From NCBI RefSeq assembly GCF_014356525.2, contig NC_052518.1, forward strand, positions 33,316,017 to 33,380,016: a stretch of DNA of 64,000 bases, given 5' to 3'. Made by a program: the position numbers and the translations under genes. Below are positions 1-64,000 of the stretch, in pieces. This DNA comes from Nilaparvata lugens. Lineage: Eukaryota > Arthropoda > Insecta > Hemiptera > Delphacidae. The number at the start of each line of letters is the position of its first letter. Position 1 is the first letter of the stretch. The notes under the pieces were generated by a model that was given only the letters and a program-made list of their open reading frames with translations, searched no databases and was not told the origin of the DNA.

Positions 1-1932
1 GGTCAATAACTTTTTATGCTTGTCAATAGGGTTTTTAACCCCTAACCACCCCTAAACATCATTATATTCTGAATAAATTTCAACAGTATGTTCAATATGT
101 GTGAATTATCCTGTATGCCAAATTTGAAACGATTTGGACAATTAGAAAAACCAGGACAATGACTTTTTTTGCTGATCAATAGGGTTTTTAACCCCTAACC
201 ACTCCTAAACATCATTATATTCTGATGAAATTCCAACAATATGTTCAATATGTTCAATATGTGTGAATTATCCAGTATGCCAGATTTGAAATGAATCGTT
301 CAATTAGGAATACCAGGTCAATCACTTTTTATGCTGGTCAATGGGGTTTTAAACCTCTAACCACACCTAATAGTCCACATATTCTTATAAAATTTCAATA
401 GTGTAAGTATGTGTGGATCATCCTCTATGCCAAATTTGAAACGAATCGGACAATTGGAAAAACATGATCAATCACTTTTAATGCTGGTCAATAGGGTTTT
501 CAACCCATAACCACCACTAAACATCATTATATTCTGATGAAATTTCAACAGTATGTTCAATATGTGTGAATTATCCTGTATGCTGAATTTGAAACGAATT
601 TGACAATCAGAAATACCCAGTCAATAACATTTTATGCTTGTCAATCTGGGTTTAAACCCTCACTATCCTTAATAGTGGACTTATTCCTATAAACTTCTAA
701 TAGTGTGTGAAATATTTGTGAATTATCCTGTATGTCAAATTTTGAAACAAATTGGACATTTGGAAATACCCAGTCAATCACTTTTTATGCTGTTCAATAG
801 GGTTTTTAACCCCTAACCACCCCTAAACATCATTATATTTTCATGAAATTCCAACAATATGTTCAATATGTGTAAATTATTCTGTATTTGAAATTTGAAA
901 CGAATTGGACAATTAGAAATACACGGTCAATAACTTTTTATGCTTGTCAATAGGGTTTTTAACCCCTAACCACCCCTAAACATCATTATATTCTGATGAA
1001 ATTCCAACAATATGTTTAATATGTGTGAATTATTCAGTATGCCTGATTTGAAACGATTTGGACAATTAGAAAAACCAGGACAATGACTTTTTTTGCTGAT
1101 CAATAGGGTTTTTAACCCCTAACCACCCCTAAACATCATTATATCTTGATGAAATTCCAATAGTTTGTTAATAGTGTTGGAATTATCCTGTATGCCAAAT
1201 TTGAAACGAATTGGACAACCAGTAATACCTGGTCAATCAATTTTTAAGCTTTTCAATAGGGTTTTCAACCCCTCAACACCCCATATACTCCTCATATTCT
1301 TATGAAATTTCAATAGTATAATAGGTACGTGTGAATCATCCTGTATTCCGAATTTGGAATAAATCGGTCAATTGGAAATACCCAGTCAATCACTTTTTAT
1401 GCTGGTCAATAGAGTTCTTAACCCCTAACAACCACTAAACATCATTATATTTTGATGAAATTCCAACAGTATGTTTAATATGTGTAAATTATCCAGTATG
1501 CCAGATTAGAAACGAATCTGACAATTAGAAATACCAGGTCAATCACTTTTTATGCTGGTCAATAGGGTTTTAACCTCTAACCACACCTAATAGTCCACAT
1601 ATTCTTATAAAATTTCAATAGTATAAGTATGTGTGGATCATCCTGAGGTATGCCAAATTTGCAATGAATCGGACAATCAGAAATACCCGGTCAATCACTT
1701 TTTATGCTGGTCAATAGGATTTTTAACCCTAAACATCACCCCTAAACATCATTATATTTCGATGAAATTCCAACAGTATGTTTAATATGTGTAAATTATC
1801 AAGTATGCCAGATTAGAAACGAATCTGACAATTAGAAATACCAGGTCAATCACTTTTTGATAGGGGTTTTAACCCCTAACCACCTCCAAACATCATTATA
1901 TTTTGATGAAATTCCAACAGTATGTTTAATAT
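1..1932. repeat. Satellite array, block 1 (about 153-bp monomers)
   Basis: Head-to-tail monomers of roughly 150-162 bp, recognisable by a repeated order of short motifs: GGTCAATCACTTTTTATGCT, GTCAATAGGGTTTTTAACCC, CTAAACATCATTATATT, then TATGTTTAATATGTGTGAAT and TGTATGCCAAATTTGAAACG. Monomer starts are visible near 1, 154, 316 and 466. Copies differ by substitutions and small indels, so this is an old but homogenised tandem array. No coding sequence is supported within it. Confidence 0.95.
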
Positions 1933-3914
1933 TTCATTCTATGTCAGAGTACTCTCTGCCGGGAGTATGTGAAACTGACTTTGAGGCTTCGGCATTAATT
2001 TTCAATGAGTGTTTCTTGGTTGTGTGTGTTTACAGGCCACCTGGGAGTGATATAGCAACTTTCGTGACCAATCTAGATCATCTTTTAACCTCGACTTTTG
2101 GAAGATTTGAGAGAATACTTGTTGTTGGCGATTTTAATGTGGATTTTTTGGGTGACTCTATTCCGGGACAGGAGGTATTGTCTGTCTTCAACTCTCATGG
2201 CTTGCGAGGTCTCATTACTGAGCCAACTCGTTTAGCGTCTGATTCATCATCACTATTGGATAATGGTTTTATCACTATGGAATGTGTTGACTCAGTCTCT
2301 GCAAAGGTCATTGGTCTCTCCTTGTCGGATCATTTAGCTCAGGAATTTGTGATCTCTATGGGGGAGGGATCTATGCAACATAGTGATTTTGTTTTGAGGA
2401 GATCCTTTTCCTCAAGAAATAAGTACAGGTTCTCTAACTTCCTCCTTGAATGTGACTGGGGCCCTCTTTATGCTGATCATGGTTCCTTTGATGAAAGGAT
2501 GGACTACTTCATGAGCAAGTATATTGATGCCTTCATCTGTGCTTTTCCATTGGTGAGGGTGAGAGCAAAAAATCATACAAGGAGGCTAGCTTGGTTGAAT
2601 CCTGAATTAAAGAGTCTCTGTGATATGAAGAGGGATTTGGAGTTATTCATTAGGACCTATCCTCGGGGCGAGTCTCTTAGAATTTTGTTTAAACTTGTCT
2701 CATGGAAGATTAGAACCCTCATTCAGTCACTCAAGGCTGGCTTCTCAAAGCGACTCATTTGTGACGCAAATAACAAGTCAAAAGTCATTTGGGACTTGAT
2801 AAAAAAAGAGGCAGCTCGCAGGACTACAACTTCTCATCTCCCAATTGTTGTAGATGGGCTCCCTCTGAATTCACCCACTGTTATTGCAAATGCATTCAAT
2901 GACTACTTTGTGGGTGGTATGAGTGATGTTGCTAGTACTGAAGTAGTGAATTTTTATGAATTGTTGGTGAATGCCAATTCGGGAAATGAAATTGTCTCTG
3001 GGATTCCTAGAATTTCGGAGGACGATTTGATAGCCATTGTTTCTAAGCTGAAGAATAAGATGTCAAGTGGCCTGGATGAGATACCATGTAAAATTTTCAA
3101 GGAGTTTCTCTATGAGGTGAGTGAACCTTTGACTCATTTGCTCAATCTCTCTAGTGATGTGGGCATTTTTCCATCCTGCTTCAAGGTAGCTAGGGTCAAG
3201 CCAATATTCAAGAAAGGATCCAAAAGCCAGGTTGGTAATTATAGGCCGATAGCCAATCTGTCATCGGTCTCCAAGCCCTGGGAGCGAGCAATTTATAATG
3301 CAATCCATGACCATTTTAAGAGCAACAATTTGTTTTCGAGCAGCCAATTTGGTTTCCAACAGAATAAATCAACAGTGGAGGCATTGGAATCGTTTGTGAG
3401 TGAAGTTTATTCCTCTCTGGATCAGGGTCGGAAGGTGTTGGGCTTCTTTGTGGACCTCAAAAAGGCATTTGATATGCTTGACCATAAAATTTTGATTGAG
3501 AAGCTATACTATTATGGTATCCGAGGCAATCTACTGAGTCTTGTAGAATCTTACTTGAGGGGTAGAAGTCAGGTGGTTGAGGTGAGGGCTTTTCAGGGGC
3601 AGCTGATTAACCAGATTTTCAAATCACATCCACGTTCCCTCTCTAAGGGAGTACCGCAGGGATCGATCTTGGGCCCCTTGTTGTTCCTTGTTTTCATGAA
3701 CGATTTCCCTTGTAATGTGCCGTCAGGGAGGTCTGTCTTATTTGCTGATGATGCAAATTTCTTAGTTTCGGCGAATAATGTCGATGAATTGCAGGCTATT
3801 GGTGATGCTGTTCTTGCTGAAATTACAAGGTGGTGTTCTGCAAATAAACTTGAAGTCAATATAGGCAAGACAACTTTCATTGAATTCTCAATCCACAGAC
3901 AACCTGTGAATCAG
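1933..3914 (+). pseudogene. LINE family F, copy 1: endonuclease plus RT, truncated at both ends
   Basis: ORF2 fragment of a non-LTR retrotransposon. The 5' part is an apurinic-type endonuclease (VYRPPGSD, GDFNVDF, SDH motifs) that already lacks its N-terminus. It is followed by reverse transcriptase with NYRPIANLSSVSK, FVDLKKAFDML, GVPQGSILGPLLF and the catalytic FADD box near 3738. The reading frame is open across the A-run near 2803, unlike copy 2. The 3' end stops abruptly at 3914, just after the RT core, where sequence switches into satellite. The 5' junction with satellite at 1933 is identical to that of the copy at 10354. The LINE entered once and the locus was then duplicated; this copy lost its thumb region and tail by recombination. 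An ATG in the satellite lies in frame upstream but is unrelated to the element. Confidence 0.9.
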
Positions 3915-4142
3915 TTTTTATGCTGGTCAATAGGATTTTTAACCCTAAACATCACCCCTAAACATCATTATATTTCAATGAAATTCCAACAATATGTTTA
4001 ATATGTGTAAATTATCAAGTATGCCAGATTAGAAACGAATCTGACAATTAGAAATACCAGGTCAATCACTTTTTGATAGGGGTTTTAACCCCTAACCACC
4101 TCCAAACATCATTATATTTTGATGAAATTCCAACAGTATGTT

Positions 4143-4148
4143 TAATAT
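4143..4148. other. Unoccupied LINE F insertion site
   Basis: The satellite here reads straight through TAATAT into GTGTAAATTATCC, which is the left flank of LINE F (ending TAATAT at 10353) joined to its right flank (13201 onward). It is therefore the pre-insertion form of the target, and it makes TAATAT (10348-10353 and 13195-13200) the probable 6-bp target duplication. Confidence 0.75.
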
Positions 4149-4994
4149 GTGTAAATTATCCTGTATGCCAAATTTGAAATGGATCGGACAATCAGTATTA
4201 CCTAACAATCACTTTTTATGCTGTTTGATAGGGTTTTCAACCCCTAACACCCCATATAGTCAATATATTCTTATGAAATTTCAATGGTATAATGAGTATG
4301 TGTAAATCATCCTGTATGCCGAATTTCAAATAAATCGGACAATTAGAAATACCCGGTCAATCACTTTTTATGCTGGTCAATAAGGTTTTTAACCCATGAT
4401 CACACCTAAACATCATTATATTCTGATGAAATTACAACAGTATGTTTAATATGTGTGAATTATCCTGTGTGCCAAATTTATAACGGATCAGACAATTAGG
4501 AAAAGCTGGTCAAACGAATTGGACAATCAGTATTACCTAACAATCACTTTTTGTTCTGGTCAATAGGGTTTTTAACCACTAACCACACCCAATAGTCCAC
4601 ATATTCTTATAAAATTTCAATAGTATAAGTATGTGTGGATCATCCTGTATGCCAAATTTGAAACGAATCGGACAATTGGAAAAACATGATCAATCACTTT
4701 TAATGCTGGTCAATAGAGTTTTCAACCCCTTACCACCACTAATAGTCCACATAATATTCTCATGAAATTTCAATAGTATAATGAGTATGTGTGAATCAAC
4801 CTCTATGCTAAATTTGAAACGAATTTGACAATCGGAAATACCCAGTCAATAACATTTTATGCTTGTCAATAGGGGTTTAAACCCTTACTATCCTTAATAG
4901 TGGACTTATTCCTATAAAATTCCAATAGTGTGTGAAATATTTGTGAATTATCCTGTATGTCAAATTTGAAACGAATTGGACATTTAGAAATACC

Positions 4995-6920
4995 CAGTCA
5001 ATCACTTTTTATGCTGTTCAATAGGGTTTTTAACCCCTTACCACCCCTAAACATCATTATATTTTGATGAAATTTTTGATTATCCTGTATTCAAAATTTG
5101 AAACGAATTGGACAATTAGAAATACACGGTCAATAACTTTTTATGCTTGTCAATAGGGTTTTCAACCCCTAACCACCCCTAAACATCATTATATTTTGAT
5201 GAAATTCCAACAGTAGACAATAATGTTCGAATTATCCTGTATGCCAAATTTGGAAAGAATTGAACTGTAATACCTGGTCAATCACTTTTTATGCTGTTCA
5301 ATAAGGTTTTCAACCTTTTAACACCCCATATAGTCAACATATTCTTATGAAATTTCAATGGTATAATGAGTATGTGTGAATCATCCTGTATGCCGAATTT
5401 CAAATAAATCGGACAATTAGAAATACCCGGTCAATCACTTTTTATGCTGGTCAATAACGTTTTTAACCCATGATCACACCTAAACATCATTATATTCTGA
5501 TGAAATTACAACAGTATGTTTAATATGTGTGAATTTTCCTGTGTGCCAAATCTATTATGGATCAGACAATTAGAAATGGCTGGTCAATCACTTTTTGTGC
5601 TGGTCAATAGGCGTTTCAACCACTAACCACACCCAATAGTCCACATATTCTTATAAAATTTCAATAGTATAAGTATGTGTGGATCATCCTGTATGCCGAA
5701 TTTGAAATGAATCCGACAATTGGAAATACATGCTCAATCACTTTTAATGCTGGTCAATAGGGTTTTCAACCCCTTACCACCACTAATAATCCACATATTC
5801 TCATGAAATTTCAATAGTATAATGAGTATGTGTGAATCAACCTCTATGCCAAATTTGAAACGAATTTGACAATCGGGAATACCCAGTCAATAACTTTTTA
5901 TTCTTGTCAATAGGGGTTTAAACCCTTACCATCCCCAATAGTGGACATATTCCTATAAAATTCCAATAGTGTGTGAAATATGTGTGAATTATCCTGTATG
6001 CCAAATTTGAAACAAATCAGACAATTAGAAATAACCAGTCAATCACTTTTCATGCTGTTCAATAGGGTTTTTAACCCCTTACCACCCCTAAACATCATTA
6101 TATTTTGATGAAATTTTTGATTATCCTGTATTCAAAATTTGAAACGAATTGGACAATTAGAAATACACGGTCAATAACTTTTTATGCTTGTCAATAGGGT
6201 TTTCAACCCCTAACCACCCCTAAACATCATTATATTTTGATGAAATTCCAACAGTAGACAATAATGTTCGAATTATCCTGTATGCCAAATTTGGAAAGAA
6301 TTGAACTGTAATACCTGGTCAATCACTTTTTATGCTGTTCAATAAGGTTTTCAACCTTTTAACACCCCATATAGTCAACATATTCTTATGAAATTTCAAT
6401 GGTATAATGAGTATGTGTGAATCATCCTGTATGCCGAATTTCAAATAAATCGGACAATTAGAAATACCCGGTCAATCACTTTTTATGCTGGTCAATAACG
6501 TTTTTAACCCATGATCACACCTAAACATCATTATATTCTGATGAAATTACAACAGTATGTTTAATATGTGTGAATTTTCCTGTGTGCCAAATCTATTATG
6601 GATCAGACAATTAGAAATGGCTGGTCAATCACTTTTTGTGCTGGTCAATAGGGGTTTCAACCACTAACCACACCCAATAGTCCACATATTCTTATAAAAT
6701 TTCAATAGTATAAGTATGTGTGGATCATCCTGTATGCCGAATTTGAAATGAATCCGACAATTGGAAATACATGCTCAATCACTTTTAATGCTGGTCAATA
6801 GGGTTTTCAACCCCTTACCACCACTAATAATCCACATATTCTCATGAAATTTCAATAGTATAATGAGTATGTGTGAATCAACCTCTATGCCAAATTTGAA
6901 ACGAATTTGACAATCGGAAA
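4995..6920. repeat. Higher-order satellite duplication, 1041-bp period
   Basis: The stretch from 4995 to about 5880 recurs almost base for base from 6036 to about 6920, an offset of 1041 bp (about seven monomers). Diagnostic is a monomer with an internal deletion (GATGAAATTTTTGATTATCC) present at both 5067 and 6108. This is a recent higher-order repeat by unequal exchange. Confidence 0.85.
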
Positions 6921-9900
6921 TACCCAGTCAATAACATTTTATGCTTGTCAATAGGCGTTTAAACCCTTACTATCCTTAATAGTGGACTTATTCCTATGAA
7001 ATTCTAATAGTGTGTGAAATATTTTTGAATTATCCTGTATGCCAAATTTGAAACAAATTGAACATTTAGAAATATCCAGTCAATCACTTTTTATGCTGTT
7101 CAATAGGGTTCTCAACCCCTAACCACCCCTGAACATCACTATATTTTGATGAAATTCCAACAATATGTTTAATATGTGTAAATTATCCTGTATTCAAAAT
7201 TTGAAACAAATTGAACATTTAAAAAAACCAGGACAATAACTTTTTATGCTTGTCAATAGGGTTCTCAACCCCTAACCACCCCTGTACATAATTATATTCT
7301 GATGAAATTTCAACAGTATGTTCAATATGTGTGAATTATCCTGTATGCCAAATTTGAAACGATTTGGACATTTAAAAAAACCAGGACAATGACTTTTTTT
7401 GTTGTTCAATAGGGTTTTCAACCTTTTAACACACCCTATATAGTCCACATATTCTTATGAAATTTCAATAGTATAATAGGTATGTGTAAATCAGCCTGTA
7501 TGCCGAATTTGAAATGAATCGGACAATTGGAAATACCCCATCAATCACTTTTTATGCTGGTCAATAGGGTTTTTAACCCCTGATCACCCCTAAACATCAT
7601 TATATTTTGATGAAAATCCAACAGTATGTTTAATATGTGTGAATTATCCAGTATACCAGATTTGAAACGAATCGGACAATCAGAAATACCAGGTCGATCA
7701 CTTATATGCTGTTCAATAGGGTTTTTAACCCCTAACCAACCCTAAACATCATTATATTCTGATGAAATTCCAACAATATGTTTAATACATTTAAATTATC
7801 CAGTATGCCAGATTTGCAATGAATTGTTCAATTAGATATACCAGGTCAATCACTTTTTATGCTGGTCAATGGGGTTTTAAACCTCTAACCACACCTAATA
7901 GTCCACATATTCTTATAAAATTTTAATAGTATAAGTATGTGTGGATCATCCTGTATGCCAAATTTGAAACGAATCGGACAATTGGAAAAACATGATCAAT
8001 CACTTTTAATGCTGTTCAATAGGGTTTTCAACCCCATACCACCACTAATAGTCCACATAATATTCTCATGAAATTTCAATAGTATAATGAGTATGTGTGA
8101 ATCAATGCTAAATTTTATGCTAAATTTGAAACGAATTTGACAATCAGAAATACCCAGTCAATAACATTTTATGCTTGTCAATCTGGGTTTAAACCCTCAC
8201 TATCCTTAATAGTGGACTTATTCCTATAAAATTCTAATAGTGTGTGAAATATTTGTGAATTATCCTGTATGTCAAATATGAAACAAATTGGACATTCAGA
8301 AATACCCAGTAAATCACTTCTTATGCTGTTCAATAGGGTTTTTAACCCCTAACCACCCCTAAACATCATTATATTTTTATGAAATTCCAACAATATGTTT
8401 AATATATGTAAATTATCCTATATTTGAAACGAATTGGACAATTAGAAATACACGGTCAATAACTTTTTATGCTTGTCAATAGGGTTTTTAACCCCTAACC
8501 ACCCCTAAACATCATTATATTCTGATGAAATTTCAACAGTATGTTCAATATGTGTGAATTATCCTGTATGACAAATTTGAAACGATTTGGACAATTAAAA
8601 AAACCAGGACAATGACTTTTTTTGCTGATCAATAGGGATTTTAACCCCTAACCACCACCTAAACATCATTATATTCTGATGAAATTTCATCAATATGTTT
8701 AATATGTGTGAATTATCCAGTATGCCTGATTTGAAATGAATCGTTCAATCAGAAATACCAGGTCGATCACTTATATGTTGTTCAATGGGGTTTTTAACCC
8801 CTAACCAACCCTAAACATCAGATATTTTGATGAAATTCCAACAATATGTTCAATTTGTGTGAATCATCCTGTATTTGAAATTTGAAACGAATTGGACAAT
8901 TAGAAATACACGGTCAATAACTTTTTATGCTTGTCAATAAGGTTTTTAACCCCTAACCACCCCTAAACATCATTATATTCTGATGAAATTTCAACAGTAT
9001 GTTCAATATGTGTGAATTATCCTGTATGCCAAATTTGAAACGATTTGGACAATTAGAAAAACCAGGACAATGACTTTTTTTGCTGATCAATAGGGTTTTT
9101 AACCCCTAACCACCCCTAAACATCATTATATTCTGATGAAATTCCAACAATATGTTCAATATGTGTGAATTATCCAGTATGCCAGATTTGAAATGAATCG
9201 TTCAATTAGAAATACCAGGTCAATCACTTTTTATGCTGGTCAATGGGGTTTTAAACCTCTAACCACACCTAATACAATATGTTCAATATGTGTAAATTAT
9301 TCTGTATTTGAAATTTGAAACGAATTGGACAATTAGAAATACACGGTCAATAACTTTTTATGCTTGTCAATAAGCTTTTTAACCCCTAACCACCCCTAAA
9401 CATCATTATATTCTGATGAAATTCCAACAATATGTTTAATATGTGTGAATTATTCAGTATGCCTGATTTGAAACGATTTGGACAATTAGAAAAACCAGGA
9501 CAATGACTTTTTTTGCTGATCAATAGGGTTTTTAACCCCTAACCACCCCTAAACATCATTATATCTTGATGAAATTCCAATAGTTTGTTAATAGTGTTGG
9601 AATTATCCTGTATGCCAAATTTGAAACGAATTGGACAACCAGTAATACCTGGTCAATCAATTTTTAAGCTTTTCAATAGGGTTTTCAACCCCTCAACACC
9701 CCATATACTCCTCATATTCTTATGAAATTTCAATAGTATAATAGGTATGTGTGAATCATCCTGTATGCCGAATTTGGAATAAATCGGTCAATTAGAAATA
9801 CCCGGTCAATCACTTTTTATGCTGGTCAATAGAGTTCTTAGCCCCTAACAACCACTAAACATCATTATATTTTGATGAAATTCCAACAGTATGTTTAATA

Positions 9901-10353
9901 TGTGTAAATTATCCAGTATGCCAGATTTGAAACGAATCAGACAATTAGAAATACCAGGTCAATCACTTTTTATCCTGGTCAATTGGGTTTTTAACCTCTA
10001 ACCACACCTAATAGTCCACATATTCTTATAAAATTTTAATAGTATGAGCATGTGTGGATCATCCTGAGGTATGCCAAATTTGCAACGAATCGGACAATCA
10101 GAAATACCTGGTCGATCACTTTTTATGCTGGTCAATAGGATTTTTAACCCTAAACATCACCCCTAAACATCATTATATTTCAATGAAATTCCAACAATAT
10201 GTTTAATATGTGTAAATTATCAAGTATGCCAGATTAGAAACGAATCTGACAATTAGAAATACCAGGTCAATCACTTTTTGATAGGGGTTTTAACCCCTAA
10301 CCACCTCCAAACATCATTATATTTTGATGAAATTCCAACAGTATGTTTAATAT

Positions 10354-13194
10354 TTCATTCTATGTCAGAGTACTCTCTGCCGGGAGTATGTGAAACTGAC
10401 TTTGAGGCTTCGGCATTAATTTTCAATGAGTGTTTCTTGGTTGTGTGTGTTTACAGGCCACCTGGGAGTGATATAGCAACTTTCGTGACCAATCTAGATC
10501 ATCTTTTAACCTCGACTTTTGGAAGATTTGAGAGAATACTTGTTGTTGGCGATTTTAATGTGGATTTTTTGGGTGACTCTATTCCGGGACAGGAGGTATT
10601 GTCTGTCTTCAACTCTCATGGCTTGCGAGGTCTCATTACTGAGCCAACTCGTTTAGCGTCTGATTCATCATCACTATTGGATAATGGTTTTATCACTATG
10701 GAATGTGTTGACTCAGTCTCTGCAAAGGTCATTGGTCTCTCCTTGTCGGATCATTTAGCTCAGGAATTTGTGATCTCTATGGGGGAGGGATCTATGCAAC
10801 ATAGTGATTTTGTTTTGAGGAGATCCTTTTCCTCAAGAAATAAGTACAGGTTCTCTAACTTCCTCCTTGAATGTGACTGGGGCCCTCTTTATGCTGATCA
10901 TGGTTCCTTTGATGAAAGGATGGACTACTTCATGAGCAAGTATATTGATGCCTTCATCTGTGCTTTTCCATTGGTGAGGGTGAGAGCAAAAAATCATACA
11001 AGGAGGCTAGCTTGGTTGAATCCTGAATTAAAGAGTCTCTGTGATATGAAGAGGGATTTGGAGTTATTCATTAGGACCTATCCTCGGGGCGAGTCTCTTA
11101 GAATTTTGTTTAAACTTGTCTCATGGAAGATTAGAACCCTCATTCAGTCACTCAAGGCTGGCTTCTCAAAGCGACTCATTTGTGACGCAAATAACAAGTC
11201 AAAAGTCATTTGGGACTTGATAAAAAAGAGGCAGCTCGCAGGACTACAACTTCTCATCTCCCAATTGTTGTAGATGGGCTCCCTCTGAATTCACCCACTG
11301 TTATTGCAAATGCATTCAATGACTACTTTGTGGGTGGTATGAGTGATGTTGCTAGTACTGAAGTAGTGAATTTTTATGAATTGTTGGTGAATGCCAATTC
11401 GGGAAATGAAATTGTCTCTGGGATTCCTAGAATTTCGGAGGACGATTTGATAGCCATTGTTTCTAAGCTGAAGAATAAGATGTCAAGTGGCCTGGATGAG
11501 ATACCATGTAAAATTTTCAAGGAGTTTCTCTATGAGGTGAGTGAACCTTTGACTCATTTGCTCAATCTCTCTAGTGATGTGGGCATTTTTCCATCCTGCT
11601 TCAAGGTAGCTAGGGTCAAGCCAATATTCAAGAAAGGATCCAAAAGCCAGGTTGGTAATTATAGGCCGATAGCCAATCTGTCATCGGTCTCCAAGCCCTG
11701 GGAGCGAGCAATTTATAATGCAATCCATGACCATTTTAAGAGCAACAATTTGTTTTCGAGCAGCCAATTTGGTTTCCAACAGAATAAATCAACAGTGGAG
11801 GCATTGGAATCGTTTGTGAGTGAAGTTTATTCCTCTCTGGATCAGGGTCGGAAGGTGTTGGGCTTCTTTGTGGACCTCAAAAAGGCATTTGATATGCTTG
11901 ACCATAAAATTTTGATTGAGAAGCTATACTATTATGGTATCCGAGGCAATCTACTGAGTCTTGTAGAATCTTACTTGAGGGGTAGAAGTCAGGTGGTTGA
12001 GGTGAGGGCTTTTCAGGGGCAGCTGATTAACCAGATTTTCAAATCACATCCACGTTCCCTCTCTAAGGGAGTACCGCAGGGATCGATCTTGGGCCCCTTG
12101 TTGTTCCTTGTTTTCATGAACGATTTCCCTTGTAATGTGCCGTCAGGGAGGTCTGTCTTATTTGCTGATGATGCAAATTTCTTAGTTTCGGCGAATAATG
12201 TCGATGAATTGCAGGCTATTGGTGATGCTGTTCTTGCTGAAATTACAAGGTGGTGTTCTGCAAATAAACTTGAAGTCAATATAGGCAAGACAACTTTCAT
12301 TGAATTCTCAATCCACAGACAACCTGTGAATCAGTTGGAGTTTGAGGTTGAGGCAAAAGGGTTACAACCCTCTGATGCAACGGATTTTTTGGGGGTTTCT
12401 GTGGATCAGGGATTAACATGGTCCTCTCATGTTCAATCTCTTTCTAGGAGATTAAGCTCAGCTGCATATGCAATGTCCAGGCTCAGGAGGGTTTTAGTTC
12501 ATGAGGCAGTGATTTCTGCTTACTATGGATATTATGAGTCATTACTGTCTTATGGGATATTGCTGTGGGGAGGATCAAGATTCTCTGCCTCTATCTTCGG
12601 TGCCCAAAAGAGAGTCCTAAGAATCATATTTAAGAAGCCACCCCGTTTCTCATGTAGATCGCTATTCAAAGATAATAGAATTTTGACAGTTCCCAGTCTC
12701 TATTTGTACAATCTGGCAATCTTTGCTTATAAAATGAAAGATGATTGGCTGACAGGTGTGGATGTTCATCAACACAATACAAGATACAGGGGCTTAGTCA
12801 GAGTTGAACAGCACAGAACAGGGTTTTATGAGCACAACCCAAATTACATTGGCAAAAAAGTGTTCAACTGTTTACCACAGAATATTAAAGCTGCCCAAAC
12901 CCTAAACTCTTTTAAGACTAATCTAAAATGTTGGCTATTAGAGAAATGTTTCTATGAGTGGCGAAGTATCTTCGACCATTGAATGCGTTGCATTAGTTAT
13001 AAATGTTGTATGGTCTTAGATATAGGCTATTTGTTGTTTTATTATTTGTGTTATGATGTACGATATTGTTTTATTATGTACAAAATTGTTGAGTTGTGTC
13101 AATATGTTGTTTTCTCTTTATTGTATGACTATTGTCCATATGGTGCTTGTCACTATCCATGACAGTATAATAAACCAATAAACCAATAAACCAA
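10354..13194 (+). pseudogene. LINE family F, copy 2: endonuclease, RT, 3' UTR and 8-bp tail; one frameshift
   Basis: Longer copy of the LINE at 1933. It is 5'-truncated inside the endonuclease at the same base as copy 1. Reading is open to about 11273 in one frame and from about 11210 to 12982 in the next; the A-run near 11222 is one base shorter than in copy 1, which causes the shift. RT motifs include FVDLKKAFDML, GVPQGSILGP and FADD (about 12159), followed by a full thumb/C-terminal region ending at 12982. The 3' UTR runs to about 13164 and the element ends in a tandem AATAAACC tail, an 8-bp tail repeat as in CR1-type LINEs. A likely TAATAT target duplication flanks it. The RT motif series supports a CR1/Jockey-group LINE; the exact clade is not resolved. 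Confidence 0.9.
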
Positions 13195-14245
13195 TAATAT
13201 GTGTAAATTATCCTGTATGCCAAATTTGAAATGGATCGGACAATCAGTATTACCTAAAAATCACTTTTTATGCTGTTTGATAGGGTTTTCAGCCCCTAAC
13301 ACCCCATATAGTCAACATATTCTTATGAAATTTCAATGGTATAATGAGTATGTGTAAATCATCCTGTATGCTGAATTTCAAATGAATCGGACAATTAGAA
13401 ATACCCGGTCAATCACTTTTTATGCTGGTCATTAAGGTTTTTAACCCATGATCACACCTAAACATCATTATATTCTGATGAAATTACAACAGTATGTTTA
13501 ATATGTGTGAATTATCCTGTGTGCCAAATTTATAACGGATCAGACAATTAGGAAAAGCTGGTCAATCACTTTTTGTGCTGGTCAATAGGGTTATTAACCA
13601 CTAACCACACCCAATAGTCCACATATTCTTATAAAATTTCAATAGTATAAGTATGTGTGGATCATCCTGTATGCCAAATTTGAAACGAATCAGACAATTG
13701 GAAATACATGATCAATCGCTTTTAATGCTGGTCAATAGGGTTTTCAACCCCTTACCACCACTAATAGTCCACATATTCTCATGAAATTTCAATAGTATAA
13801 TGAGTATGTGTGAATCAATCTCTATGTCGAATTTGAAACGAATTCGACAATCGGGAATACCCAGTCAATAACTTTTTATGCTTGTCAATAGGGGTTTAAA
13901 CCCTTACCATCCCTAATAGTGAACATATTCCTATAAAATTCCAATAGTGTGTGAAATATGTGTGAATTATCCTGTATGCCAAATTTGAAACAAATCAGAC
14001 AATTAGAAATACCCAGTCAATCACTTTTTATGCTGTTCAATAGGGTTTTTAACCCCTTATCACCCCTAAACATCATTATATTTTGAAGAAATTTTAGATT
14101 ATCCTGTATTCAAAATTTGAAACGATTTGGACAATTAGAAATACATGGTCAATAACATTTTATGCTTGTCGATAGGGTTTTTAACCCTTTACCACCCCTA
14201 AACATCATTATATTCTGATGAAATTTCAACAGTATGTTCAATATG
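13195..14245. repeat. Satellite array, block 3
   Basis: About 1.05 kb of the same satellite. Its first monomers resemble 4149 onward (the sequence right of the empty site), consistent with satellite continuing beyond the LINE insertion. It ends at ATATG (14245), where unrelated sequence begins. Confidence 0.93.
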
Positions 14246-14302
14246 GAGCTACACGGGATATCCCTGGTATATCCCAGGTATATCCCTAGAGCTACACGGG
14301 AT
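14246..14302. repeat. Short duplication at the satellite/LINE D border
   Basis: GAGCTACACGGGAT occurs at 14246 and again at 14289, separated by a purine/pyrimidine-symmetric stretch with CCTGG/CCAGG and three TATCCC copies. It is a 43-bp step duplication with a small palindrome, probably a by-product of the junction. Confidence 0.6.
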
Positions 14303-14823
14303 TCCAGTCACTACTCACGTGGACGTTTCCAAAGTGGTGCTTGAGACCTGCAAAGCTGTCGGAGTCGAGATAAAAGAAGAAGAGATTGATACCTGTCACC
14401 GACTTAGAAAACGACCGGACTCTCGAAACCCGCCGCCGGTTATAGTCAAGTTTGTACGACGCACCGTCACCCACGAAATAATGCAGCGAAAGCGCAATGT
14501 GGATAAGCTATCAACCCGTCATATTGGAATGCAAGGTGAGATCCGTCCAATTTACATAAACTTTTCTCTAACGGCCCAGCGAAAAATCTTATTATCCAAA
14601 GCCAGGAAGTTACAAAAGGAATTCGGCTTCAAATATGTTTGGGTGGACAAAACTGGTACGATAAAGATAAGAATAGTCGAAAATGGTGAAATTCACACTG
14701 TGAAGTGTGAAGAGGACTTACTAATTCGGCTTCAAATATGTTTGGGTGGACAAAACTGGTACGATAAAGATAAGAATAGTCGAAAATGGTGAAATTCACA
14801 CTGTGAAGTGTGAAGAGGACTTA
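14298..14823 (+). pseudogene. LINE D ORF1 fragment (baculovirus-FP/L1-ORF1-like RNA-binding domain)
   Basis: The translation begins at a GIP motif that aligns with LEIHGIPQTPNEDV in ORF1 of LINE E (35343-36110) and continues through a DTCHRL box (DIAHRL in E), a PPPVIVKF strand and the FGFKYVWVD strand (NGYKFVWVM in E). Such ORF1 proteins resemble the FP-type C-terminal domain often annotated in insect LINEs and are thought to bind element RNA. The N-terminal coiled coil is missing, so the copy is 5'-truncated. A 103-bp tandem duplication at the 3' end shifts the frame and destroys the C-terminus. Confidence 0.75.
14621..14823. repeat. 103-bp direct tandem duplication
   Basis: 14621-14723 and 14724-14823 are essentially identical; both start ATTCGGCTTCAAATATG and end in GAGGACTTA. 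103 is not a multiple of three, so the duplication breaks the LINE D ORF1 frame. The near-identity points to a young event or an assembly artefact. Confidence 0.9.
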
Positions 14824-15851
14824 TGTGCCGTACCAACCACAGTATTTATTTAGTACGTAACTGCAGTCTAGATCTAAAATTGGATGTTATCCATCATTCT
14901 AATATTTTTCGCTAACACATAAAATACGTATTGTAACTGACAAATCCTAATGAATAACTTTATTATTTATAATAAATTAATGAAATCGATGTAAATATAT
15001 CTCAACTAAAATTGCTATGCAGATCGAAGCATTTAGTTTACGTCTATAATTTCAATTATTATTCATACTTTTTTTAAAGTAAAATTCATTGAAACTGAAC
15101 AATAGTCATAACTATTCTATCAAGTTACGATTAGTATAATTTATTTGAATATAATTTTGAATGAATCAGTCATGGAACAAACTAAATTGATCAAACAGCA
15201 ATCATTCTTTCACGTTTCAAGAGTTTCAGTTCTAGGACCGATGTTTTGAAGGCTTGATTCTGTTTTGCAGTAAACAAGAAACTAATCTTATCAACTGAAG
15301 CGAGAATCTCCTTGCACATCGACATAACGGAAGAATCATAACGATTCAATAAGTAAGCTTTCTATAGCTAATCGTTTTCTTTCTCTACTACCGCTCTTAC
15401 GACTTCCTCTTCCTCCGTCACCCTTTATTTTGTGGGCATGCGGCTGGTAGCTTCATAAAATACCGATAACAACTTATCTATTTCACATTCATCATTGCAA
15501 ATTGAAAATGCTCCGTTTTCTCAACATCACTTCCCGCTGATAGATCTGATCTTATTGTCTTTCAATTCAATTCATAATATATAACTATTTCTGTTTTATA
15601 TATAGTACGGTTCAGAAATCAAGTTTTATCACCGGTAGGCTGAGGTGATCGACTAATTTTTTTTCTATTTCCCTTACCCTTGCTAAATTTATTAATTTTT
15701 CCTTCTACTACTTCTAAATATATTATTTTTTTCATTTTGAGGAGAATTAGCTTTTAAATCTAAAATACATTTTAAGATTTTGTGTTCTCAATTTTTATCG
15801 TATATTTTTCATTATCTTTCTTACTTAAAAAAATTTTTTCTTTGATTGTCT
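14824..15851. other. AT-rich spacer without recognised gene
   Basis: About 1 kb lies between the ORF1 and ORF2 remnants of LINE D, where the related LINE E has only 45 bp. No long ORF or recognisable motif is seen. It could be an unidentified insertion or rearranged sequence joining two different D-type copies. Confidence 0.5.
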
Positions 15852-17225
15852 ATGGTTATAGTGGAAAACTTTGACAATGAAGCAACACAGGAATGCTACA
15901 ATACTATTGAAATTAACGATATTCTACTTCCCCCACCAATTAATTTTGCCAATATAGTGGAGAAATGTATAATGAGTATGGTTCATATGAACATACGCAG
16001 CTTGAATAAGAATTTTGATGAATTCGCTTACACAATAGAGAACTGTCACCTAAAATTTGATATTATAGTGCTGTCTGAGACATGGATGGGCGAAGACGAA
16101 CCTTTTAACTACATATTAAATGGGTACACATCGATAGATCAGCCTGGAAAGAGAAATAAAAATAATGGTGTATGTGTCTTTGTCAGTAATGCATTCACTT
16201 TCAACAGACTGAGTGTTGACATTCCAGAGTCGGACTCAGTGGTCCTGAAAGTGAGAAACCCCACCACAAATTTCGAAATTACTTTGATTGCAATCTACAG
16301 ATCACCCTCCTCATCGGCTAATCTATTCCTAAATGACTTGGAGAATGTTTTAAGGGAGCTGAGGGATTATAAAAATGTTATTCTTATGGGTGATATTAAT
16401 ATCAATTTGAATCAAACTTCCGATACCTCTATTGACTATTTTAATATTATGACTTCAAATGGCTTCACATCGTATATAAATAAACCAACTCGAGTTCAGA
16501 ATATTTCAAGCTCTTGTATAGACCACATATTTTTCAAAAATACAAATGTCAATGCAGATAGAGTGATAGGTGCTATTTTCAAGACTGATATTACTGATCA
16601 CTATTGTACCAGCATTCATCTAGGAGGTCAAAGTACTGCTTACGAATCAAATAGTATATCTTCTAATACCAGCACTATTGGCAAAATAGATTACAACAAA
16701 TTATTACAATGCCTCGAAAATGAATCCTGGACTGGTGTGATGGATAACAACGACATTCAAACCCTCGTACAATCTTTTGAACAAACACTTATTACCCACA
16801 TAGAAAATGCAACCACTCAAATCAAGGTATCACACAGAAACAGACCATTAAAAAACTGGATCACCCAAGGATTAATTAGAGCTATACAGACTAGGAACAA
16901 AATGCACAAAAAACTACTGAAACAACCTAATAACAATGAGCTAAAAGAACTCTATACTCGCTATAGGAATACTTTAAACAAATTATTGAAGGAAACCAAA
17001 ATCAATTACTATAGAAATAAATTGGATCAAAGTAGGGGTAATGCTAGGAAAACATGGAACACAATAAACGAGATACTTGATATCAAAAAGAGAGCTTTGA
17101 ATAATGATATTGATCCTGAAGTCCTGAACAAACATTTTTCATCTATTGGTAGGAAGTTGGCAGAAAAGCTAAACAACGAAAATGTAACCAATATACAATC
17201 TTGGAGAGAACAAGGAACACCATAA
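15852..17225 (+). pseudogene. LINE D ORF2 fragment: complete endonuclease domain, RT missing
   Basis: From the first ATG (15852) the product is about 457 residues. It shows the whole apurinic/apyrimidinic-type endonuclease used for target nicking: HMNIRSLNKNFDE, IIVLSETW, AIYRSPSS, LMGDININL, SCIDHIFF and DITDHY. A connector rich in Lys/Asn follows (HRNRPLKNWITQGL, NYYRNKLDQ), colinear with LINE E at 36156. It stops at 17225 before any RT motif, where LINE E would continue for over 500 residues. The copy therefore cannot reverse transcribe. It is a 3'-deleted relative of LINE E, clearly diverged from it. Confidence 0.85.
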
Positions 17226-17902
17226 CATAAATTTTAACTTGTGTTTAGCTCTGCTCAATTATGTTAAAAATTAGTGTAAATTGAATTCGATAAGTTATTG
17301 ATTCACTCAGTTCTGTTACATTACATATCTGTGCAACGATTACATACCTAGGAAGTGTCTGAAGAAGTGAGTAATTTACAATAGAAACGTTACAACCTCT
17401 AGGGTGACACATTTGTGAGGTTAAATTATTAAGTGTTGTATGGTTCATTCTTGAAATCGCTGTCAGCTGTGTTTCGAATTTCGGAACAATTCAGAGCAGT
17501 ATAATCTCCTGGTCCGTTATTCTGTTATTGTGAGGGCTAACCAGCTGACTGATTAATCAATCTTACAACGTCACTCTCCTTATCTTCTTTTTCATACTAA
17601 GACAAGATCTACCGTCGGACGTAAACAAGAACCTCAACGTCAACACCTTAACAGAACTATAGCGTCCTTCAGTTGCTATGACAACGCATTGATAGTTGAC
17701 ACCGGCCTCTTCTATCATTGGTCAACTTTTCGCTTTCAATCAAGCGGCAGTTTTAAATCTAACAAATATTATTGACCTATCCATATTCAGGAGCTTCCTT
17801 TGCTTCCAGCCTCGATAGCTCTCTTGGCAATATCCGATTTCCTTTCTGCTCTTCCTTTATAGCTGTACTCTCTCATAACATACCTTATACGCCCCTATCA
17901 GA
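17226..17902. other. Non-coding stretch upstream of LINE A ORF1
   Basis: No protein-coding signal. Its position directly 5' of an ORF1 that starts with a proper ATG makes it a candidate 5' UTR/internal promoter of LINE A, but I cannot place the 5' end. Confidence 0.4.
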
Positions 17903-18670
17903 ATGAATAAACGTATGACCCGGCGAAAACACGAGAACTTAATTCGCGATGTTAAATCTGACCTGGATAATTTAAACGGTGGCCTCGTTAATGATGATGT
18001 AGTTGAATTGGCTGTGAGTACTAGGGGAACACTCTCTTACATTGCCGAAAAATACTCAAATGACGCAATTATTGACTTGATTCCGGATATAATCGGAGTC
18101 CTAAATAAACTGGACAATGCTTTAACGGACAACTATGAGCTGAGAAACAATCTGACAGAGATAGCAGAGGAAAATAAACAATTATCTAAGCTCGTGAGTG
18201 ATGAAAGAAATAGGAGAAGAGCATGTTTCGAGGATTCATTAATCAATGAGGAGAAAGCAGAGGAGGAAATAAATTTCCTTAAATCTCGAATTAAATGTCT
18301 GGAAGCATCCAGGCTTGCTTTGAATGAAGAATTGAAGAGTAAGAATGCTATCATAGACATAATTCAAGCTGAGCAAAATAGTATTCTCAACAGAGAAAAA
18401 CTAAATTCGGAACGAAATTCTATTGAGTTTACGGACTTTGTTACACCTAGAAAAACGATTAAACTAAGAAATGAACACAGACAGGTCAGATCCATAGAAA
18501 CAGTAAACCGATTTTCGGTGCTCTCTTCAAATACATCGTCACCTTTGATACCACAAAAAATACAGGTGATAGCTCAGGTTCATCAACCCCCCTCAACTCA
18601 AAGGAAACCAAAGACTCATTATAACGGTGGCGAGCTTACTTCCAAAAAGAAAAAAGAGTCACAATTCTAG
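17903..18670 (+). CDS. LINE A ORF1, N-terminal coiled-coil part
   Basis: This 255-residue ORF begins with an ATG at 17903. A basic N-terminus is followed by a long heptad-rich coiled coil (about residues 70-155, with runs of Glu, Lys, Leu and Asn), then a Ser/Pro/Gln-rich linker ending in poly-Lys. In CR1-group LINEs such an ORF1 forms a trimeric RNA-binding protein, often with an esterase domain at the C-terminus. That esterase is indeed encoded next, but in the -1 frame, after an A-rich run (about 18642-18655). Either one indel broke a single ORF1 or expression uses frameshifting. The simpler reading is an inactivating indel. Confidence 0.75.
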   Translation: MNKRMTRRKHENLIRDVKSDLDNLNGGLVNDDVVELAVSTRGTLSYIAEKYSNDAIIDLIPDIIGVLNKLDNALTDNYELRNNLTEIAEENKQLSKLVSDERNRRRACFEDSLINEEKAEEEINFLKSRIKCLEASRLALNEELKSKNAIIDIIQAEQNSILNREKLNSERNSIEFTDFVTPRKTIKLRNEHRQVRSIETVNRFSVLSSNTSSPLIPQKIQVIAQVHQPPSTQRKPKTHYNGGELTSKKKKESQF

Positions 18671-19308
18671 CAGATAGTCAGGGAAAGCAATTCTGTAATT
18701 TTACGAGTGAATTTGGAGATGTATTGGAAGTTTTAGTAAGTACTAAAGCTAGTGCAAAGTTGAAGCACGTTATTCAGCAAGGTCTTGACATAGTCAAAGA
18801 TTTTACAGAAGATGACTGTGTCATTTTATCGGCGGGTTCAAATGACCTCCATCGTAACGAACCTTTTCAACTGACATTGGACCAAGCAATGCGATCTCTT
18901 ACTAATGTGGATCTAAAAACTAATATCCTGGTATGCAGTGTGCCCTACAGGTACGACGATCCTGCCCTCAATGAGAATATCAGCTACGCCAACGCCTACC
19001 TATCAAGAGCGGTGAAAAACTATACAGGAGGACTCAACATTCACTTCATGGATATAAACACGTTCCTGAAAAGATTCCACTTTACGAGGCATGGGCTTCA
19101 TCTCAACCGACGAGGGAAGAGGATCATGGTCAAACGGCTTGCGAGATATGTGAGAGACTTATTTGGTGCCGATCTCGCATCGTTAAGAACTGGAGTGCTA
19201 TTGGATAAACCTAATCTCAATGCTTGCTGTTCTCCAGCTATTTTTGAGGAAAGTACTCTTTTTTTAGAAAGAAGTACGGATATCGACATGTCTCTGAAGT
19301 CTCAATAG
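18652..19308 (+). pseudogene. LINE A ORF1, SGNH/GDSL esterase domain (frame-shifted)
   Basis: The frame contains the SGNH hydrolase blocks in order: ILADSQGK (block I, nucleophile Ser), ILSAGSNDL (block III, Asn) and FTRHGLHLNRRGKRI (block V, catalytic His). SGNH esterases are known as the C-terminal domain of ORF1 in CR1-type LINEs, where they are thought to help membrane or RNP handling. The domain is about 210 residues and looks complete. It lacks its own initiator because the coiled-coil ORF1 upstream ends at 18670 in another frame. It ends 39 bp before the endonuclease frame opens. Confidence 0.8.
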
Positions 19309-19415
19309 ATGGCGGTAGGAATCAAAGATGTCTCGAGTATGTACCTTTGGACAATAAAGTTTCAAACTCTCAGGTGACTGCAAAATTAAATAAACGGAAA
19401 AACAACCGGCGTGTT

Positions 19416-19736
19416 ATGGATTTAACTATTTTTCTCACAAATGCTCAATCGATAAGAAATAAATTGGGTATACTGGAGGCTAATCTACTCACCAAAGCAG
19501 CAGATATTGTATGCGTATGTGAGCACTGGACGACAAATGACGAAATAGGTTTTTATGTACCAGAGAATTTTAGTCTTGGGAGTTTCTACTGTAGAGAGCC
19601 GCCTAGGTCGCATGGTGGATCGGCAATCTATGTGAAGAAGGGAAACAAATTTGAAACCATTGATCTCACTGCTTACGCTAGGGATTTTGTTTGTGAAGCA
19701 TCAGCAGTAAAATTGACTGAACTAAGTATAGTGGTG
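19416..19736 (+). pseudogene. LINE A ORF2, N-terminal part of endonuclease, cut by insertion
   Basis: From ATG 19416 the frame gives the first about 107 residues of an AP endonuclease: FLTNAQSIRNKLG, IVCVCEHW (catalytic Glu) and GGSAIYVKKG. It ends after the peptide SIVV, exactly where foldback repeat sequence begins. LINE B at 43316 starts with the same SIVV codons and continues with NIYRTPDSDV, the next part of the same domain. The two look like halves of one ORF2 separated by a 23.6-kb insertion. Confidence 0.8.
19725..19736. repeat. Left 12-bp target duplication of the foldback-bounded insert
   Basis: AGTATAGTGGTG here matches AGTATAGTTGTG at 43316-43327 in 11 of 12 positions. The two copies lie at the outer edges of the two foldback repeat clusters, in direct orientation, as expected of a target-site duplication. 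Confidence 0.65.
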
Positions 19737-20670
19737 GCATGCCAAATGACCGATTCCCATTTGGCCGAAATTATTATTTTGTCGCAAAAGATCGAAAATT
19801 GAAGAATCCCAAATGGTAGAATTGAAACTTGTACTTTCCCAAATGGTCGAATCCCAAATGATCGAAAAGTTTTAATAGTAATCTCATTTGGCCGAAAATC
19901 TCAACTGTCGCAAAAGGTCGAAAATTTGATTTTCCCATCTGACCGATTCTCAAACAGTCGAATCCCATTTGATAGAAAAATGTTGTAGTTCGTCGCAAAT
20001 GGTCGAATCCTATTAGGTAGAAGAGTTTTGTATTTTGTCGCAAATAGTTGAATCCCAAAAGGTCGAAAGTATACTTTCCCATATGGTCGAATCCCATCTA
20101 GCCGATGAGATTCGATCATTTGCGACGAACTACAACATTTTTCTATCAAATGGGATTCGACTATTTGAGAATCGGTCAGATGGGAAAATGAAATCTTCGA
20201 CCTTTTGCGACAGTTGAGATTTTCGGCCAAATGAGATTACTATTAAAACTTTTCGATCATTTGGGATTCGACCATTTGGGAAAGTTCAAGTTTAGTGGCA
20301 AGTCAAATGACTGATTCCCATTTGGCCGAAATTATTATTTTGTTGTAAAAGATCGAAAATTGAAGAATCCCAAATGGTAGAGTTGAAACTTGTACTTTCC
20401 CAAATGGTCGAATCCCAAATGATCGAAAAGTTTGAATAGTAATCTCATTTGGCCGAAAATCTCAACTGTCGCAAAAGGTCGAAAATTTGATTTTCCCATC
20501 TGACCGATTCTCATACAGTCGAATCCCATTTGATAAAAAAATGTTGCTGTTCGTCGCAAATGGTCGAATCCTATTAGGTCGAAAAGTTTTGTAGTTTGTT
20601 GCAAAAAGACGAATCCCATTTGGTAGAAAAGTTTTGAATTTTGTCGCAAATGATCGAATCCCATCATACA
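19737..20670. repeat. Foldback repeat cluster, left (modular inverted repeat)
   Basis: Built from short modules repeated every 15-25 bp on both strands, such as CCCAAATGGTCGAATCCC, TTTGGCCGAAA, GTCGCAAAAGGTCGAAAAT and CATCTGACCGATTCTCA. The first half (19740 to about 20100) folds back on the second (about 20100-20290), and a further direct copy runs from 20300 to 20670. ORFs through it are artefacts of the repeat. It resembles the long inverted termini of foldback or Mutator-like transposons. The related right-hand cluster is at 41870-43315. Confidence 0.85.
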
Positions 20671-21246
20671 GATAGCCGAGTGAGAAACTGGAGAAGGAAA
20701 TAGAAAAACCGGTTCTACCGATTGCGCTCAGAATTTGTTGAGTTGAGCCGGCATGAATGTATGAGCTGCGCCCCTAGATTTTACATGCCATATCCGATCA
20801 CGAAAAAACTTGGCACACACTTACAAGAAGAAGAAGAAGAAGAAGAAGAAGAAGAAGAAGAAGAAGAAGAAGAAGAAGAAGAAGAGAAGAAGAAGAAGAA
20901 GAAGAAGAAGAAGAAGAAAATATATGTCTTCATGGTTTAATGCTGTTCTTAGTGAGAGAATTTGTGTGTATTTTTGGCTTCAAAATTCATAAAATAACTT
21001 AATTAATACAATGTGCAGTGATAATTAAGTGTAATATTTAACTATAATTTGATGTTTTAATTTTTCTAAATTTAAAATTTGCATCTCATATTTATTTTTG
21101 GACGAAAGTTGAGCTTGAACTTCTTACAGAAGAAACATAACCTATTTTTTGGACATGTAATCAAAATTTGGGAATGGAATAGTTTTGGGCCAAGCCTGTT
21201 GTTCCTTCCCAATCATATTTATATGATTTGTTATTGTATCCACGTA

Positions 21247-21280
<34 letters not shown>

Positions 21281-21469
21281 TACGTACGTTTCCATGAATT
21301 ACACTCAGTATTCTGGTGCCTGATTTATCATACTTCTACATACCTTACATCAATTTATCATCGGTGCTGCGTTAGAAAATGAATTACCCAAGTTATATGC
21401 TTTGTTTAATAACATACAAGGAACACAATCCCGTTTTTTCCAACAGATACTGACTTCTGATACTGACTT
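20671..21469. other. Intergenic, microsatellites and a possible LINE 3' tail
   Basis: No gene seen. It contains the GAA run at 20824-20919 and, at about 21253-21283, an (ATAA)n run preceded by about 60 bp that looks like the end of a LINE 3' UTR (TTGTTATTGTATCCACGTAT). The last 100 bp lead into the P-element relic and may be its degraded upstream coding region. Confidence 0.45.
20824..20919. repeat. (GAA)n microsatellite
   Basis: About 95 bp of almost pure GAA/AAG triplets, with an internal change from GAAGAA to GAGAAG. Poly-Glu and poly-Lys readings across it are not genes. Confidence 0.95.
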
Positions 21470-21797
21470 GTGAGTGATATTGTTCCAGCATTAACTCTTT
21501 GTTCTTTATCTAGGAGAGCATACAATTTTCTAAAATTAAAAATGAACTTACCATTACCAGGATTGTCAACTTTATCAATGTTGACAAGGAATATTAAATG
21601 TCTTCCAGGACTTCTAAAAGAAGTTCTCACATTCATGACAGCAAAATTGAAAGCTAAGGAGACAATCGAGAAATTGACTATCTTGAGCTTTGATGAGATG
21701 AGTATAGATTCAGGTGTAGTGTATGACAAAAGAGAAGACCAAATTCTTTAACCACACTCAAAAGTTCAGGTTGTGATGGCAAGGAGTCTATGTAGGA
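21470..21797 (+). pseudogene. P-element transposase relic, part 1 (interrupted)
   Basis: The translation shows conserved P-element/THAP9-type transposase features: SDIVPALTLCSLS, AYNFLKLKMNLPLPGLSTL, then LKAKETIEKLTILSFDEM with the first catalytic-type Asp, followed by DKREDQIL. The reading frame runs to 21797 and resumes at 24547 in frame when the LINE at 21798-24533 and one copy of its 13-bp target duplication are ignored. No THAP DNA-binding domain is visible upstream. The gene is a fossil split into three blocks (others at 24534-25595 and 32955-33363). Confidence 0.85.
21785..21797. repeat. Left 13-bp target duplication of LINE H
   Basis: AGTCTATGTAGGA at 21785-21797 is repeated exactly at 24534-24546, on both sides of LINE H. 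It lies within the P-element reading frame. Confidence 0.9.
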
Positions 21798-24533
21798 TAG
21801 ATAGATAGATAGATAAAGAATTTATTTTTCACTTCAAAAAACAATACAAAATAATATCAAATTAAATACAATATCATTCGTCACCAATCAATACCATAGT
21901 TCATAATAATCCGAAAATTCTTAGGCATAGCCGAAGCCGTCAGCCGGAGTTGATAGTTATTTAATCTATATCTCATCCTTATCTTCTAGTTTTTGTCAAT
22001 GTTCTCACAGTAGGCTACAGAGTGAACGGGCTGCACAATGTCATGCGATAGCACTCAATAAACTTTATAAGGCAACTGGGAAGTTAGCACTAAATATCAG
22101 TCACTCATAGCACAGTAGTCCGTCTATGCTTGGAGTCTTATCATTTTCAGTTCATTTGAGAAACCTGAATCATTATTATAGACCTAGAGATGAACTACAC
22201 ATTGATACAAAGTAAATTATTCTTACTTATTAATTGAACATACAAATAATTCTTTATGAAATGAAGTGATACAATGATAATTTGAACTCATTTGAACAAT
22301 AAATAATCATCTTCAATTAAACCGATGAACTCAATCATACATGTCCAGAGCTATATGTACAGTTTTCGGTTTGGGAACAATATTTACAATGACATATTTA
22401 TTTTCTATAATCCACAAGTATTATTAGAGTACAGCTATTTTTAGAAATTAAATTCATCAACAAGGAGCTTTCTATATCTCAATTTTACATTCACATATCC
22501 CGCTAGACCTTTCCAGTTTTTACCATTTAAATACTCTTGGACCATTTCATCCGTTATCACCGAGCTTTCAAACCATTTTACTCGGTACTCTGATAGCACC
22601 TTACATTTTCCTATAAAATGATAAATGTCTTCAATTTCTTGACTATTACATAGTGAACAAATATAGCTGTTTTCCCCCCCTATCTACTCTAAAATTCAAG
22701 GGTAATAATTATCCTCTCGCTCTGAAAATTATGCTAATCATCCTTCTTTTATTTGAGTCGTTTAAATAATCTTTCATAACTGCGTTATTGGTTCTTAACG
22801 TATAATATATTTGATGAAACTGAGAATTTGAAGCTTGCTCCCACCAAGTTCCCAGTACATTACGGCGAATTTTATCAATTATATTGTCGCACGTCATCCC
22901 CCACCGATCTGGCTGAGTTGTAGGGTCACCCATCCCTCATTAAATTGATTAAATAATTGTTTCCATTCACTACACCAGCCACTATTACTCTGTACCACTA
23001 AGCTTGTTAATATTTTAGGGAATCTATGGTCAGGTAATGCAAGTGCTTTTAATATGTATTTGAAATGCATTTTTAGGGTCTGTAGCCACATAATATCCCT
23101 CCCGCTTTCTAAATATAGAATATAGTTGGGCGTATTCTGCGGTAACCCGAACATTCGTTTCATGAAAAATCTATTGAAACATTCTACATCCTCCCTACGT
23201 TAATACCCCTACACCTGACCAGCATACGTGATAGTTGTTCTACTCACTGTCTCAAAAACTTGCCATTTAGTGGATAACGGTACATCTTCGCTGCCTATAA
23301 ACTTCCGCCATAAACTATTAATACCGTATCTTGCTGATGTTAGCTTACTTGAAAAATGTTTGCTGAGGGACAAAGTGGGAGTGAACGTAACCCCTAGATA
23401 TTTATACTCATTTACAATTTGAATGGGATCCTCACCATAGTACCATTTTTCATTTCGACTTAATCTACCTCCTTTCCTAAAAACCATAATCTTAGATTTA
23501 TCTTTGTTTAATACTAAGTTCCATCGAAAACAGTACTGTTGCAGCCTATTTATCATACTTTGTAACTCCCTTATATTATCAGAAAATATCACTAAATCAT
23601 CTGCATAAAGAAGGGAATTGATTTTAGAGTTCCCCACCCTCAATCCTCCACCTACACATTCACAAATATCATGCGTGAAAATCGAGAACAAAATTGGAGA
23701 GAGTAGGCAGCCCTGTTTTAATCCGCTCTCAAATCTAATACCGTTTTCACACCATACAGAGGTGGACGCGTTTCTATATAAAGATCTAATCATTCCTTCG
23801 AATTTACTGGAGATTCCTATCTCAAGAAGTCTATAGAACAGTGCTTCTCTGTCTATAAAGTCATAAGCAGCTTGGAAGTCAATGAAAAAACAGTATATTT
23901 TTTTTACGCTGTACAGTAGTGAAATATTTTATCAAGCTATGCAGGACAAAAATGTTATCTACGGCAGAATACCCTACTCTAAAACCCGCCTGATTCTCGG
24001 AGATAATTTTTCTCATTCTAACCCAATCCTCCAATCTTTTTAATAGTATTCCTACAAATACTTTATAAACGGAATTTGTGAACGATATGTCTCTATAGTC
24101 ATTAGGATTCTTGGTGTCGCCTTCTTTATGTAAGGGAAATATTATTGATTTATTAAAAGACTCAGGGGACGTACACTCATCATGAGTTCTGTTGAAAAAT
24201 ACATACATCCTTGAATAAATACATATATACTTGAATTCTAATGGTGCTTTTTTGTAAAATTCAGGAGGGATCCTATCCTCTCCTGGCGCTTTTCCGTTTT
24301 TAAGCCTTTTCAGGGATATATCTATCTCATCATAACTAGTTATCCTATCAAGCGCATCACTATTGGTAAGTGGTTCAGCATACATTATTGGTCCACTTGA
24401 TCTTTCAGGTGTGTATAACCGTTTAAAATGATACATCCACTCATCTGCACTAATATTAGGATTTTTTTTGACTGAATTCCTTTCAGTTTGCGTACTATCT
24501 CCCAAAACATTTTAGAATCTTTAACAGTAGCAT
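21798..24533 (-). mobile_element. LINE H, 5'-truncated, inserted into the P-element relic
   Basis: Bounded by an exact 13-bp target duplication. In its own orientation the element ends with a short (TATC)n tail (plus-strand TAGA run at 21797-21816), preceded by a 3' UTR of about 0.6 kb (21817-22440) and an ORF2 remnant (22441-24533). The 5' end falls inside ORF2 before the RT core, as in incomplete target-primed reverse transcription. Confidence 0.9.
22441..24533 (-). pseudogene. LINE H ORF2: RT and C-terminal zinc knuckle, several frameshifts
   Basis: Reading from 24533 down: linker with NGKAPGEDRIPPEFYK and IIFPLHKEGD, NDYRDISFTNSVYKV and SENQAGFRVGYSAVDN; then, after a shift near 23880, GLKQGCLLSPILFSIF and LLYADDL (catalytic), LNKDKSKIMVF and EYKYLGV. 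A thumb region follows (22894-23163) and a C-terminal CSLCN...H...C zinc knuckle near 22620-22680, ending at the TAA at 22441. Shifts lie near 23880, 23200, 22900 and at the C-run 22674-22682. The RT is unlike those of LINEs A-G here, so it represents a separate clade, which I cannot name with certainty. Confidence 0.85.
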
Positions 24534-25595
24534 AGTCTATGTAGGAAATGGAAGCAAATAATATATTATGCATTTGATCAAAAAATGACAAAATATATTC
24601 TTTTTGAATTTATTTCTGAACTACAAAAATCGGACTTCAAAGTTGTTAGTGTAGTGAATGACATGGGCGGAGGGAACCAAAGTCTATGGAATTCATTGAA
24701 TGTGACAATTGCAAAATCATTCTTCAATCACCCATCAATCACCTCTCATCATATATTGGTATTTAATGATGTGTTACATCTCCTGAAATTGCTCAGGAAC
24801 AACTTCCTTGATCATGGAATAAATTTTCCCAAAGGTCAAGTGTTGGAGAAAAATAATATCAAGAGCATCATAGAAGGAGATAAACTGAAGCCAGCTCCAA
24901 AATTGACGAATTTACATTTGGAAGTTTGTGGAAATATGAGATAGAAGGTCAGCTTGGCGGTTCAATTATTTTCACACCATTCAGCAACTCTCCTCAAATT
25001 GAAACATCCAAAAAATCCTGAATGGAGTGATTTTTTTGAATTGGTTGATAAGTTTTTTGATATGATGATTTCTAGATTTGTGAATGATCGAAGAAAACCG
25101 TGGCATAGTGCATCTGGTGTTGAGTTGACTGAGCAAGAATGCATATTGAATCGAATGGAAGAATTGATTTTTGAAATAAGGATGGGAAGTAAAAAATCAT
25201 CAATGCCATTCCAAAAAGGGATATTGATGACAATATCATCTATGAAGGGACTCTTCAATTATCTACAAAAGTGATATGGTTTGGAATTCATCCTTACCCA
25301 TAAGCTGAATCATGATGTGTTGGAGAATTTCTTCTCAAGAATAAGGGGGATTGGAAACCAATACTCTCATCCAACACCAGTGGAATTCAAAAATAGATTG
25401 AAAAGTTTGATTATTGAGGCAAATCTTCCCTCTATTTCCACTGGAAGTGATGTAGAAGAAGATGGATAAAATTTTCTGACTAGTACAATGCTTTAAAAAT
25501 TCCTTTCCAAGAAGCAGAAGAAGAAACTAGATACGATGAAGGCAAACATTTAAGCTGCAGTTTTGAATAAAATTATGAAGGTACCTTGTTGAACA
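24534..25595 (+). pseudogene. P-element transposase relic, part 2
   Basis: Continues the P-element transposase: KYILFEFISELQ, VVNDMGGGNQSLWNSL (catalytic-type Asp), VFNDVLHLLKLLRNNFLDHG, then after a stop at about 24942 and again at 25272 the frames give FVNDRRKPWHSASG, SMKGLFNYLQ and VLENFFSRIRGIGNQYSHPTP (the acidic ENFFS box). Further stops occur near 25478 and 25569. It breaks at GTTGAACA (25588-25595), the left target duplication of the 7.35-kb element, and resumes at 32955. It is non-functional. Confidence 0.85.
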
Positions 25596-26118
25596 GGGGA
25601 TGTTTCACAGAGACAAGTTCTCACAGAGACAAGTAGTGATTTTGAACGATATTAGTGTCACAGAGACAAGTTTCACAGGAGCAAGTATTTCTATAAATGG
25701 CAGTCTCACAGGAACAAGTTCCCACAGAGACAAGCAGTTTCATAGAGACAAGGTCTCCGTCCAAAGTAGTAGCGCTATAAATGGCAGTCTCACAGAAGCA
25801 AGTTCCCACTGGAACAAGGTGTTTCACAGAAGCAATGTCAGTGTCATAGAGACAAGGTAGCGAATGTAGGAAGAAGTTAGGCGTGTTGCCTACATCTGAA
25901 CTTGAAGGCACTCCATTATTTGTTCTAGTAAATTGAATGTCTGTTGTTTTTTAATCATGCAGGTATATGATTATGATTGAAGGTTTATCAGATAAGATAG
26001 GGATGGGTTGGTAACCTATTAGAATCAGATAGAAGATAACTTAAATAAATAAATAAATTGAGTTCTATGCAAATGTAATATATTTCTACCAAACTCCAAG
26101 ATAACTATTCCAATATAT
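25596..26118 (+). repeat. Left inverted arm, CACAGAGACAAG repeat
   Basis: The first about 265 bp consist of imperfect CACAGAGACAAGT/CACAGGAACAAGT units spaced 12-40 bp apart. A unique part follows (GTTGCCTACATC at about 25888, then AACCTATTAGAATC and AATTGAGTTCTATGC to 26118). The first portion is the inverse of 32550-32946 and the last portion (25985-26118) the inverse of 29215-29345, so the right arm has been split by about 3.2 kb. Confidence 0.8.
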
Positions 26119-26415
26119 CTAATACATATACATATAACCTTCAACCCGAAAGAATAATCAATATGAATATGAAATGGAATATATAAAAGCCAAATAGCCT
26201 ACCACTGACCTATTCATCACCGCTTCTTAAAAACCACATGGCCAAAATGGTTCATTATAATTCCTTCTTTCGTAATAAATTGTTTATGCTTTTGTACTCC
26301 TGAGCGAAGCTCGGTCCCCAATATTATGAGCTAATCATCTCTTCTTTTTCCGAGCTGCGGTCTCGAATTGTAAATTCAAATTGATATAATATTAACTCCA
26401 GACAGTCACAGAGTA

Positions 26416-26579
26416 AAGCTGCGTCAACACCAATAGATTCTATAGATTCTATTAGATTGAACATAACTTATCATACACATGATGAACATATGTGTTTTTC
26501 ATGTGCCGTTCAATCTATAATAATCTGTGAGGATTAAGTTATTAACATTTCGTTAATAACTTTGGTGTAAACGCAGCTT
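26416..26579. mobile_element. MITE with TA target duplication
   Basis: Terminal inverted repeats AAGCTGCGTCAACACCAA (left) and, reverse-complemented, AAGCTGCGTTTACACCAAAG (right) bound 164 bp of non-coding DNA. TA lies on both sides (26414-26415, 26580-26581), as for Tc1/mariner- or Harbinger-mobilised MITEs. Confidence 0.8.
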
Positions 26580-26581
26580 TA

Positions 26582-28491
26582 GATGCCAAGATTTATCATG
26601 GCGTTCCGAGTTACGCATGATAATGTCAATGAAAAACTTCATTTTCCTCATAAAATCTTTCCCATAAAAAATTTAACAGATTGTTGTTCTACAAGCGTCT
26701 CTACATGTTACAAAATGAAAATCCCAGTGAAAAACAAAAAGTGCCACTTGATAATTCCCAAATCATCTTTTTAATCGTAGCTCTGATTCAACTGAGCAAT
26801 AACTTTCTGAACTTACTGAGTTAATAAAGTAACATTTAAAATTATCATAAGCGCAATGGGACTTGGGATTCCATCAATTCAGAATAAGTATTATACCGGT
26901 ATTCATTTTTACAGGATTGAAGTAGTGCAACATTTAGATTAGCACACCAATAGATTTTATTTGTAGCGGAGTGAGTTCATTACTTTCATATCAAAGTTCT
27001 ACTTTTTCCATTATGATATAGTACGACTACTGCAAAACAATGTCTGGTAGCCCTGGTAATGTAATGTAATGTAATGTAATGTAATGTATGGTTGATTGGA
27101 AGTCTCCAACCAGCCTGATCAGATTTCTTAGTGGGGCCATTGGCAAACATTTTATAAAAGCGCTGATATTATTACAATGACTTTATTCCTAGTAGATAGC
27201 ATTTCTAGTAGATGGCTGAATATTCTCGTTACCACATTGCAAAGGATGTTCAGTGAGGTCTACTGTTATCTGGACTACTAGAGTATTGTAACTCCTAATG
27301 TCAGATTGAGTAAGAGCTTGAAATTTATTCCTATCTAGTGTACTCCATGTTCAATAATCTGCCTTTATCTTATATTAGAAGAAACTTGCCTCTGAATAAA
27401 TTAAAAAACGCACTAAATGTAATTCTGAATGAATATGCTTATTGTTCCGTAAATTAATTTTCAAATTGTTGAAAATATGATATTCAGTGCTGTGAGTTTA
27501 TAAATAGTTTATGTCTTTTTTCAATGTATGACTTAATTTATTCAATTGTACTGGGTGATGATAATTATGACTTGATAAGACTGATTTGATGAATGATAAC
27601 ACTATTCATAAGATGACTGACTACTAGATGTTATGAATTGAATTGCTCATTTATTGTATAACAGACTATGAGATGAATCCTTTAGACAAGGCCAATTCGC
27701 CTAATCTACATCCAAATTGTTTGTATTTATCGTCAATATATTTCTTATTCCTAGACGCCAGCTAAAAAAGGGGTTTCAATTTTCGTAGAATAAGCACGTA
27801 ATTCAAAACTGTATGTTTTTCAAAAATTGTTGTGATTTCAAATTCAAATTTCGTTTATCACACACATAGGCTATACGAAAATTAAGAATTAATGAGAAAG
27901 TGTCCCGGAATAAGGTTTATGATTTTTGTTCTTCTGTATTTATACTAAGTGACATATTTATCAGTGATGGCTCTTAAACTGTAGGTTTATTATTAAATAA
28001 CGAGTTTGGAGCACCAGAAAAATGGGATTATATTTTATTATAATAATATTCAAAATTACGTTTCCAACCCACAATTATTGTCTTATTGTCATGTCCTTAA
28101 AGTTACTGTAAACCATATCGGTTGGGACTAATCAAGGTTTATTTAGGGTGGTTTTAATTATTAGTTTATGTGTTACAAATAGTTCACCTAGATTTAGATG
28201 GCAATTGAAACATTATTGATCTAACTAAAGCATGATATTAGTGTCAAAGACAGAAATCTGCGTTTTAATTCATTATCATGTGAGAGAGAGAGAGAGAGAG
28301 AGAGTGAGAGAGAGTGAGCCCGAAGGAAAGGGTATGTGTAAGAGAGTGATGTGGTTGAGTGGGAGTGACAGAGTTCGATATATTATATGCTATATGGTGG
28401 GTGAGGAATAATAGTGTGTCCCTTCACTACCTCCGTAAACATCGTACTACCTCGTGTTTACGGAGGTAGTGGTCCCTTACGCTACACTCAC

Positions 28492-28538
<47 letters not shown>

Positions 28539-29214
28539 ATAAACCATATCCATAGATTTTGGAAGCGGCATGCTATTTTTTCAATCTTTTGAAACAGCAT
28601 TTATTGTCTAAGGTTGGTGAAAGAAGTTTTCTGCATTCCATAACAACAATCTGCAGACTGACGTCTCGGGTATTAGAACCAAAAGGCCTTGCTTTATAGA
28701 ACTATAAATACTCATTCAGTATTACAATGCCTTGCTTCCATGAAACAAAGCAAATGTTTCCCGTTAGGTACTTCTGGAAAGCCCGGTCAATTTGTCATCG
28801 GTGGTGTCCAGGTAGAACTACCCTGCTCATAGACTATGTTCACTGAAGCGTAAAACCAAAGTTAACCAAATGCTTCTATTTCTAAAAATTCTATTGCCAG
28901 GTATAAAGTACTGCACTTTGGCGGCAGGAAGAAGATGAACAATAATAAGGAGAAAAATATAGATAGGAGAAGATTATAACCGTTGAGTACACTATTTTAT
29001 CTACAACCACTCTTTTGACGAATTGAAAACTTATAAATTACTGGTGGTACTCCCATACAGTAACAGTCAGGGGTGTATTCAAATACTGTTGGATAACATC
29101 TTTCCAATATTGTTACATTCATGTAGAAGTATATAATCTGTTCTTTCTTACATTGATATCACTTATGTATAAGTTACTGCAGAATCAAAATTATTTTATA
29201 TTGACTGAACAATT
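26582..29214. other. Interior of the 7.35-kb element, no recognised gene
   Basis: AT-rich with scattered stops in all frames. It holds a (GTAAT)n run (27056-27087), a (GA)n run (28282-28304), a 17-bp-arm hairpin (28425-28471) and a (TA)n run (28494-28534). Short ORFs such as the one at 26583 have no recognisable content. Confidence 0.6.
28425..28471. repeat. Perfect 17-bp-arm hairpin
   Basis: CACTACCTCCGTAAACA at 28425-28441 is the exact reverse complement of 28455-28471, with a 13-base loop that itself contains ACTACCTCG. It is followed 22 bp later by a (TA)n tract. Confidence 0.9.
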
Positions 29215-29345
29215 AAAAGTCACATTGAAATAGTTATTTTGGAGTTTGGTGGAAATAATACATTTACATGGAACTCAATTTATTTATTAAAGGCAATCTA
29301 TAATTCTAATAGGTTCTGGTAAAACATAATGATAAAATAGGTGTT
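29215..29345 (-). repeat. Inner part of right inverted arm
   Basis: Inverse copy of 25985-26118: GGAGTTTGGTGGAAATAATA, GGAACTCAATTTATTTATTA and TTCTAATAGGTTCTGG match the reverse complement. Separation from the outer arm (32550-32946) implies that 29346-32549 was inserted or moved in later. Confidence 0.7.
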
Positions 29346-29554
29346 CAATGAATTAATGAAGCCTAACAACTTTAAATATATTTCAAATTATTTAAAATTA
29401 AATTGATTCTACCTCGGTGCAAGTCAGCTTCACATTTGTACATGTATCATTGTATCGAATTATTAAATATTTGATGATTTTGGTAAAACAACATTTTAAT
29501 CCTGGACTAGTAGTTCTATGAACAGTAGACCTCGCGCAGTTATAAAACACAGCC

Positions 29555-31378
29555 TCGTCTCATACTGTCCATAAGAGTAAATCAGAGTGGTATCGTCTGC
29601 ATAGAGCACAGGTAAAGTGTGAACATTGGACTGAAGGTCATTCATAAAAATCAGAAACAGAAATGGTCCAAGTACGGAGCCTTGAGGAACACCTGCTAGT
29701 ACTTCCTTATATTGAGAATTTTCCGACGTGTCAGCGACCACAACTTTCTGTTTCCTATTGATTAGGTATGATTGGATAAGTTTAAGTTCCTTATTTTTAA
29801 CACCATAGAAGTTTAACTTATCCAACAATTTTCCATGGTGGATACTCTCAAAAGCCCGGCTCAAATCTATCAATTTCGCACCAGTTACTAATTTCTTTTC
29901 AAAGCCTTTCAGTATTTCATTCACTACAAATTCAATAGCCATCACTGTCGAATGCTTTGGTCTAAACCCATATTGATGGCAATACAATAAACCCTTACAT
30001 GTAAAATACTCATAAAGCTGAATCGATACACACATTTCAATGATTTTGCTTACAATAGGAACTATGGCAATGGGTCTGTAGCACTCTGGTTTACTGTGGT
30101 CCCCCTTTTTAAAAACAGGGATTATCTTTGTCAATTTCAGAGAGTCTGGGAAAACCCCAGTTACAAAAATCAGGTTTATTAAATGAGTGAGAGGAAGCAG
30201 TAATGCATCTATAATGTGCTTGATAACATAATTAGATAGATCATACACATCTGCAGTCCGTGATGAACTCAACTGCATAGCAATTGTCCTAACGGTGGAA
30301 GAATCTATCTGTCGTAAATGAAAATTGTCTTCCCGCTCATTTCGTTCCCATACAAAGTTTTCAAGTAGCTCAAGATGACTGGGTGCACCATCAACTTCCC
30401 CATTATTTGTCTGAATGCTTGAGTTTATGAAATAACTGTTAAAAACCTCTGCAGAAATAGAAATTTTCTTTGGTGCTCTCTTACACTGCTCACTCTTGAC
30501 AATATTCCATGCCACTCTACACTTGTTTCTAGAGTCCTCAATTAACAGATCATTTGCCTCTATTTTTGCCTTTGTTATTGCAGAGGCATACAATTTCTTA
30601 TATTTTTTAAAATTCTTCTTATCCTCCTCCCTACTTGTCGATTTCCATCTATTATAATATAATATCAATACAGCTCTCAAATTACGAAGATCCTGATTAA
30701 ACCATCTATTTTTCTTAAACTTACCAGCCTTCACTGATCTAGAAACAATTGGACATTTCTCATTGAAAACTGACAATACACATTTCAAGACTTGATTAAA
30801 AGCCAGGTTAACATCACTTATAGGCCTACTGAATAGAAAAGACCAGTCAATATTCAACAGACTAGAACTGCAATTCCTTAATCTTGTTTCTGTTACCAAT
30901 CTGGATTTTACTATTTTCCTACTACTCTTACTATTAAATTCCTTATGATCTAACTTTAATGTAAGCCATATACCGGCATGATCTGATAATAAATTCTGCT
31001 CGAGCAAGGTATAGTCTAATTTATTAGAAAAAGAATTGATAAATATATTATCCAAGCATGAGGAGTTCCTTGTAGGTTCATTTACAGTTGGATACAGGTC
31101 AAAAGATTTCATCAGCAATAGAAAATCCTGAACAATTGATGTACCAGTCTCTAATAGGTTCATGTTACAGTCAGTGGTTAGTACAAGATATCTAAAATTA
31201 GTTGTCATGATTATTAAAAGTATGTCCTCTACTCTGCTTATAAAACTATTTACATCAGAGTCTGGTGTACGATATACAGTAAGAATAACCATATTCAGTT
31301 TTGTCAGATGCACCGCACATGCTTCACAAACAGAATCTGCACTGATATTTTTCACATCGCTGTTGGGGTTAGTGTATC
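29555..31378 (-). pseudogene. LINE C: endonuclease and RT fragment of the A/B family
   Basis: Reading leftward from about 31378: SVCEACAVHLTKLN and VYRTPDSDVNSF (endonuclease; the catalytic N-terminal part is missing), SSCLDNIF, LLSDHAGIW, then RT with CYRPIAIVPIVSKIIE, YGFRPKHSTVMA, LIDLSRAFESIHH, GVPQGSVLGPFLF and YADDTTL near 29590. It breaks off just after the YADD box. The residue order is the same as in LINE A plus LINE B, so it belongs to the same CR1-like family and serves as an internal reference that no coding sequence is missing between A and B. The long ORF is about 600 codons without stops, so decay is limited, but both ends are truncated. Confidence 0.88.
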
Positions 31379-31487
31379 AAAAATATGCTAACATCAAAAT
31401 CTAATCTCCTTCAACAGGTCAGACCGAGTTGAAAGCAGATAAAGGTCGAGAGAAAATACTATGTTTTCTTTCCGTTATTAATTGCAT

Positions 31488-31573
31488 GTGTCATTGCATG
31501 CAATGACACGACAGCTGATTTTTTACTAAGTTACATTGATATATTAATTGCATGCGTTATTGCATGCAATTAA
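31488..31573. repeat. Twin palindromes built on TTGCATGCAA
   Basis: 31488-31509 is a perfect 22-bp palindrome (GTGTCATTGCATGCAATGAC is its first 20 bases). 31544-31573 has 12-bp arms TTAATTGCATGC/GCATGCAATTAA around GTTATT. ACAGCTGA follows each at 31511 and near 31584. Confidence 0.85.
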
Positions 31574-31734
31574 AAATCCACTCAACAGCTGAATTATTAT
31601 GGATGATTCTATTCTGATTTTTACTGTAATATTGGTGTTCGAAGGAGACTTTACCTATTGTATTAACCTTAAAATGCAAAATTTTCAAAAAACCTTGTAT
31701 ATACGTCGAGGCACAATTTAAAAAGAAATATACC

Positions 31735-31870
31735 TGTCAAATTTCATGGTAATCTATTGCTGCGTTTCGCCGTAATTGCGGAACATATAAACATAAAGAG
31801 AAATGCAAAGCCGTCGACTTGAATCTTAGAACTCATTTCGCTCGGTCAATAAATCAAAATTTTAAGAAAC
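31735..31870 (-). repeat. Dispersed repeat, copy related to 41185-41260
   Basis: Contains, in reverse orientation, GTCGACGGTTTGGCATTTCT-like sequence also found at 41218-41240 (here AAATGCAAAGCCGTCGACTT, then GAATCTTAGA). It is a short interspersed repeat; class unknown. Confidence 0.6.
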
Positions 31871-32549
31871 CACAAATATCCTGGATGAAAAGGGGAATCA
31901 ATTGTTATGTATAGATTTGAATCTGAATGTCTAGGATCCACTAAAAAGTCTACTAAATTCATCATTTTTTCTCCACAGGAGAAACGTTTAAAGCTGGCTT
32001 CAAATGATGTCACCACATTATTAACATATGTAAATTATATATTTATATATGTATGTCACGTGGATTGAAGGAGCGTTGTTTGTGACGTTGTTTGTTGATT
32101 GAAGGAAGATTCTATTTTACTATTTAAATAAATCATAATGTAATATTTACTTATCCACTTCGAGATTTACATAGTGATAATAAGTAGGAAATGAAATGTA
32201 TAGCAAACACTTCAGTTGCTATGTAGGCCTACTGTATTGTATTCTGTAGTGTCTTATTTTTTACTAAAGTGATGAAGTATCAGAAAATACTATCATTCAG
32301 CATTGTTATGTATTATTTTCAATGTCATTTTTTTCTCTTTCTTTTCAATAATTTAAAATTTGTTATTATTTTAAATAAGTAGATAACTTAACTATTGTTT
32401 GTTTTTAATCATATTATTTGTATTTATTTGTTTCGTATTGTTATAATACTTGATAGAGAGTTGAGTGTAAGAGAGGGTCGACTGCGCCCTAACTTCGCTT
32501 TCTAAGAAAAATAAAGGCAGTCATTCTATTCTATTATGTCACCATAATA

Positions 32550-32946
32550 TATATGTATATATATTAAAAAACAGATGACATCCATTTATTAGAGCAAATG
32601 GAATGCCTTCATCTTCATGTGTAGGCAACACACCACACCAACCTTGTTCCTGTGAGACTGACCTGTCTCTGTGACACTACACTTGTTCGAATGGGACTCT
32701 ACCCCTCTTCTTGTTCCACTGACACTACTTGTTCCAGTGAAACAGACCTTGTCTCTGTGAGACTCACCTTGTCTCTGTGAGACTCACCTTGTCTCTGTGA
32801 GACTCAACTTGTCTCTGTGGGAACTTGTTCCTGTGAGACTGCCATTTATAAAACTACTTGTTCCTATGAAACTTGTCTCTGTGACACTAATATCGTTCAA
32901 AAACACTACTTGTCTCTGTGAGAACTTGTCTCTGTGATACGGACCC
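32550..32946 (-). repeat. Outer part of right inverted arm
   Basis: Inverse of 25596 to about 25960: CTTGTCTCTGTGAGA units, including three near-identical copies in a row at 32760-32815, AATATCGTTC spacer and GTGTAGGCAAC. It ends with GGACCC against the 8-bp target duplication. Confidence 0.85.
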
Positions 32947-32954
32947 GTTGAACA

Positions 32955-33363
32955 CACAAGAAGAAGAAGCCCTGAAATATGTTGCGAGATATGTAATTCA
33001 TGAAGATGCTGATTCTTGGTACAAAGAAGCAATGTACTCGAACAGTAATTGGATTGAAGCCTTGAGTAGAGGAGGTTTTAACATGTCCTACTGATGAATT
33101 CAAGGATCATTCAACAAGCGAATGACATATTTATGAAAATTCACGGAAATACGGTCTCAAACACAAAACAAGTGATTGGAAAATATGTGAACATTTAAAA
33201 AAAAAAAACATTCCCAGAAGTTAATGATAGAATCTTACGAAAATTTGCGCGGACAAGAACTTTTATTAGACCCCAGTTACATGAACGAGAGAATGAAAAT
33301 TGCTAGTGAGGAGCGAAGAAATAAGAAGAAATACATTCAGTTTGTACATTCATGCAAGTGAAT
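32955..33363 (+). pseudogene. P-element transposase relic, part 3 (C-terminal region)
   Basis: Translation in shifting frames gives EEEALKYVARYVIHED, SNWIEALSRGGFN, DIFMKIHGN and FARTRTFIRPQ...RRNKKKYIQF. These match the order of the C-terminal region of P-element/THAP9-type transposases (a motif of the form ALKYVAGYV, then ISRGGL, then RTRTFIR), named from knowledge of the family. It directly continues part 2 once the 7.35-kb element and one 8-bp duplication are set aside. Multiple frameshifts are present. Confidence 0.75.
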
Positions 33364-33949
33364 ACAAAATTCAACTTTCTCGCTAACAAAACTTGCCTAC
33401 CCAAAAAATTTAGAATTTTCTAGCTTATTAACTTCTTCATATCACGTTTTTGAAATTTTGGAAAACTTCCAACTTTATTTTATTCATACAATTTGAATTG
33501 ACTTCAAATTCATGTATATTAATCTACATTATTGGAATCGGTGATTCATTCGCTATAAGTACAGAGAATTTCAATGTTCTATCTGAATTGTAAGGGTGTT
33601 GAACGACGATGTATTTGAAGCTACAATGAATAAACTGTATGCTCAGTGTAGTTACTCATCACTTATTTACTACACGTGACGTCACGCTGGCGTTCCCCCC
33701 ACCACTTTGAATCTCACACCTGTGAGTGATCAACCTTCTGTCTACTAATATAACGTTGATTCGGTGGTACCTTCTTCTGCGAGATCTATATTATGGATTC
33801 CCTGCACTCTCCACACCACGTGTTATTATTCAAAAACATAACAATGATTCAAAAACCTCGTACCTCTCCGTGATGTTTACAGCAAAACTAAGGAAGAGAA
33901 GCTAGAACTCTCTACAATTTGAAGCAACATGGCTATTGTAGATTGTGTT
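33364..33949. other. Intergenic, nothing recognised
   Basis: AT-rich; may include the 3' terminal part of the P element. A short GC-richer patch at 33675-33710 (ACGTGACGTCACGCTGGCG) stands out but has no gene attached. Confidence 0.5.
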
Positions 33950-34687
33950 TAGAATAATTTTAGAGTTCACTGTTCATTTCAATATAAGAGTTTTCAAATT
34001 ATTGAAACACTGACACAATATATTATTGTATAAGCTGCAAGGAATGAGTATGGCATTTCCACAGCTTCAGATTTTTCACTTGATTGTAATAAAGTTATAT
34101 TACTGAGAGTATTCACTTAAAATAAATAATAATTATTTTCAAAAGGGAAAATATAGGGTAGAGTTGACAGAAGAGGAATGCTTTGTACTATGAGTTCATA
34201 CTATGTAAAATAATGAATTAACATTCAATTGTAATCAAAATAATAAAAACAAGACTCTTCAATAATTCTCGAGGAACAAGAAAGCTTCTCACTGTATTAT
34301 GATATTGTAGAACTTGATATAATAAGAGTGTGATATATCAGGAGTTGTCTATTATAGTGAGGGATCATTTCTTGAGTATACTATATGCAATCTCCCTTTT
34401 TATTCGGATTAGTAAAGTTGTAGGCTGTGTTCAAATTGAGAAGTTTGTTTTGAAATTCATAGAATTGACGAAATTTATTCCATGTTAACACTTCAAGTGA
34501 ACTCTCAATAATATCATTATTCTTCAATCGATAAGAGTTATTTTAAACTTGCTTGAATTCTAAAGCTGATTAATGCAGTTGGAGACTGATATAATGCATA
34601 AAACAATAATTGAACTTGTGAGAGGTAGAATTGTCTACATTTCAAGTCAGATTGAAAGCTTTAAATTTGAAAGAATTCTCTATTCAA
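33950..34687 (+). repeat. Tandem duplication of host sequence, copy 1
   Basis: From GTTCACTGTTCATTTCAATA to GAATTCTCTATT, about 740 bp, repeated about 770 bp downstream with roughly 10% divergence and small indels. No coding content. It is the uninterrupted reference for the LINE E insertion site (TTGAATTCTAAAGCTGAT at 34553). Confidence 0.85.
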
Positions 34688-34719
34688 GGGCCGGTTTCCG
34701 AGCTCGGGATTTAGCTAAG

Positions 34720-35341
34720 TTCACTTTTGATATGGTTCACTGTACATTTCAATATAAAAGTTCTCAAATTATAAAAACACTGACACAATTTTGTTGTATA
34801 AGCTGTAAGGAATGTATATGGAATTTCCACAGTTTCAGATGTTTCACATGATTGTAATAAAGTTGTATTACTGAGAGTATTCAGTTAAAATAGATAATAA
34901 TTATGTATGAGAAAGAAAACATAGGGGAGAATTAACAAAAGAGGAACCCTCAGTATTGATAGATCATACTATGTAAAATTATGAACTTTCAATTGTGATT
35001 AAACTAATAAAAACGAGAGTTCAATAATTCTCGAGGAACAAGAAAACTTCACACTCTATTATAATTGTAGAACTTGATACTAATATCAAGAGCTTGATAT
35101 ACTTGAGTTACTTGTATAATAATAGTGTGATGTATCAGGAGTTGTCTATTATATTAAGAGATAATTTCTAGAGTATATATGCAATCGTCTTTTTATTCGG
35201 ATTAGTAGGCTATGTTCAAATTGAGAAGTTTGTTTTGAAATACATAGAATTGACGAAATTTCTCTCATGTTAACATTTCAAGTGAAGTCTCAGTGATTAT
35301 TATTCAGTAATCAATAAGAATTATAAAAACTGGCTTGGATT
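34720..35341 (+). repeat. Tandem duplication of host sequence, copy 2 (left part)
   Basis: Second copy, from GTTCACTGTACATTTCAATA to GGCTTGGATT (35341), where LINE E interrupts it. It continues at 39457-39588 (GATTCTAAAGCTGATCAATG to GAATTCTCTATT). Between the copies, 34688-34719 carries AGGGCCGGTTTCCGAGCTCG, a GC-rich motif absent from copy 2's end. Confidence 0.85.
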
Positions 35342-35342
35342 A

Positions 35343-36110
35343 AAAGGTATAATCTCTACGGAACTTGCGTTTTTTAGGGATGAATTAAAGAAGACGAACG
35401 AAAATGTACTCGAATTGCGTAAATCAGTGGAGTTGTTCTCAGCTAAAATTGATGACTACAAGTTGATAATAGATGATTTTAAGACTGAACAATTTGTTAT
35501 AAAAAAGGAAAATGAAAAACTGTCCAAGAAGGTTCACGAGATGGAATTACAAGTCATCGAGCTGCAGCAATACAGCAGAATTAACAACCTCGAAATTCAC
35601 GGAATACCGCAAACGCCAAACGAAGATGTTTATGCTATAATCGAAGATATTTCAAAAACTCTCAAATTGAAAAATGATGCATTGAAGATCGATATTGCTC
35701 ATAGACTCCCAACTACGAATAAACATGCTATTCCACCGATACTAATAAAATTCAATAATAGAATTGCGAAGAACAACTTGTTTTCTCAATATAAAAAAAT
35801 ACAGAGTGAGCTGAAAAAATTGGAACCACCAGGACAGTTAAGAACCACATCAATAAATAGAAATCTACAAGACGGGCCAGTATACATCAACGAAAATTTG
35901 TCTACTTACTACCGAGGTCTGCTGAAAGGTGCTAAACTATTTGCGAAGGAAAACGGCTATAAATTTGTGTGGGTCATGAATGGTAAAATATATGTTAGAA
36001 AGCACGAAGACTCAAGACCCATCCGACTGGCAAGCCACGCTGATCTAGATCGTCTCAGGTGTGATGATCCAATTTCTTCTCAAATGCGCTCCAACAGTGG
36101 TGGAGAATAA
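35343..36110 (+). CDS. LINE E ORF1 (5'-partial), coiled coil plus FP-like domain
   Basis: Open from the element's left border with no stop, so no true start is present; 255 codons remain. The first about 90 residues are a charged coiled coil (KKENEKLSKKVHEMELQVIELQQ). The L1-ORF1/baculovirus-FP-like domain follows, with RINNLEIHGIPQ, DIAHRLP, PPILIKF, YINENLSTYYRGLLKGAK and NGYKFVWVMNGKIYVR. This class of protein is expected to coat element RNA and act as a chaperone. It stops 45 bp before the ORF2 ATG, an arrangement typical of bicistronic LINE RNAs. It is related to the broken ORF1 of LINE D. Confidence 0.85.
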   Translation, partial: KGIISTELAFFRDELKKTNENVLELRKSVELFSAKIDDYKLIIDDFKTEQFVIKKENEKLSKKVHEMELQVIELQQYSRINNLEIHGIPQTPNEDVYAIIEDISKTLKLKNDALKIDIAHRLPTTNKHAIPPILIKFNNRIAKNNLFSQYKKIQSELKKLEPPGQLRTTSINRNLQDGPVYINENLSTYYRGLLKGAKLFAKENGYKFVWVMNGKIYVRKHEDSRPIRLASHADLDRLRCDDPISSQMRSNSGGE

Positions 36111-36155
36111 AGATACGGCTTCCCTGATTTTTACTTTATTGAACTCTGAACTGTA

Positions 36156-39137
36156 ATGATAGCAATGGAGGAAATCTACAATTTACTTAATAAGGAGTTA
36201 AAATTAACAAATGTACTTGACAACTACTGTGAATACTTACCGTCCCCAGGAAATAGACATAAATTTTTCAATATATTTCACATGAATATTAGGAGTATTG
36301 GCAAGAACTTTGATGAACTAATTTTATTTTTGAGTGATCTACGTTTTGAATTCGACATAATTGTTCTGACAGAGACCTGGTCTTGTGAAGGTAATCCATA
36401 CGAACATAAGATCAATGGATATAAAACAATAAATAAATTCTCAAAGTTGAATAAATGTGATGGTATTTGTGTGTTTGTTAGAGACTGTTTTGACTTTGTA
36501 ATCCATTCAGTAGATATTGATGAAGCTAACTCGCTGAGCTTGGTTGTTGAGATAGATAGTGGTATCAGGTTACTGATAATTGCAGTTTATCGCTCACCTA
36601 GCGGTAATCTAACTGCATTTTTGGATAGCCTTGAAAATAATCTTCAACAGCTAGGTGATAGAAACAGCTGTATTTTTATGGGAGATTTAAACATTGACTT
36701 GAATACTAGTAATACAGTGACCGATGAATACATACACACTTTAAATAAATATGGCTTCGAGTCTTTTATCAATTGTAACACGCGAGTAACGGAGACCACA
36801 CACTCATGCATTGATCATATTTTTCTCAAGAATAGTATTAAAATAAATGAACATTCTATCGGTTATGTTTTCAAAACATCAATCACAGACCATTTCTCGA
36901 CTGCTCTACACATGCACATGAAAGATAATAATAATAATAATAAAAATAATAATATTAAAAGCTTAAAAAAGAGTATTCACGTAATTGATTATGATATTCT
37001 CTTAAAAAGACTTGAAGTAGAAGACTGGGGATTCTTGTATTCAGATAACGTCATCGATGTTGACCTATTGACGGAATTATTCGTTGAGAGAATTCAATGT
37101 CTAATAGAAGGAGCAACTAAAACCAGAAATGTTACACACAGGAACCGAGCATTAAAACCATGGATCACATCCGGTCTCATTAAATCAATTAATGTTAGGG
37201 ATAGAATGAAATTGCAAACTATAAAGGAGCCGTATAATATAACACTAAAAAACAGATTCAGGGAATACAGAGACAGATTAAAAGAATTAATAAATATCAC
37301 CAAAACAAACTATTATAGAAATAAACTAGATGAATACAAGAATGACAGTAAGAATTTGTGGAAAGTTATGAAAGAGATCATAGGAAATGACTCTAGTGAA
37401 ATAAACAATGTTAAAATAGAGCCTGACAAACTAAATAAGTTTTTTTCAGAAGTTGGTAAAGAATATGCATGTAAGATTCCAACTGTGTCCACAAATCTTA
37501 ACGAATTATACAAAGCCCCTTTACAGTCAATATGTCAATCTCTATTCCTCAGACCTGTCACAGTGGAGGAAATAAGAAATATTATTAAAACATTGAAGAA
37601 TTCAGCAAGTCCTGGGATGGACCAAATCCATAATGTTTTAATAAAAAGAATATCCTGTTGGATCGAAACCCCTTTATGCTATATTATAAACAAATGCTTT
37701 CAAACTGGTAAATTTCCAAAATGTTTCAAGATAGCCAGAGTCAAGCCTCTATTTAAATCCGGTAACCACAAACTTCCTGAAAACTATAGACCCATAAGTT
37801 TGATTAGCAACCTGGCTAAAATAATGGAGAAAACTATAAAGATTAGACTAATGGATTTTATTGATAAGCATGATATAATTGATAAAGATCAATACGGGTT
37901 CCAAAGCAACAAAAATACTGAGGATGCCCTGGCCAATTTTGCAAATGAAGTATCTGATAGTATGTCCTCTGATAAAAATAAGTGCCTTGCCATATTCATT
38001 GACCTTGCTAAGGCCTTTGATACTATTCCCCATAATAACTTACTCAATAAATTAAAAAGCTACGGGATTAGAGGTCTCTCATTTGAATTAATCAAAAGTT
38101 ACCTAAATGATCGATCACAACTGATTTCTGAGAATGACCATTATACATCAGATATTGTAGAGCTGAATGATTTCGGATTGCCGCAAGGTACCGTCTTATC
38201 ACCGATTCTATTCCTACTCTATATGAACGATATATTCAAAGTAAAAATTGAAGATTCAAGAATAATTTCCTTTGCTGATGACACAGCCTTAATAGTTAAA
38301 GATAAGTCATGGACCCAAACGTCTTTAAAAGCAGAAAAAGTTATGTCAAATATTAAAAAGTGGCTTGATCTGAATACATTGAGTATGAATACTACTAAGA
38401 CTAAATATGTTGCTTTTTCTCCCACTGTGATTGGACAACCACCAGAGGAAATTGTAATTAAAATACACACGAATTGTGAATCGGAGACGTGGGGAGAATG
38501 TGCTTGCCCGAAACTAAAACAGGAAAAAGTGGTCAAGTATTTGGGGATTATGGTAGACTGTCATCTCAAGTGGGACATGCATATAGAATTCATTTGTAAA
38601 AGGCTAAAATTTATATCTTATATATTTTACAAAATCCGTAAATTATTAAATATACAGGAGTTAAAACTAATTTATCATGGATACGTTCAGTCAATTCTGC
38701 AATATGCGTTAGGAGTATGGGGGGGAACTTATGATTACATAATAAATAGGATTTTTGTCATTCAAAAAATGATAATAAAGACTATTCTGAATAGACCAAG
38801 AATTCATCCAAGCAGGGACACATTTGATGAATTCAAGGTAATGACCATACGCCAACTATATATTAAAAAAATTCTCTACTACATAAGAAAAAATAAAGAT
38901 AAATTTACAATAAGGAATAATCTAGCCACATATAATTTCAGGTTAAATTTTCATAATTTATTCAACATAAATCACACTAACCTAACAATATTACGTCGAC
39001 AATTAAATTATTTAAGCACAAAATTAATTAATTTAATCCCAAATGGTATGCAATTTTTAACTGAGGATAGACATGGGGCACAGATAAATAAATGGATAAT
39101 TGAGACATTTTTCTTTACTCTCGATAATATTTTATAA
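36156..39137 (+). CDS. LINE E ORF2: endonuclease-reverse transcriptase, 993 aa, intact
   Basis: Encodes both catalytic activities for target-primed reverse transcription. The endonuclease occupies about residues 35-240: FHMNIRSIGKNFDE, VLTETW (Glu), VYRSPSG, FMGDLNIDL, SCIDHIF and SITDHF (Asp-His). RT occupies about residues 500-780: KNSASPGMDQIHN, NYRPISLISNLAK, DQYGFQSNKNTEDAL, FIDLAKAFDTI, GLPQGTVLSPILF and FADDTAL (catalytic Asp pair near residues 708-709), then KYLGIMVD and a thumb/C-terminal region to residue 993. ATG 36156 is the first in frame and precedes the endonuclease by about 35 residues. No stop or shift is visible, so the insertion may be young. The domain order fits the CR1/Jockey group. 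Confidence 0.93.
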   Translation: MIAMEEIYNLLNKELKLTNVLDNYCEYLPSPGNRHKFFNIFHMNIRSIGKNFDELILFLSDLRFEFDIIVLTETWSCEGNPYEHKINGYKTINKFSKLNKCDGICVFVRDCFDFVIHSVDIDEANSLSLVVEIDSGIRLLIIAVYRSPSGNLTAFLDSLENNLQQLGDRNSCIFMGDLNIDLNTSNTVTDEYIHTLNKYGFESFINCNTRVTETTHSCIDHIFLKNSIKINEHSIGYVFKTSITDHFSTALHMHMKDNNNNNKNNNIKSLKKSIHVIDYDILLKRLEVEDWGFLYSDNVIDVDLLTELFVERIQCLIEGATKTRNVTHRNRALKPWITSGLIKSINVRDRMKLQTIKEPYNITLKNRFREYRDRLKELINITKTNYYRNKLDEYKNDSKNLWKVMKEIIGNDSSEINNVKIEPDKLNKFFSEVGKEYACKIPTVSTNLNELYKAPLQSICQSLFLRPVTVEEIRNIIKTLKNSASPGMDQIHNVLIKRISCWIETPLCYIINKCFQTGKFPKCFKIARVKPLFKSGNHKLPENYRPISLISNLAKIMEKTIKIRLMDFIDKHDIIDKDQYGFQSNKNTEDALANFANEVSDSMSSDKNKCLAIFIDLAKAFDTIPHNNLLNKLKSYGIRGLSFELIKSYLNDRSQLISENDHYTSDIVELNDFGLPQGTVLSPILFLLYMNDIFKVKIEDSRIISFADDTALIVKDKSWTQTSLKAEKVMSNIKKWLDLNTLSMNTTKTKYVAFSPTVIGQPPEEIVIKIHTNCESETWGECACPKLKQEKVVKYLGIMVDCHLKWDMHIEFICKRLKFISYIFYKIRKLLNIQELKLIYHGYVQSILQYALGVWGGTYDYIINRIFVIQKMIIKTILNRPRIHPSRDTFDEFKVMTIRQLYIKKILYYIRKNKDKFTIRNNLATYNFRLNFHNLFNINHTNLTILRRQLNYLSTKLINLIPNGMQFLTEDRHGAQINKWIIETFFFTLDNIL

Positions 39138-39456
39138 TATACATTTTTTTTCAACCTTGTTTTTTGTTTACTTACGTGATTCTAAAATTTTGCCATATTT
39201 ATTTTTATTTATAATAATAAAATAATATTTGATATAATAATATTGAACTGATGCTCACGCCCAGCGGACAGGATTTTCCTTGCTGGGTTGTTGCCTTAAT
39301 GAATAGATTTTGATTTAAATATATTTAATTTATAATTTTTGTTTTGATTGTAAGCTATGTTTTATTTTTATTTCTATGAATTTCTTGAATAATTTTTTGT
39401 AACTTGTATTGATGGCAAATAAAAAGAATTGAAAATTGAAAATTGAAATTGAAATT
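39138..39456 (+). other. LINE E 3' UTR and tail
   Basis: AT-rich 3' UTR with a GC-rich hairpin (CCCAGCGG...CCTTGCTGGG, about 39262-39288), a plausible RT recognition structure. It is followed by AATAAAAAGAATTG and about five ATTGAA(A) repeats ending at the host junction. Confidence 0.7.
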
Positions 39457-39588
39457 GATTCTAAAGCTGATCAATGCCGTTGAAGATTGATATAATGTAG
39501 AAGACAAATTATTGAACTTGTGAGAGGTGAAATTGTCTACATTTCAAGTCGGATTGAGATCCTTTAATTTGAAAGAATTCTCTATTTA

Positions 39589-40307
39589 GATGGTATTGTC
39601 TGAAAAGAATAAAATTATTCGAGCCCAGGAAAGTTTTCTGAAATTAGGAGAATTTACCCTCCACAAAAGAAATTGAAGAAATCTCTTAGAAATTGCATTT
39701 CATTTATATTACATTCATTGACCAGAAAATATGAAGTTGAGAATATTTTCAAACTTGTGTTACATGATAGAAATTAACATACGTGAACTTCATCTATAAT
39801 GGGAGTAGTTCTCATTTACAAAATACGGAATGTGAAAGACTCAAATCTCATTCAAATTGCGCTGGAGTTTGGCTCTCTTTTCTAATCATAATGAGCTTTC
39901 TCAATTATTGAAGAGTATTGAAAACCTATTGAAGATTAAGAGAATTAAACCTATCGAAAATTGATAACCTATTGACATTACTTATTTATCCCGAGTTAGT
40001 TCCCTATTGACGGATCTCTAAATAATATGAGTGGCACTTTATCCACTAGACCACGGATCACTCCAGATGTTAATTATTCTTCAGAATAGCTCTGTACATT
40101 GATCATGGAAATCAATGTATTGCATACTCACCATTGTACAATGATTGTGTCAAGTCGCTTATTTTTTGAGTTCAATGTAGCTTTAAAATCGATCAAGCTG
40201 AAGAGAATTCAATGATACAATGATGATATACTAGGTTTCTCTCAATTTTCTGTACAGGTATAATAATCATGAGATTAATATCAAAGAGAGACCATGTCAG
40301 GAAACTA

Positions 40308-40310
<3 letters not shown>
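39589..40310. other. Intergenic, nothing recognised
   Basis: AT-rich sequence beyond the duplicated segment. No ORF of note; short stop-rich frames throughout. Confidence 0.5.
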
Positions 40311-40368
<58 letters not shown>

Positions 40369-40425
40369 TGTGTGTGTTTGTGTGTGTGTGTGTGTGTGTG
40401 GTGTGTGTGTGTGTGAGTGTATGTG
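40311..40425. repeat. (GT)n microsatellite
   Basis: About 115 bp of GT dinucleotides with a central GAGAGAGA interruption and GTTTGT and GGTG imperfections. A second short GT run occurs at 40698-40720. Confidence 0.95.
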
Positions 40426-40499
40426 CGTCTGTGTACACGATATCTCATCTCCCAATTAACGGAATGACTTGGAATTTGGAACTATAGGTCCTTACACTA

Positions 40500-40860
40500 T
40501 AAGGATCCGACACAAACAATTTCGATCAAATGCAATTCAAGATGGCGGCTGAAATGGTGAAAATGTTGTCAAAAACAAGGTTTTTCGCGATTTTCTCGAA
40601 AACGGCTCCTACGATTTTGATCAAATTTATACCAATAACAGTCATTGATAAGCTCTATCAACTGCCACAAGTCTCATATCTGCAAAAATTTCAGGAGTGT
40701 GTGTGTGTGTGTGTGTGTGTAACATTTTTGGCGGGGCCCCAGCTTCCTCAGGGGGGAAAATTGAAAAAATCCTTTCTTAGTGGATGTCTTGAGGCTACCA
40801 TAAACAAGTTGTGCAAAAATTAAAGCTTTTAGGCTCGGTAGTTTGGGCTGTGGTGTGATT
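40500..40860 (+). repeat. Dispersed genomic repeat of unknown class
   Basis: A low-divergence-looking block with AAGATGGCGGCTGAAATGG, TTTTTCGCGATTTTCTCGAA, AACGGCTCCTACGATTTTGA and GGCGGGGCCCCAGCTTCC. I recall similar sequence as highly repeated in planthopper genomes, which is memory, not a search. No conserved protein is encoded. Confidence 0.5.
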
Positions 40861-40870
40861 TCAGTATGTT

Positions 40871-41011
40871 GGGAGGAGGAGGAGTAGGAGGAGAAGGAGG
40901 AGGAGGAGGAGGAGGATGAGGAGGAGGAGGAGGAGGAGCTGAAGAAGAAGAAGATGAAGAGAAATAATAATAATAATAAGAAGAAGAAGAAGGAGAAGAA
41001 GAGAAGAAGAT
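40871..41011. repeat. Purine-rich (GGA/GAA/TAA)n tract
   Basis: About 140 bp of G/A triplets shading from GGA through GAA to AATAAT, all purine on the plus strand apart from a few T. It is able to form triplex-like structures in principle. Confidence 0.9.
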
Positions 41012-41012
41012 A

Positions 41013-41869
41013 GATTGAACATTGATTTAGCGATTAAAAATAAAAGCTGAGAGATGTCTTTATTGAGAAAACATAACAGCTGTTTTGAGTTTCATAGTAG
41101 CACAGACATAACTTATACTGCAATGCCTCATTGAGTTCAAACACACAGTTCTAATTCCCTACATGAAGTAGTGGATTATTCTTTTATTGACCGTGCGAAG
41201 TGAGGTCTAAGATTCAAGTCGACGGTTTGGCATTTCTCTTAATGTTTAAATGTTTAAATGCGTGATTGAATGCGTGATATGCGTGATTGAAACGTCGATT
41301 ATATGCTAATGATATGCGTGATCAATTAATCTGTCAGTTATGATTTTATCACGCACATGGTAGAGTATGCTGAACTGATTATTTGACACATTTCTACTGA
41401 ATAGTCACTGAATAGACACATTTCTACTAAAAGATATTTCAATTTAATTTTTTTTATTAATGATAAGGAGCTATAATCTTAATTTCTCAATTCAAAACTT
41501 TCAATTGAATTTAAAATTAAATTTATTCGATTTAAATTTAAAATTTTTCATAGTCTTATTCAGAATTTAAGTATTTTCATAACAAAATTCTCATTAAAAA
41601 TGACTACAGTAGCCTACTTTTAAAATATCTATAATAAAATTTTCAATTTATAAATTATTCATTATTCAAATATAACTACTCAACAACTTTTAGAGAGCGC
41701 CAGAAAATTCAACCCCTAAAGCCGAGAAGGGAGACTGAAGGATGCTGGGAGCAAAGGCCTGCTGCGGCTGAACTACGAATCTAGCCGTCAGAGTTTCCTC
41801 TAGTCAGTGCTACGGGCTTCTACATTCAGTTGGGCGCAATTCAACACATTGTGAGCGCAATCAGTAAAT
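41013..41869. other. Intergenic with one dispersed repeat
   Basis: 41185-41260 is the inverse counterpart of 31735-31870 (GAGGTCTAAGATTCAAGTCG). From 41260 to 41340 GCGTGATTGAA-type units recur several times. 41700-41850 is unusually GC-rich for the region. No gene recognised. Confidence 0.5.
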
Positions 41870-43315
41870 CCCGATTTCGATCTGATCATTCGCGACAAAC
41901 TATAAAACCTTTCTACCAAATAGGAATCGACCATTTAGGAATCGGTCAGTTGGGAAAATCATATTTTTCGTCGCAAAAGATCGAAAATTGGAGAATCCCA
42001 AATGGTAGAATTGAAACTTGTACTTTCCCAAATGGTCGAATCCCAAATGATCGAAAAGTTTTAATAGTAATCTCATTTGGCCGAAAATATCAACTGTCGC
42101 AAAAAGTAGAAAATTTGATTTTCCCATATGACCGATCCTCAAACAGTCGAATCCCATTTGGTAGAAAAATATTTTAGTTTGTCGCAAATTATCGAATCTC
42201 ATCGGCTAGATGAGATTCGACCATATGGGAAAACAAAACTCTTCTACCTAATAGAATTCGACCATTTGCGACGAACTGCTACATTTTTCTATCAAATGGG
42301 ATTCGACTTTTTGAGAATCGGTCAGATGGGAAAATCAAATTTTCGACCTTTTGCGACAGCTGAGATTTTCGGCCAAATGAGATTACTATTAAAACTTTTC
42401 GATCATTTGGGATTCGACCATTTGGGAAAGTACAAGTTTCAATTCTACCATTTGGGAATCTTCAATTTTCGATCTTTTGCGACAAAATAATAATTTCGGC
42501 CAAATGGGAATCGGTCATTTGACATGCCACTAAAACTTGAACTTTCCCAAATGGTCGAATCCCAAATGATCGAAAAGTTTCAATAGTAATCTCATTTGGC
42601 CGAAAATATCAACTGTCGCAAAAAGTAGAAAATTTGATTTTCCCATATGACCGATCCTCAAACAGTCGAATCCCATTTGGTAGAAAAATATTTTAGTTTG
42701 TCGCAAATTATCGAATCTCATCGGCTAGATGAGATTCGACCATATGGGAAAACAAAACTCTTCTACCTAATAGAATTCGACCATTTGCGACGAACTGCTA
42801 CATTTTTCTATCAAATGGGATTCGACTTTTTGAGAATCGGTCAGATGGGAAAATCAAATTTTCGACCTTTTGCGACAGCTGAGATTTTCGGCCAAATGAG
42901 ATTACTATTAAAACTTTTCGATCATTTGGGATTCGACCATTTGGGAAAGTACAAGTTTCAATTCTACCATTTGGGAATCTTCAATTTTCGATCTTTTGCG
43001 ACAAAATAATAATTTCGGCCAAATGGGAATCGGTCATTTGACATGCCACTAAAACTTGAACTTTCCCAAATGGTCGAATCCCAAATGATCGAAAAGTTTC
43101 AATAGTAATCTCATTTGGCCGAAAATCTCAACTGTCGCAAAAGGTCGAAAATTTGATTTTCCCATCTGACCGATTCTCAAGCAGTCGAATCCCATTTGAT
43201 AGAAAAATGTTGTAGTTTGTCGCAATTGATCGAATCTCATCGGCTAGATGAGATTCGACTATATGGGAAAGTATACTCTTCGACCTTTTGGGATTCGGTC
43301 AGATGGGACCCCACG
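41870..43315. repeat. Foldback repeat cluster, right
   Basis: Same modules as 19737-20670 (CCCAAATGGTCGAATCCC, TTTGGCCGAAAAT, GTCGCAAAAGGTCG), arranged as inverted halves around ATCGGCTAGATGAGATTCGA (42208, 42721, 43240). Its right edge, reverse-complemented, reads CTGACCGAATCCCAAAAGG, like the left cluster's ATGACCGATTCCCATTTGG. It abuts LINE B at the second copy of the 12-bp target duplication. Confidence 0.85.
42016..43053. repeat. 519-bp direct duplication inside the foldback cluster
   Basis: 42016-42534 recurs at 42535-43053 with almost no differences. A 120-codon frame at 42128 reappears with identical translation at 42647. It reflects very recent tandem gain or assembly duplication. 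Confidence 0.9.
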
Positions 43316-43327
43316 AGTATAGTTGTG
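43316..43327. repeat. Right 12-bp target duplication of the foldback-bounded insert
   Basis: AGTATAGTTGTG, 11 of 12 matches with 19725-19736, in the same codon register (Ser-Ile-Val-Val) of the same endonuclease. Confidence 0.65.
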
Positions 43328-45449
43328 ATTAATATTTATAGAACACCTGATAGTGACGTCAGAGAATTTTTCTACAGTCTAGAGAATCTCATGAACTTTA
43401 TCATTAATAAAAAATTCAAATATATCTTTCTAACAGGTGATTTCAATGTAAATATTTTGGACAATGCAAGGGCTGAAAGTCGATTTTTCTTGAACCTTCT
43501 CAGAGCTTTTGATTTGTTCTGTGTAAATAATTTGCCTACAAGAGGTAAGGCGTGTTTGGACAATATTGCGGCGAATCTACAGCCTGGCTCTTATAAAGTC
43601 AGTATGTTGGAGGAGGGCGTATTGTCCGACCACGCTGGAATATGGTTAGATTTTCCCATTACAGAAAATGAACCAAAAACTGGTAAATCAATTGGAACTA
43701 AGAGAATAATAAATGATTTTAAATTACATGAACTGGAGAAGAGTCTCAGGAATGTTGACTGGACGCCTTTGTATTGTATAGAGAATGTCAATGATGCTTT
43801 CGAAAAATTCATGGATATGATAGTGAACAATTTCAATGGCTGTTGTCCGGTGGTGAGCTATACGATGAGGCCACAAAATAAACAAAAAAATGCGTGGTTC
43901 AATGAAACTATTGCTAATATGAGAGTTATGTTATTGATCTTATATAACAACTGGAAATCAAGCAGTGATGAGGATGATAGGCAGCGATACATAGCATTCA
44001 AAAAAGATTATAAAAAAATTATTGCAAAATCAAAAATTAAAGCTAATGATAATTGTATTCGAAATTCAAAAAATAAATGCAAAACAGCTTGGAATATCAT
44101 AAAAACAAAATCATGTAAAAATAAAACCAAGCAAGAAATACCAGTATCAGTTGATGTTCTAAACAATTATTTTATTAATGTATCTGATAAAGTCAATAAT
44201 GTTCACATTCCAGAGAAAGACCCAGTAGTGTTACTTGATAAGTTTGTCATGCCAATTGAACTTCAAAATAGTTTTAAATGGAAGAAGGTGAGCTCTAAAA
44301 TAGTTCTGGATAGTGTGAAAAATCTAAGTTCCTCACATGCTGGTGATGTCTATGGACTTAGTAATTCAATATTAAAAAACATTATTACTGGTATACTCAC
44401 GCCACTTACCTTTTTAATAAACTTTGTTCTCTCTGAAGCTACTTTTCCTAATTGTCTCAAGTTGAGTAAGATTTGTCCTGTGTATAAAATAGGCGATAAG
44501 ACACAGCCCGACAGTTACCGCCCTATAGCCATTGTCCCTATTATTGGTAAGATTATTGAATCTGTTATGTTTGATCAAATGTATGCATACTTTGATTGTA
44601 ATAATATTCTATATTGTCATCAGTATGCTTACAGGCCTGCTCATAATACAATAATGGCTGTCGAGACTATTATAAATAGGATCTTAGAGTCTTTTGAAGA
44701 CAGATTGATTACAGGTGTAGGCTTATTAGACTTGCGAAAAGCATTTGACTGTATCTCTCATAGTATCTTGAAAACGAAATTGCAGTTTTATGGAATTGTT
44801 GGAAAGGAACTAGATCTGATTGAATCATATTTGAATAGGAAACAAGTTGTAATTGTTAATAATAGAAAATCGGAAATTTTGAATGTGAAATCAGGCGTTC
44901 CTCAAGGTTCAATCCTTGGACCCTTTCTCTTCCTAATATTTATTAATGACATTCACTGTGGTGTGATCCCATTAGGCTTGCCTATACTGTATGCAGACGA
45001 TACTACATTAATGTGCTCTCATAAGAATATGTCAGATGTTAAGACAAAGCTATTAGAATGTATACAAGTATCCAAAACCTGGCTTGAAGCGAATAAACTT
45101 GTAATTAATGATGATAAGACAGAACTAATATATTTCTCATTGAATAATGAAAATGAAAATCAAGCTGTTAAGCTTCTAGGTCTTTATATTGATAGTAAAT
45201 TAACATGGAGGGAGCAAGTGAATATGTTGTGCAGAAAACTGTCTAGAGTGACATATATTTTGAGAAAATTGAAATACTGTGTAAGTTCAGATGTACTTTT
45301 AACAGCCTATTTTGGTCTATTTCACTCCTTGTTAGCATATGGAGTTATACTCTGGGGAAATAGTAGCACTGCCACAAAGGTACTCATTCTTCAAAAGAAA
45401 ATAATAAGAATTATTGACAATCTTCAGCCAAGAGAATCATGTAGAGACA
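43316..45449 (+). pseudogene. LINE B: second half of endonuclease plus RT (probable continuation of LINE A)
   Basis: Opens at SIVV and gives INIYRTPDSDV, FLTGDFNVNIL, ACLDNIA and LSDHAGIW (endonuclease), a Lys-rich linker, then RT with SYRPIAIVPIIGKIIE, YAYRPAHNTIMAVE, GLLDLRKAFDCISH, GVPQGSILGPFLFL, LYADDTTL (about 44990) and VKLLGLYIDSKLTW, into the thumb. It is about 710 codons without a stop until the assembly gap at 45450 cuts it. The upstream ATG at 43196 lies in foldback sequence and is not its own start. The C-terminal end and 3' tail are hidden by the gap. Confidence 0.88.
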
Positions 45450-45549
45450 NNNNNNNNNNNNNNNNNNNNNNNNNNNNNNNNNNNNNNNNNNNNNNNNNNN
45501 NNNNNNNNNNNNNNNNNNNNNNNNNNNNNNNNNNNNNNNNNNNNNNNNN
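45450..45549. other. Assembly gap (100 N)
   Basis: Exactly 100 undetermined bases, the conventional placeholder for a gap of unknown size. The join between LINE B and the GT run on its right is therefore not proven contiguous. Confidence 0.99.
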
Positions 45550-45569
45550 TGTGGTGTGTGTGTGTTGTG

Positions 45570-45600
<31 letters not shown>

Positions 45601-45613
45601 TGTGTGTGTGTGT
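45550..45613. repeat. (GT)n microsatellite at gap edge
   Basis: About 64 bp of TG repeats with GTGG interruptions, directly beside the gap. It probably caused the assembly break. Confidence 0.95.
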
Positions 45614-46711
45614 TGAAACAAGGTATAATACGGGAGACAATCAAGTATACACAGCACATTAAGGGGAGGTGTGTACACTAAGGGGAGACCCCGTATTGTC
45701 ACTGCTCAATTTTAGTAAAAATCACTTCTACATGCTTAAAACCATGTAAAAACGTAATAAAAAAAAATCTCCCCATTTTGTTAGTACTCTACCTAATTGG
45801 GATACACTCCAGTTCCCGAAATTGCCACCACGTTGTGCTACGATCGCTAATACACACTCACACAAAACTTATTTACGGATTGAGCATACAATGCGGGCTA
45901 CTTGCATATCCCTGCAAATCTCCATTGTCTCCTCCACTGTTCGAAGTAACTGGTCTGCTATGGGATTTGCCGTGACTCATTGATCACAGCTTAGCGAATT
46001 CATAGTTTCTTTTTCTGTTCATTCACTTGTGACATGAGAAGGGAGCGAGGATACATGCTTGCAGAATGTATTGTGGTACTGATTTTTAGTTATTTGGTAC
46101 AAATAGTCTGTAAATGATGATTCTTCACAAAAAATATCCTATGATAAGCCATATTATTGATTTAGAATGTTCAGTTTATGGATTGTTTCACCTATACTAG
46201 TCACAATCATAACCGACGATGAATTAGAATAAAAATAATTTATAAACGTAGGGAAGGATAGTGATTCCATCAATCGCATGTTAAACTCGCGAAAGAAATT
46301 TATATGAACACTACATTTATATTAACTACTTATTTGTCAATCAGAAAAATAACTCATTTATCAATCAGGAGAGCGTTATAGATTCCCAGTTTATTTATCC
46401 TAGCTTCAATATTAATCTTGAACAGAAATCAAGAAAAAGAAAATTATATGAATCCTGTCCTTGTCAAGATGAATAAAATAAGTTGGTGCATGTATCCAGG
46501 TTTTATTCAAATACTGTGGAAATGGTCAGTTGTAGTATTGTTTGGAAAACTGTAAGTGGGGTTGTATTATACATTGAATTATAAACAAGCACCTTTCAGG
46601 CAGCTCTGGTTTAGTACTTTGGCATTTCAAAACCTCAATTCAATCGATCTTGGCCAGAATAGAGTCTGTTCCACAAGTGAAGGATTGGTTCGCAGCTTAA
46701 CCAATGAGAGA

Positions 46712-46738
46712 TTGGAAATGATAGACTATCATTTCCAA
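46712..46738. repeat. Perfect 27-bp palindrome
   Basis: Arms TTGGAAATGATAG and CTATCATTTCCAA around a single A. A smaller ATTGGTT/AACCAAT hairpin lies just upstream near 46684-46704. Confidence 0.85.
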
Positions 46739-47225
46739 ATATATCATTTAAGAATTAATGATAATGCATTATTTGTCTGGAACCAGGTATAATCTAGTGC
46801 CACATGCGGGAAGGCTGAAAAGAGCATACCGACGACACAGATTGAGAGAAGTTAAGAAAAATGCTAATGCGCTATTCATATAGCAGAGGCTGCAAATCCA
46901 TGTAGGGATGCTTGGATTTTCATCGATTTCCGTAGACGCAAATCAGGTGATTTGGACCAGAGTTTTGCAACTGCAGATGAGATTAGTCGGTTTTGTGTTG
47001 ACTAGTTCAGGTCATGATGATGGCTTTCCTGATGAGTTGACTGAATTCTTAGCTACTCTTTAGAGAACTCCACTTCTTGGGGAGCATTTCTAATGGATTA
47101 TTATATGAATTATTATGAATGGATAATTATTCAAATAAGTCGTCTTTAATGGTTTATTATTGTGATAATTCCATAATATTGTACTATTGCAAACTAATTA
47201 TCAAGGAGTTTATTCCTATTTATTG

Positions 47226-47272
47226 AAATATTGTTTTTATAGTTTAATAATTAAACTATAAAAACAATATTT
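47226..47272. repeat. Perfect 47-bp palindrome
   Basis: Two 23-bp arms (left arm begins AAATATTGTTTTTATAG) around a single central A at 47249. It is extremely AT-rich and cruciform-prone. Confidence 0.9.
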
Positions 47273-47935
47273 GTGCATGATGTGAATCATTTCAAGATTC
47301 ATTTGATCTGATTATGTGTTATTATATTGTTTATATTGATATGTGAGCTGATGTTGTTGTAATATTCTGCCAATGCTCTAACTATATAATTTATTTTGAA
47401 TTGTGATTCACCTTGATGTGTGATGGGGTTAAATATTGAACAAAAGTAGACCACATGCAACGGATTACTCCTACCACAATTCTGATTGGAACATTCATTC
47501 GATTGAAACTACTTAATCAGTTTTGCCAGTTTGTACTCTAATTTTTATTTTTACATAGAACTGAAATAAATGTGAGATCCTTTTATGCATGATATCTTTG
47601 TGAGTTCTCAACCAATTTTGTTCTATAGATATGTGAATAAGATGTCAAGTCCAAAGTAACCATGAATATAAGTAGGCTAATAAAAGAACCAAATTTTGAT
47701 CGTTTTATATTTATAGGAATATGATTCCACAATGCGGAGTTCACATTTCCAAGTCATGAATTTATTGATGAGCCTCCTTGATAATTACTGTTACATCTCT
47801 ATCTTTTCAAGAAAGAAGCATAATTTATATTATTGAGTACTCAACTGAACAATATTATCTCTAATTGTGTACGTCTGTATGCAAGATATGTAACGAAAGG
47901 AAGGACGTACAATTTCGAAATATATAATAATAATA

Positions 47936-48174
47936 TTGAGGGTGATGCCCACATAAGCTCTTAGGCTTGTGCGTGGGTATTGAGTGAAAGGGATGATGAT
48001 GAGAGATGACGACAGGGCTACTTTTTAGGTAGTCGGGACCGACGGCTTATTGTCTCCTCCGAAAGATGGAGTGGCCGTATCCATGTGATTGTGCTGTGGT
48101 CAAAAACTTTTGCCCGGGTCGAGATTCGAACTCGAGTTCTCTTGATTGTCATACCGTTGCGTAATCACTTACTC
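47936..48174 (-). repeat. SINE-like sequence with tRNA-type box B
   Basis: On the minus strand, CTCGAGTTCGAATCTCGACC contains a good match to the Pol III box B consensus GGTTCGANTCC and forms a T-arm-like stem-loop (CGAG/CTCG). Downstream of it lies CGGAGGAGACAATAAGCCGT and CGGTCCCGACTACC, a type of sequence I have seen repeated in insect genomes. The A box is not convincing. It could be a tRNA-derived SINE, or part of another repeat. Confidence 0.4.
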
Positions 48175-49703
48175 CAGTGGTTCTCAAAGTGTGGGGCGCG
48201 ACCCTAAAGGGAGGCGCGATGATTCTTCAGGAGGGGCGCGAAGCTTGGTTGAAAAATTATATGAATAATTTACTTCTAAAATAATTATATAAGCATCTTT
48301 CTTCTTTCATTCTTTTATTCTCTATTGATTGATACAATAAGTACATCATCAAAATTGAAGGGAGAGAAAAAATAATGACTTTCCCGAAGCCCCCCACCAC
48401 TCACCCACATACCAGTGAAAGCATTTTTCAAATGATTGATACATTTTTGAAGGACATTGACATGTATTGGAGCAAATGTGTAGGAATTTGTACTGATGGA
48501 GGTCGGGCTATGTCAGGAAAGTACACTGGACTTCGAGGGTTGATCAAAAAGGTAGCACCAGAAGCTAGATGGACACACTGTATAATTCATAGGGAGGCTA
48601 CTTTAGCTGCAAAAGGTATGACTCTTGAACTTGATGGAGTTCTACATGTGGTCGTTGAAACAGTCAATCTCATTAAGGCTGTTCAGTACACTTTTTTTAT
48701 TATTCAAATTGGATAATATTTTTTAATAAATGATTGTTAAGATCAAGGTGAGAAAAACTGAAATTTTTAAGTGGTCCAATAAGCGAGTTATGAGTTGTTA
48801 AGATCATTATGAGATCTCAACAATTATATTGAAAAAGATTATCCAATTTAAATAATAATAAAAAGGTGTACCAAAAACATTAAAGGGCATGAAGTCATGA
48901 GTTTCTAGGATTCTCTGTGAAGACATGGGCTCAGAACACACAGCTCTACTGTTTCTTACTGAAGCTCGCTTGCTATCAAAAGGAAAGGCTTCAACTAGAA
49001 TATTTGAGCTCATACATGAAGTCCTTATACTTTTGCTTGGGAAAAACCACCAAAAATGAAAGTTCTTCACCAACTCAGATTTTTTGCTGCAATTAGCATG
49101 CATGGTGGATATCTTTGAGAAAATATATGTCCTAGCCAAGTCTTTGCAGAGAAAAGATGAAAACATTCTGCAATGGACTGAAATGATGGAAAGCTTTGTG
49201 AAGAAGCTAAGTTTGTATGAGAGCGGTTTCAAAAATGACAACTTGGAGCTATTTCCTAATCTAAAGCACAGATGAAAGAAACACTACTTATTGCTTATTC
49301 CGTGTATAACACACTGTATACTTATTCCGTGTCTAAAGATTATCACTGAAGAAATGTATCCAAAATTTCATACAAATGTATCTAACTCCAGCCAATGAGA
49401 AGAAATACGTTTTTGAAAATTTAGAAATCCTCAAAAGTAGTTTCGGAAAATATTTGTATAAATATAAATATAGCTTGTTTATTTAATATAAATATAAACT
49501 TGAATGGTTTGGCATGGATTCAAAACCTATTTAAATTCTCAATCAATGAGTGAAGAAAACCTCACTGATCTCCAAGGTGACTCTGTGCTTAAAATGAAGT
49601 TTGAAGAATATTCTCTCACATCCTTCTGGATTGGTGTGCGAATGAAACACCAAATTTTGAGTGATAATGTATTGAGGATATTGACTCCATTCACGACAAT
49701 TTA
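48175..49703 (+). pseudogene. hAT transposase relic (ZBED5/FAM200-like), interrupted
   Basis: The left end CAGTGGTTCTCAAAGTGTGG (48175) is a typical hAT-type terminal sequence followed by GGGGCGCGACC. The coding remnant starts about 48402 (SESIFQMIDTFLKD, GICTDGGRAMSG, RWTHCIIHREAT). It is cut by a 186-bp MITE (48686-48871) and resumes with RILCEDMGSEHTALLFLTEARLLSKGK, an in-frame stop near 49056, LQLACMVDIFEKI, and near 49504 a C-terminal piece with SLTSFWIGVRMKHQILS and LRILTPFTT. It ends where LINE G enters. It is a fossil with at least two stops and two insertions. Confidence 0.8.
48686..48871. mobile_element. MITE inside the hAT relic
   Basis: 186 bp with inverted ends GTACACTTTTTTTATTATTC and, reverse-complemented, GTACACCTTTTTATTATTAT; the match extends to AATTGGATAAT on both sides (about 30 bp). 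The interior is palindromic and non-coding. The hAT reading frame is homologous on both sides. Confidence 0.85.
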
Positions 49704-50850
49704 TTTTTTATTTATTTATTTATTTATTTTCATCCACTGACCACCTGATAAAGGGGTATAAGGATATGTCAATTTTTCATTAGTCAAACATAAAATGTTA
49801 TCATCTACCTACGTAAACCTCCATTTTGAGGTTTATAATAATTTCTATACTCCTCCACTGAGTAAGCGCAAATGGACAGCAACTCTTTTTTTAATAAAAA
49901 TCTGAAAACCTTTCCAGAAGTATCTTTTATGTGAGAGGGCAATATGTTGTACATCCGGATACCTGAACTTCTTACACCTCTCTCATACATAGCACTTTGA
50001 TGAGCATCTTCTCTTAAATTATTTCTGAATCTGGTTGGATATTGATGAAATGTTTCGCCTGTATTTAATTCGTTTATGTGTTTCTTTATAAAGCAGACTG
50101 TTTCTAGGATATATTGACTTGGGAGTGGTAGAATACCAAGTGCTTTAAAGTAGGGCCGACAACTTGTTCTAATTGATTCTCCCATCATCACCCTCAATGC
50201 CCACTTCTGCAATCTGAACACTTCCACTACACTACTAGAATTTCCCCAAAAAATTATTCCATAGTTTAAATGGGAGTGGAACAAAGCGAAATATACACTC
50301 TTCAGAGCCATTGAATCAAGAGAAGTTTTCAGGTTTCTCAGAACAAAAATTGCTGAGATTAGTTTTGTTTTCAGGCTATCCAGATGGGGTCTCCAAGAAA
50401 GATCAGAGTCAATCACCACCCCAAGTACTCTTATACTATTTACAGATTCTATTTTATGACCATCAATTTTCAAGCTGCCTTCTTTAGTAGTTCGGAAAGG
50501 TATTTCTTTAGTTTTATCCTTATTCAAAATCAACATATTGGCTGATAGCCATTTTTGTAATTTAATAAGGGCTGTTTTGCTCTCTAGTTCAGCATTTGGC
50601 TGGCTATTGCTTTTCAGTAAGATGCTTACATCGTCCGCATACATAACACTCCTAGCTGGATCAAGGTAGGAAGGCAAGTCATTTATATAGAGAACAAAAA
50701 GCAGGGGGCCGAGCACTGATCCCTGGGGGACCCCACTTCTTGTTCTCATCCAATCAGAATGATACTCATACAAGTGGGAGTCAATAACAACCTGCTGATA
50801 CCTTTTATCAAAATATGAAAAGAACCAGTAGAGAAGGTTCAAGATTTCAA
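49704..50850 (-). pseudogene. LINE G: RT C-terminal half, 5'-truncated
   Basis: Reading from about 50850 down: FDKRYQQVVIDSHLYEY, SGVPQGSVLGPLLFVLYINDL, VMYADDVSIL (catalytic, about 50635), LNKDKTKEI, RVLGVVIDSDLSWRPH, LHLNYG-type segment and FWGNSSS, ending at 49805. The remaining part to 49704 is a short 3' UTR and an (AAAT)n tail (plus-strand TTTA run 49704-49732). The endonuclease and RT fingers are absent. It belongs to the CR1/Jockey group but is distinct from families A-F. It cuts into the 3' part of the hAT relic; no clear target duplication was found. Confidence 0.87.
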
Positions 50851-51345
50851 GGAAGCTTTTTTGCTCGAGATCCCCCTCCCCCCTCTCCCCCCTCGTCCAT
50901 CCCTCCACCCCTTCCCCCCGCCTGTAGGGCGGGGGGTGTTCTAAAAATAGATTTCCCCCTCCCCCTGTCCAGTGGAGGTGAGGGGGAGAGAGAGAGAGGG
51001 AGATATATCTTTCTCTCTCTTTCTAAAAATAGATTTCCCCTTCCCCCTTTCCGAAAGGAAAGGAGATAAGAATCAATTGAGAAATTCTCTCCCAGTATAG
51101 ATGAGAGGGAAAAATTCCTTTGGTGTCAAATTAAAGTGAATTCATATTTCTACATCTAATGCTATACTGACAAATTGAAGTGAATCCATTTCGCTCCAAT
51201 GGATTGATGACAGGTTCAAGAGATCTCCTTCTTTTACTCATGACATCTCTTTCCCGCACCCTTTCCGAAAGGAGATAAGAATCAATTGAGAAATTCTCTC
51301 CCAGTATAGATGAGAGGGAAAAATTCCCTTGGTGACAGATTAAAG
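50851..51345. other. Pyrimidine/purine-rich low-complexity DNA
   Basis: 50870-51060 is dominated by CCCCCTCC and GAGAGAGA stretches with short inverted motifs (CCGCCTGTAGGGCGGGGGG). 51061-51180 and 51280-51400 repeat each other (CTCTCCCAGTATAGATGAGA) and lead into the 44-bp array. Confidence 0.7.
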
Positions 51346-51884
51346 TGAATCCATATTTCTACATCTAATGCTATACTGACAAATTGAAGTGAATTCATAT
51401 TTCTACATCTAATGCTATACTGACAAATTGAAGTGAATTCATATTTCTACATCTAATGCTATACTGACAAATTGAAGTGAATTCATATTTCTACATCTAA
51501 TGCTATACTGACAAATTGAAGTGAATTCATATTTCTACATCTAATGCTATACTGACAAATTGAAGTGAATTCATATTTCTACATCTAATGCTATACTGAC
51601 AAATTGAAGTGAATTCATATTTCTACATCTAATGCTATACTGACAAATTGAAGTGAATTCATATTTCTACATCTAATGCTATACTGACAAATTGAAGTGA
51701 ATTCATATTTCTACATCTAATGCTATACTGACAAATTGAAGTGAATTCATATTTCTACATCTAATGCTATACTGACAAATTGAAGTGAATTCATATTTCT
51801 ACATCTAATGCTATACTGACAAATTGAAGTGAATCCATATTTCTACATCTAATGCTATGGTGACAGATTAAAGTGAATCCATAT
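51346..51884. repeat. 44-bp tandem array, about 12 copies
   Basis: The unit begins GAATTCATATTTCTACATCT and continues AATGCTATACTGACAAATTG AAGT; the period is exactly 44 bp. Central copies are identical; the outer copies carry GAATCC and GACAGATTAAAG variants, as expected from expansion by unequal exchange. Confidence 0.95.
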
Positions 51885-52368
51885 TACTCTGCTCCCTGTG
51901 AGGTCCCTTGCTAACCCCATTAACTCCTACATCGAAAACCGTTACATGAAAAAATCGATTTATGTGACAAGTGTTTAGTCGTTAAAGTTACTTCAAACAA
52001 CCTTTTTCAAGATTTATCGATATAGTCAAAAATGTCTAGGGTGAAAACTATAGGTCTGTACTTCTCTCTCTCACACAAGTGTTTATACAATCAATCACAG
52101 AGGTGTAGACTGAAACAACATATCGTTCACTCTCTCTCATAATATGTCAACCTTTTACAAGATTTATGCATGTATCAGATTGCTATGTGCTTATAACATT
52201 GCTTGAATGATAAGAATATAGATAAGAATCTGAAAAGGTGAATGTGATTTGAAAAGGGGGAGGTGCGCCCACCCACATCTGTGGGAGCACGAGAAGGAGG
52301 GGGCGAGCGCTTGCCTGCACAGCTGTGTGCCTCTAGCGGTAAGTCTACTGAGCATGCTCACAACAAAC
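51885..52368. other. Non-coding leader region left of the Polinton-like genes
   Basis: No gene. 52240-52330 is notably GC-rich (GGGGGAGGTGCGCCCACCCA). The left end of the Polinton-like element may lie here, but no terminal inverted repeat could be identified because the right end is outside the window. Confidence 0.4.
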
Positions 52369-52475
52369 TATAAAAGACCTGCTCACCTTATTTAAATTAT
52401 CATTCACAACAGAGCAGCTGAAGCATTTCTTCTGTGTGATATTCATTACAAACTTATCAACATCGTCAACAACAG
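52369..52475 (+). promoter_or_regulatory. TATA/initiator promoter with 5' exon and splice donor
   Basis: TATAAAAG at 52369-52376 is followed by TCATTC at 52400-52405, a perfect match to the arthropod initiator TCAKTY, with 33 bp from TATA to the initiator A. The exon would end at CAACAG (52475) before GTAAGA, a strong donor. A good acceptor (TTTTTTCTCTGCTAATGCAG) ends at 52676, giving a 201-bp intron. The transcript downstream has no long plus-strand ORF nearby, so its coding target is unclear. Confidence 0.6.
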
Positions 52476-52526
52476 GTAAGAATTGAAAACAATTTTTTAT
52501 CAAATATGCACACATACATACAATTC

Positions 52527-52615
52527 GTAACACATAGGTCATATGTATACAGATATAAAAATTGTTAAGCTTTAACAATTTTTATATCCGACCAATTTAC
52601 CGACTTATGTGTTAC
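52527..52615. repeat. Compound long hairpin
   Basis: Inner arms 52552-52568 and 52572-52588 (GATATAAAAATTGTTAA and its exact complement, loop GCT). Outer arms 52527-52540 GTAACACATAGGTC and 52602-52615 GACTTATGTGTTAC pair with one mismatch. It lies within the predicted 52476-52676 intron. Confidence 0.85.
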
Positions 52616-52667
52616 TACCAACACATAATTTTTACAGTTGATGTTAAAATGTTCTATTTTTTCTCTG

Positions 52668-52940
52668 CTAATGCAGGAAGCAAATCTTTGAGGTAGATTT
52701 GCTTCCTGCATTCCTTATTTTTAAAATTACACACCGACCGTGTTTATTGGTATGCTCCCTTGCGCTGATAATGGGGTAGGGTACATCCTCTTTCAACTCT
52801 CTCAGTGGCACCCAGGGTTTGGGTGCAGGCTGATTGATGAGTTGAACAGAGTCCATCTCCCTCCTCTCATCCTCCTCTGCCCTCTGCACTTCCTTCATCA
52901 GGGTGACAAGTGATGACTTGTTCTCCACTGCAGCACGTTT
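52668..52940 (-). CDS. Small Polinton-associated protein, possible OB-fold, 5' exon unresolved
   Basis: The frame is about 90 codons with no ATG near its start. On the minus strand it is preceded by a TTTTTCAACAG acceptor (exon start 52940), so the N-terminus may come from an upstream exon. The charged helix EVQRAEEDERREM is followed by LRELKEDVPYPIISA and TNKHGRCVILKI, a pattern (L..L..d.pY.I..a....tK.G..v.l.i) that I recall from many small hemipteran proteins resembling single-stranded-DNA-binding OB folds near mobile elements. That is recollection, not a search. Its last 14 codons run through a perfect hairpin, so the C-terminus may be altered. Confidence 0.4.
   Translation of the reverse strand, partial: KRAAVENKSSLVTLMKEVQRAEEDERREMDSVQLINQPAPKPWVPLRELKEDVPYPIISAREHTNKHGRCVILKIRNAGSKSTSKICFLH
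52670..52712. repeat. Perfect hairpin, 18-bp stem
   Basis: Left arm AATGCAGGAAGCAAATCT (52670-52687), loop TTGAGGT, right arm its exact complement (52695-52712). It overlaps both the 3' end of the minus-strand small ORF and a plus-strand splice acceptor at 52676. Confidence 0.92.
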
Positions 52941-53072
52941 CTGTTGAAAAATATTTGATAAGTGTCTTATTTGTTTCAGATTATCATCAGATCAGATTTG
53001 TCAAATCATACTAGAGAACTTGATCAATAGATTCACTACACAATCTCAAAGTGAGTAATTGCAGAATCTGCC

Positions 53073-53440
53073 AACACTAATATCTTGTAATTCAATTGTA
53101 TCTCTAATCAGTTCAAATAATATTTCCTTGCTATCAAATAATTTATGCATGAGCGATTACTTTTAACACTAATATCTTGTAATCCAATTGTATCTCCAAT
53201 CAGTTCAAATAATATTTCCTTGCTATCAAATAATTTATGCATGAGCGATTACTTTTAACACTAATATCTTGTAATTCAATTGTATCTCTAATCAGTTCAA
53301 ATAATATTTCCTTGCTATCAAATAATTTATGCATGAGCGATTACTTTTAACACTAATATCTTGTAATCCAATTGTATCTCTAATCAGTTCAAATAATATT
53401 CAGATCAAATAATTTATGCATGAGTGATTACTTTAAACAA
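53073..53440. repeat. 92-bp tandem array, four copies
   Basis: AACACTAATATCTTGTAAT starts copies at 53073, 53165, 53257 and 53349, an exact 92-bp spacing. Each contains CAAATAATTTATGCATGAGC. The fourth copy has an internal deletion. Non-coding. Confidence 0.95.
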
Positions 53441-53473
53441 TAATTCTTTGCTATCAAATAATAATAATCAAAG

Positions 53474-53543
53474 ACTTGTATGTGTACAGATTTTTTTTTC
53501 CAATGATCGATTGTTTTATAAAAAAATCTGTACACATACAAGT
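53474..53543. repeat. Perfect hairpin, 24-bp stem and 22-base loop
   Basis: Left arm 53474-53497 (ACTTGTATGTGTACAGAT then T-run) and right arm 53520-53543 are exact reverse complements. The total of 70 nt has the size and shape of a microRNA precursor or a strong transcriptional stop structure. Confidence 0.92.
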
Positions 53544-53934
53544 TAATAATATTTGTTGAAACTGACCTTTGTTTGTGAGCAGATTGACTCCTCCTCCTCT
53601 CCCCCGCCAACCTCAGGGTCGTGCCCCAAACACCAACTTCCTCTTCATCTGCTTCTTCCTCTCATCATTTTCCTCTCCCTACATTTTCCTCTCATCACTT
53701 CTGTTTATATAGCATACGTTTCTCTCTCTGTTCCAGGCACGTGCGAGCGAGAGCGTGGTACAAGGCGAAAAAAAAAAATTCGAATTTCTCCCCAACAACA
53801 CGTGCTCCCAGATCGTTATCAGATTGTAAGTATCCCACACACGATCATTTTTCGAATAGCATCCATGTGTTAGAAGACGAAAAAAAAAATCTCGTCTAGA
53901 ACTCAGCATGAGACTTCACCTGCTAGAATTTATT
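53544..53934. other. Spacer with possible minus-strand splice signals
   Basis: On the minus strand ACAAAG followed by GTCAGT (near 53568) is a fair splice donor and could belong to a 5' exon for the small ORF at 52668, but the reading phases do not obviously agree. The rest is pyrimidine-rich (CTCCTCCTC, CATTTTCCTCTC) with A-runs; no gene is called. Confidence 0.4.
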
Positions 53935-54246
53935 CTACGCCCCAATAAAACCCATGATTCTAATTTTATAATTCAAATCAATGTTAGATCCTTCAACATG
54001 GAAGCAAGAACCTAATTTTTCATAATCTCTCACAAAAGTTAAATATTGTAGATTTGTCCATCCTTTTTCTGCTAACTGTGCCAATATATCTAGGTGCGTG
54101 TCCAAGAGTTCACTTAATTTATATTGATATCTCATTTTTTCTAAAGGAACAGAATGGTATTCACTTAATTGATTAAAATGTCTATCTATAATGAATTGAA
54201 CGCTCGAATCTGAAGACTTGTTCTCCACACCAAACACATTATCCAT
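53935..54246 (-). CDS. Hypothetical 103-aa protein
   Basis: ATG at 54246, stop at 53935. The product is predicted mostly helical and moderately acidic (SSDSSVQFIIDRHFNQL, YKLSELLDTHLDILAQLA, WTNLQYLTFVRDYEKLG). No transmembrane segment, signal peptide or zinc site is visible. The regular amphipathic helices could suit a small helical-bundle interaction domain, but no family is recognised. It lies on the same strand as the BIR gene, 535 bp beyond it, in the left accessory part of the Polinton-like element. Confidence 0.5.
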   Translation of the reverse strand: MDNVFGVENKSSDSSVQFIIDRHFNQLSEYHSVPLEKMRYQYKLSELLDTHLDILAQLAEKGWTNLQYLTFVRDYEKLGSCFHVEGSNIDLNYKIRIMGFIGA

Positions 54247-54653
54247 CTCAGTACACTAGCTTGATGTTGTATCAGCAAAGACAAGATGACTACCAACAGA
54301 TTACCTTGCTCTAGCTTATTATTATTATTATGAAAAGCACACTCTAGCGATAATTTATTGTACTTTATAGCACTCTATTTCTAATAAATATTTCAACCCA
54401 TAGAGGAATAGCATTCTCGATTCAGTTATTAAATATTTCATTGTTTTCACAGCATTTTCTCACCTCTCAACTCGAGTTCCGAACCTCATAACCAGTTGAG
54501 CTCTCGTCGAGACAACACAGCTGAGAGGAATCATAGGGTGGTCACCTGAGAGGAATCAATCATAGCATAATCATCTACACCTGTATCCTGCTATCTACAC
54601 CTGTATCCTGCTATCTACACTCGAGGAGATTCACGCAACATCAAGCACTACAT
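54247..54653 (+). other. Probable 5' non-coding exon of the polymerase transcript
   Basis: No ORF. Ends at CTACAT/GTAAGTAC (54653/54654), a strong donor. ACACCTGTATCCTGCTATCT is tandemly repeated (about 54577-54617). TCAGTT at 54422 is a possible initiator without a convincing TATA. The inferred partner is the acceptor at 55505, four bases before the polymerase ATG. Confidence 0.45.
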
Positions 54654-54680
54654 GTAAGTACAGTTTTACTTTGATTTTAT

Positions 54681-54770
54681 CCTCTGAGGAGGAAAATAGT
54701 CCTCCGAGGAGAGGTTTTCTCCTCCGATGACTATTTTTCTCCTCCGAGGACAGGTTTTCTCCTCCGAGGA
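54681..54770. repeat. Five quasi-palindromic CCTCCGAGGA boxes at exact 20-bp spacing
   Basis: CCTCTGAGGA (54681), CCTCCGAGGA (54701), CCTCCGATGA (54721), CCTCCGAGGA (54741) and CCTCCGAGGA (54761) lie precisely 20 bp apart, with A/T-rich spacers (GGTTTTCT, TATTTTTCT). Regular spacing of about two helical turns suggests an iteron-like protein-binding array. It begins 27 bp inside the predicted intron and ends 12 bp past the BIR stop codon. Confidence 0.85.
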
Positions 54771-54781
54771 GAAAAAACCTT

Positions 54782-55408
54782 CTACAATATACTGCATGCA
54801 TGCGATTTATCTTTAGAATATGCTATATCCGGAACATCCAAGCCCCGCTCTTCTTTCTCACACTCATCGTATAAACAAAACGGTAAATGAATTACTTTTT
54901 CAGTTGGTTCACCGATAATATATTTACAATAGACACATTGCAGATATAATGGATTTTTATGTAAGAAATAACCATTTCTCGCAAAATACTCTGCTTTATT
55001 GCGTAATGATTTACAAAAGTCACAATGTAGATGGTGTGGAGGTAGTTTTTCAAAGTACTCTCCTTGGACGGATGAATCTTCTGGCATATTAGTAAATGAT
55101 AAATATCTTTCTTCATATAATCGTAGAATATTATTATCGTAATTCTCCTCTTCAATTGTTATATTTCCTTTCCTTCTACAGTTCGGGCTAAACTTTGCAT
55201 GTTCGTTGGCTACAACATCATTTTGCTCCCAATCTCCTATACAAACTGAACAAAATACGCAGCGCACAATATCCGGTTCACTTGCGAATACAAAACCGTC
55301 TTTCGCCATATTTTCTGCCGACAAATTCTGACTAGTTTTTGTCCATTTTTTATCGAATGTTAATAATCTCAATCTTTCATGTAACATTATCTGTCCTTGT
55401 GATAACAT
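54782..55408 (-). CDS. BIR-domain (inhibitor-of-apoptosis-like) protein
   Basis: From ATG 55408 the product is 208 aa. Residues about 12-77 form a canonical BIR zinc fold: RLLTF near the start, GFVFASEPDIVRC, then Cys50, Cys53, His70 and Cys77 with C-x2-C-x16-H-x6-C spacing and the GDWEQND loop. A second BIR-like unit (about 101-178) begins YLSF and has NGYFLHKN, then C158-x2-C161-x12-H174-x3-C178, shorter than canonical and so degenerate. No RING or CARD follows. BIR proteins of insects and insect DNA viruses bind and restrain caspases or IAP antagonists, and an anti-apoptotic role is inferred. The frame is intact. It is antisense to the polymerase transcript and within its predicted intron. 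TCAGTT at 55426-55431 (minus strand), 18 nt from the ATG, is a probable initiator. Confidence 0.85.
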   Translation of the reverse strand: MLSQGQIMLHERLRLLTFDKKWTKTSQNLSAENMAKDGFVFASEPDIVRCVFCSVCIGDWEQNDVVANEHAKFSPNCRRKGNITIEEENYDNNILRLYEERYLSFTNMPEDSSVQGEYFEKLPPHHLHCDFCKSLRNKAEYFARNGYFLHKNPLYLQCVYCKYIIGEPTEKVIHLPFCLYDECEKEERGLDVPDIAYSKDKSHACSIL

Positions 55409-55418
55409 CGTGAATGCC

Positions 55419-55440
55419 AATTCACAACTGATTGTGAATT
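55419..55440. promoter_or_regulatory. Palindrome over the BIR start region
   Basis: AATTCACAA (55419-55427) and TTGTGAATT (55432-55440) are perfect 9-bp arms around CTGA. The minus-strand initiator TCAGTT of the BIR gene lies at its centre, so it could be an operator-like site; a weak TATA-like TTAATA sits about 33 bp upstream on the minus strand. Confidence 0.5.
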
Positions 55441-55509
55441 ACATTCCTTTACACATACTATTAATTGGCTATGCCATCCTGATCATTATTCTTTTGTTTT
55501 TTCAGTATC

Positions 55510-58500
55510 ATGCCGAGGGAACGCAGACTTCGTGGGATCAATTCCGCAGCAGCCCGCCATCGCATCAGCCTCGATGAGGAGGATATCGACATCACCAGCG
55601 TGCTCGAGAGCTCGAAACGTCGAGTTTTCGATATAATTAGGGAACATGCCGCACGCTATGATGGCAATGTTAAATGGTTCATCGTCCTCAACGTTTTGCT
55701 GTATAAATTAGTGGTGATGGATGACAAGCAGGTTGGTGACTCTGTCTCATCTCTAATAAATCTACATAGTTACTCCAACATAGCACTAAATGTGCTTGAG
55801 AACTATGAAGAGTTTAATGAGCATTTCATGTTAGCTGTGAGAAAAATCCTCTCATCTTTTGAAAATTTTGTAAGATATGGGAGTGGATGGGTGCTAAAGA
55901 AAATTGAATCACTGGATGTGAACGTGATTAAATTTAATCCTATATACACATCCAGTTTCATTCAGACACCCCAGTTTTTGAAAAACAAAAAATGTATTAT
56001 AAATGTGAAAAATCTCTCTGACGAAAAATGCTTTTTATGGTCAGTGCTCGCGTATTTCCATCAGAAGCCAAGGAACTCGAACTTAAGTGTAAAGTATTTG
56101 AGCAAGTTTGCTCACACACTTAATACGCGAGGTGTAAATTTCCCGGTGACGACACGCGATATTAAGAAATTTGAAATACTCAATCCGGACATTGCAATTC
56201 ACGTCATCGCATACGACAACAAAAAGTTTTTCCCCTTCCGTACAAGCATTTTCCGCACGCGTAAACACCAAATTAATCTTTTAATGCTAAAAGGCGATGC
56301 AGGAAAAACTCATTTCTGTTTAGTAAATACCGCGAACGGGAAAAACGGGCTATCTCGTCTTCTCTCCCACCTTTCAAAATCCCACGGTCAAGTACATGTT
56401 TGTAATTTCTGTTTTCACCGGTTCACATCAAACAAATCTAAGAATTGTGATGGTAAAGCAAATTTGTTGAAACATGTGGAACTTTGTTCCAAGTTTGAAT
56501 CTCAGCGCGTTTCATATCCTAAACGCGGAGAGACAATTAAATTCAAGAAACTAGGCGCGACGTTGAAGAAAAAGTACACCATTTACGCGGATTTAGAAAC
56601 ATACGTTGTTAATATCGATAATGATGATGATGATGATTCCGATTCTGATGAAATTACTCGTAGTTACACAAAGAAAACGGCGCGACATATTCCCTGCGGG
56701 TATTGTTTCGTTGTTATCGATGTTAACGGCGAAATCGCTCACGGACCTGTACTCCATAGATCGAGTAGTTTAGACGAAAAAATCATGGAGAAATTTCTTC
56801 AGGAAATTACAGATCTCGGTGACATTTTGTATGAGGATATGAAACGAGAAATTCCGATGCAAGCTTTATCCGAGAGTCAAGAGCGTGAATTTCAAAATTC
56901 AGTAAACTGCGGGCTTTGTGCTGAACCGTTTTTAGACAGCGATATTAAATGTCGTCACCACGCGCATGAAACCGGTAATTACTTGTGTGCGGCACATGTT
57001 TCTTGTAATTTAACAGCTCGTACTCCGGAGTACATATCGTGTTATTTTCATAATTTCTCCGGTTTTGATTCGCATTTTATTCTAAAATCGCTCGGTAAAT
57101 GTAAAAAAGAAATTTCCTGCATCGCAAATACGTCAGAGAGATTTTTGACACTTTCAGTAGGCAAAATTAAATTTTTAGATTCCTACAAGTTTATGTCTGA
57201 ATCCTTGGAAGTATTGGTGCGTAATTTGGTAGAGAGTACAGATATGGAAAAGAAGTTCGAACGATTATTTTCGGTGTTTGATGATCCACCTCGCGAACAC
57301 AGACAGCTCTTGTTGAAGAAAGGAGTATATCCCTACTCGTACATGAGCTGTCCCGAAAAATTCGCGGAAACATCGCTTCCCCCCATTGAATGTTTTCATA
57401 ACGACTTAACTGATACACCTCTGTCTCGCGAAGAATATGAGCATGCGCAAAGAGTGTTCTCAACATTCAAGCTGAAAAATCTGGGTGAATATCACGATTT
57501 TTATTTATGTTTGGACGTAATGCTATTAGCGGTAGTTTTTGAATCCATGAGGTCTACGCTTTTTAGCTCATATGGCCTCGATGTGACCCATTTTGTTTCC
57601 CTTGCCCACTTCACCTGGAATTGCATGCTGAAACACACTAAAGTCGAACTGGAATTACTAACAGATCCGGACATGCATCTTATGTTTGAGGCGGGAATGA
57701 GAGGCGGAGTCTCATTTATCGGTAAACGTTATTGTGAGGCGAATAACAAACATCTACCCGAAACATACGATCCTTCAAAACCGTCTAATTATCTGCTTTA
57801 TATCGATGCAAACAGTTTATACTCGGAAGCTATGAGCCGAAGCTTGCCTGTTGGAAATTTCAAATTCCTCTCAGAGGAAGAAATTTCCAGCCTTGATTTC
57901 GCGAATTTGGACAGCAATTCAGAAACCGGGTATATAATAGAATGCGATCTCAAGTACCCCCAAGAGTTGCATGATAAGCATGCGAGCTTCCCCCTCGCTC
58001 CTCTCCACCAAACGCCCCCGCGCGAATTGCTGTCGAACTACCAAACAAATGAGAACGGTCAAACTGGAACCAAAAAGCTCATGAACACACTTTTCGACCG
58101 TGAAAAGTACATTGTTCACTATGTCAATTTAAAGCTCTACCTCCAGCTCGGTTTGAAATTATTGAAAGTGCATCGCGTCATTAGCTTTTCCCAATCTCCC
58201 TGGCTGAAAAGCTACATCGACTTTAATATCCGGAATAGACAGAACGCGAAAAATAAATTTGAAATATCCTTCTTTAAGGCCTGTTGCAATCTGATATTTG
58301 GCAAGACAATTCAGAGTAGTCGTAAGCAAATGAATGTTAAAATTATCACGGATGAAAAACGGTTAGATAAGTACATTTCAAACCCGCTATGTAAACGCTG
58401 GCAAATAATTAGTCCGAACGTGATCGCGGTTTTCTCTCGTAAGTTGGAACTTAAAATGAACAAGCCTGTCTATTCCGGCTTCAGTGTACTGGAGTTGAGT

Positions 58501-59075
58501 AAATTCCATATGTACGATTTTTTCTATTGTAAATTACAAAAAATTATACCGTGGGATCGTATAGAATTGTGCATGACTGACACCGACAGTTTTCTTCTTA
58601 ACCTTAAAGTCGAAGATGTGTATCAGTTGATTAGAGAAAATTTGACCCTTTTCGATACTTCTAACTATCCACCTTCCCACCCTTGCTTTTCCATGGAGAG
58701 GAATAAAGTTGTAGGAAAGTTCAAGGATGAGACGGGTCAAAGCCTGTCCATAGATTTCTCGGACTTAGATCCAAACTTTACTCATATTTAGTTTGTAACG
58801 AGAATGAAGAACTTGTAAATAAATGTATAGCAAAGGGTGTACAGAGCGGAGTAAAATGTAGAAAGCTTAATTTTAATTTATATATGAAATCATTGTTTGA
58901 ACGTAGTGAACATGTAGAAAAATTTAATATGTTAAGATCGTATAATCACACCATGTACCAGGTTGAATGCGCAAAAATCTGTTTGAGCCCTTATGATGAT
59001 AAGAGGTATATTGCTGAGAATGGTGTTGATACTCTCCCTTTCGGTCATTATAGTCTCAACACTCTAAATGATTGA
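55510..59075 (+). pseudogene. Family B (protein-primed type) DNA polymerase of a Polinton-like element, one frameshift
   Basis: ATG 55510 follows a splice acceptor. The N-terminal region contains a Cys/His cluster (HVCNFCFHRF...C...H...C, residues about 296-325). The 3'-5' exonuclease has Exo I YADLETYV (about 357-365), Exo II NFSGFD (about 514-519) and Exo III YHDFYLCLD (about 660-668). A CGLC...CRHH...C zinc cluster lies between Exo I and Exo II. Polymerase motif A is YIDANSLYSEA (about 764), motif B KACCNLIFGK (about 923) and motif C DTDS (1024-1027). All catalytic residues are present. Near 58755-58770 the frame shifts; zero frame stops at 58791, while the conserved C-terminus (YSYLVCNEN, SLFERSE, LSPYDDKR) continues in another frame to 59075. 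The gene replicates the element genome in intact relatives; this copy is probably inactive unless the shift is an assembly error. Confidence 0.92.
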
Positions 59076-59080
59076 TCAGT
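59049..59080 (+). promoter_or_regulatory. Candidate TATA/initiator for the integrase gene
   Basis: TATAG at 59049-59053 and TCAGT at 59076-59080 are 29 bp apart (to the initiator A), just upstream of the integrase ATG at 59137 and overlapping the end of the polymerase coding region. Confidence 0.4.
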
Positions 59081-59136
59081 ATGTGCCATGACAACCATCC
59101 AACACCACTGATTTTGATTTGACTGTTGTAAATATC

Positions 59137-60090
59137 ATGAATATTATTAGATCTAAGTTAGCTTTAGAGCTTCATAGCGTGCCGCGTGTGAACTATCCCA
59201 CTCGCAAATATGAGTTGAAAAGTGAAAAAGACTTGCTTCAAGCCGATCTCATTGAGATGACAAGTTTATCACGTTTTAATAAGGGTTACAAATATATCTT
59301 AGCTGTTATTAATTGTTTTTCAAAATTTGCATATTGTGTACCATTAAAAGACAAGACAAGCCAATCTGTATTTAACGCTCTCGAGCCAATTATTTCTAAA
59401 AATAAAGGAGTTAAGCTGTTCCAAACAGATCAAGGAACAGAATTCTTTAATTTAAAAGTTAAAGCATTATTAGATAGATATAGTATTAAACATTATCATG
59501 TTTTTACTGATAAGAAAGCCTCCATAGTTGAAAGGTTTAATAGAACACTTAAAGCAAAAATTTATAGATATTTAACTGAACATGGAACCAAAAACTGGTC
59601 ATCACAACTAGACAGATTAGTTCGAGATTATAATGCAACAATGCATTCATCCATTAGAATGAAACCTAAAGATGTGACGAAAAAAGATCGTAATCATGTT
59701 TTAATGTCATTGAATTCTGCATTCAATAGACGATATAAATTGAAAAATTCAAAACCGAAATTTAAGCTAGGAGATGTTGTACGAATCTCAAAGAAAAGGG
59801 TTCTTTTCGATAAATCTTATAACATAAACTGGAGCGCAGAGTATTTTGTAATTCATTCTATATTTCCTTCTCAACCTGTAACGTATAGCTTGCGAGATCT
59901 AAACGGAGAAGTAATTAGTGGCAGGTTTTATGCAGAAGAAATTAAAAAAACACAATTAAATGAATCGGAGAGACAAGTGTATTTGATTGAAAAAATATTA
60001 AAACGAGATAAAAAAGGACTGCTTGTGAAATGGATTGGGTTTTCAACTCCTAGTTATATTAGTAAGGATCAACTATTAGATGAAAAATAA
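59137..60090 (+). CDS. Retroviral-type DDE integrase with chromodomain-like C-terminus
   Basis: 317 aa from ATG 59137. The rve catalytic core shows LQADLIEM (Asp37), QTDQGTEFF (Asp98) and SIVERFNRTLK (Glu132), a D-60-D-33-E arrangement; YNATMHSSIRMKP is the usual downstream signature. KFKLGDVVRISKKR and an SH3-like stretch follow, and the end (about 275-317: VYLIEKILKRDKKGLLVKW, then IGF) resembles a chromodomain that could direct integration to modified histones. The N-terminal HHCC zinc finger appears to be missing or very short. Polintons encode this class of integrase (c-integrase), which inserts the linear element with a 6-bp duplication. The frame is intact and lies 61 bp downstream of the polymerase end. 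Confidence 0.92.
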   Translation: MNIIRSKLALELHSVPRVNYPTRKYELKSEKDLLQADLIEMTSLSRFNKGYKYILAVINCFSKFAYCVPLKDKTSQSVFNALEPIISKNKGVKLFQTDQGTEFFNLKVKALLDRYSIKHYHVFTDKKASIVERFNRTLKAKIYRYLTEHGTKNWSSQLDRLVRDYNATMHSSIRMKPKDVTKKDRNHVLMSLNSAFNRRYKLKNSKPKFKLGDVVRISKKRVLFDKSYNINWSAEYFVIHSIFPSQPVTYSLRDLNGEVISGRFYAEEIKKTQLNESERQVYLIEKILKRDKKGLLVKWIGFSTPSYISKDQLLDEK

Positions 60091-60093
60091 TCT

Positions 60094-60317
60094 TTTGTAA
60101 ATATCATGTAAATTTATTGTAAATAATCTATTGTAAATATCACGTACATTTATTGTAAATAATCTATTGTAAATATCACGTACATTTATTGTAAATAATC
60201 TATTGTAAATATCACGTACATTTATTGTAAATAATCTATTGTAAATATCACGTACATTTATTGTAAATAATCTATTGTAAATATCACGTACATTTATTGT
60301 AAATAATCTATTGTTAA
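60094..60317. repeat. 36-bp tandem array, about six copies
   Basis: Unit TGTAAATATCACGTACATTT followed by ATTGTAAATAATCTAT. It begins immediately after the integrase stop; the first copy differs (ATCATGTAAATT) and the middle ones are identical. The ACGTAC core is palindromic. It may act as a 3' UTR or regulatory spacer. Confidence 0.95.
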
Positions 60318-60372
60318 TCTATTGCAAATACATTCCATTCAGTGTAAAAATATGACAAAGATTTGGTGTAAA

Positions 60373-60407
60373 TATAATACGTCTCTATCAAAAAATGCTT
60401 CTCAGTT
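60373..60407 (+). promoter_or_regulatory. TATA/initiator promoter of the ATPase gene
   Basis: TATAATA at 60373-60379 and TCAGTT at 60402-60407, 31 bp from the TATA T to the initiator A, about 200 bp upstream of the ATPase ATG. Confidence 0.55.
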
Positions 60408-60607
60408 TCATTTTAATCTGAAGTTTTATTTGCTAAGGCTCAAGCGTTCTCGTGAAGAGGGTGCGGGTGAGAAACTTCTATCAGTGCATTGAAAGGGGAG
60501 AGCGCTTGCATCCCGATGTGATAAGCTATGGTGTCTAGCCCACAATCTCTTCCTCCTTGATAACTTATCAGTTCCTTATCAGATCGCATGCTGTACACGT
60601 GACTAAC

Positions 60608-61285
60608 ATGATTCCGATAGTAAATTTCGACAATGTTATAAGAGAGAAAGAAATGCCAACATGGTGTAAAAATGGTAAGTTATTACCACATAATGCAAGG
60701 ATCCTTATAATAGGCTCTTCAGGTTGTGGCAAGACCAATTTACTATTTAATTTAATTTTTTCAAAGAATGGGTTGAGATTTAAAACTATATACTTGCACA
60801 CGAAGAGCGAGTATCAAGATAAGTACTTGTTTTTGAGAAAAGTCTTTTCAAAAATGAAGGGTATTGAATTTCATATAAACAGCAATTCGGAATCTATAGC
60901 TCACCCCAACAAAATTCAACAATATTCTCTTGTCATTTTCGATGACTTCCAACTTAATCACGTGCCTCAAATAAGAGAATATTTTACCATGGGTCGACAT
61001 CGTAATATTGACACTGCATATTTAATTCAGAGTTATGGGGCCACACAGAAACATTTCACTAGGGACAACGCAAATATGATTATAATCTTCAAGGTAGATT
61101 TATTGAGTCTGAAATTAATTCACAGAGATCATGTTGGAGCAGATATTCCTTATAAAGATTTCGTTAAACTTTGTCATACAGTTTGGAATCGTAAACCTCA
61201 TAATTTTCTAACTATTATGACCGAGTGTGGAATTAATAGCGGGAAGTACCGAGATTCGCTCGATACGTTTCTTACCGTTCAGTAG
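60608..61285 (+). CDS. FtsK/A32-type genome-packaging ATPase
   Basis: 225 aa from ATG 60608 (an in-frame TTG lies upstream, but the alignment-like start IPIVNFDN favours this ATG). Walker A GSSGCGKTN is at about 36-44, Walker B LVIFDDF at about 108-114, followed by MGRHRNIDTAYLIQSY, an arginine-finger/sensor-like segment typical of the packaging ATPases of Polintons, adintoviruses and poxvirus A32-like proteins. It is inferred to drive DNA into the capsid. The frame is intact and appears full length. Next gene begins 22 bp downstream. Confidence 0.88.
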   Translation: MIPIVNFDNVIREKEMPTWCKNGKLLPHNARILIIGSSGCGKTNLLFNLIFSKNGLRFKTIYLHTKSEYQDKYLFLRKVFSKMKGIEFHINSNSESIAHPNKIQQYSLVIFDDFQLNHVPQIREYFTMGRHRNIDTAYLIQSYGATQKHFTRDNANMIIIFKVDLLSLKLIHRDHVGADIPYKDFVKLCHTVWNRKPHNFLTIMTECGINSGKYRDSLDTFLTVQ

Positions 61286-61306
61286 AGATTAATTCTTTGT
61301 GCAGTC

Positions 61307-62212
61307 ATGTTGTCATACAGCAGGAAGCTGAATAGAAAGGAGGTTGGTTTAATCGAAAAGATTAAGAAATTGAGAAAAGTAATTAGAGAGAAGCATAAAA
61401 GCTTAGTCAATTTTGAAAAGCGATCGGAGGAATATAATAGGAAAACGCTCTCCCCGTTAATAGAGCCCATAATTGAACTGGGAAAAAACAAATTCTCACA
61501 CTCTGATGTAAAACCAAAAAAGGAACAGGTAAAAGAGGAGAGTATGGAAATTGATGATAATGAGGAGGGAGATGAACAGAGTTATGAGAGTTCAGCAGAC
61601 AATTTTTTAAGCTCGACTAAATTTGAAAACAGTTTACTTGGTTCTAGCAGAAACGACAATGTGCTGTCACAATATCTAAAAACGTTTCATGCGGAAAAAC
61701 AGAATAATTCAATCAGTTATGGAATTTCATATAATTCTAAAGATGACGTGTATTATATTGGTAATCAGCAAGTAATATTTGTTGATGGTTATATAGATAT
61801 TGATAGTGAAAGATTTCGATTAACACACGGTCTACTTGAGTTATTATTCAGTGCGAGACCAAACTCAAATCTTTATAATGAGAGAGATCTGGATAAGTAT
61901 AAAAAAATCTTAACACTTACAGGTATACATTTAGATCGAAGAGGCTATGTTAAACGAAATCAGGGAATTAAATCGCAAATGATTCAAAAGTTATTTCCCA
62001 GTAAAAAAATTAGTAAAAAGAAGGGTTGGGGTTTATTGAAATTTGCAAAAAATAATTCTCATGATAGAATTTATCAATACTTTGATAATTTTGACGAATT
62101 AGTGGAAAGATTAAATTTACTCTATTCCTCAAAAGCTAGTGGGAACACTGGGCATGATGTGGAAATTGCAAGTATAATTGAAGAGCTAAAAGAAGCAAAA
62201 TTAATTGTTTAG
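61307..62212 (+). CDS. DUF8207-like Polinton protein, full-length copy
   Basis: 301 aa from ATG 61307. N-terminal basic coiled coil (KIKKLRKVIREKHKSL), an acidic/serine linker (ESMEIDDNEEGDEQ), then a conserved globular region, about residues 145-245: DDVYYIGNQQVIFVDG, FRLTHGLLELLFSARPN and YKKILTLTGIHLDRRGY, then KKGWGLLKF. I recall this pattern as the DUF8207 domain common in arthropod Maverick-type elements; the name is from memory. Function is unknown, though position after the ATPase suggests a virion or morphogenesis role. From residue about 60 on it is duplicated at 62413-63147. Confidence 0.75.
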   Translation: MLSYSRKLNRKEVGLIEKIKKLRKVIREKHKSLVNFEKRSEEYNRKTLSPLIEPIIELGKNKFSHSDVKPKKEQVKEESMEIDDNEEGDEQSYESSADNFLSSTKFENSLLGSSRNDNVLSQYLKTFHAEKQNNSISYGISYNSKDDVYYIGNQQVIFVDGYIDIDSERFRLTHGLLELLFSARPNSNLYNERDLDKYKKILTLTGIHLDRRGYVKRNQGIKSQMIQKLFPSKKISKKKGWGLLKFAKNNSHDRIYQYFDNFDELVERLNLLYSSKASGNTGHDVEIASIIEELKEAKLIV

Positions 62213-62219
62213 TGTCACG

Positions 62220-62441
62220 ATGACTCTACATCGATTCGGACGAATTGATACACCTAGCGGAGCTAGTCTTACGTGTGATATTGACTCGATAACACAGAAG
62301 ATAATCGAATCGATAAATCAGCAAGGAATCAGCGAAGCTGTGAAATTTTATTTAGATTCGCAAATAACCAAACTCGTTTCGGAAAATACAAAGAATATTG
62401 GAGTGAGCATAATTGAAAAAAAACAAATTCTCACACTCTGA
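62220..62441 (+). pseudogene. Truncated first copy of the coiled-coil gene
   Basis: Identical to the first about 65 codons of the gene at 63155, then interrupted at the duplication joint (about 62417), after which it reads a few out-of-frame codons and stops at 62441. Start ATG 62220 lies 7 bp after the stop of the preceding gene. Confidence 0.85.
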
Positions 62442-63147
62442 TGTAAAACCAAAAAAGGAACAGGTAAAAGAGGAGAGTATGGAAATTGATGATAATGAGG
62501 AGGGAGATGAACAGAGTTATGAGAGTTCAGCAGACAATTTTTTAAGCTCGACTAAATTTGAAAACAGTTTACTTGGTTCTAGCAGAAACGACAATGTGCT
62601 GTCACAATATCTAAAAACGTTTCATGCGGAAAAACAGAATAATTCAATCAGTTATGGAATTTCATATAATTCTAAAGATGACGTGTATTATATTGGTAAT
62701 CAGCAAGTAATATTTGTTGATGGTTATATAGATATTGATAGTGAAAGATTTCGATTAACACACGGTCTACTTGAGTTATTATTCAGTGCGAGACCAAACT
62801 CAAATCTTTATAATGAGAGAGATCTGGATAAGTATAAAAAAATCTTAACACTTACAGGTATACATTTAGATCGAAGAGGCTATGTTAAACGAAATCAGGG
62901 AATTAAATCGCAATTGATTCAAAAGTTATTTCCCAGTAAAAAAATTAGTAAAAAGAAGGGTTGGGGTTTATTGAAATTTGCAAAAAATAATTCTCATGAT
63001 AGAATTTATCAATACTTTGATAATTTTGACGAATTAGTGGAAAGATTAAATTTACTCTATTCCTCAAAAGCTAGTGGGAACACTGGGCATGATGTGGAAA
63101 TTGCAAGTATAATTGAAGAGCTAAAAGAAGCAAAATTAATTGTTTAG
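62413..63147 (+). pseudogene. Second, N-terminally truncated DUF8207-like copy
   Basis: Carries the acidic linker and complete conserved domain but lacks the first about 60 residues and has no ATG at its start; the first internal ATG lies in the acidic linker. One Met-to-Leu difference from the full copy. It could be made only as a shorter protein, if at all. Confidence 0.8.
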
Positions 63148-63154
63148 TGTCACG

Positions 63155-63994
63155 ATGACTCTACATCGATTCGGACGAATTGATACACCTAGCGGAGCTA
63201 GTCTTACGTGTGATATTGACTCGATAACACAGAAGATAATCGAATCGATAAATCAGCAAGGAATCAGCGAAGCTGTGAAATTTTATTTAGATTCGCAAAT
63301 AACCAAACTCGTTTCGGAAAATACAAAGAATATTGGAGTGAGCATAATTGAAAGAGAACATATTCTAAGCACGTTACAAAATTTCAGTGCTAATATCGAT
63401 AAAGCTATTGGAGAGAGAACTCAAACTCTAGAGAGTGCTTTAGGAGAAGTGAAAACTTTAACAGACAGCTTTTCATCTCAGTTGCTCAGTATTAACAACG
63501 ATAAAGTTGATAAGGCTTATTTAGATGAAAAATTAAAAGCCGTATCAGATAAAATTAAGAATTTGGAGGTGCTGGACAGAAACTATCTCAATACTAAATT
63601 GAAACAACTTAGTACAGAAATTTTTACTAAAGTAAATGAAACTCACCCATCGGGAATTGATAAGCAATATTTAGAATCTACTTTGCAGAAATTGATTAGT
63701 TCTTCATTAACAAAGGAAGAGTTTGAAAAACGATTATCTGAAATGGCGAGTGCAATAAAAGCTAATATTATGGAGGGTATTGAGCAGTTTATTACAAAAG
63801 ATGCTATTGCTATTCTGATTAATCAAATTGCAGAAAAGTATGCAACTAAAAATGATATTGGAGATTTTATTAAGAAAAACGAGATGGCAGACGCTGTGAA
63901 AAGCGTTCGTGATGAAATAGCTGAGGCAATTAAAAATTCGGAAGAGGGTGCTGTCATGAGACTGCAATGTTCGGCCCCTTCATTGACTACCTAA
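63155..63994 (+). CDS. Coiled-coil/fibre-like Polinton protein
   Basis: 279 aa from ATG 63155, 7 bp after the preceding stop, so it is probably co-expressed. N-terminus LHRFGRIDTPSG, then repeated 40-50-residue helical units with internal similarity (DKVDKAYLDEKLKAVSDKI, VLDRNYLNTKLKQLSTEI, GIDKQYLESTLQKLISS), typical of trimeric or fibrous virion proteins. No catalytic motif. The last residues (after NSEEG) look unlike the repeat and the frame ends at 63994, so a frameshift or a truncated end is possible. Function is not known. Confidence 0.65.
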   Translation: MTLHRFGRIDTPSGASLTCDIDSITQKIIESINQQGISEAVKFYLDSQITKLVSENTKNIGVSIIEREHILSTLQNFSANIDKAIGERTQTLESALGEVKTLTDSFSSQLLSINNDKVDKAYLDEKLKAVSDKIKNLEVLDRNYLNTKLKQLSTEIFTKVNETHPSGIDKQYLESTLQKLISSSLTKEEFEKRLSEMASAIKANIMEGIEQFITKDAIAILINQIAEKYATKNDIGDFIKKNEMADAVKSVRDEIAEAIKNSEEGAVMRLQCSAPSLTT

Positions 63995-64000
63995 GTTTAT

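Follow-up and report, generated by a model that had tools for sequence, protein, structure and literature searches.

The window analysed here, a stretch of 64,000 nucleotides from the brown planthopper Nilaparvata lugens, contains the left part of a Polinton element whose polymerase gene is preceded by a gene for a BIR/IAP-like protein on the opposite strand (Table 1). The 226-bp part of the left terminal inverted repeat (TIR) is followed by a 44-bp tandem array, which is common to the right end in inverted orientation. The inverted copy of the TIR ends at L010:7260, equivalent to window position 70243 and outside the window; as the left TIR begins at 50827, the element is about 19.4 kb in size. 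It appears to interrupt a LINE reverse-transcriptase ORF at a 6-bp target site (window 49805-50908, L010:7259-7735), an ORF that was recognised by an RVT_1 Pfam match on the window side and judged by eye on the other.

Table 1 Features of the Polinton element, with positions in window coordinates.
Feature	Position	Strand	Remarks
Target-site duplication, left copy	50821..50826		AGAACC; right copy just past the right TIR, beyond L010:7260
Left TIR	50827..51882		Begins AGTAGAGAAGG; 99% identity with the right TIR over 226 bp
Small ORF, left arm	52668..52928	-	86 aa; matches in 13/19 BIR regions, some of which end short of here
Small ORF, left arm	53935..54246	-	103 aa; whole or partial matches in 15/19 BIR regions
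Predicted non-coding first exon of PolB	54422..54653	+	Opens with an initiator-like TCAGTT, 232 nt upstream of the donor
Predicted 5'-leader intron of PolB	54654..55505	+	852 bp, GTAAGT...TTTTTTCAG; holds the BIR gene antisense
20-bp repeats	54675..54794	.	TCCTCCGAGGAGAGGTTTTC-type; between donor and BIR stop
BIR/IAP-like gene	54782..55408	-	ATG start, 208 aa; canonical BIR at residues 14-78; C-terminal CaaX box CSIL
Degenerate BIR-like motif of the 208-aa protein			About residues 139-178
Spacer	55409..55505	.	97 bp; PolB acceptor on +, TCAGTTG/TTAGTTG on -, a possible BIR transcription start
Family-B DNA polymerase (PolB)	55510..58791	+	1093 aa; relatives with PF03175
Retrovirus-like (rve) integrase	59119..60090	+	PF00665, E 3.5e-12
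A32-like packaging ATPase	60557..61285	+	PF04665, E 2.3e-10
301-aa ORF	61307..62212	+	No Pfam match; most of it repeated in tandem at 62413-63147
284-aa ORF	63140..63994	+	No family above cut-off
PLA2, protease, 228-aa ORF, major capsid protein, 332-aa ORF	Beyond the window, in L010	+	PLA2 to major capsid protein all on this strand

The Polinton PolB assignment rests on relatives, since the Pfam scan of the window PolB itself gave no match to PF03175: this ORF has 505 relatives at E ≤ 1e-3, and several of the 120 listed carry PF03175. A sequence search of the PDB gave no match for the window PolB. Its frame departs from that of the family near residue 1076 and stops early, so this copy of the element may be inactive. 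Beyond the window, L010 encodes a phospholipase A2 (PLA2) domain (PF08398) and a double-jelly-roll (DJR) major capsid protein (PF21738, E 2.7e-89). It also encodes an adenain-like protease, matched by PF00770 (E 1.6e-4) in a short frame of 120 aa, and, where a minor capsid protein would be expected, a 228-aa ORF with no Pfam match. The element therefore has the TIRs, 6-bp target duplication, PolB (via relatives), rve integrase, A32-like ATPase, DJR capsid protein and adenain-like protease found in Polinton/Maverick elements (proposed Adintoviridae), and a virus-like way of life fits its capsid, ATPase, protease and PLA2 genes. What sets it apart is a BIR gene that lies in the leader of PolB on the opposite strand, a gene that is not named in the descriptions of Polinton/Maverick genes in the portions of the literature available.

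Several repeats were observed in and around the element. The left arm holds 92-bp tandem repeats (window 53073-53448) and a 35-bp inverted repeat that lacks a spacer and is 86% complementary (window 53474-53543). The partial tandem copy of the 301-aa ORF (window 61307-63147) was reported as 935 bp apart, with 99% identity over 300 nt. Elsewhere in the window, two LINE copies lie a few kb apart (1857-4001 and 10278-12982), with frames that are near-identical by eye, the second one being split. At the right end of the element, the 332-aa ORF (L010:4576-5574) has a weak C-terminal BIR remnant with a Pfam E of 0.002, below the cut-off, its best aligned piece comprising 24 residues.

The BIR protein and its structural relatives

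The original prediction described an intact 208-aa frame with BIR zinc spacing on the minus strand and proposed a search with the Pfam BIR model, and both points were borne out. The zinc ligands, read from the sequence, are spaced exactly as C50-x2-C53-x16-H70-x6-C77, and the protein matches the Pfam BIR family with an E of 3.8e-21 and 75.8 bits, against a cut-off of 22.9. By its domain content, the protein is a member of the IAP/BIR proteins. C50, C53, H70 and C77 are invariant in an alignment of eight element-type BIR proteins, as are W60, D64 and E69, which we take to be the IBM groove positions of XIAP-BIR3; the aromatic position of the groove varies among element-type BIRs, being F or Y, and is C in a sister subfamily described below. 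The degenerate second BIR that had also been predicted is weakly supported: a C-terminal block, NG[YF]FLH...YLQCV, with C-x2-C and then H, is kept at about 50% identity in the element-type alignment, but the C-terminal 101 aa on their own gave a Pfam BIR E of 0.14, below the cut-off. A RING domain, which is common in IAPs and not required, had no match in the Pfam scan of the 208-aa protein, and PHROGs and NCBIfam gave no match for either the window BIR protein or PolB.

For structural comparison, we used a model based on 15 sequences (mean pLDDT 61.8) and set aside one based on four (35.6). Across residues 21-80 of the model used, the blockwise pLDDT is 79-88, and its top three Foldseek matches in the PDB were to XIAP-BIR1 (with TAB1) and DIAP1-BIR1, including DIAP1-BIR1 with drICE and Reaper peptide; the XIAP-BIR1 and DIAP1-BIR1 rows had E-values of 5e-5 to 2e-4 at 34-38% identity. 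Survivin and NAIP were close behind (E 8e-5 to 4e-4), and the NAIP BIRs gave the highest score for the window BIR when the PDB was searched by sequence. The window BIR model thus shares the fold of DIAP1-BIR1 and XIAP-BIR1, whereas the whole protein differs from DIAP1 and XIAP in combining one canonical and a degenerate second BIR with a predicted prenyl anchor and no RING match.

Survivin and NAIP are not classical caspase inhibitors, and NAIP is an inflammasome sensor. Their matches to the model, together with the top PDB sequence score of the NAIP BIRs, are consistent with an alternative in which the protein is not anti-apoptotic at all, acting instead in another pathway as a decoy or scaffold, either in the manner of survivin or as a competitor of host IAPs in immune signalling, or as a membrane assembly helper. 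The lack of a RING points the same way, as do the CaaX box, which suggests a membrane location, and a rate of change above that of PolB, as is often seen in host-interaction proteins. We consider this alternative somewhat unlikely, given that XIAP-BIR1 and DIAP1-BIR1 hold the top three places among the structure matches and that most of the viral BIR proteins that have been tested are anti-apoptotic.

Viral IAPs are known from baculoviruses, entomopoxviruses and African swine fever virus (A224L). Likened by description, the window protein resembles them as a small viral protein with a canonical BIR and a likely anti-apoptotic role; unlike them, it is encoded in a transposon-like provirus, inside a predicted intron, and has a CaaX end and no RING match.

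Pairing of BIR and PolB across element copies

A genome search with the window BIR protein returned 1469 first-look candidates, of which the best 150 were scored (79-100% identity). The frame has no internal stop in 142 of these and a stop inside in the other 8, a proportion biased toward intact copies because the best-scoring candidates were taken. A chance frame mistaken for a BIR gene is ruled out by these scored copies. Twenty regions were fetched and 19 taken as BIR copies; the region of L022 begins at the BIR start, leaving 18 in which the neighbouring gene could be assessed, and in all 18 a PolB start lies head-to-head with the BIR gene at a distance of 90-106 bp.

We also searched the genome with PolB and scored 42 of 4705 first-look candidates. 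By coordinates, 29 of these have an opposite-strand BIR match within 91-141 bp, and tblastn detected opposite-strand BIR sequence upstream of each of the remaining 13, so that all 42 have BIR sequence, intact or disrupted, in a head-to-head position to PolB. The upstream BIR sequence is partial at L030 and L031, where it is present only from residue 50 or 53, and at L032, where it begins at residue 31. The 13 extra copies are PolB hits whose BIR is absent from the list of 150, a choice that biases them toward broken BIR genes; in 7 of them the BIR reads to the family end, and in 6 it is broken. The pair is also kept in all six members of a sister subfamily (L043-L048), in which PolB pieces are 67-79% and the BIR 52-54% identical to those of the window.

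Judged by this recurring layout, the BIR gene is a regular accessory gene of the Polinton family in N. lugens, which upholds the prediction that it belongs to the element, antisense to PolB, and should recur in other copies. The host does have other BIR genes, such as a BIR-BIR-RING gene at L002, and it might be supposed that the window gene is a host IAP lying near or inside a decayed element by accident. This is extremely improbable: the head-to-head layout of the 42 scored PolB copies extends over many contigs and rules out an accidental association, and the TIRs and target duplication enclose the BIR gene.

A predicted PolB leader intron around the BIR gene

A splice donor at 54654 and an acceptor at 55505 had been predicted ahead of the PolB ATG. 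Both sites are there, with GT at 54654-54655, AG at 55504-55505 and the ATG at 55510, and their sequences are conserved across copies and in the sister subfamily. GTAAGT occurs at the matching place in all 20 other BIR copies as well as the window, and a CAG acceptor precedes the PolB start in the window and in all 18 testable copies (for L029 it was recognised in the alignment, the automatic match having settled on a preceding ATG). Five of the six sister-subfamily loci have the donor, as CAT|GTAAGT, which is missing in L043, and all six have the acceptor, 19 nt before the PolB ATG. The 13 extra copies have the acceptor in 12 cases and a homologous donor in 8, and the stretches examined for the others may end too soon. 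The predicted intron encloses the entire BIR gene, which is on the opposite strand; the distance from the donor to the BIR end varies among copies from 72 to 189 bp.

Initiator-like motifs accompany both genes. TCAGTTG or TTAGTTG lies 23-43 nt before the BIR ATG in the window and in all 18 copies with a BIR-PolB spacer, and TCAGTT lies 231-236 nt before the donor in the window and in 11 of the 20 other BIR copies, being absent there in the other 9. We take the TCAGT-type motif to be the initiator of arthropod promoters.

With start codons only about 100 bp apart and an initiator-like motif for the BIR gene in the spacer between them, BIR and PolB could instead be a divergent pair on a short bidirectional promoter, in which case PolB would have no intron and the GT and AG would be there by chance. 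Divergent pairs are common in compact viral genomes, which favours this alternative, and so does the failure to see a homologous donor in 5 of the 13 extra copies and one of the six sister loci. The splice sites are nevertheless more conserved than their flanks, which argues against it: invariant columns make up 13 of 15 at the acceptor against 32 of 82 elsewhere in the spacer, and 8 of 9 at the donor against 41 of 111 in the flank, the donor figure being biased in the donor's favour because the sites were located by searching for GTAAGT. As both splice sites also recur at matching places in the sister subfamily, we regard a divergent pair with no intron as rather unlikely. Comparative evidence supports the predicted 5'-leader intron of PolB.

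A CaaX box at the C-terminus

We examined 45 BIR frames, of which 35 reach the family C-terminus, 8 are cut short and 2 (P0003 and P0125) are partial. All 35 full-length frames have a CaaX end, in the form of CSIL, CSIM, CSLL or CTLL; they comprise 21 of 21 frames in a first set, 7 of the 13 extra copies, 4 of the 6 sister loci, and P0001, P0002 and P0124 out of five proteins. P0001 and P0002 closely match copies in N. lugens, and their independence is uncertain. P0124 shares 46% identity with the window BIR and reaches 61% in the best of 150 places scored for it in this genome, and therefore probably comes from another species. P0003 is a BIR protein filed under Klebsiella pneumoniae, from a contig of 464 bp, and probably stems from contamination with insect DNA.

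A C-terminal Cys-a-a-X is a prenylation signal (the CaaX rule), and the BIR protein would most likely be prenylated and held at membranes through this box. A search of the literature available for CaaX and the BIR domain together gave no match.

Selection on the BIR gene and exchange between elements

Pooled dN/dS values (Nei-Gojobori, nine of 20 copies) were 0.39 for the BIR gene over 36 pairs and 0.19 for PolB residues 1-320 over 28 pairs, in both cases from pairs that are not independent; L029 was left out for PolB because its PolB frame is short. The BIR gene thus changes faster than PolB. In near-identical pairs, which have very few changes, the BIR values were 1.63 (L016/L017) and 0.96 (L018/L021).

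These values bear on a further alternative, that the overlap is mainly regulatory, with BIR RNA and PolB pre-mRNA forming duplexes that lead to mutual repression or small-RNA silencing. The position of the entire BIR gene inside the predicted intron is compatible with such a role, and the nesting has persisted despite divergence of the coding and spacer sequences. The BIR protein seems to matter in any case, however, judging by its dN/dS of less than 1 and its conserved C-terminal end, and a mainly regulatory overlap appears clearly improbable.

Synonymous differences indicate that BIR types have been swapped between elements. Between the window and L018, dS is 0.57 in the N-terminal half of the BIR gene against 0.017 in the C-terminal half and 0.03 in PolB, and between L017 and L025 it is 0.13 for the BIR gene against 0.44 for PolB. 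In addition, the BIR gene is duplicated in tandem, wholly in L027 and partially in L018; the extra copies do not themselves adjoin PolB, and they show that the BIR cassette can multiply within an element.

Other BIR genes and searches for relatives

At six further loci (L004-L009), the BIR genes share 38-42% identity with that of the window across 45-53 residues. They adjoin a PLA2 gene in five loci and a protease/minor-capsid-like pair in the sixth, and these neighbouring genes are 49-61% identical to those of the window element, so a second Polinton family of N. lugens has a different BIR gene, in another position. None of the six L004-L009 BIR frames has a CaaX box, and those of L004 and L007 look cut short. 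The BIR-BIR-RING gene of L002 looks like a host IAP and has a RING, unlike the window BIR.

A BIR tree of 20 rows, which was built without viral IAPs and took in one RING row and poor second-BIR rows from a motif search, had long branches and one starred inner branch out of 16; at this resolution, we draw from it no origin from a baculovirus or an insect IAP. In IMG/VR, two alignments used as queries gave no BIR relative, and the window PolB alone gave no relative. The PolB alignment recovered one Polinton (L001, 15.4 of 17.4 kb), which had no BIR match in the 10 ORFs scanned of 17 listed.

Among the matches listed in a literature search of titles and the beginnings of abstracts, with few subscription papers covered, nothing concerned BIR/IAP genes in Polintons. 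Compared with the literature found, the location of a BIR gene in the PolB leader, its regular presence across a Polinton family and the CaaX end of its protein appear to be new. The portion of PMC11071296 available mentions adintovirus relatives with homologs of anti-apoptotic genes, so that an anti-apoptotic accessory gene in the adintovirus group would have precedent.

A possible role in delaying cell death

Taking these results together, we favour as probable, by a modest measure, the reading that the element carries a RING-less IAP-type accessory gene in the PolB leader intron, whose product is anti-apoptotic, membrane-held and expressed from its own promoter, and delays cell death during replication. 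The BIR gene would be transcribed early, from a promoter in the approximately 100-bp spacer before the PolB acceptor, and its product would be prenylated through the CaaX box and so anchored in membranes. There it could bind Hid/Reaper-type proteins with IAP-binding motifs, or effector caspases, and such binding would delay apoptosis for as long as the element is being replicated and packaged. The PolB and BIR RNAs might also interfere with each other as a result of their antisense nesting. In this scheme the splicing, the promoter, the early timing, the prenylation, the binding partners and the anti-apoptotic effect are all read from motifs, fold and family. A candidate partner of this kind exists in the host, in that a Hid-like RHG homolog with an IAP-binding motif is described for N. 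lugens in the portion of PMC8620624 available.

Several observations weaken the proposal of a membrane-held anti-apoptotic protein. The protein has no RING, survivin and NAIP match it nearly as well as XIAP and DIAP1, and the groove aromatic is Cys in the sister subfamily. Moreover, the gene is broken in 6 of the 13 extra copies and evolves faster than PolB, and the donor is found in 8 of those 13. The BIRs of L004-L009 lack the CaaX box, and the PolB frame of the window element ends early.

A broader and rather doubtful reading is that the gene represents a new type of viral IAP, prenyl-anchored, RING-less and antisense in a polymerase leader intron, which would form a survival/replication switch and an exchangeable cassette, with at least two separate acquisitions by Polintons in one insect. 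If it is true, every PolB pre-mRNA would carry a survival gene in antisense, and vice versa.

The presence of such a gene suggests that cells infected by the element may be kept alive during its replication, and it bears on whether metazoan Polintons still live as infecting viruses: a conserved gene that is apparently aimed at host cell death, and lies beside virion genes, is one that a virus would keep and for which a pure transposon would have little use. RNA interference is effective in the brown planthopper, a much-studied pest, so the expression and function of the BIR gene are directly testable.

Counts of IAP genes in such genomes may be inflated by Polinton BIR copies. Among the 150 scored BIR copies, 57 lie on contig C15, against 14.6 expected by length, an excess that may partly reflect ascertainment because the query came from C15, and 14 lie on the 10-Mb contig C16, against 1.4 expected.
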